A model generated the notes under the pieces. It saw nothing but the letters and a program-made list of their open reading frames with translations. It made no database searches and was not told the DNA's origin. The translations under genes were made by a program, and so were the position numbers. A stretch of 25,777 nucleotides of DNA from a virus: the IMG/VR virus record IMGVR_UViG_3300009184_000185, positions 1 to 25,777 of that record; one strand, 5' to 3'. Below are positions 1 to 25,777 of this stretch, piece after piece. How positions within the stretch are numbered: position 1 is the first letter of the stretch; each line of letters opens with the position of its first letter.

Positions 1-36
1 AAAAAGGCGGGGCGGCTTGATTTGGTCTTTGACTAG
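1..36 (+). CDS. possible 3' end of an upstream gene (partial)
   Basis: The frame starting at base 1 reads eleven codons (KKAGRLDLVFD) and then TAG at 34-36. This could be the C-terminus of a gene that begins left of the window in the same direction as the early operon. A second frame is also open from the edge to a TGA at 89-91, so the choice between them is uncertain. Eleven residues are too few to name a product. The stretch from 37 to 126 is the leader of the nuclease gene. I see no convincing -35/-10 pair in it. Confidence 0.25.
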   Translation, partial: KKAGRLDLVFD

Positions 37-100
37 GCCAAGTGGAAAGTCAGAAAAACCTTGGCATCGACATCCTCAAGTGCTGACTTGACGCCGCCCC
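9..100. repeat. 8-bp inverted repeat flanking the early-operon leader
   Basis: GGGGCGGC at 9-16 is repeated as its exact inverse complement GCCGCCCC at 93-100, with 76 bases between. It lies just upstream of the nuclease start at 127 and could be an operator pair or a long-range RNA stem. An 8-bp GC-rich match at this spacing can also arise by chance, so this is a weak call. Confidence 0.2.
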
Positions 101-126
101 AAACTGAACTGAACAAAGGAGAGGAC

Positions 127-1155
127 ATGGAAATCCCCCAGCCAGAGAATACCATTGCCAATTTGATTGACAAGCACCATGAGGCTCAAGCCAGCCTTGA
201 GATGCCCCGCCCTCACATGGGTTGCTCCATCGTCGGCCATCCCTGCGACCGCTGGCTGTGGCTGAACTTCCGATTCGCCGTCAAGCCATTGTTTCCTGGT
301 CGCGTCTTGCGAATGTTCCGCCGAGGCCGAAACGAAGAAGCCACCATCATTGATGACTTGCGGGCGATCGGCATCAAAGTGCGTGCGCTGGAGGAGCAGA
401 TGCGGGTCGAGTTTGGCAGTCACTTGTCGGGCAGCATCGATGCCATCCTAGACGCTGGTGTGCCAGGCGCAGTCAAGGCCAAGCACATTGCAGAGTTCAA
501 GACGCACTCAAGCAAGTCGTTTGCAGACGTACAAAGGCAAGGCGTTGAGAAGTCAAAGCCCGAGCATTACGTTCAATGCCAGTTGTACATGGCAGGGACG
601 GGCATCCATCGCGCTTTGTACGTTGCCATTAACAAGGACGACGACAGCATTTATACCGAGCGACTTGTATACGACAAGATTTTTGCGAATAAATACATTG
701 ATCGTGGGCAGCGCATTGCGTTGTCCGACCGGATGCCGCCGCCAATTAGCACCGATCCATCTTGGTATCAATGCAAGTGGTGCCCCGCTTACTCCATGTG
801 TCATGAGGCGCAGCATACAAAGGAGGTCAACTGCCGCACTTGCGCGCACAGCACAGCCAAGGCCGACAGCACCTGGCATTGCGCCAGACACGACGCTGAC
901 AACATTCCGCTTGAGTGGCAAGTGCAAGGCTGCGAGAGCCACGTTTTGCATCCAGACGTGGTGCATTGGAAGCGCAAGGATGGCCCGAATGAGTGGACGG
1001 CCATCTACGTTGTGGATGGCAAGGACGTGGCCAACGGCCATCCAGACGCGCATATTTATTCTAGCAAGGAACTGCTGGCTAATCCTGCGATGTGCGCTGC
1101 TGGAGATGCGGAAATTGAGAGGTTGCGGGGGAATGGGGCGAGGGTTGTGGCATGA
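127..1155 (+). CDS. PD-(D/E)XK (Cas4/RecB-like) nuclease with Fe-S-type cysteines
   Basis: This 342-residue protein is a probable phage DNA exonuclease used in replication or recombination. The nuclease core is visible as Asp105 in GSIDAIL, Glu123-x-Lys125 in AEFKTH, and a QxxxY motif at Gln150-Tyr154. Cys40 (in PCDRWLW) together with Cys216, Cys219 and Cys225 matches the one-plus-three cysteine arrangement that holds a 4Fe-4S cluster in Cas4 and AddB-type nucleases. A second cysteine set (236, 239, 252, 269) looks like a C-terminal zinc finger. An in-frame TTG exists at 61, but the ATG at 127 has an excellent AAAGGAGAGG ribosome site just upstream and is chosen. It is the first gene of the early operon. 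The stop overlaps the next start (ATGA), which suggests translational coupling. The family call is firm; the exact DNA substrate is unknown. Confidence 0.85.
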   Translation: MEIPQPENTIANLIDKHHEAQASLEMPRPHMGCSIVGHPCDRWLWLNFRFAVKPLFPGRVLRMFRRGRNEEATIIDDLRAIGIKVRALEEQMRVEFGSHLSGSIDAILDAGVPGAVKAKHIAEFKTHSSKSFADVQRQGVEKSKPEHYVQCQLYMAGTGIHRALYVAINKDDDSIYTERLVYDKIFANKYIDRGQRIALSDRMPPPISTDPSWYQCKWCPAYSMCHEAQHTKEVNCRTCAHSTAKADSTWHCARHDADNIPLEWQVQGCESHVLHPDVVHWKRKDGPNEWTAIYVVDGKDVANGHPDAHIYSSKELLANPAMCAAGDAEIERLRGNGARVVA

Positions 1156-1361
1156 CTAGCGAAACTCTTGTTTGGTTTGATGCCCATCTTTTTAAGCCCG
1201 ACGATGCTGAAACCGTGTTGATTGCACTTTCCGAGCCAGACACCGAACCTGTGTGGTTTGGCTGGTATGAATCAGAAGCAGACGAGTGGCTCTGCGCTAG
1301 CTCGGCCAATGTAGTGAGCGATGTCAGCTATTGGGCGAAGATGCCAGCGGGGCCGCAATGA
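1152..1361 (+). CDS. DUF551-like small protein
   Basis: The product has 69 residues and is rich in tryptophan and acidic residues. The pattern of a value/variable strand (ETVLIAL), a glycine-tyrosine turn (GWYES), a Trp strand (EWLCA) and the ending VSYWAKMPAGP resembles the DUF551 fold. That family is common in phages and prophages and typically ends in a VTHWMPLP-like motif. The function of DUF551 is unknown. The gene starts inside the nuclease stop codon (ATGA overlap) and ends in the same kind of overlap with the next gene, so it is part of the early operon. Confidence 0.65.
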   Translation: MTSETLVWFDAHLFKPDDAETVLIALSEPDTEPVWFGWYESEADEWLCASSANVVSDVSYWAKMPAGPQ

Positions 1362-1594
1362 TTCAGCGCCCAGAAGCCTACATCCAACACTTGCGCGATT
1401 GCCCGTGGGGCAACCAGGATCAATCTGTCTGGGATGCCTACTGGGCCGAGCGTCATGAGTGGGAGGTGTTGTTTGGTGAACGTGCCCCAAATGGCGAGCG
1501 GTATTTGCGTGGCGAGAAACACGACGTTGAGATTGATGACGAGGAAGCTGTGAGCCTGCCAGCGCAGATGTCGCTGTTTGAGGTGTTGGGATGA
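1358..1594 (+). CDS. small acidic early protein, unknown function
   Basis: The product has 78 residues. The N-terminal half is rich in aromatics and His/Trp (DCPWGNQDQSVWDAYW). The C-terminal half is acidic (EIDDEEAV) and ends in the short motif QMSLFEVLG. QxSLFx resembles a sliding-clamp binding peptide (consensus QxxLF), which is an inference only. The ATG at 1358 overlaps the stop of the DUF551-like gene (ATGA) and is preferred over an in-frame TTG at 1331. The stop overlaps the helicase start in the same way. I do not recognise the family. Confidence 0.6.
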   Translation: MIQRPEAYIQHLRDCPWGNQDQSVWDAYWAERHEWEVLFGERAPNGERYLRGEKHDVEIDDEEAVSLPAQMSLFEVLG

Positions 1595-3186
1595 TCGAAC
1601 TTCGCCCCTACCAACGCCGCACTATCGACGAGCTTTACGGGTGGTTCAACGCAGGCAACACCGGCAACCCCTGCGTAGTCTTGCCAACCGGAGGCGGCAA
1701 GTCGCACATCGTGGCTGCGCTTTGCAAGGACGCCCTGCAAAACTGGCCCGAGACGCGAATCTTGATGCTCACGCACGTTAAGGAACTGATCGAGCAGAAC
1801 TGCGAAAAGATGCTCCAGCATTGGCCCGATGCGCCGCTGGGCATCTATAGCGCCAGCCTCAACAAGCGTCAGATTGAGCCAATCACGTTTGCCGGTATTC
1901 AGTCGGTGCGCCGCAAGGCTGGCCTGCTGGGGCACATTGACTTGGTGTTGGTGGACGAGTGCCACCTTATCAATCACAAAGATCAGGGAGGCTACCGCAC
2001 GCTGCTGGGCCAGCTCAAGCTCATCAATCCTGCGCTGCGGGTGATCGGTTTGACTGCCACGCCTTACCGTCTGGGCCACGGGATGATCACCGACGAGCCT
2101 GCGCTGTTTCACGGCCTGATTGAGCCGGTGATGATTGAGGAACTAATCCACAAAGGTTATCTGTCGATTTTGCGATCTAAAAACACCAAGTTTAAATTAA
2201 GTGTTGATGGCGTACACAAGAAGGGTGGCGAGTACATTGAATCAGAGTTGCAGGCGGCGGTGGACAATGAACTGAGCAATGCTCAAGTGGTTGCCGAGAC
2301 AATCAGCCGAGCTGTGGATCGCAAGGCGTGGCTGTTCTTTTGTGCTGGCGTGAAGCATGCTGAGAACATCTGCGAAGAACTGATTCAGCAGGGCATTGAG
2401 GCAGCGTGCGTCACAGGCGAGACGCCCAAGACTGAACGCGAGCAGATACTGGCCGATTTCAAGTCTGGTGCGTTGCAGGCGCTGACCAACGCAAACGTTT
2501 TGACCACCGGCTTTGACCATAGCGCCATTGACCTAATTGCTATGTGCAGGCCAACGATGTCGCCTGGGTTGTACGTCCAAATGGCAGGCCGCGGTCTGCG
2601 CCCTAGCCCCGGCAAGACAGATTGCTTGGTCTTGGACTTTGCCGACATCATCAGCACGCACGGGCCTATTACCGCCGTGACGCCGCCCAAAAAGCCAGGT
2701 GAGGGCAATGGCGTCATACCCATGAAAGCCTGCCCCAAATGCGACGAGCTGGTACACATTGCGGTGATGGTCTGCCCTCAATGCGGCCACATCTTTGAGG
2801 CACAAGACAAGGCAAAGCTCAAGCTCCACGACAACGTGGACATCATGGGCTTAGACGGCACCGAAATGGTTCTGACGGGCTGGAAGTGGCGCGAACACAC
2901 CAGCCTAGCCAGCGGCAAAATGATGCTGGCTGTGAGCTACTACGGGCGGCTGTCTGACCCTGCTGTGACCGAATACTTCCCAGTCTTGCATGAGGGTTAT
3001 GCAGGACAGCGAGCCATGAAGGAGGTCATTAAGATTGCAGACCAAGCCAAGATTGTCGGCATGAATGTGGACAATTTGAGCAGTTTGGCAGCACAGTTGA
3101 GCTGCGGCAATCCACCGATTCAGATCAAGTATAAAAAGGACGGGAAGTTTTTCAGGGTTTTAAAAAAGGATTGGCATGAAAACTGA
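1591..3186 (+). CDS. SF2 DEAD/DEAH-box helicase with C-terminal zinc ribbon
   Basis: This 531-residue superfamily 2 helicase is related to the phage and RecQ/UvsW-like 'DEAD/DEAH helicase' group. Visible motifs, in order, are a Q-like LRPYQ at residues 4-8, Walker A PTGGGKS at 32-38, motif II DECH at 122-125, and motif III TAT at 155-157. Motif V is LTTGFDH near 304-310 and motif VI QMAGRGLRP near 330-338. After the helicase core there is a CPKC...CPQC zinc ribbon (Cys381, 384, 395, 398), followed by about 130 residues of unassigned C-terminal domain. It would use ATP to unwind or remodel DNA and probably works with the neighbouring nucleases in phage DNA replication or recombination. Its start overlaps the previous stop by 4 bases. 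Its end overlaps the VRR-NUC gene by 11. Confidence 0.92.
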   Translation: MIELRPYQRRTIDELYGWFNAGNTGNPCVVLPTGGGKSHIVAALCKDALQNWPETRILMLTHVKELIEQNCEKMLQHWPDAPLGIYSASLNKRQIEPITFAGIQSVRRKAGLLGHIDLVLVDECHLINHKDQGGYRTLLGQLKLINPALRVIGLTATPYRLGHGMITDEPALFHGLIEPVMIEELIHKGYLSILRSKNTKFKLSVDGVHKKGGEYIESELQAAVDNELSNAQVVAETISRAVDRKAWLFFCAGVKHAENICEELIQQGIEAACVTGETPKTEREQILADFKSGALQALTNANVLTTGFDHSAIDLIAMCRPTMSPGLYVQMAGRGLRPSPGKTDCLVLDFADIISTHGPITAVTPPKKPGEGNGVIPMKACPKCDELVHIAVMVCPQCGHIFEAQDKAKLKLHDNVDIMGLDGTEMVLTGWKWREHTSLASGKMMLAVSYYGRLSDPAVTEYFPVLHEGYAGQRAMKEVIKIADQAKIVGMNVDNLSSLAAQLSCGNPPIQIKYKKDGKFFRVLKKDWHEN

Positions 3187-3520
3187 ACACGAAGAACAGC
3201 GGGAGTTTGTGCAATGGTTTCGCCAGACGTATAAGGATGTGCTGATCTTTGCCATCCCCAACGGCGGCGCTAGGTTACCAGCCACCGCCTCACGCCTCAA
3301 GGCCGAAGGCGTGGTCAAAGGCGTGCCAGACCTGTTTATTCCAGCCTGGGAGACATGGGTTGAGATGAAGCGCACTAAGGGTGGCAGTCTTAGCCCAGAG
3401 CAGAATCTGATGCACTTGCACTTGCGAGGTTTGTTTTACAAAGTGCTAGTGGCCAAGGGATTTGAAGATGCAAAACAACAAATTGAGGAATTGAGAAATG
3501 AAGTGGATGAAGTGGCATAA
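3176..3520 (+). CDS. VRR-NUC domain nuclease
   Basis: The 114-residue protein matches the stand-alone phage VRR-NUC family (PD-(D/E)XK fold, related to the FAN1 nuclease domain). Key residues visible are IPNGGAR near 28-33, GVPDLF with Pro51-Asp52, and Glu63-x-Lys65 in WVEMKRT, followed by the conserved SxEQ turn (SPEQ, 73-76). Stand-alone members are thought to cut branched or flapped DNA during phage replication. Here the gene starts inside the helicase gene, so the helicase and nuclease are probably produced together and may act on the same substrate. The length is normal for the family. Confidence 0.9.
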   Translation: MKTEHEEQREFVQWFRQTYKDVLIFAIPNGGARLPATASRLKAEGVVKGVPDLFIPAWETWVEMKRTKGGSLSPEQNLMHLHLRGLFYKVLVAKGFEDAKQQIEELRNEVDEVA

Positions 3521-3731
3521 GGGCGAACCCCCAGATGTGGGTTGGTATCCAGCAATGAGAATTAGAGAACGGGGCGGCTGGAACAACGGCTGGCGCTGGT
3601 GGGATGGCGAGCGTTGGAGCTGGCCTGCGTTCCCGCATGAGTCGGCGCAGAAGGCAGGCAAGTGGGCGGCGCAGAAAGAGCCTGCGGGGCACACTCCAGA
3701 AATTATGTGGGGGACAGCATGGGTGTTTTGA
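3498..3731 (+). CDS. tryptophan-rich small protein, unknown function
   Basis: The product has 77 residues and is unusually rich in tryptophan (about twelve) and glycine, with the opening KWHKGEPPDVGWYPA and the core WRWWDGERWSWPAF. The layout suggests a small WW-like or DUF551-like beta fold that recognises a ligand through aromatics. No family is recognised with confidence. The ATG at 3498 has GAGGA about 9 bases upstream, and an ATG at 3507 is an alternative. It overlaps the VRR-NUC gene by 23 bases and the next gene by 13, typical of this compressed early operon. Confidence 0.6.
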   Translation: MKWMKWHKGEPPDVGWYPAMRIRERGGWNNGWRWWDGERWSWPAFPHESAQKAGKWAAQKEPAGHTPEIMWGTAWVF

Positions 3732-3979
3732 AGCAAGAAATGCAAGCCGCTTTAGATTCAATGGTGGCGGGTCAGTTTGTGAAGGCGGGTGAGATTTTGC
3801 TTGCTGCCCTCGCGCAGCCAGAGCGCAAGCCGCTGACGGATGCTGACATTGAGTTAGCCTACCGCGAAATCTGGCGAAACTTATCAGATGGCTTTAGCCA
3901 CACATCGGCAGAGTGGATTGAGGCAGGCATCCGGTACGCTGAAAAAGCGCATGGGATTGGAGATAAACATGAGCGATAA
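3719..3979 (+). CDS. small helical early protein, unknown function
   Basis: The product has 86 residues and looks largely helical: an N-terminal helix (LKQEMQAALDSMVAG), a middle helix rich in Ala/Leu, and a C-terminal segment ending in GIRYAEKAHGIG. The in-frame GTG at 3662 would add 19 residues. The ATG at 3719 is preferred because a GGGGGA ribosome site lies 5-6 bases upstream and the overlap with the previous gene is then short. I do not recognise the family. Confidence 0.6.
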   Translation: MGVLKQEMQAALDSMVAGQFVKAGEILLAALAQPERKPLTDADIELAYREIWRNLSDGFSHTSAEWIEAGIRYAEKAHGIGDKHER

Positions 3980-4130
3980 ATACCACCGCACAATGCAGTC
4001 GGCCTTTGGCCCTTACACCAGCCATCACATTGACGAAGACCCAGATCCCGCTGAAGTGTGGACGTTTTGGCTGGCCGTAGGGGTTACGGTCTTGCTGGCT
4101 GTTCTGATTGTGTGGCTGATGGTATGCTGA
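3969..4130 (+). CDS. small single-pass membrane protein
   Basis: The 53-residue product has a hydrophilic N-terminus with His and Asp (HHIDEDPDPAE), then one transmembrane helix from about residue 31 to the end (VWTFWLAVGVTVLLAVLIVW). There is no signal peptidase site, so it is probably an inner-membrane protein with the N-terminus outside the lipid. The ATG at 3969 has GGAG six bases upstream and overlaps the previous gene by 11 bases. Its place among replication genes rather than in the lysis cassette argues against a holin. A host-membrane takeover or superinfection role is possible but not shown. Confidence 0.6.
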   Translation: MSDKYHRTMQSAFGPYTSHHIDEDPDPAEVWTFWLAVGVTVLLAVLIVWLMVC

Positions 4131-4315
4131 TCTTCCGGCGCTGTATGTTAGTGGCGATGCTCACCGAAGACGCGCCGCCAGAGAAGGCCGAAGCTATCGT
4201 GCTGGGGGCATTGGCCTCAGTTGGCTACACCATCCCCACGCCCCTTCCTATGCCCATTCTTCAAGACGTTGTGGCCTTGACCCTGTACATCCGCAATTAT
4301 GCAAAACCACTTTGA
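4124..4315 (+). CDS. small hypothetical early protein
   Basis: The product has 63 residues. After a short N-terminus (MLIFRRCMLVAM) it has an acidic turn (TEDAPPEKAE), a helix (AIVLGALASVG), a proline-rich linker (PTPLPMPI) and a final helix. An internal ATG at 4145 is an alternative start. The chosen ATG at 4124 overlaps the stop of the membrane-protein gene. No family is recognised, and no strong ribosome site is seen. Confidence 0.5.
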   Translation: MLIFRRCMLVAMLTEDAPPEKAEAIVLGALASVGYTIPTPLPMPILQDVVALTLYIRNYAKPL

Positions 4316-4451
4316 AGATTGGCAGCGCGAAACGCTGGTGCAGTTTGCGAACGAAGCAAACGAAAAGATCAAGCAGCAGCAAGCCGAGATTGACGCGCTG
4401 CGCTCAGACTTGAAGATGTTGCTAAAGGTGTGGCGTGATCAAATGTCCTGA
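4299..4451 (+). CDS. 50-residue coiled-coil protein
   Basis: A short open frame that starts with ATG inside the end of the previous gene (17-base overlap) and stops with TGA at 4449-4451. The translation begins MQNHFEDWQRETL and continues as one long polar helix (EANEKIKQQQAEIDALRSDL) with heptad-like spacing of hydrophobics, then ends in KVWRDQMS. It could form a dimeric coiled coil. The frame is continuous and packed between genes with matching overlaps, which supports it as real, although it lacks a strong ribosome site. Function unknown. Confidence 0.55.
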   Translation: MQNHFEDWQRETLVQFANEANEKIKQQQAEIDALRSDLKMLLKVWRDQMS

Positions 4452-4614
4452 GTGCGGCAGACACGCCAAGGTCAAGGAGTCTCGCCCGCGCCCGTGGGGG
4501 CGTTATCGGCGGTTCGAGTGCCAGTCAGGACATCGATGGAGCGTTCAGGAACGCAGTACAGATACGCTCCCCGCTCCTGACAATGCCACAGATTGTCCTC
4601 CTCTGGAGGACTAG
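4435..4614 (+). CDS. NrdR-like zinc-ribbon protein
   Basis: The 59-residue product begins at GTG 4435, with AAAGG six bases upstream, and overlaps the previous gene by 17 bases. Cys4, Cys7, Cys29 and His33 form a CxxC...CxxxH ribbon. The region around SRPRPWGRYRRFEC resembles the N-terminal zinc ribbon of the NrdR repressor (CP.C...V..SR....RRRREC.....F). The ATP-cone that follows in NrdR is absent, replaced by a short acidic/proline tail. It may be a small phage DNA-binding regulator (compare Ogr/Delta-type zinc activators). Function is inferred only. It is the last gene of the + strand operon. Confidence 0.65.
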   Translation: MIKCPECGRHAKVKESRPRPWGRYRRFECQSGHRWSVQERSTDTLPAPDNATDCPPLED

Positions 4615-4647
4615 CGCAGCCTGCCAGCAGGAGCAGGATGAGCCACC

Positions 4648-4812
4648 TCACTTGTTCTTTTTAGGCGGCGCAGCAGTCTTGGCGCTGGCTTTGAACGCCG
4701 CAGCCGTAGGCGCGCCAGGTGAGCCTACCTTGCGCATACGTTCGCCGCTGCCGTTGGCAATGCGTTCTTGTTTAGCATGAATGTTGGCATACAAGCCGGG
4801 TTTTGTTTTCAT
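4648..4812 (-). CDS. 54-residue basic protein at the end of the late operon
   Basis: Reads MKTKPGLYANIHAKQERI..., then GSGERMRKVGSPGAPT, and ends in a lysine/alanine-rich tail (AKTAAPPKKNK). Proteins with the KPGLYANIHAKxxRI...GSGExMRxxGxxGAPT pattern are small conserved phage proteins of unknown function. It starts inside the stop codon of the neighbouring 81-residue gene (TAATG). It is strongly basic and could bind DNA or be a minor virion component, but nothing here proves this. It is the last gene of the - strand late operon and converges on the early operon. Confidence 0.65.
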   Translation of the reverse strand: MKTKPGLYANIHAKQERIANGSGERMRKVGSPGAPTAAAFKASAKTAAPPKKNK

Positions 4813-5057
4813 TAGCACTTCCACCTTTTAAGTGATGCTTTAGCCCGTTCCGCTGGGCCTTTAGCGTGTTCAACAACACCTTCCATTCGGGCGCAAAACG
4901 AGTCCTTCCGCGCTCCACCTTGCGGCTGCGGCGCCTTAAGGTGGGAGCCTGTTGCGTTGTTGTATTTCTCGCGGCCCTTGGCAGTCAGGCCAGCGCCTCG
5001 AGACGCAGGCAACTTTTCGCCTCTGCTTACTGACAATGATGGGGGTTTTTTGCTCAT
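4812..5057 (-). CDS. small basic protein, DUF6321-like
   Basis: The product has 81 residues and is basic. Conserved patches are GAGLTAKGREKYN, GSHLKAPQPQGG, RKDSFCARMEGV and the ending GPAERAKASLKRWKC. These match a small phage family that I recall as DUF6321, whose function is unknown. The ATG at 5057 sits three bases beyond the endolysin stop and is preferred over a GTG at 5075 that would overlap the endolysin. An AGGTAGG ribosome-like site precedes it. The paired Cys residues might bind metal. Confidence 0.65.
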   Translation of the reverse strand: MSKKPPSLSVSRGEKLPASRGAGLTAKGREKYNNATGSHLKAPQPQGGARKDSFCARMEGVVEHAKGPAERAKASLKRWKC

Positions 5058-5059
5058 TA

Positions 5060-5578
5060 TTAACCTACCTTGCACATATCTGTGGCTGTTTGTTGAACCT
5101 CACGCACCCGACGCTCCCAGCCCTTGCCGAAAGTGGGCCAGGTTGCAAGCCGCTGAAGAAACGCAAGCCGGTTGGCGCTGTACTTGTCGATCAGCATCTG
5201 GGGGTTAGTCAGCAGTACCTGTTTCATCGTCTGCTCACCGATTGCGCCATCGGCAACAGCGCCAACCGTCGTTTGCAGCCACTTGGCTGCGCGGCTAACG
5301 CCTGAGTTGACGGCAGCATCAAACACGCAGTAGTCCACGCCAGACGGCAGTTTGTCGCCCTTGACCCTGTCCCAGTACAGTTCTTTGTACAGCGGCGCGA
5401 CCTTGGCTGGCGTGAGCGCCCTCATGTTTTCTTCGCTGACTGCGCGGTCAATCCAATCCTCCCAAACGGCCTGCGTCACGCCGAGGTTGGTAGCGCCGCC
5501 TGGGTCGGACGGGTGATTGACAAAACCCCCTTCGTGCTTGAGCAGCTCGGCCAGGCTTTTGTCAAAGTTCGTATTCAT
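5060..5578 (-). CDS. endolysin, GH108-type N-acetylmuramidase
   Basis: This 172-residue enzyme cleaves the glycan backbone of peptidoglycan to lyse the host. The N-terminal GH108 domain shows the catalytic glutamate in HEGGF (Glu16), then the family loop HPSDPGGATNLGVT at 22-35. The C-terminal half (about 95-170) resembles the PG_binding_3 domain: DAAVNSGVSRAAKWLQ, then GAIGEQTMKQV. There is no signal peptide or SAR anchor, so it should wait in the cytoplasm for a holin. The two preceding genes are holin candidates. It overlaps the small membrane protein gene by 4 bases. Confidence 0.92.
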   Translation of the reverse strand: MNTNFDKSLAELLKHEGGFVNHPSDPGGATNLGVTQAVWEDWIDRAVSEENMRALTPAKVAPLYKELYWDRVKGDKLPSGVDYCVFDAAVNSGVSRAAKWLQTTVGAVADGAIGEQTMKQVLLTNPQMLIDKYSANRLAFLQRLATWPTFGKGWERRVREVQQTATDMCKVG

Positions 5579-5784
5579 TTGTCATCCCGCCCCATTTTGA
5601 TTCCGGCAATCGTGCCAACAAACGCCCCAACAATCATATTAAATGCGGGTTCAACCATTTTAAATATGGCAGCGTTGTCTACTCTTGGATCAAAAAATGC
5701 ATATAAGCAAACCCCTGCGGTAGACATCAGAACTACTGCCAGCGAAACACAGCAGACAATAGTTACCTGATCGCTGACCTTCAT
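5575..5784 (-). CDS. small two-TM membrane protein, possible second holin/antiholin
   Basis: The product has 69 residues with two predicted transmembrane helices. The first is roughly residues 7-29 (VTIVCCVSLAVVLMSTAGVC) and the second roughly 46-63 (NMIVGAFVGTIAGIKMG). A short loop with Asp and Arg lies between them, and the tail is charged (GRDDK). The ATG at 5784 overlaps the stop of the 3TM holin gene (ATGA). Its position directly between the holin and endolysin genes suggests a class II holin or an antiholin modulator. Sequence alone cannot tell which. Confidence 0.7.
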   Translation of the reverse strand: MKVSDQVTIVCCVSLAVVLMSTAGVCLYAFFDPRVDNAAIFKMVEPAFNMIVGAFVGTIAGIKMGRDDK

Positions 5785-6266
5785 TTCCTCAACGCCTCTG
5801 CCTTTTCTTTGGAGCCAATGCTGGAGCCGAACCAAAAATTGAGCATGGTGGCGATCACCGTGCCTAAGATAAATCCTAGAATGGTATCGGCAAACCGGAC
5901 GTTTGTATCTGGAATTACGCTGAACGTGATAAAACCAATGTAGATGGCCGCAGCAATGCTCCAGAACGCAGTCAGGTACATCGTGAACCGCTTGGAGAAA
6001 ACATCTGACTGATTGAACGCGGCAACTTGCATTGCCCTAGCGTCGGCAGTATTGGCGTACTCTGCTTTCAGTTTGTCCAGATCAATCTGCGCCAACTTTA
6101 GCGCGGCCTCGGGATCTCCAGCAATTGCTTTAGCCACCTCATCAACCGTATCTTTTACTCCCAACTTAGAAGCAATAGCCGATACAACCAGACCCCCAGC
6201 GGGGCCAGCAACAGCAGTTGCAAGAGCAGGGGCAATGTTGCCAAGCAGTCGGAGCAGTTCATTCAT
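5781..6266 (-). CDS. holin, GTA_holin_3TM family
   Basis: The product has 161 residues and matches the '3TM holin for gene-transfer release' family (GTA_holin_3TM). A hydrophobic Ala/Gly/Pro-rich N-terminus (ALATAVAGPAGGLVVSAIAS) is followed by an amphipathic helix rich in Asp/Glu (GDPEAALKLAQIDLDKLKAEY). Two further hydrophobic helices follow: YLTAFWSIAAAIYIGFITF and ILGFILGTVIATMLNFWFG. The C-terminus is short and charged. It would form inner-membrane holes that let the endolysin reach the cell wall. The start overlaps the previous stop (ATGA). Confidence 0.85.
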   Translation of the reverse strand: MNELLRLLGNIAPALATAVAGPAGGLVVSAIASKLGVKDTVDEVAKAIAGDPEAALKLAQIDLDKLKAEYANTADARAMQVAAFNQSDVFSKRFTMYLTAFWSIAAAIYIGFITFSVIPDTNVRFADTILGFILGTVIATMLNFWFGSSIGSKEKAEALRK

Positions 6267-6496
6267 TTGTCAACCTTGTTATCAAGCCGATCAAATATTT
6301 TGTTGAGCATCTCTTTGATTTCGTAAATATCCCTGCGATAGTCTTCTTTCATGACATATGACCGAGGCATCTCTTCGCGCAACTTAGACAGATCAACTTT
6401 AAGCTCTTTGACCGCATTCCACAATTCTCTGGCAAACCAGCCCAGCACGGCAGACGCTGCACCGAACGCAAGGTTGATCAGGTTCTGGGAGTCCAT
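6263..6496 (-). CDS. N-terminal TM plus coiled-coil protein in lysis cassette
   Basis: The 77-residue product has one N-terminal hydrophobic helix (NLAFGAASAVLGWF region, residues 6-21). A long charged coiled coil follows (WNAVKELKVDLSKLREE and YRRDIYEIKEMLNKIF). This is the shape of XhlA-type lysis proteins and of inner-membrane spanins. The ATG at 6496 overlaps the upstream stop (TGATG), and a GTG at 6499 is less likely. It lies directly before the holin gene, so a role in lysis is likely. No separate lipoprotein o-spanin is seen. Confidence 0.65.
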   Translation of the reverse strand: MDSQNLINLAFGAASAVLGWFARELWNAVKELKVDLSKLREEMPRSYVMKEDYRRDIYEIKEMLNKIFDRLDNKVDK

Positions 6497-6894
6497 CACG
6501 CAGACACCTTTGCGGCTGCAACAAACAGCGCGTCAACGTCGGTGGCGGTGAGGTTCAGCATCGTCGCCAACGCATTAAGGGTTGGCGAAGTTCTCTCCCA
6601 ATCCGCTGCATTTTCCCAAGCCAGCCGCTGGACGTTGTTTTGATCCAGCGTGGCAATATAGGTGCGAACCGTATCCAGATACCCGCCAGCCGCAAGTACA
6701 GCCAACGCTTGGAAGCGCGTCACCGTGCTGGGGACAGGTGGCGGTGGTGGCACATAAGGCTCAGGCGTATTGCCTTCTGCAAGCCATTCAAGGTATTGCT
6801 GGTAGTCGGTGTTGGCGGGTTCTGGTGGAATGTAAGTTTTAGAGTCAGCACTATTAACTCGCACAATCATTATGGAATCAGTTAATTTGTACAT
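6496..6894 (-). CDS. tail-fibre assembly/chaperone-like protein
   Basis: The product has 132 residues from ATG 6894, one base after the tail-fibre stop. The N-terminal part (MYKLTDSIMIVRV, then IPPEPANTDYQQYLEWLAEG) is the usual opening of small proteins encoded after phage tail fibres. A proline hinge (PYVPPPPPVPS) follows. The C-terminal domain is helical (VTRFQALAVLAAGGYLDTV... ending ATDVDALFVAAAKV), typical of tail-fibre assembly chaperones. It probably helps the adjacent fibre fold or trimerise. The longer upstream start would overlap the fibre gene and is not needed. Confidence 0.7.
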   Translation of the reverse strand: MYKLTDSIMIVRVNSADSKTYIPPEPANTDYQQYLEWLAEGNTPEPYVPPPPPVPSTVTRFQALAVLAAGGYLDTVRTYIATLDQNNVQRLAWENAADWERTSPTLNALATMLNLTATDVDALFVAAAKVSA

Positions 6895-6895
6895 T

Positions 6896-8089
6896 TTACA
6901 ACTCCGCGTTTGCAAATAGAGTAGCGCTTTGTATGTAATGTCGTGCGGGTGGGGTAGTTACTCCACTAGCACCAGACGCTAAATTTGTTGTATATCCAAA
7001 TACTGCCGGAAAGAATGAAATTGTAGTAGTTGCTGGCGAAGCGGTTCCACCAGAAGACGTTATAGATGGCGTAGTCCTCATTGGTACACCATAAGGAACG
7101 CTCCAAAATACACTATCATTTTGAACCATATATGCTGCATATCTCACATCTGCTTGCGTCCAATAATAACGAGCGCACAAAGAGTATTCCAGTCCAATCG
7201 GACGTTGCTCAAATGGCGTGGCGACGCTGCCAAATTCCAGTTGACAATTTCCAATGTTCCACGTTCCAGATATTTGAGCGGCAACGCTCAATTCAATTTC
7301 AATGCCTGTCGTTGCTGCGGCTGGAATTGTAATATTGGTGTTGTAGCGAGTTAGCGTTGAAGTGACGGTAAATGTGCCCGTAGAAATCAACGTGCGCGTT
7401 GGGCTTGCAAGCGTGCCAAATGTATTTGCGGTGTTGGCATACCATGCCGTCCATGTAACGGTAGTCAGCAGGCTGTTAGACAGGTCTACCGACAGCGTGG
7501 CGGTGTTGCCCGCAAGGTCTTGGCAGTTGAGGTTCTCAATGCGCTGTGCAAAGCCAATCTTGGTAACCGATGCAGCGCCTGTGAAACGATACAGATAGGC
7601 GTTGGGTGCTGTGCCTGCCACGCGCTGTCCGGTGACGTTTGCGCCCGTGCAATAGGCGTAAAAACGGTCTACCGTGTAGGCTAGTGCTGCGGCTGCGGTG
7701 ATGGTCTGTGATGCGCCAGAGTTGCGCTGGTCATTGTAGAAATTACCGTTAATGACACGATTGCGGAGACCGGCAAGCGCACTCCCATTCAGCGAGGCCA
7801 TCTGCACGTTGCCGCTAAAGGTGCCGGTGGTTCCGCTAATCGCCCCCATCGGGCTGCCATAAGCCAACGCATCGCCTGCCACGGTCGGTGCGCCCAAACC
7901 CGTGAGCTTGAAGCTGCCCATCGGAATGTTGGCAGTAGGCGTTGTCTGGCCATCTTTGGCCAAGCTCTGCGTCAGCGCCGTGGCAATATCAGACAGCGTG
8001 TTATTGGCCCAAGTGCTGCTGATGGTCGTGCCTGTGACGACCGGATTGCCTGCTGGCAGCGTGTATGTTCCTGATCCGTTGCGACTCAT
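6896..8089 (-). CDS. tail fibre (receptor-binding) protein
   Basis: The 397-residue product opens with the common phage tail-fibre pattern NGSGTYTLPAGNPVVTGT...STWANNTLSDIATALTQSL, followed by IPMGSFKLTGLGAP. The middle begins LRNRVINGNF, which typically opens a jelly-roll carbohydrate-binding module in freshwater and marine phage fibres. That module includes the end motif NCQLEFGSVATPFEQRPIGLE. The last hundred residues are Ser/Thr/Gly-rich beta structure. It should sit on the virion tail and recognise a surface glycan. A GAGGA ribosome site precedes the ATG, and the gene is followed by its chaperone-like partner. Confidence 0.82.
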   Translation of the reverse strand: MSRNGSGTYTLPAGNPVVTGTTISSTWANNTLSDIATALTQSLAKDGQTTPTANIPMGSFKLTGLGAPTVAGDALAYGSPMGAISGTTGTFSGNVQMASLNGSALAGLRNRVINGNFYNDQRNSGASQTITAAAALAYTVDRFYAYCTGANVTGQRVAGTAPNAYLYRFTGAASVTKIGFAQRIENLNCQDLAGNTATLSVDLSNSLLTTVTWTAWYANTANTFGTLASPTRTLISTGTFTVTSTLTRYNTNITIPAAATTGIEIELSVAAQISGTWNIGNCQLEFGSVATPFEQRPIGLEYSLCARYYWTQADVRYAAYMVQNDSVFWSVPYGVPMRTTPSITSSGGTASPATTTISFFPAVFGYTTNLASGASGVTTPPARHYIQSATLFANAEL

Positions 8090-8096
8090 GTAATCC

Positions 8097-8459
8097 TCAC
8101 TTTAGCGTCAGTTTGTACAGCGTGGCCAAATACAGCCCAACGATCTCGTCAATAATATTGTTTAGCGGCGAGTCATCTGCGGGCACAAAGTCTCGCGTCT
8201 CCTCGATGGCATCCATGTGCAGCCTCAACACATCAACAATATCGCCTTTGGGGTTGTTCAAGTTTGGCAAGCTGCCAATGCGCTGTTTGTTGCGACCCAT
8301 CCATGCCTCAGAAAACTTATCGGCCAGATCAACAATTGAGTCGTAAAACTTACCCAGAGCTTTATGCTGGGCAAAACTGGTCGTGTTAAGGTGAGCAATG
8401 TGCGCTGCGTCTCGGCTGAGAAATAGCAGGGCCAGGAATTGTTGGGCGTCGGATTTCAT
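8097..8459 (-). CDS. DUF5856-like (ferritin/Dps-like helical) protein
   Basis: The 120-residue all-helical protein matches a phage family I recall as DUF5856, which resembles Dps/ferritin four-helix bundles. Recognisable segments are LSRDAAHIAHLNTTSFAQHKALGKFYDSIVDLADKF and the later VDVLRLHMDAIEETRDF. The His residues and the Glu/Asp positions (HIAHL, HKAL, DLADKF) could bind metal, although the canonical ferroxidase set is not obvious. It lies between the ejection-protein genes and the tail fibre, so it may be a virion component. It overlaps the previous gene by 4 bases. Function unknown. Confidence 0.65.
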   Translation of the reverse strand: MKSDAQQFLALLFLSRDAAHIAHLNTTSFAQHKALGKFYDSIVDLADKFSEAWMGRNKQRIGSLPNLNNPKGDIVDVLRLHMDAIEETRDFVPADDSPLNNIIDEIVGLYLATLYKLTLK

Positions 8460-10120
8460 TGCTGCTCCATATCAGTAAGGGACAAAGGAGCGCCTCTGTA
8501 GGTGCCCTGCTTAAGCATTTGGATCAATCGTGGGTCTACCCTTTGATTGACAAGGCGAGCGCCCTGACCGGCCTTGTACATGGCTTCGCCGACAAGCCTG
8601 GGAGATGATACAAGCCCCATGCCAACGGCGGCAGGGATATTGCCCAATGCGCCAATGCCAATGGCGCTTGCAGGATTGACCGCCCGTTGTATGCCTCGCG
8701 GCATGTAGTCATTGAGTGCTTGGCCTGCCAACGCTGGCATGAACTCATTGCCGCCTGCTTGCTCAAGTTGCTGTGCAAGCTGGTCGCGATAGCCGTAGTT
8801 TGTGTTTACATTGTTGCGCATCAAAGATTGCAACTTGCGCATGGCCGTATCAGCAGAAGCCTTTTGACCCAACGACAAAGAACGCTCAATCTCTTTCATA
8901 GTGTCAGATGCAGAGTGATAGTCTTTCATCACTTTGGCATAAGTTGGAGCTTGTGCGGTAATCTCGTTTTTAATTGAGTTGTACACATTTCCCGCAGCGG
9001 TGCGAGCCGTTTTCTGTTCAAACGGAATGCTTTCCAGCAAGCCGCCAACGCGCTGTTTTAACGCATCCAAACCTTCGGGGGTGTGATATTCAACAGGATC
9101 AAGATTTTTCAACTCATCAATAGAATCTTTGATTTTGCTCAAAGCAGTAACAGCTTCTTGATTTTTGACAAAACCCTTAAATTTTGTCATGTCAAAAGCA
9201 TCATTTACAGCTTTGTCAATGTTTCCAAAGTCAAGAATTGATTTGTCGTTTCTAATGTCAACCATGCCCGAGCGATAAGCATTTTGCTTTTGAGCGTTCA
9301 TTGCGCTCAAGTTGGCACGAGCTGCATCAAGCACGTTGTTCATGCCTTGACCTTCGCGCATGGCTTCAACAAATGACGTGGCTTTTGTGCCGCCTTGTTT
9401 GCCTGCTTGGTAGGCTTGCTTCAAAGCCTCCTCGCCAACGCCTGTAGTGCCCCCCAGCATCTTTGTGATGGCAGAGCCTGCCTTTCCAACAACAGGCAAT
9501 GCAGCACCAATGGCGGCGCCAGAGCCAACGTCCTCGGGATTAACCAAGGCCGCGCTTGCGCCGCCTGAGACAGCCCCGCCAACTGCGCGAGTGCCAATGT
9601 TTGGGCCAGTCATGCCGCCTGAACGCAGAGCCTGAATCAAGCCTGGCACGCGAGAGGCCACAGTCGGAGCTGCGGACAAGCCTTTGGCAAGCACGCCGCC
9701 TGCGCCTGCTGTACCGGCCATCTCACCGCCAAACTTGCCAATGCCGTACATCGTGGATTCGGGGTCAACGCCCATCTCTTGCAAGCCACCTGTCATGCCT
9801 GCGCGACGGTCTTGCCCTGCAATGTCGTAACCACCAATGTTGATTGGCTGGCCCTTGTTCATCGCCCGAGCTGCTATATCAATCGGTGCCAACAGCGTGG
9901 CCCCAACTGAGCCAGCGCCGCGCACGGCACCGCCAATCAAATTGCCAATGTCTTGACCGAATGTTGTGGATTGCTCAGAGGCAGGAATTGGGGCGGCAGG
10001 TGCTTGTTGCTTGCCAAACGTCTGCGCTGCAAATGCCTCAATGTCGGCAGGCTTTGCATTGTCTGGGCCTTCAAAAACATGGATGGCACCGTCTGGGCCT
10101 TGGACTCGGTAGCGTGCCAT
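8456..10120 (-). CDS. large internal virion (ejection) protein
   Basis: The product has 554 residues. A small N-terminal domain (ARYRVQGPDGAIHVFEGPDNAKPADIEAFA) looks like a compact beta-alpha fold often seen at the start of phage DNA-transfer proteins. It is followed by long Gly/Ala-rich, weakly hydrophobic stretches (GGAVRGAGSVGATLLAPID, PTVASRVPG, GGAVSGGASAALV). A mostly helical charged region and another Gly-rich tail come next. This composition and position, third in a run of such genes between the nozzle and the fibre, fit P22 gp16/gp20-like ejection proteins that enter the host with the DNA. Start ATG 10120 overlaps the previous stop. Confidence 0.65.
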   Translation of the reverse strand: MARYRVQGPDGAIHVFEGPDNAKPADIEAFAAQTFGKQQAPAAPIPASEQSTTFGQDIGNLIGGAVRGAGSVGATLLAPIDIAARAMNKGQPINIGGYDIAGQDRRAGMTGGLQEMGVDPESTMYGIGKFGGEMAGTAGAGGVLAKGLSAAPTVASRVPGLIQALRSGGMTGPNIGTRAVGGAVSGGASAALVNPEDVGSGAAIGAALPVVGKAGSAITKMLGGTTGVGEEALKQAYQAGKQGGTKATSFVEAMREGQGMNNVLDAARANLSAMNAQKQNAYRSGMVDIRNDKSILDFGNIDKAVNDAFDMTKFKGFVKNQEAVTALSKIKDSIDELKNLDPVEYHTPEGLDALKQRVGGLLESIPFEQKTARTAAGNVYNSIKNEITAQAPTYAKVMKDYHSASDTMKEIERSLSLGQKASADTAMRKLQSLMRNNVNTNYGYRDQLAQQLEQAGGNEFMPALAGQALNDYMPRGIQRAVNPASAIGIGALGNIPAAVGMGLVSSPRLVGEAMYKAGQGARLVNQRVDPRLIQMLKQGTYRGAPLSLTDMEQQ

Positions 10121-11367
10121 CAAGGTGCTCCTTCACGGCCAAGATATTGAAAACCACTACTATTGCCAATTGGTGCTGGCCCGCCGCCAGGCGACATATA
10201 GGTGCCTTCGCGCAAACGGTTGGCCTTGTCTTGGTTGAACTTAATGCGCCTTTCAGCAGCAGCAGCGGCCCTGTTAATAATTGCCTCGCGTTGCTTAGGT
10301 GTTTTGTCTACAGAGGCTTGAAGTTCAAGCAAAACGGCACGTTCACCTTCAGTTGGATTGCCACCAAAGATAGACTTCATTGAAGACAATGCTTGTTCTT
10401 GAATAATATTGTTGAAATTGATAGTGGCATCTGCTTCTGGAGATGATTTAACCATGCTTACGCCTTGAGCGCGCAACAATGCTTTTGGCCCAGAGTAAGC
10501 AGTATTGTTAACAGCAAGTGCTTGCTTCAAAGAAGCAAGAGCAGAACCGCCTGCTTGAACAGCGTCATCTGCCTCAAAAACTTCTTTTTGAGCAGTAGCA
10601 GACAAAGCATTACCACTTCTTGGCAATCCAGCAACCGGTTTGTTATCTGGCCCCAAAATAGGAACGGCAATGGTTGAGCCATCAGCGGCTCGCTTAATTT
10701 CCATTTTGCCTTCGGGCGTGTCCACAATCTGTGGTTGCCTGCCACCTTGCTGCCCAGCCAATATCATCGCTTTCAGTTCTTTGTTAGCGGCAATACGTTC
10801 AGCACGGCCAATTGCAGCATCGGCCAATTGCGCTTTAAGTTGATCCATTCGAGCCTGACGAGCAAGTTCAGATTCTTGCGCTCTAAATGCTCGGTCTTCA
10901 GCCCTGTTTGCCTTAGCCTCAGCCAACTGCGGCAACTGCGCCATGCCGCTGAACCCGAACTGTTGCAACATCGGATCACGCGCACCCATAGCCGCAGAGT
11001 ATGCTGCCGTAGGATCAGCCGCCTGCTCAGGCGCAACCGGCCCCTGCTGATCTGCTGGCAAGGTAATGGCAGGCGTTGGACGCAGCAACTCGGCAACCTT
11101 CTGACGCTCGGCCTGCGTCTGAGCCTGACGCCCTTCATACAACGCCTTGGCTTCCTCGTCGGCCTGACGCATTGCTTGCCCGCCCATGTACTGTTGCAAG
11201 CCTTTGGCAAGGTACTGTGTAAAGTTTGGCTTTACATAGATGCGCCCGACCATCTGGCCTTGCTCCATCGGCTGCTGGGCTTGCTGCATGAGCTGCTGCG
11301 CCATTTGCTGGCGACGCAAGATGGCAAGTTCTTCGGGGTCTTGCTGTTGGATGTAGGGGTTTGCCAT
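10120..11367 (-). CDS. internal virion (ejection) protein with Gln-rich coiled coil
   Basis: The product has 415 residues. The N-terminus is extremely Gln/Met-rich and helical (AILRRQQMAQQLMQQAQQPM). A short conserved segment (YVKPNFTQYLAKGLQQYMGG) and an Arg/Glu/Ala coiled coil (RAEDRAFRAQESELARQARM) follow. The C-terminal domain contains PTEGERAVLLELQASVDKTP and AAAAERRIKFNQDKAN. Similar C-termini occur in podovirus DNA-transfer proteins. It lies between two other candidate ejection genes and is probably part of the capsid interior. No enzyme motif is visible. Confidence 0.65.
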   Translation of the reverse strand: MANPYIQQQDPEELAILRRQQMAQQLMQQAQQPMEQGQMVGRIYVKPNFTQYLAKGLQQYMGGQAMRQADEEAKALYEGRQAQTQAERQKVAELLRPTPAITLPADQQGPVAPEQAADPTAAYSAAMGARDPMLQQFGFSGMAQLPQLAEAKANRAEDRAFRAQESELARQARMDQLKAQLADAAIGRAERIAANKELKAMILAGQQGGRQPQIVDTPEGKMEIKRAADGSTIAVPILGPDNKPVAGLPRSGNALSATAQKEVFEADDAVQAGGSALASLKQALAVNNTAYSGPKALLRAQGVSMVKSSPEADATINFNNIIQEQALSSMKSIFGGNPTEGERAVLLELQASVDKTPKQREAIINRAAAAAERRIKFNQDKANRLREGTYMSPGGGPAPIGNSSGFQYLGREGAP

Positions 11368-11369
11368 GA

Positions 11370-12260
11370 TTAGAACTTAAACACATTGCCAAAGCCACCG
11401 GCTCGACCAGATGCGCCAATTGCAGCACCCCCCAAATTCATCAAGCCACCCATAAAACCACCTGATGCCGCTTGTTTTGCGTTGTAGTTGTCCAACGCCG
11501 ACTGATACTGCTGCTGACCAGCCTGCGAGTAGTTTGCACCCCCAGGCGCTGGGCCAAACTGCGGCGTGGTGACTTGTGAACCACTACGCAGGGCGTTGAG
11601 GTTGTTGATGTCGCGGGTGTTGAAGTAGTTTTGCTCTTGCAGACCTTGTTGACGCCGTGCCATAGCTTGTTGGTACGTTTGGCCTTGCTGCTGCATCCCA
11701 AGGTTGATGCCTTGGAGCGCGGCCTGCTGGTACAGATCGTTCTCGCGCTGATTCTGGTCGCGCAGGGCGTTGTTGTAGGCTTCTGTGCCACGGGCCAGAC
11801 CCTGATTGCTCAGTTGCGTCTCAAGCCCGCTGCGCTGTTGTTGCAGCGTTGGTTGAAGGCGATCCAAGATGGCTTGCGTGGCCGTGTTCGTGGCCATGTT
11901 GGGATCGTAGGCGCTGCCCATTGCAGACAGGTTTTCGTCGCCAAAACCACGCGCTTGTTGAGCTGCAACGCGAGCCGTAGCCTGATCTTGCAGCTTTGCA
12001 AGATTCATGCTTGTTTCGTTTTGCTGATTCAGCAATGCCTGTTGTTCAGGCGAAAGCGTCAGCGTCTGGCCGTACATTGGCTTGCCCGTGCCAGCAATTG
12101 GTTTGCCGGTTTTAGGGTTGATCTTGCCGCCGTATTCGCCCATCTGACTGTACGTCAGCGACCCGTAGGGCGTGTATTGATTGACACGCTGGGCTGCGGC
12201 AGTCTGTTCTGCCAATGCCGTGTAGTCAGGTGCCTTCGGCGCTTTGCTCTTTTTTCCCAT
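11370..12260 (-). CDS. internal virion protein, Gln-rich (MGKKSKAPKAP type)
   Basis: The product has 296 residues. It begins with a basic, proline-rich head (MGKKSKAPKAPDYTALAEQ) and the segment VNQYTPYGSLTYSQ, which is common in podovirus internal or DNA-transfer proteins. It is followed by the TLTLSPEQQALLNQQNE region. The middle is a long Gln/Asn/Ala helix and the end is Gly-rich (GGFMGGLMNLGGAAIGASG), perhaps membrane-active. A GGAGAG ribosome site precedes the ATG and lies within the end of the acetyltransferase gene, which overlaps by 35 bases. It is probably ejected with the genome, by analogy with P22 gp7/gp20. Confidence 0.65.
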   Translation of the reverse strand: MGKKSKAPKAPDYTALAEQTAAAQRVNQYTPYGSLTYSQMGEYGGKINPKTGKPIAGTGKPMYGQTLTLSPEQQALLNQQNETSMNLAKLQDQATARVAAQQARGFGDENLSAMGSAYDPNMATNTATQAILDRLQPTLQQQRSGLETQLSNQGLARGTEAYNNALRDQNQRENDLYQQAALQGINLGMQQQGQTYQQAMARRQQGLQEQNYFNTRDINNLNALRSGSQVTTPQFGPAPGGANYSQAGQQQYQSALDNYNAKQAASGGFMGGLMNLGGAAIGASGRAGGFGNVFKF

Positions 12261-12660
12261 ATTTCTCTCCTAAAAAGCGGCAATCGTCTTTGAACATCAC
12301 ATAGACAATCGCGTCGGCTTCTGGAAAGTAATTTCTCAGGATCGCTTCGCGCTGAAAGCCTAGATGCTCGTTGAGCTTCTGGGCCTTCAAGTTGGTAGAG
12401 TAAACTATACCACTCAGTCTCTTGACGCCCAACTGTTTGAACGGGTAATCAAAAATTGTCCAGTACCATTTCATCGGTACATAGCCATCCACACGGCTGT
12501 GAATCTGGATGTTGGCCTCGTTGTAGTCGTTGTACAGAACGCCCGCGATCAGTTCGCCGTTGCGTTCCCAGCCGATAGTGGCATCGCCAGGCTTGTAGTC
12601 GCACCCAGACTTCTCGGCCACCCACGGGCCAACAATGTCAGGGTCAAGCACAAGACTCAC
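12226..12660 (-). CDS. GNAT-family N-acetyltransferase
   Basis: The product has 144 residues. It has the RimJ/RimL-like GNAT pattern: an early strand with GWERNGELIAGVLY, a central helix (WTIFDYPFKQLGVKRLSGIV), and the typical SNLKAQKLNEHLGFQRE motif with N-x-x-x-x-x-x-x-x-x-GF. A final strand (AIVYVMF) follows. It would transfer an acetyl group from acetyl-CoA to a protein or small-molecule amine; the target is unknown. The classic Q/RxxGxG/A loop is weak, as in other RimJ-type members. It starts with GTG overlapping the upstream stop (GTGA) and overlaps the next gene by 35 bases, so it is locked into the virion operon. Confidence 0.78.
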   Translation of the reverse strand: MSLVLDPDIVGPWVAEKSGCDYKPGDATIGWERNGELIAGVLYNDYNEANIQIHSRVDGYVPMKWYWTIFDYPFKQLGVKRLSGIVYSTNLKAQKLNEHLGFQREAILRNYFPEADAIVYVMFKDDCRFLGEKYGKKEQSAEGT

Positions 12661-14195
12661 AGAATTGCACCCACTTCAAAGACCACATCGGTAGAGACCC
12701 AGCGAATGTCAATGCCATTGGCAGCGCATTGAATTTGAGGTGCCCCGTAATAGCCCACGCCAACGGCCCCCTGCCAAGGCTGTAGCACGTTCAACTCGCC
12801 GCCCCAGACGCCAGTGTCCCATAAGGCCGAATCCCAAGTACCGTAGGCGGTCGGTGAAAAGCTCAACGATGCCGCAGACAGATCAAGGTTGAAGTCCAGA
12901 TTGATCGTGCCCAGTACGGCAGGCGTTCCGTTGGTGCGAAAAATTGGGCGCATCATGGTAAAACGTTTGAGCAGGCCGTTTGAGTTGTAACCAGAAAACG
13001 CTTGCAGCGCCTTGCCGTTGATGTTTGATCCGTTGTCGGTCAGACCTTCATACGCCAACCCAACAAAACCATTGCCGCCAAAGTACGGGTGATCTAAGAA
13101 AAGTTCCCAGCAGTTCGCCTGCCAGCCTGTGAACTGTGACCAGTTTTTTGTGATGGTGTTCATCACATATTGCTGTTGATCTTGCCCCTCAGACACAGGC
13201 ACGTTTAGGTACAACTGGTTCTCGCGGGCGAGATACATCAGTTGCCAACCGTAGTTGTCGCCATAGGTACTAATGGCCGAGCTGACAGCGTACTGAATTT
13301 TCTCGGTCAACGCCACACGGGGATTGACTCGGCTGGACTGCAATGCACCGGCCAAGGGAATCAAACCATCTTGGCTGACGTACAACAAATCGCCCGCCAG
13401 TTTGTATAAACAACGCTCGCCAACGGGGTGTCCAAGCTGCCACACGCCCTTGAGCGCAAACGTGCTTGCGCTGCTAGGGTCTGTGCCCTGATAGATGATG
13501 ATCTCACCCATCGAGGTCACGGCCACATAGTAGTCATCAACGCCATCGCCTGCGTCAAGCGACCATGTGTAATGACACACAATGTAACCGCCCAACTGGG
13601 CTACGGCAGACATATCAATCTTGTTTGCTGCACCGCCAATGCTGTCGGTCGGCAAATACCAAACGACAAGCGTTGAGTCTTGAATGAACCACAAGCGGTT
13701 CTTGAAGGTGATTGGGTTGTTGAGCGTGGTCGTGGTCACGCCCGTGATGGCAGGCGTGGATGCGCCGTCAATGACAGTCCATGTTGCTCCGTTGTACAGA
13801 AGAGGCTTGTCAACCCCATTGGCAACATACATGAAGTTGCCGCCTGCGGTCGTGATGTTGACGTACTGCCAGCGACTGTTAGATTTGCCCGTGACTACCG
13901 CTGCGCCAACCGCTGCGTTGGCGGTTGTATCGTAAAACGCCCCGCCTGCGGCTGCAAACAGCTTGTTTGTCGTTGCGCCTGCGTAAACAAACATACTTTC
14001 AACCTGGCCGCTAATGCCCGTGGCCCACTCTGTATAGCCCTTGCGCAGCGTGACCTCGGTGGTCAGCGGAAACCAGTTCTGCATGATGACCGCATCGGCT
14101 GGCGGCATATCAGCCAGCGAGTCGCGGGCGTTCCAGCCGCCAGTGGGGGCCGTGACCGAGACGGAACGGGATTTGGCGCGAGAGATGAGTGCCAT
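12657..14195 (-). CDS. packaged-DNA stabilisation / tail nozzle protein (P22 gp10-like)
   Basis: The 512-residue protein is beta-rich and looks like a propeller-type tail hub protein. The opening TAPTGGWNARDSLADMPPADAVIMQNWFPLTTEV...RKGY is characteristic of podovirus stabilisation proteins that close the head-tail channel (gp10 in P22). They play the role of tubular protein B in T7. Later strands repeat short blade-like patterns (FVYAGATTNKLFAAAGGAFYDT, YVANGVDKPLLYNG, GDLLYVSQDGLIPLAG). It would sit below the gp4-like adaptor encoded two genes upstream. The start overlaps the stop of the ART gene (TAATG). Confidence 0.8.
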   Translation of the reverse strand: MALISRAKSRSVSVTAPTGGWNARDSLADMPPADAVIMQNWFPLTTEVTLRKGYTEWATGISGQVESMFVYAGATTNKLFAAAGGAFYDTTANAAVGAAVVTGKSNSRWQYVNITTAGGNFMYVANGVDKPLLYNGATWTVIDGASTPAITGVTTTTLNNPITFKNRLWFIQDSTLVVWYLPTDSIGGAANKIDMSAVAQLGGYIVCHYTWSLDAGDGVDDYYVAVTSMGEIIIYQGTDPSSASTFALKGVWQLGHPVGERCLYKLAGDLLYVSQDGLIPLAGALQSSRVNPRVALTEKIQYAVSSAISTYGDNYGWQLMYLARENQLYLNVPVSEGQDQQQYVMNTITKNWSQFTGWQANCWELFLDHPYFGGNGFVGLAYEGLTDNGSNINGKALQAFSGYNSNGLLKRFTMMRPIFRTNGTPAVLGTINLDFNLDLSAASLSFSPTAYGTWDSALWDTGVWGGELNVLQPWQGAVGVGYYGAPQIQCAANGIDIRWVSTDVVFEVGAIL

Positions 14196-15328
14196 TATTT
14201 GGTTCCTAGCGGCTGATTGTTGCGCTCAAGGATGCGAAGTAGGTTTTCATTGCCGGGAAACACGACGTAGTTGCTGGTGCCCGTGCCCGTGCCGCGACTG
14301 CCGCCGTCTAGGTAGCGGATGCCGGGGATGCCCAATTCACGCAAGCGATCAGATGCGGCGGTTGCGTTACCGCCTCGATGCGCCTGATATGCCGCATAAA
14401 TGCCTTTGCCGGTAGGGTCACCGGTTGCAATGTTTGGAAATGATTTTGCGGCTGATTCTCGGATAGCCTCCAAAGCAAGCGCGGTATTTGGGTGCTGCTG
14501 ACTCAGCGGCTTGTCCCAGTCCAGCATCTTGGCTATGGCTTCGTCGGGGAGGTCGACTTTGTAGAGGGAGCCTTCAGGCATGTTGATTTTTGCGTTTTGC
14601 AAAAATTGCAACGCCTCCTGACTGCCTTGGACATCTCCGGGGGTTTTTGCCGCAGCAATCCGCTTTTGCAGTTGAGATAAGAGTTGCCGCTTCGCTTGAT
14701 TGTCAGATTTGCCACCCTTGACCAAATCAAAATACTTTTGAGCAAATGCGGAGGCATAGCCGGTAGTCCCATGATTGGCCGCAGCATCATACAAACTTTG
14801 CTTGTTGCTAGTTGCGTCCCACGTTCCTGTGTTGGGCGTTAATGCATCTTTGTAACTTTGCGCAACCCTTGGGTCTTCAGCTAGATACAACCCATGCCCA
14901 TACGCCTGCGCTCCCTCGCCCGTGCCGATCTTGCTGCTGTCAAAGGCTTCAAACTTGTGCGGTGAGCCGTGAAACACAATCGCTCCAGCCTGCGGGTTCA
15001 TGGTTGCTGGTGCAGCCAAGTTCTCACCCGCTTGCAGCAATCCTTTGGCAATCTGTGCTGCTTTGGCAGAGGCAACAATCGGCGCAACGCCGCCAACAGA
15101 CTCGCCAATCAAGCCGCTTGCGCCTGGGGCTTCAGCCGTCAAGCCATGCTGACGCATCCAATCTGAGCCACCCATTGGCGCATCCCCAACAGGCACGCCC
15201 GCTTTGCGTAGTGCCCAAGCAATCGCATCAACAGGGGCAGAGACGTTAGAGGCTGCCGCATTAGATGCGCCCTGAAAGAATGATTTTGCCTCCCGCAACG
15301 CCTTTGCCAGTTTGAGATTCTCAGCCAT
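14195..15328 (-). CDS. virion-operon protein with ART-PolyVal-like ADP-ribosyltransferase domain
   Basis: The product has 377 residues. The N-terminal ~100 are Ala/Gly-rich and helical, like phage internal virion proteins. From residue 117 the sequence VFHGSPHKFEAFDSSKIGTG, then GEGAQAYGHGLYLAE (137-151), matches the H-Y-E type ADP-ribosyltransferase fold found in polyvalent proteins (ART-PolyVal). His120 and Tyr143 or Tyr148 are the NAD-binding positions. The family ending is near the C-terminus: GIPGIRYLDGGSR, NYVVFPGNENLLRILERN. It would transfer ADP-ribose from NAD to a target. It lies between the head-tail adaptor and the nozzle gene, so it may be packaged and injected, as T4 Alt is. The catalytic Glu cannot be fixed from sequence alone. 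Confidence 0.72.
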   Translation of the reverse strand: MAENLKLAKALREAKSFFQGASNAAASNVSAPVDAIAWALRKAGVPVGDAPMGGSDWMRQHGLTAEAPGASGLIGESVGGVAPIVASAKAAQIAKGLLQAGENLAAPATMNPQAGAIVFHGSPHKFEAFDSSKIGTGEGAQAYGHGLYLAEDPRVAQSYKDALTPNTGTWDATSNKQSLYDAAANHGTTGYASAFAQKYFDLVKGGKSDNQAKRQLLSQLQKRIAAAKTPGDVQGSQEALQFLQNAKINMPEGSLYKVDLPDEAIAKMLDWDKPLSQQHPNTALALEAIRESAAKSFPNIATGDPTGKGIYAAYQAHRGGNATAASDRLRELGIPGIRYLDGGSRGTGTGTSNYVVFPGNENLLRILERNNQPLGTK

Positions 15329-15331
15329 CTC

Positions 15332-16240
15332 TTATCCCTGCCCGTAAATACTGCCATCTGGGATGTTCTCAAACCCGATCAGCACGCTGCTCATCTTCGG
15401 AGCCATGCTCAAGGTCATTGAACCGCCGTCGTTGGCCTTGGCCACGTTGAGCTGCTGGTAGAAGTCGCGGTAGTAGGCCGTGCTGTCGAAGCCCTTGACC
15501 TCAAAGAATCTGAGCTTGAGGCCCAAGACCATCAAGCGGTCAGGGAAGATGCAAGTGTCTGTGTCGGCTGTAAACGATGACTGCGGTGTGGTCGGTTGAT
15601 TGACCCAGCCGTTTGAAACGTACTCATAACCCAGATACTCGTTGGTCGTGATGTTGGGCCAGATTTGGAAGTTGCCGCCAATGAAGCGATACCGCATCCG
15701 TGGGCCGGTGCTGATGTAACTAGACTTAAGAAACTCCCATTGCTGGGCTGTCTCTGGCCCCAACATCTCCCACCGCTTTGACTTGTCGTAGTGCGTGCGG
15801 TCAATCTGCCGGTCAAAATCAGACGGCAGCGGGTAGATGGTCTGGCCAAAGTTAAGCGTGACGCCCGTACCGCTGGCAGATGCTGCCTGAGTCAGCGTGA
15901 CTTGAGTGCTGCTGTCAACAGACAGGATGTAGGTGTCCTGATTGATGCCCGTGCCAGACAGCATATAGTAGGCCGACAACCCCGTTGTGCTAGGGATGCC
16001 GGTGACTACTGCGCTGTTTTGAGTGACGTTGCCCGTTGTAATCAGATATTGGGTTGTGAACCGATACGCAATGTTCAACGCCTGCCACGGGTACTCTCGC
16101 CGCAACTCATTACCAACCGAGTTGATCAAGTACAGCATCTGCGTTACTTGAGTGTCGGTGTTCCCAACAACTTGCGTCGGGATGGTCAGCCCCATCTCGG
16201 CGCTGGCCTGTTGGATGAGTTGCAAGAGAGTAGATGACAT
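15332..16240 (-). CDS. head-tail adaptor (P22 gp4-like)
   Basis: The product has 302 residues. The opening helix pair (LLQLIQQASAEMGL and TQVTQMLYLINSVGNELRREYPWQAL) and the later YPLPSDFDRQIDRTHYDKSKRW segment are typical of podovirus adaptors. They bind the portal and start the tail (gp4 in P22, tubular protein A in T7). Further typical pieces are MRYRFIGGNFQIWP and DTCIFPDRLMVLGLKLRFFE. Residues about 70-131 (TGNVTQNSAVVTGI...QVTLTQAASASGTGVTL) look like an inserted beta-sandwich. P22 gp4 itself is only 166 residues. The gene ends 3 bases before the ART gene. Confidence 0.8.
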   Translation of the reverse strand: MSSTLLQLIQQASAEMGLTIPTQVVGNTDTQVTQMLYLINSVGNELRREYPWQALNIAYRFTTQYLITTGNVTQNSAVVTGIPSTTGLSAYYMLSGTGINQDTYILSVDSSTQVTLTQAASASGTGVTLNFGQTIYPLPSDFDRQIDRTHYDKSKRWEMLGPETAQQWEFLKSSYISTGPRMRYRFIGGNFQIWPNITTNEYLGYEYVSNGWVNQPTTPQSSFTADTDTCIFPDRLMVLGLKLRFFEVKGFDSTAYYRDFYQQLNVAKANDGGSMTLSMAPKMSSVLIGFENIPDGSIYGQG

Positions 16241-16241
16241 A

Positions 16242-16844
16242 TCAGCTTTCTGTTACGGCCTCATCGGCCATTTTGGGCGGTCTGCCTCGCCTTGGCGCAT
16301 CAACCTTGTTCATCAGTTCCGACATCTGCTGCTTAAGCGCCTCAATCTCGGTGTCGCGCTTGCGCAGCTCGTCGGCCTGGGCATCCACAATGGCCGAATC
16401 TTTAGCGCGGGCCAAATAGTTGCGGGCACGATCGCGGAAGGCATGACTGCCCATGCCAACAATCATGTTGACTTTGGACAGTTGCTCGTCGGATGCGTTG
16501 GCGCATTGCTCAACGGTGTAGAAGTGGTAGTGCTTGAGTTCACGCGCCTGTGCTGCGGTGAGCAGCGGCCAATCGCGCAACAAGGTTCCAGAGATGTCGT
16601 CCTCGCCCATGTCGCGCTTCTCGTTTTGATAGTGCGCCCATTGGGTTGGGTACTGCTTTTTGTGCGTATCGTTGGCAAAAGTGTCAATGATGGTGTATTG
16701 GTTCCCAGGAATCTCAATACGAACAAAGTCGGTCATGTAGTAGATGGGGCGACCTTCTTGCTGCGTTTTGAATTCGTGCAGCATCTCTTTAGAGTAGAAC
16801 CGAACTGCTGGCAGGATTGACCCGCCGAAATCTGAATCAAGCAT
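16242..16844 (-). CDS. conserved phage protein with C-terminal coiled coil
   Basis: The product has 200 residues from ATG 16844, preceded by GAGGAAG. The N-terminus (AVRFYSKEMLHEF, then IYYMTDFVRIEIPGNQYTIID) is beta-like. The middle (KKQYPTQWAHYQNEK) and ARELKHYHFYTVEQCANASDEQL are helical, and a charged coiled coil (KRDTEIEALKQQMSELMNKV) precedes a basic tail PRRGRPPKM. The tail resembles an AT-hook (RGRPP), so DNA contact is possible. It lies just before the adaptor in the tail module, and similar proteins occur in podovirus structural regions. Function is unknown. It overlaps the preceding gene by 8 bases. Confidence 0.65.
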   Translation of the reverse strand: MLDSDFGGSILPAVRFYSKEMLHEFKTQQEGRPIYYMTDFVRIEIPGNQYTIIDTFANDTHKKQYPTQWAHYQNEKRDMGEDDISGTLLRDWPLLTAAQARELKHYHFYTVEQCANASDEQLSKVNMIVGMGSHAFRDRARNYLARAKDSAIVDAQADELRKRDTEIEALKQQMSELMNKVDAPRRGRPPKMADEAVTES

Positions 16845-18186
16845 TTTCTTCCTCAAGTGGTTGAGTTACGAAAAACATCACCGCTGTGTCTTGTGTGTTT
16901 TCCCAACGGACGGTGTAACCGAGGGACAAGAAAAGTTCGCGCCACCAGTTTGTGTCCTGCACCGTAAGGTGCAACGGATGGCCAATCAATGCGCCCATTG
17001 TATCGGTGACGGTTGAAATCTGAAAGAACACTTGCGGCGCTGCGGCCATGATGTTATGGATCACGGTACTGACCTGTTCAGACGGAATGTGTTCCATCAC
17101 ATCGGTGCAAAACCCAAAGTCGGCACGATGCGGGATGGGCTGAGTCAAATCGGCCATGGCAAAGCGCAGTTTGTCGCCCAGTTTGGCCCTAACACGCTCA
17201 TCAAGGCAGTTGTCTGCGAAGTCCAACATCAGCACATGGCAATCATGCGCATCATGTATACGCATTGCACCGCGACCCGTGCCTGCGCCAAAGTCAATGA
17301 CGGTGCTGGATGCGGTGGGCAACGTAGCAAGGCAGAACAGATCGGCCACGCCTTCGCCAGGCGCTGCGTTGCGGTAGGCGTCAATCGACCACATGGCTTT
17401 GTACTTGTCTTGCTCGTCTATTGGCTCGGGCGCAATGGCCGCGGCCTTGCTTGTCCACGGCAGCAAACCGTCGCCTCGAATGGTGATCGTGCAGCCAAGG
17501 TCAATGAGGCTGTCTGAGAGCTGCGGAAACAACTCGGCTTGCTTGGCCATGGCCAAAGTAGTCTGGAACTGCTTGCCAGCGACTGTGGCCACGCAATCAA
17601 CGCGCTGGGGGTCGTTTTGGCTGTAGGCGTGGCAATGGCCGTCGCGGTAGCTTGAATCGTAGCCATACAGGTGCAACGAGCGATAGCCCATTGAATAGGC
17701 CACAACCATACCAGACAGGCCCACAGTCGTGCCACCGCCGATCAGCGTGTGCGCGGGTGAATTGGCGGGCAGGCAGGCGTCAAAGCGTTCCATGTCTTGC
17801 GGGTACTCTTGATGCCACAGCATAGCATCGGGGCAAGCGTCAAACAGGCTCGGGTGGCATTGGCTGGCCAGCAGGTATCGCTTGGCGTAGCCAAGCATAG
17901 ACAGATTGATTTCTCTGGCGTCTACGATGATGCAGTAGTCGGCCTCAATGTCGTGCTGCGCGAGCCACCGCGCTGCGCCATTGAGCGCAAAGATGGTCTG
18001 GCCGTGCTGCTTGCGGGCGCGGATCTCGTCAACCCAATCGGCAACGCTTGGGCCACCGCCGACGATGACGGCAAAGCCGTCGTGAGCATCAGCGGAGAAA
18101 AGCCAGTCATTGGCTCGGTGGCTGTTGAACTTGATCTGTTCAAACAGTATGTCGTCGGATGTGTTGCAGGTGGTTTCGATGTTCAT
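16837..18186 (-). CDS. DUF115 (MptE/MAF-like) - SAM methyltransferase fusion
   Basis: This 449-residue protein has two domains. The first (about 37-250) resembles DUF115/MptE-like and motility-accessory proteins: AVIVGGGPSVADW (39-51), TIFALNG, DYCIIVDAR, GGGTTVGLSGM and LYGYDSSYR. The second (about 262-449) is a class I methyltransferase: VIDFGAGTG (296-304), acidic Asp322 in LMLDFADN, MADLTQP, and FCTDVMEHIP (359-368). Related pairs act in sugar or flagellar glycan modification. Here the target could be a phage virion or host surface glycan, which is inference. The ATG at 18186 is the stop-side partner of a tiny ATG-CCT-ACA-GCA-TGA frame at 18183-18197, and no good ribosome site is seen. 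It is the first gene after the terminator. Confidence 0.75.
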   Translation of the reverse strand: MNIETTCNTSDDILFEQIKFNSHRANDWLFSADAHDGFAVIVGGGPSVADWVDEIRARKQHGQTIFALNGAARWLAQHDIEADYCIIVDAREINLSMLGYAKRYLLASQCHPSLFDACPDAMLWHQEYPQDMERFDACLPANSPAHTLIGGGTTVGLSGMVVAYSMGYRSLHLYGYDSSYRDGHCHAYSQNDPQRVDCVATVAGKQFQTTLAMAKQAELFPQLSDSLIDLGCTITIRGDGLLPWTSKAAAIAPEPIDEQDKYKAMWSIDAYRNAAPGEGVADLFCLATLPTASSTVIDFGAGTGRGAMRIHDAHDCHVLMLDFADNCLDERVRAKLGDKLRFAMADLTQPIPHRADFGFCTDVMEHIPSEQVSTVIHNIMAAAPQVFFQISTVTDTMGALIGHPLHLTVQDTNWWRELFLSLGYTVRWENTQDTAVMFFVTQPLEEENA

Positions 18187-18205
18187 GCTGTAGGCATTTA
18201 GATTG

Positions 18206-18238
18206 AAAAATGCCCCCAAAGCTGTAAGCCTGGGGGCA
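18206..18238 (-). terminator. rho-independent terminator after the head genes
   Basis: Read on the - strand, TGCCCCCA and TGGGGGCA form a perfect 8-bp stem (plus strand 211-218 and 231-238). A second inner stem (GCT/AGC) closes the loop, and a TTTTT tract follows immediately (plus strand 18206-18210). It lies 23 bases beyond the stop of the probable decoration gene. It should end or attenuate transcription of the head module before the methyltransferase fusion. Confidence 0.85.
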
Positions 18239-18260
18239 TGGCCAAGAGCGCAAAAACCGA

Positions 18261-18806
18261 TTAGGTCACGCGGCCTTGGAGGTGAGGACGGTTCAGAATA
18301 AGCTGCACCGTGGTCGTTGCCGACACAGTTGAGTTAGCCGTGCGTGCGCCAAGAATCTGTTTGCCAGAAGCGTTGGTGCCCACCTTGCCAATTGAGTTGA
18401 CGGCAATGGCCACGTTGGTAGCCAGACCCAGACCCGTAGACTTGGCAACCACAGCCACGCCTTCAATTTGGTAATAAGACCAGTTTGAAGACGAGGTGTT
18501 TGCGGTCATGCTGACGGCCACAGGCGAACCCAAGTTGGCCGTGACAGGGCAAAGCGTCGTCGTGTAGCTCGTGGTGTTAAAGATCACCAGCGAGCCAACA
18601 GCCGTCGAAGCCACGCCCTTCAGCAGGATGAACTCGCCCATTCCGTAGGTTGGATCAAAACCCTTGACGATCTGGCCGGGAACGGCTGGTGGCGTTGGGA
18701 TGGTGGTGGTAGAACCCGACGAGACTGACGAAGCAGTCAGAACGCCGGTATCAATAACGCCAATTGGCAGAAAACCTGCTTCGTGGTCGGTAATAGTAAA
18801 TGCCAT
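18261..18806 (-). CDS. probable capsid decoration/cement protein
   Basis: The product has 181 residues and is rich in Ala, Gly, Ser, Thr and Val. The beta-strand pattern includes YGMGEFILLKGVASTAVGSLVIF, YQIEGVAVVAKSTG and ILGARTANSTVSATTTVQL. The sequence type and its place directly downstream of the major capsid gene fit small decoration or head-stabilising proteins in podoviruses. A strong AAAGGAG ribosome site precedes the ATG, suggesting high expression. It is the last gene before the terminator. No catalytic motif is seen. The structural role is inferred from neighbours. Confidence 0.65.
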   Translation of the reverse strand: MAFTITDHEAGFLPIGVIDTGVLTASSVSSGSTTTIPTPPAVPGQIVKGFDPTYGMGEFILLKGVASTAVGSLVIFNTTSYTTTLCPVTANLGSPVAVSMTANTSSSNWSYYQIEGVAVVAKSTGLGLATNVAIAVNSIGKVGTNASGKQILGARTANSTVSATTTVQLILNRPHLQGRVT

Positions 18807-18818
18807 GATTGTGCTCCT

Positions 18819-19814
18819 TTAAGCGATCAGAACGCCTTGGAACTGAGCGCCAGAGCAAGTAAGATTACCTGCTACGCCGATCAGTTTCACAATTGCGTCT
18901 TGGTTGACAGCTTGGCGCTCGCCACCTATTGGGACAAAATTCCTATGCTTGTGAGGACGGAAGCTGATGTACTTGGTGTTCAAGAACCACATATGGTTGC
19001 TAGTCGCGTGAGCGCCAATACCACCGCCAAGCACAACGTCAGCAGAAGTACCGCCACCGTAGAACTTGAGCGAAGCAAAACCAGCACCGGCCTCGTTTTC
19101 AGAGGTAACACGTTGAATGGCTTGCAGCGAATTGACGTAAAGGCTGTAGTAGTTGTTATCAGCAACCAGCAAATCAGCCTTGTCATTACCACGAACCAAT
19201 TGAATGGCCAGCGCGGTCATGTACTGGGTGATGTTGGCTGCGGAAACTGCTGCGCCGCCATTGGTGGTGCCGCTGTATTTCTGCGACTGCCAGAACGTCC
19301 ACGTTGCGCGGTCAATACCACCGTAGGTGCCAGAGGTCGGAGCATCAGGAACAGCAGCAGCAAGGCCGGTGATGTTCTTGCCGCCGTTGCCCGTGCCATC
19401 CAAATAGATGTCGGTGTCAATGCGGTTCATAAGCTGCGCTTCGGCAACACGAATGCGGCCTTCAAGCAAATCAATGATTTGCTCTTTACCAGAGTTTTGC
19501 AGCATTTCCAAACCGGAAAGGGTCACGGCAGCGGCATATTGGGTAATTGCAAACTGAGCAGCAGAAATCGGGCTGTTAGGTGCAATGTTCAGCACTTCAT
19601 AACCAGAATAACTGTTGGTGTTGTTCGTGGTGGTGTCGTTGTACATGATCTCTTCCAAGATCACGTTACCACCCGAAAATGGACGGACGTTGCCACGTTG
19701 CTTCAGACGCTGAAGCAGCGGGTTGTTTTGCATCACGTTATCAGCCAGCTCACCCGAACGAGATTGAATGGTGGTGGCAATGATGTCGCTGATGGCACTA
19801 TTGGCATAAGCCAT
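18819..19814 (-). CDS. major capsid protein
   Basis: The 331-residue coat protein builds the icosahedral shell, probably with an HK97-like fold. The start ANSAISDIIATTIQSRSGELADN, the piece NNPLLQRLKQRG, and FSGGNVILEEIMYND look like coats of proteobacterial phages. The central ISAAQFAITQYAAAVTLSGLEMLQNSGKE and RIRVAEAQLMNRIDTDIY fit the spine-helix region. The later WFLNTKYISFRPHKHRNF is a typical C-terminal strand set. It follows the scaffold gene and has an AAAGGAAC ribosome site. No cleavage protease is encoded nearby, so the scaffold probably leaves intact, as in P22. Confidence 0.85.
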   Translation of the reverse strand: MAYANSAISDIIATTIQSRSGELADNVMQNNPLLQRLKQRGNVRPFSGGNVILEEIMYNDTTTNNTNSYSGYEVLNIAPNSPISAAQFAITQYAAAVTLSGLEMLQNSGKEQIIDLLEGRIRVAEAQLMNRIDTDIYLDGTGNGGKNITGLAAAVPDAPTSGTYGGIDRATWTFWQSQKYSGTTNGGAAVSAANITQYMTALAIQLVRGNDKADLLVADNNYYSLYVNSLQAIQRVTSENEAGAGFASLKFYGGGTSADVVLGGGIGAHATSNHMWFLNTKYISFRPHKHRNFVPIGGERQAVNQDAIVKLIGVAGNLTCSGAQFQGVLIA

Positions 19815-19840
19815 GATTAGTTCCTTTCAATGAATCAAAA

Positions 19841-20803
19841 TTAAACCCGCGAGGCAAGCTGGTTGTCAATTTGCTCGGCCAGCATATCCCGCAGACTCTT
19901 TTTGCCGTTTCCGCCGCTCGTCATCCCTGTCGGGGAGGAAGACCTTGGAGACACAGCCTTTGCCCTTGCTTGGGCGACCTTTTGCTGATTTTGCTCGGCT
20001 GCGGCTTTGGCTTGTTCGGCCTGTTGCTGTTGCCAAATATCATCGTGCAGTCGGATCGCCTTGTCGTAGGCCACTTGCAAATCTTCCGCTACGCCTGCCT
20101 GAAGGAGTCCAGCCATCGTTTCGCGTACTTGCTCAAAATAAGGTGCTTTCTGAGCGAAAGCAAAAATATCTTTTTGTCGAGCAACATCTTCTTGCTGCTC
20201 TCGTTGTTGTTCAAACTGGCTCCAGCGGTTCTCCATCTGCCCAAGTTTCTGGGCCATCTGGGAGAACTGCGGATCAATGCCAGATTGCTGGCCGGTCAAC
20301 GCTCCAAGCGGCACGCCGTAGTCGGTGGCCAACTGGGCAAACATCCGCAGCTTCTCATCGTCCGAGCCTTGGGTCAGCATACGGTGGGCGTTGCCCAGGC
20401 CGCTGATCCATTGCTTCGGGTCAATGTTGTTTTGCTGAAGCAGCGGCATAAACGGCTGCATTGCCTCATAGATTGGCGCAGCCTGATCCCAGTTCTGTTT
20501 GTAGGTGCTAACGCCTTTCGCGTATTCTTGTTCGCGTTGGCTGATGTAGTCTTGCAGGCTGGGGTCTAGCTTCGTCCAATGCTCGTCGTAATCCTTCTTC
20601 CATGAAGAAGGCCGAGGCTTGGTCGGTGCGGGTGCAGGTTGTTCGTCTTGCGGTGGGGCAGCAAAGCGGCCAGCATCGTCGCGTGGAGCGTCTGCGGGGG
20701 CAGCGTCTTGTTCAACGGCAGGAGCAGGCTCATGCTCCTCGACAGCCGACTCAATGGCATCGCGCAAGGTAACCTGCGGTTCTTCCATTTTTTGCTCGTC
20801 CAT
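19841..20803 (-). CDS. capsid scaffold protein
   Basis: The 320-residue product is highly charged and helical. The N-terminal third is acidic and Ala/Pro-rich (EEHEPAPAVEQDAAPADA), and a DYISQREQEYAKGV segment follows. The middle is a Gln/Glu coiled coil (MENRWSQFEQQREQQED). The end is a basic helical patch (KKSLRDMLAEQIDNQLASRV). Placement just before the major capsid gene and a basic C-terminal helix are features of P22-type scaffolds, whose C-terminus binds coat. No protease motif is visible. The start overlaps the previous stop (TAATG). Confidence 0.8.
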   Translation of the reverse strand: MDEQKMEEPQVTLRDAIESAVEEHEPAPAVEQDAAPADAPRDDAGRFAAPPQDEQPAPAPTKPRPSSWKKDYDEHWTKLDPSLQDYISQREQEYAKGVSTYKQNWDQAAPIYEAMQPFMPLLQQNNIDPKQWISGLGNAHRMLTQGSDDEKLRMFAQLATDYGVPLGALTGQQSGIDPQFSQMAQKLGQMENRWSQFEQQREQQEDVARQKDIFAFAQKAPYFEQVRETMAGLLQAGVAEDLQVAYDKAIRLHDDIWQQQQAEQAKAAAEQNQQKVAQARAKAVSPRSSSPTGMTSGGNGKKSLRDMLAEQIDNQLASRV

Positions 20804-21177
20804 TATGCAGACTTGCTAGGCAGCCATTGAGTGGCTGTGACCTTATAATACTCAACCACGGCATAGGTCGTGTGTGTATACGCAGCATTGGCGGTGCCAA
20901 GGCCGGTGCCAGGCACCGCGATCGCCTCGCCGGTTGCGCCATACACCTTGAGCGATGATCCGCTGTTGTTGAACAGCCAAACCGTATCGCCAATTTCAGC
21001 GACCAGACGAACACCCTTAGTGCCGTCTGCGCCGGTCACAACGTGCGTGCTGGCCGTGATGGGCGCGGCGTCAGTTTGGGTAGAACCCAAAGCGACCAAA
21101 GCAGCGTAACCGCCGCCCATGCCCCGAGCCTGACCTGCCGAAAATCCGGCCAACATTACTTCGCGTGCGAGTGCCAT
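20803..21177 (-). CDS. small structural-region protein, unknown
   Basis: The product has 124 residues from ATG 21177, with an AAGGA ribosome site seven bases upstream. Features are an amphipathic start (ALAREVMLAGFSAGQARG), Gly/Ala-rich linkers, a beta strand around GDTVWLFNNSGSSLKVYGA, and the ending VVEYYKVTATQWLP. The protein looks beta-rich and surface-exposed and may be a head-completion or decoration protein. No family is recognised. Placement in the head module before the scaffold is the main clue. Confidence 0.55.
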   Translation of the reverse strand: MALAREVMLAGFSAGQARGMGGGYAALVALGSTQTDAAPITASTHVVTGADGTKGVRLVAEIGDTVWLFNNSGSSLKVYGATGEAIAVPGTGLGTANAAYTHTTYAVVEYYKVTATQWLPSKSA

Positions 21178-21202
21178 TTTGAATCCTTCCAAAAGATTGT
21201 GG

Positions 21203-21577
21203 CTATCTTAACCGATCATTGACAATTTCCGCAATCCGTCGTTTTAAAACGGCTGCGGGTTCCCGTTTGGGTTCGTTTTTGAGGTACTTGGTTTCGTTAC
21301 CAATCTCAATCAATCCGTTGCGTTTGAGATGCTCTCGATGCTGCGCCCTGCCGCCTACCATCTCGCCCGTGGCCATCGATTGGTAAGGCTGTATGTCGGT
21401 CATGATCATGTGCGCTTTGGGCGCAGGGGCGCGGTACTCGTTTTTGGGCACCAGTTGGCCATCCACAAACACCCAAGAGCCACGCTTGATGCCGCCATCA
21501 AAGATGCGCTCAAAGTTGGATGCAAACGCTGCATCGTCGCCTGGCCGTCTGTTATCGCCTTTTCCACCGTCTGACAT
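21203..21577 (-). CDS. conserved phage protein, unknown (GGKGDNRRPGD type)
   Basis: The product has 124 residues from ATG 21577, preceded by GAGG at a good distance. A GTG at 21589 is possible. The N-terminus (SDGGKGDNRRPGDDAAFASNFERIF) resembles small conserved phage proteins in head modules. A short basic C-terminus (NEPKREPAAVLKRRIAEIV) follows a beta segment with HMIMTDIQPYQSMATGEMV. No catalytic residues are evident. It may be a minor head protein. Function unknown. Confidence 0.55.
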   Translation of the reverse strand: MSDGGKGDNRRPGDDAAFASNFERIFDGGIKRGSWVFVDGQLVPKNEYRAPAPKAHMIMTDIQPYQSMATGEMVGGRAQHREHLKRNGLIEIGNETKYLKNEPKREPAAVLKRRIAEIVNDRLR

Positions 21578-21585
21578 CGTCTGCC

Positions 21586-21882
21586 TCACATCAACAACAA
21601 CAAGGTTTCTTCATCATCTTGCTCGGCTTCAAACTCAGCCTGAGCTTTGCGAGTTTGCACCAACGCAGGCAGCATATCCATCGGCGGCAACATGACTTCA
21701 CGCATCTGCGTAGCCATCTCAGCGGCTGGCAGCTCGGTGACAAGCTCCTCAACATCATCATGCCTTTGCTTGCGTTTCTTCTTGCCGCCTATGCCGCCCT
21801 TGCTGCCCCAAAACGGTTTAGGGGTAACAACAACCGGCAGGCCCGAGATGGGCAACGCCGAGATGGCATCAAAGCCGAACAT
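21586..21882 (-). CDS. small hypothetical protein with basic linker and acidic tail
   Basis: The product has 98 residues. It starts with a hydrophobic beta-like stretch (FDAISALPISGLPVVVTPK), then a Gly/Lys/Arg linker (GGIGGKKKRKQRH). A helical acidic tail (FEAEQDDEETLLLLM) ends it. The linker could touch DNA or RNA, but that is speculation. The start follows directly after the DUF4376-like gene and its own stop precedes the next gene with a GTGA-type arrangement. The family is not recognised. Confidence 0.5.
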   Translation of the reverse strand: MFGFDAISALPISGLPVVVTPKPFWGSKGGIGGKKKRKQRHDDVEELVTELPAAEMATQMREVMLPPMDMLPALVQTRKAQAEFEAEQDDEETLLLLM

Positions 21883-22506
21883 TTACCAGCTCACAGCTTC
21901 AACTTCTTCCACCGTCGTGGCGGCATCAACTTGCGCCACCAGCCCTGATTCCTTCTCGTACAACGGGATCACTTGGGCGGCAATCTCCAGCGCGATCTGC
22001 GCGAGTTGCGTTGCTGTGTACATCGTCCAGTTGCCGTTTACATCTTTGTAGCCGCACTCCTGCTCGGGAGACAGTTGAGCAATCTGGATGGCGATGCTCA
22101 GTTTGTTGTTGTCCGACTCTGTACTGCCAAACACACCCAGCGATGTCGTCTTGTCGGCGTACATCTCAACGCTGCGTGCCGCTGCGATCTCGGCTTTTTT
22201 CTTAGACTTTGCCTTGTCCAGATCAGTCTGTGTAACGTCTGGCGTTACAACACCACCAAACAATTTGCAAGTGGCATCAACGACAAGCAAGGTTTCTGCC
22301 GTAGTCACAAGACCTGTGGTGATGGGCGTATAAATCTGCCATGAGAAACGGTCAACAGGGCGATCTTGGTCTGTTGCGCGGTCTGCGCTGATGTAGGACG
22401 ACACCGTGGCGTACAGGTTGTCCTGAGCGTCAATGATGATGGAATTGATGCGGTGGTATTCGTAGACAATACCCTGCGCGTTGGTGAGTTGTTTAGTGAT
22501 TGCCAT
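21883..22506 (-). CDS. DUF4376-like fibre-associated protein
   Basis: The product has 207 residues. The N-terminal ~90 are beta-like (AITKQLTNAQGIVYEYHRI, then YATVSSYISADRA). The C-terminal half is a helical domain of DUF4376 type. Its parts are AKSKKKAEIAAARSVEMYADK, then WTMYTATQLAQIALEIAAQV, and the typical ending AATTVEEVEAVSW. DUF4376 is usually found in proteins encoded after tail fibres and is thought to act in fibre assembly. Here it follows the glycine-repeat fibre gene with a TAATG overlap, so it may be that fibre's chaperone. Confidence 0.7.
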   Translation of the reverse strand: MAITKQLTNAQGIVYEYHRINSIIIDAQDNLYATVSSYISADRATDQDRPVDRFSWQIYTPITTGLVTTAETLLVVDATCKLFGGVVTPDVTQTDLDKAKSKKKAEIAAARSVEMYADKTTSLGVFGSTESDNNKLSIAIQIAQLSPEQECGYKDVNGNWTMYTATQLAQIALEIAAQVIPLYEKESGLVAQVDAATTVEEVEAVSW

Positions 22507-23639
22507 TATGCAAGTATTCCTAAGTTGCGAAGTGCTTTGACTACCTTGGCAAGTGTGTAGCCGTCATAGGTGTCGCCAATGTTTGCAATGGTTCCGACAA
22601 CAGCAACACGGGTTGCAGCGGTGGTTGCAGTTGTGGGTTGGGCGACTGGGGCGGCGCTAAAGAATCCAATACATGAATCAACACCAATTTGTTGACATTG
22701 GATAAGATAAATATTGCCATCCGACAAAATCAAACTACCGTTTGCGACGGTGCCAGAGCCAGGAAAAAGAAATACGTCCCCACCTGTGCCGGAAATTGAT
22801 TGACCAGCGTAAATGTTTAACGTCCCACCAATGCCTGTGCCTTGAGCCGCACCAGCATTAAATGTCAAATTTCCCGCACTACCAGTACCAGAACCAATTC
22901 CAGAACTAAAAGTAATATCGCCACCAGAACCATTTACGCTTCCACCACCAGAATAAAACGCCAATAAACCACCATTGGCGCCGCTACTACCACCACCAGA
23001 ATAAAATTCTGCATTGCCGCCATTATTTCCAACGCCAGTACCTGACCCAGCCTGCAACAAAAAGTTTGTTCCGCTTGCGCTTGTGCCGTTATTGGTGGTG
23101 ATCTTGGTGGCGTTAATTGTCGGCACGGTAAGAGTTGTCGTGCCAACGGTGTAGGTAAACGTGCTGCTGGCTGCAAATGCTGTGCCGTTGCTGTACTGAA
23201 TCTGGGTATTTGCGCCAGCCGGAGCAGTTGTCGGCGGGGCTGCAAACGAGCCATCAGCTCTAAGAAAGTTTGTTGTGCCGCCGCCGCTTGCTGGCACAAC
23301 ACCTTGGTTGGATGAAGTAAAAGTGTCCAAATACTTGGCGGGCGCGGTACAAAAGACGTCTTGCGTGCCGCCGCTAAAGTTGGTCAGCGAGCCGCCATTG
23401 CTTGAGGCCAGCACAGTCGTGCGGGCAAGCGTGTTGGCCGAGCCGTTGTAGGTTCCCGTGCCAACTTCCCAGTTGGGGCCAGATTGATCGGCAATGCAAT
23501 ATGCAACTGTTTGGGTGCCGGTGCCAAATGCCGTCAGAAAGGATCGATAGCCGGTGCCTGTCGTGGCCAACGTCAGCGTAACCGTGCCGGTGCCGGTGAT
23601 GCCCAGGCTTTGCTTGACTCGATCAGCGTACAAAGCCAT
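22506..23639 (-). CDS. glycine-repeat fibre protein, probable head fibre
   Basis: The product has 377 residues. An N-terminal beta domain (about 1-108) is followed by the common phage-fibre junction NQGVVPASGGGTTNFLRADG (111-130). A linker and then about seven 16-residue glycine repeats (189-300) come next. The C-terminal module (ATTAATRVAVVGTIANIGDTYDGYTLAKVVKALRNLGILA region) resembles trimeric phage fibre ends, with a final helix. It is the gene after the portal rather than in the tail module, so a head-surface fibre is more likely than a tail fibre. Such proteins may help attach virions to particles or host surfaces. The start overlaps the portal stop (ATGA). Confidence 0.7.
   Translation of the reverse strand: MALYADRVKQSLGITGTGTVTLTLATTGTGYRSFLTAFGTGTQTVAYCIADQSGPNWEVGTGTYNGSANTLARTTVLASSNGGSLTNFSGGTQDVFCTAPAKYLDTFTSSNQGVVPASGGGTTNFLRADGSFAAPPTTAPAGANTQIQYSNGTAFAASSTFTYTVGTTTLTVPTINATKITTNNGTSASGTNFLLQAGSGTGVGNNGGNAEFYSGGGSSGANGGLLAFYSGGGSVNGSGGDITFSSGIGSGTGSAGNLTFNAGAAQGTGIGGTLNIYAGQSISGTGGDVFLFPGSGTVANGSLILSDGNIYLIQCQQIGVDSCIGFFSAAPVAQPTTATTAATRVAVVGTIANIGDTYDGYTLAKVVKALRNLGILA
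22740..23075 (-). repeat. about seven 48-bp (16-residue) glycine repeats in the head-fibre gene
   Basis: The encoded residues ~189-300 repeat every 16 positions with the pattern GGx-hydrophobic-x-F-xx-G-x-G. Examples are NGGNAEFYSGGGSSGA, NGGLLAFYSGGGSVNG, SGGDITFSSGIGSGTG, SAGNLTFNAGAAQGTG, IGGTLNIYAGQSISG and TGGDVFLFPGSGTVAN. One unit is 15 and one is 17 residues. The alternating hydrophobic and glycine positions fit a beta-solenoid or triple-stranded beta-helix. Confidence 0.75.
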
Positions 23640-25777
23640 CAGTTCAGCCCAGTAATTTTGCCGTCAATCGAGCGCACAACGGTGCGGGGTCTGGCAAGGC
23701 GCTCTAGAGCCGCTTGAAAGCCTTCCATGGCCACAGCCATAGTCTGCTGTAGGTCGGTGGCTCCAGACGTCCTAATAACCTCTTGCTGGATCATCTGATC
23801 TGCTTGGATAGCGTCGGCTTGAGACTTTTGCGCGGCAGCAATCTGGGCCACAACAACCTTGGTTTCGGCCTCAAGTTGGGCAATGCGCCACTTGAGATCG
23901 GCGTCGGCCTCCATTTTGGCCTGCTCAATCATTTGTGTTGACTGAGCATCAACAGCCTTGAGTTGCGTTTCATGATCCATGCGGGCCATCTCAAGCTGCG
24001 CTTGATGCTGCTGGTCGGCCTGCTTAAATTGCGCCTCGGCTTGCAGCTTCATCTGATCGGACTGAGCCTGAGCCTGCATCTTGGCCTGATCCATCTGCAT
24101 CTGGTGTTGCATCTTCAACTCTTCGGGATCGGGCGGGGGCGGCTGTTCAGGTTGCTGCTGTTGTTGCTCCAGTTGCTCCTTAAACTGCTGGGCAGTCTGG
24201 TCAATCTGGCCTTCCATGCTTTTGCCAATCTTGAACGCACCGACGCCAAACTTGAGCATATCAAGCGACAGCGGAACAATCTGAGGCGCAACTTGGCTGG
24301 CTTGCACGGCCTTTTCCAAAAAGCTTGAGACTGCGCCCAAGAACTCCATGCGATCTTGCTTTTCCTGCGACTCATCCATCATGATGAGCGAGTCGGTGCT
24401 GATCTCAATGCGGAACGAGCGCATAGGCTCGTTGCGCAGCAGCTCCAACGCCTGAGGCACCAGTTGCTGATCAACCGGACTAAGCTGATCGGCAGCAGAC
24501 ATCATCAGAATGGTCTGAGGATCAAACAGTTGGCAAATGATCTGAGCCTTGAGCTGGATCATGTGCGTAGCAAACCGCGCCACATCGTCCTGATAGCTTT
24601 TGAGCCGCAGCGAGGCGTATTGGCCTTTAATCTGCTGGGCAGTTGCCGTCTCAGAGGCCACAGACTGACCACGCACAATGTCGCTGATGCCGGTGAGGTC
24701 GTAAATCTGGCTTTTGACTTGCTCAAATGCCTGATATGCCTGCATCAAAGCGCCAGCAATTGGCGTCAGATCAACCATGTCAATTGACCCAGCCAGACCA
24801 CGCTTTTCCGAGAACGACATCCAGTTCTTGACCGGAATCAAATCGTTGTTGTTGGCCTCGGTGAACAAACGGGCCAGCTCAGGCGATGCAGCGTCGTAGA
24901 CGCCCTTGACCTGCAATGCTTTGACCAGGCCATCAATGCGGTCGCTCAAGATGTCAAGCGAGTTGGCTTGGTCTTGGTATAGCGCAAAGTCAGGAACGGG
25001 CACTAAACTCTCGTTGGTGATCGTGCTGTACAGCGGCTTTGGGCAGGGATAAAACCCTTCCAGCTTTAGCGGGTCATCTTGCTCGTCCAAAAACTCGTTA
25101 AACGACTTGGACAGCCAAATGGCTTTGCCGGTCTCTTTGTCCCACAATTCAATAATCATTGCCCGCTTATCGACGCCCTCTCGGCTAGCGTTCTTCATCT
25201 CGCTAGGCTCAGAGTCAAGCGGAATCTTCTTAGCCAACTCGTCGCCAAATCTCTCGCGCAGCATGGGGCGGGTCATGTAGACCTTGCGCCAGACAATGCA
25301 CGTCTCTTCCCATGTGCGAGCCACGTTGTGGCCGAAGTCACGCCAATGGACGTAGTCGCAAGGAGCGCACTCGTAATCCAACATCTCGTCGGTGGGCGAC
25401 TCTTCGTCTTCGGTGATCTGAGCCTCGCCCTGTTTAAATCGCGGCTCATACCGCACCCACGCCACGCCACGGCCAGGCAGAAAGCGGTCGTACAGCGCAG
25501 AGGTCAACGTCTCGCGGTAGTCGGAATAGTGCGTGATCTCGTAGTCAAGCGCACGCTCAAGCAACAGCGCGGCCACACGGCCAACTTGATCGTTGTCGCG
25601 GAAACGGCGGCTGACGTCAGGTTTCGGCAGACGGGCAAACGTCGCGGCCTTGAGCGTCTGGACATTTGACCAGAGGATGTTGAACCGCGAGCCGCTGTCT
25701 TGGCTGTTTCGGGTGTCGTCCCGATACCGCTTCAGAATCTTCTTGGCTCGCGTCTCCCATGACGCAAACTCGCGGTC
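23639..25777 (-). CDS. portal protein, P22-like (N-terminus cut by window edge)
   Basis: At least 712 residues are visible, and the open frame runs through the right edge (beginning DREFASWETRAKKILKRYRD). The GTG at 25576 is therefore not the true start. The P22-type portal core is shown by SRFNILWSNVQTLKAATFAR, then FLPGRGVAWVRYEP, DYVHWRDFGHNVARTWEE, and TGISDIVRGQSVASETATAQQI. The C-terminal part (about 23765-24175) is Gln/Pro-rich and then a long Gln/Ala/Met coiled coil (MQMDQAKMQAQAQSDQ and similar). Twelve copies would form the DNA gateway at one capsid vertex. The P22 portal is 725 residues, so only a short N-terminus should be missing. The terminase genes probably lie to the right. 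Confidence 0.9.
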   Translation of the reverse strand, partial: DREFASWETRAKKILKRYRDDTRNSQDSGSRFNILWSNVQTLKAATFARLPKPDVSRRFRDNDQVGRVAALLLERALDYEITHYSDYRETLTSALYDRFLPGRGVAWVRYEPRFKQGEAQITEDEESPTDEMLDYECAPCDYVHWRDFGHNVARTWEETCIVWRKVYMTRPMLRERFGDELAKKIPLDSEPSEMKNASREGVDKRAMIIELWDKETGKAIWLSKSFNEFLDEQDDPLKLEGFYPCPKPLYSTITNESLVPVPDFALYQDQANSLDILSDRIDGLVKALQVKGVYDAASPELARLFTEANNNDLIPVKNWMSFSEKRGLAGSIDMVDLTPIAGALMQAYQAFEQVKSQIYDLTGISDIVRGQSVASETATAQQIKGQYASLRLKSYQDDVARFATHMIQLKAQIICQLFDPQTILMMSAADQLSPVDQQLVPQALELLRNEPMRSFRIEISTDSLIMMDESQEKQDRMEFLGAVSSFLEKAVQASQVAPQIVPLSLDMLKFGVGAFKIGKSMEGQIDQTAQQFKEQLEQQQQQPEQPPPPDPEELKMQHQMQMDQAKMQAQAQSDQMKLQAEAQFKQADQQHQAQLEMARMDHETQLKAVDAQSTQMIEQAKMEADADLKWRIAQLEAETKVVVAQIAAAQKSQADAIQADQMIQQEVIRTSGATDLQQTMAVAMEGFQAALERLARPRTVVRSIDGKITGLN

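What the first reader, a model, noticed from the sequence alone, without database searches (positions are those of the whole stretch)
14195..15328. ADP-ribosyltransferase domain inside the virion operon
A 377-residue gene locked by overlap between the head-tail adaptor and nozzle genes carries an ART-PolyVal-like signature (HGSPHKF, GTGEGAQAYGHGLYLAE, GIPGIRYLDGG). Its N-terminus is Ala/Gly-rich, like an internal virion protein. This suggests a packaged and injected effector that modifies host proteins at the onset of infection, comparable in idea to T4 Alt but of a different ART subfamily.
Basis: partly seen in the sequence, partly recalled or inferred. Interest (0 to 1): 0.65.

Follow-up and report, generated by a model that had tools for sequence, protein, structure and literature searches.

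The report
Swappable enzyme cassette in phage operon
A short-tailed phage carries, in a fixed slot between two tail genes, a gene made of a constant front module and a predicted protein-modifying enzyme; in sister phages the same slot is empty or carries a different enzyme, which suggests an interchangeable warhead loaded into the virus particle, although packaging has not been shown.

Summary
The gene (minus strand, 377 aa) has an ART-PolyVal-like C-terminal domain: PF18760 E=1.4e-5, matched by 50 of 52 relatives; H120 in strand 1 and Y148 in strand 2; and a predicted ART fold whose best PDB match is a cyanophage A4 pre-ejectosome protein. The flanking genes are a SU10-type adaptor and a P22 gp10/tube-B-like "nozzle".

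The gene is not locked in place. Near-isogenic phages (84-92% nt identity) have an exactly empty slot, the same N-terminal module fused to a GNAT, or a second N-terminal module fused to the ART or to another domain. The ~110-aa N-module has no Pfam or PHROG match and no match found in cultured phages. It occurs alone (87-92 aa, purifying selection) or fused to other ART types, GNATs, an LPD23/HExxH peptidase-like domain or unknown domains, mostly beside virion genes.

Best reading: a polymorphic effector cassette, with a constant virion-loading/ejection module (inferred) and an exchangeable enzymatic warhead (exchange shown). It works like a one-warhead polyvalent or MuF-type effector but lacks a MuF domain and an immunity gene. 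Packaging, activity and target are inferred. The third catalytic residue is unresolved: Pro where a relative has Asp, with a conserved Glu nearby.

The parts
14195..15328 (-). cargo gene, 377 aa: N-module + ART-PolyVal-like domain
14993..15328 (-). N-module (residues 1-112): predicted all-helical, conserved 'ASNxxASNVSAPVDxxAWxLRKAGVPxxxxPxGGSDWMxxxGLT', then a Gly/Ala hydrophobic stretch; inferred virion-loading/ejection module
   Evidence: alignments A1, A2, A4; occurs alone in L085, L129, L188, L195, L196; no Pfam/PHROG match in this region; purifying selection; helices in the model
14210..14986 (-). ART-PolyVal-like domain (residues 115-373)
   Evidence: PF18760; AlphaFold core mostly pLDDT >90; Foldseek to BFVD ART-PolyVal proteins E=1e-19 and, for the compact relative L026, to PDB 9k3a_B E=1.1e-4 and weaker ART folds
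14969..14971 (-). His120, strand 1; 51/52 relatives
14885..14887 (-). Tyr148, strand 2; 52/52 relatives
14246..14272 (-). strand-5 region NYVVFPGNE (353-361): Pro358 follows VVF where phiGT1 has Asp; Asn353 invariant, Glu361 51/52; third catalytic position unresolved
15332..16240 (-). left border of slot: SU10-type adaptor (tube A) gene
   Evidence: PF24175 E=9.5e-8; empty-slot junction
12657..14195 (-). right border of slot: nozzle / tube-B / P22 gp10-like gene; its ATG overlaps the cargo stop by 1 base
   Evidence: phrog_5107 E=4.8e-131; phiGT1 gp15 homolog

Best explanation
The gene is an exchangeable effector cassette in the late (virion) operon of a P22/SU10-like podovirus. SHOWN by comparison: a ~110-aa N-terminal module and a C-terminal enzymatic domain are separate, recombining units; the cassette sits in a fixed slot between adaptor and nozzle genes; the slot can be empty, hold the N-module alone, or hold the module fused to any of several enzymatic domains; the C-terminal domain here is an ART-PolyVal-like domain with a predicted ADP-ribosyltransferase fold and conserved His and Tyr. 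INFERRED: the N-module loads the protein into the particle during head/tail assembly (with or near the ejection proteins); the protein leaves with the DNA at infection; the ART domain uses host NAD+ to ADP-ribosylate a host macromolecule early, to disarm defence or redirect host functions; and host counter-adaptation selects for swapping the warhead while the loading module stays constant.
For: ART. Slot: adaptor stop abuts nozzle ATG in L133, L135, L136, L156, L159, and blastn of the window against L133/L136 (84-92% identical flanks) breaks at those two codons; no copy of the gene was found elsewhere in those records. Swaps: L034/L035 N-module 95% identical, then GNAT (PF13508 E=1.5e-4; phrog_10691 E=1.7e-26) and the same end 'PLGTK'; L042 and L137 carry a second N-module with ART or another domain; L120 N-module + LPD23 (PF18838 E=2.7e-22) + HExxH motif; L174 N-module + GNAT (PF00583 E=1e-7). 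The same unknown domain is joined to N-module type 1 in L102 and type 2 in L218 (50% identity over 340 aa). N and ART parts differ in synonymous distance between the same pairs (L006/L012: pS 0.13 vs 0.00; L022/L180: 0.29 vs 0.58), and stand-alone N-modules show dN/dS mostly 0.1-0.35. Virion setting: N-module genes in other phages lie beside terminase, portal, scaffold/capsid, ejection or lysis genes. Packaging by analogy: the best PDB match of the ART model is 9k3a_B, cyanophage A4 pre-ejectosome, identified as the 1717-aa A-4L ORF27, whose sequence has an ART-like signature (YHGT, GSGTYF) near residue 1425; phage polyvalent proteins cluster with virion genes and about 44% of phage ARTs lie in packaging-type contexts (PMC5512222, PMC9503650).
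Against: No virion proteomics could be read for this protein or a close relative. In phiGT1 the ART homolog occupies a different slot with an unrelated N-terminus, so the loading role of the N-module is not supported by that phage. The published strand-5 Asp is absent at the aligned position. PF18760 scores below its curated cut-off for this protein. Foldseek E-values to classical ARTs are weak (0.02-0.1), and which part of 9k3a_B aligned is not reported.
Confidence: 0.66

Rival explanations
1. Late-expressed enzyme that is not packaged: a moron in the structural operon, made at the end of infection, acting in the producing cell (superinfection exclusion or late host manipulation).
For: Accessory and dispensable; no direct packaging evidence; in one related contig the N-module gene lies beside lysis-type genes (L090).
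Against: The N-module is conserved, also stands alone under purifying selection, and is found beside portal, scaffold or ejection genes in unrelated phages, which a soluble enzyme would not need; an ART-like signature is present in a solved pre-ejectosome protein.
Confidence: 0.2
2. Catalytically dead ART fold used as a structural or NAD-binding part of the particle.
For: Strand-5 Asp replaced by Pro358 in 51/52 relatives; PF18760 below cut-off.
Against: His120, Tyr148 and the YGHGLYLAE and SR motifs are nearly invariant; Glu361 (51/52) aligns with one of the two Asp residues of phiGT1 in the BLASTP alignment; the domain is exchanged with other enzymes, not with structural domains.
Confidence: 0.07
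3. Ordinary structural tail component at the adaptor-nozzle interface.
For: Position between adaptor and nozzle genes with a 1-base overlap.
Against: Near-identical phages lack it entirely with intact flanking genes; its C-terminal two thirds is replaced by unrelated enzymes.
Confidence: 0.03
4. Polymorphic toxin with immunity, of the MuF type, serving prophage-host or inter-bacterial conflict.
For: Constant N-terminus and variable toxin-like C-terminus, next to head genes (compare PMC12226406).
Against: No immunity gene in the slot (cargo stop overlaps nozzle ATG); no MuF domain; a scan of about 85,000 bacterial/archaeal genomes gave only one contig, a 6.6-kb MAG fragment, with the N-module, arguing against a prophage life style.
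Confidence: 0.04

Closest known systems
ART-PolyVal (PF18760), Tox-ART-HYD2 clade of phage polyvalent proteins (Iyer et al. 2017, PMC5512222)
   Same: His in strand 1, Tyr in strand 2, phage origin, next to virion genes; 50/52 relatives match the profile
   Different: strand-5 Asp position is Pro; two variable inserts; single-warhead protein of ~370 aa; scores below the curated cut-off
Polyvalent proteins (2-15 domain virion-linked effectors)
   Same: C-terminal domains drawn from the same repertoire (ART, LPD23, peptidase-like, GNAT, LPD37-like)
   Different: usually one effector domain behind a short constant N-module, exchanged at one slot; the N-module has no Pfam or PHROG entry
MuF-family polymorphic toxins (PMC12226406)
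   Same: constant N-terminal module + variable enzymatic C-terminus, encoded with head genes
   Different: no MuF domain, no immunity gene, apparently not prophage-borne, slot in the tail part of the operon
Phage T4 Alt (Alt/VIP2 clade)
   Same: idea of a packaged ART acting at once after injection
   Different: Alt is R-S-E type per PMC5512222; here H-Y type; packaging not shown here
Cyanophage A4 pre-ejectosome protein (PDB 9k3a chain B = A-4L ORF27, 1717 aa)
   Same: best PDB match of the ART-domain model (E=1.1e-4, prob 1.00); has a YHGT...GSGTYF signature near residue 1425
   Different: domain embedded in a giant ejection protein; no detectable sequence homology by HMM
Sulfitobacter phage phiGT1 gp5 (QLB38217.1)
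   Same: ART domain 30% identical over 306 aa, in the structural operon of a podovirus with homologous tube-B and GNAT-like genes
   Different: different slot (between portal-side gp4 and the scaffold region), unrelated N-terminus, 'VVFDD' instead of 'VVFPGNE'

Membership tests
ART-PolyVal (PF18760) | profile score above the curated gathering cut-off (31.2 bits) | tested here: not met
   26.3 bits, E=1.4e-5; 50/52 relatives match at E<=0.01, best 2e-9
ART-PolyVal (PF18760) | His in strand 1 | tested here: met
   H120 in strand 115-122, 51/52
ART-PolyVal (PF18760) | Tyr in strand 2 | tested here: met
   Y148 in strand 147-150, 52/52
ART-PolyVal (PF18760) | Asp in strand 5 | tested here: inconclusive
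ADP-ribosyltransferase fold | structural match to known ARTs | tested here: met
   compact relative L026 model (pLDDT 82, pTM 0.77): after 9k3a_B, the next PDB matches are RES, ExoA, cholix and ParT ARTs at E 0.02-0.1; BFVD ART-PolyVal proteins E=1e-19 for the full-length model
Polyvalent protein | two or more effector domains in one polypeptide | tested here: not met
   window protein has one effector domain plus the N-module; some relatives have more (L025, L028, L041, L050, L069)
Polyvalent protein | encoded among late virion genes | tested here: met
   between adaptor and nozzle genes
MuF polymorphic toxin | N-terminal MuF domain | tested here: not met
   no Pfam hit in residues 1-112
MuF polymorphic toxin | adjacent immunity gene | tested here: not met
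   cargo stop overlaps the nozzle start; no other gene in the slot
T4 Alt-like packaged ART | R-S-E active site | tested here: not met
   H-Y motif instead
T4 Alt-like packaged ART | present in virions and injected | not testable with these tools
   needs virion mass spectrometry

The most novel reading that the evidence does not exclude
Short-tailed phages use a previously unnamed family of ~100-aa virion-loading modules (at least two types) as plug-in adaptors that carry any one of a shared repertoire of early effector domains (several ART types, GNAT, peptidase-like, unknown) into the host, from a fixed cassette slot that can be emptied, capped with the bare module, or re-armed by recombination.
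Probability: 0.5. Interest if true: 0.76.

Novelty: new variant of a known kind. Interest (0 to 1): 0.6.

Why it matters
If the N-module is a virion-loading signal, it would be a small, portable tag for putting proteins into podovirus particles and into cells, and its fused domains would form a ready list of unknown early host-takeover or counter-defence enzymes. Near-isogenic phages that differ by little more than the warhead are a natural experiment: they make 'what does an injected effector buy the phage?' directly testable.

Tried and rejected
Sequence search of PDB with the protein and with two ART profiles: only chance coiled-coil matches. Full-length model against PDB: ART folds lead but E>0.5, probably because of the insert and N-module; the compact relative gave the clearer answer. 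The N-module alignment of 18 sequences was too diverse for a collection scan; closer sets worked. tblastn of three N-module variants against 50,697 phage records: no hit even at E=1-10; low-complexity masking may contribute, so absence there is not strong. PADLOC: no hits. Adaptor and nozzle against PDB by sequence: none. A 1058-aa A-4L protein was first taken for the 9k3a chain; it is ORF27, 1717 aa. Structural-part and toxin-immunity readings rejected for the reasons listed under rivals. phiGT1 virion MS (PMC10386132 Table S3) could not be opened.

Full report
The window is a 25.8-kb virus record from IMG/VR, a linear fragment. The finding's gene is on the minus strand, 14195-15328, 377 aa. 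PF18760 (ART-PolyVal) matches residues 117-161 at E=1.4e-5, below the curated score, and a separate PHROG profile matches 248-360. 279 stretches in viral contigs encode relatives. Over 52 diverse members the blocks HGSPHKF, GTGEGAQAYGHGLYLAE, YKVDLPDExIAKMLDWDKPL, GIPGIRYLDGGSR and NYVVFPGNE are nearly invariant and two inserts vary; 50 of the 52 match PF18760 on their own.

Structure. The full-length model (52-sequence alignment) has pLDDT 81.7, with the ART core mostly above 90 and an all-helical N-terminal region; His120 and Tyr148 lie in the first two strands. Foldseek finds named ART-PolyVal phage proteins at E down to 1e-19. A compact relative (L026, 207 aa; pLDDT 82, pTM 0.77) matches PDB 9k3a_B, a cyanophage A4 pre-ejectosome protein, at E=1.1e-4, prob 1.00, then RES, ExoA, cholix and ParT ART folds at E 0.02-0.1. 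9k3a_B is the 1717-aa ORF27 of Anabaena phage A-4L, with a YHGT...GSGTYF signature near residue 1425. So a podovirus ejectosome component in a solved particle very probably carries an ART-like domain; which residues aligned is not reported. The paper of that structure was not held.

Catalytic residues. The published family uses His (strand 1), Tyr (strand 2) and Asp (strand 5) (PMC5512222). His and Tyr are kept. After strand 5, phiGT1 has VVFDD; this clade has VVFPGNE, with Pro358 in 51/52, Glu361 in 51/52 and Asn353 in 52/52.

The slot. The upstream gene is a SU10-type adaptor (PF24175). The downstream gene is phrog_5107, homologous to the phiGT1 'tubular tail B' gene and to a 'phage stabilization protein'. 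Comparing loci that hold both genes: in 13 slot configurations (distinct by flanking sequence) the adaptor and nozzle genes abut with nothing between; others hold the N-module alone, the N-module + ART, the N-module + another domain, or other N-termini. In the closest relatives the break points are exact: window versus L133 and L136 aligns at 84-92% nt identity up to the adaptor stop and again from the nozzle ATG. Those records have no copy of the gene elsewhere, though they may be fragments. Hence the gene is accessory.

Two-part exchange. L034/L035 (two metagenomes) share the N-module at 95% identity, then carry a GNAT in place of the ART and return to the same 'PLGTK-stop-ATG' junction. L042 and L137 share only the first ~15 residues with the window, then a second N-terminal module; L042 continues into an ART, L137 into a different domain with a weak LPD37 match. 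Further slot contents: LPD23 (E=2.7e-22) followed by HELQH (L120); a second, unrelated-looking GNAT (L174, PF00583 E=1e-7); other H-type ARTs (L123, L164, L191, weak PF18760 matches); possible R-type ARTs by eye only (L171, L204, L205); an unknown domain shared by L179 and L197 (37% identity over 127 aa). L171 and L174 keep the first ART strand 'AIVWHGSP' and L179 keeps the ART tail 'ILERNNQP', as expected of recombination at domain ends. One unknown domain is joined to module type 1 in L102 and type 2 in L218 (50% identity). Between the same pairs of genes the N and ART parts have different synonymous distances.

The N-module. No Pfam or PHROG match; no hit in 50,697 phage records (with a masking caveat); one contig in about 85,000 bacterial/archaeal genomes. 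Stand-alone copies (87-92 aa) evolve with dN/dS mostly 0.1-0.35, so the module has a function without the enzyme. Outside this phage group it lies beside terminase, portal, scaffold/capsid, ejection and, once, lysis-type genes (gene roles there judged partly from sequence by eye).

Interpretation. A constant N-terminus with exchangeable enzymatic C-termini in virion operons is the logic of polymorphic toxins and of MuF-linked effectors, and the warheads are those of polyvalent proteins, which are thought to be packaged and injected (PMC5512222, PMC9503650). Here that logic appears with an unnamed short module and one effector per protein. The simplest mechanism: the module is loaded with the ejection apparatus, the protein leaves with the DNA, and the ART modifies a host target early. 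Exchange and fold are supported by the comparisons above; packaging, ejection, activity and target are inferred. Published virion mass spectrometry of phiGT1 (PMC10386132), whose gp5 is a 30%-identical ART homolog, could test packaging of the family at once; its table could not be read here.

Noticed in passing
L042:6001-6375; L137:4432-4850; L216:3003-3400; L218:3947-4330: A second N-terminal module (type 2, '[RK]PTPRSG..GMLADALMGARNFADRA') in the same slot or directly after portal genes, joined to ART, an LPD37-like region, or the unknown domain also seen with module type 1.
   Followed up: partly
L102:6276-7325 and L218:4334-5368: An unnamed ~340-aa C-terminal domain ('MPWDLTSR...TTGGQDFARD...GGASNLGIAKRI') shared by two different N-modules; no Pfam or PHROG match for L102; L093 may carry a distant version.
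   Followed up: partly
window 12226-12660 (-): GNAT-like gene (phrog_4470) directly after the nozzle gene; the phiGT1 counterpart is annotated head assembly protein with an N-acetyltransferase HHpred match and linked to P22 gp14/T7 IVPA, i.e. an acetyltransferase fold that may be structural.
   Followed up: no
window 16837-18219 (-): MptE-like domain fused to a methyltransferase domain (PF01973 + PF13649) encoded between capsid-side and adaptor-side genes; an unusual gene for a virion operon, possibly glycan-related.
   Followed up: no
L136:1928-2392: Extra ORF that looks like an HNH-type (homing) endonuclease by eye, inserted just after the major capsid gene; absent from the window at the same place.
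   Followed up: partly
L213:20119-21042 (-), A-4L ORF27 residues 1410-1717: Probable ART-like domain (YHGT, GSGTYF) in a cyanophage ejectosome protein of solved structure (9k3a_B); no ART family in Pfam matched it.
   Followed up: partly
L117:5944-6405: N-module followed directly by the last ~17 residues of the ART ('NERLLKILERNGQSLP'): a natural in-frame loss of the warhead.
   Followed up: no
L031 and L032 (contig IMGVR_UViG_3300011335_000256): The same ART gene region occurs twice in one 55-kb contig about 34.4 kb apart, suggesting a contig that runs more than once around a circular or redundant genome.
   Followed up: no
L210 (BK063671, vir555), 3600-9524: A 5.9-kb ORF with an ART-PolyVal-like match in a virus recorded from Methanomicrobiales, next to an internal virion protein gene: this ART type may also occur in a methanogen virus.
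   Followed up: no
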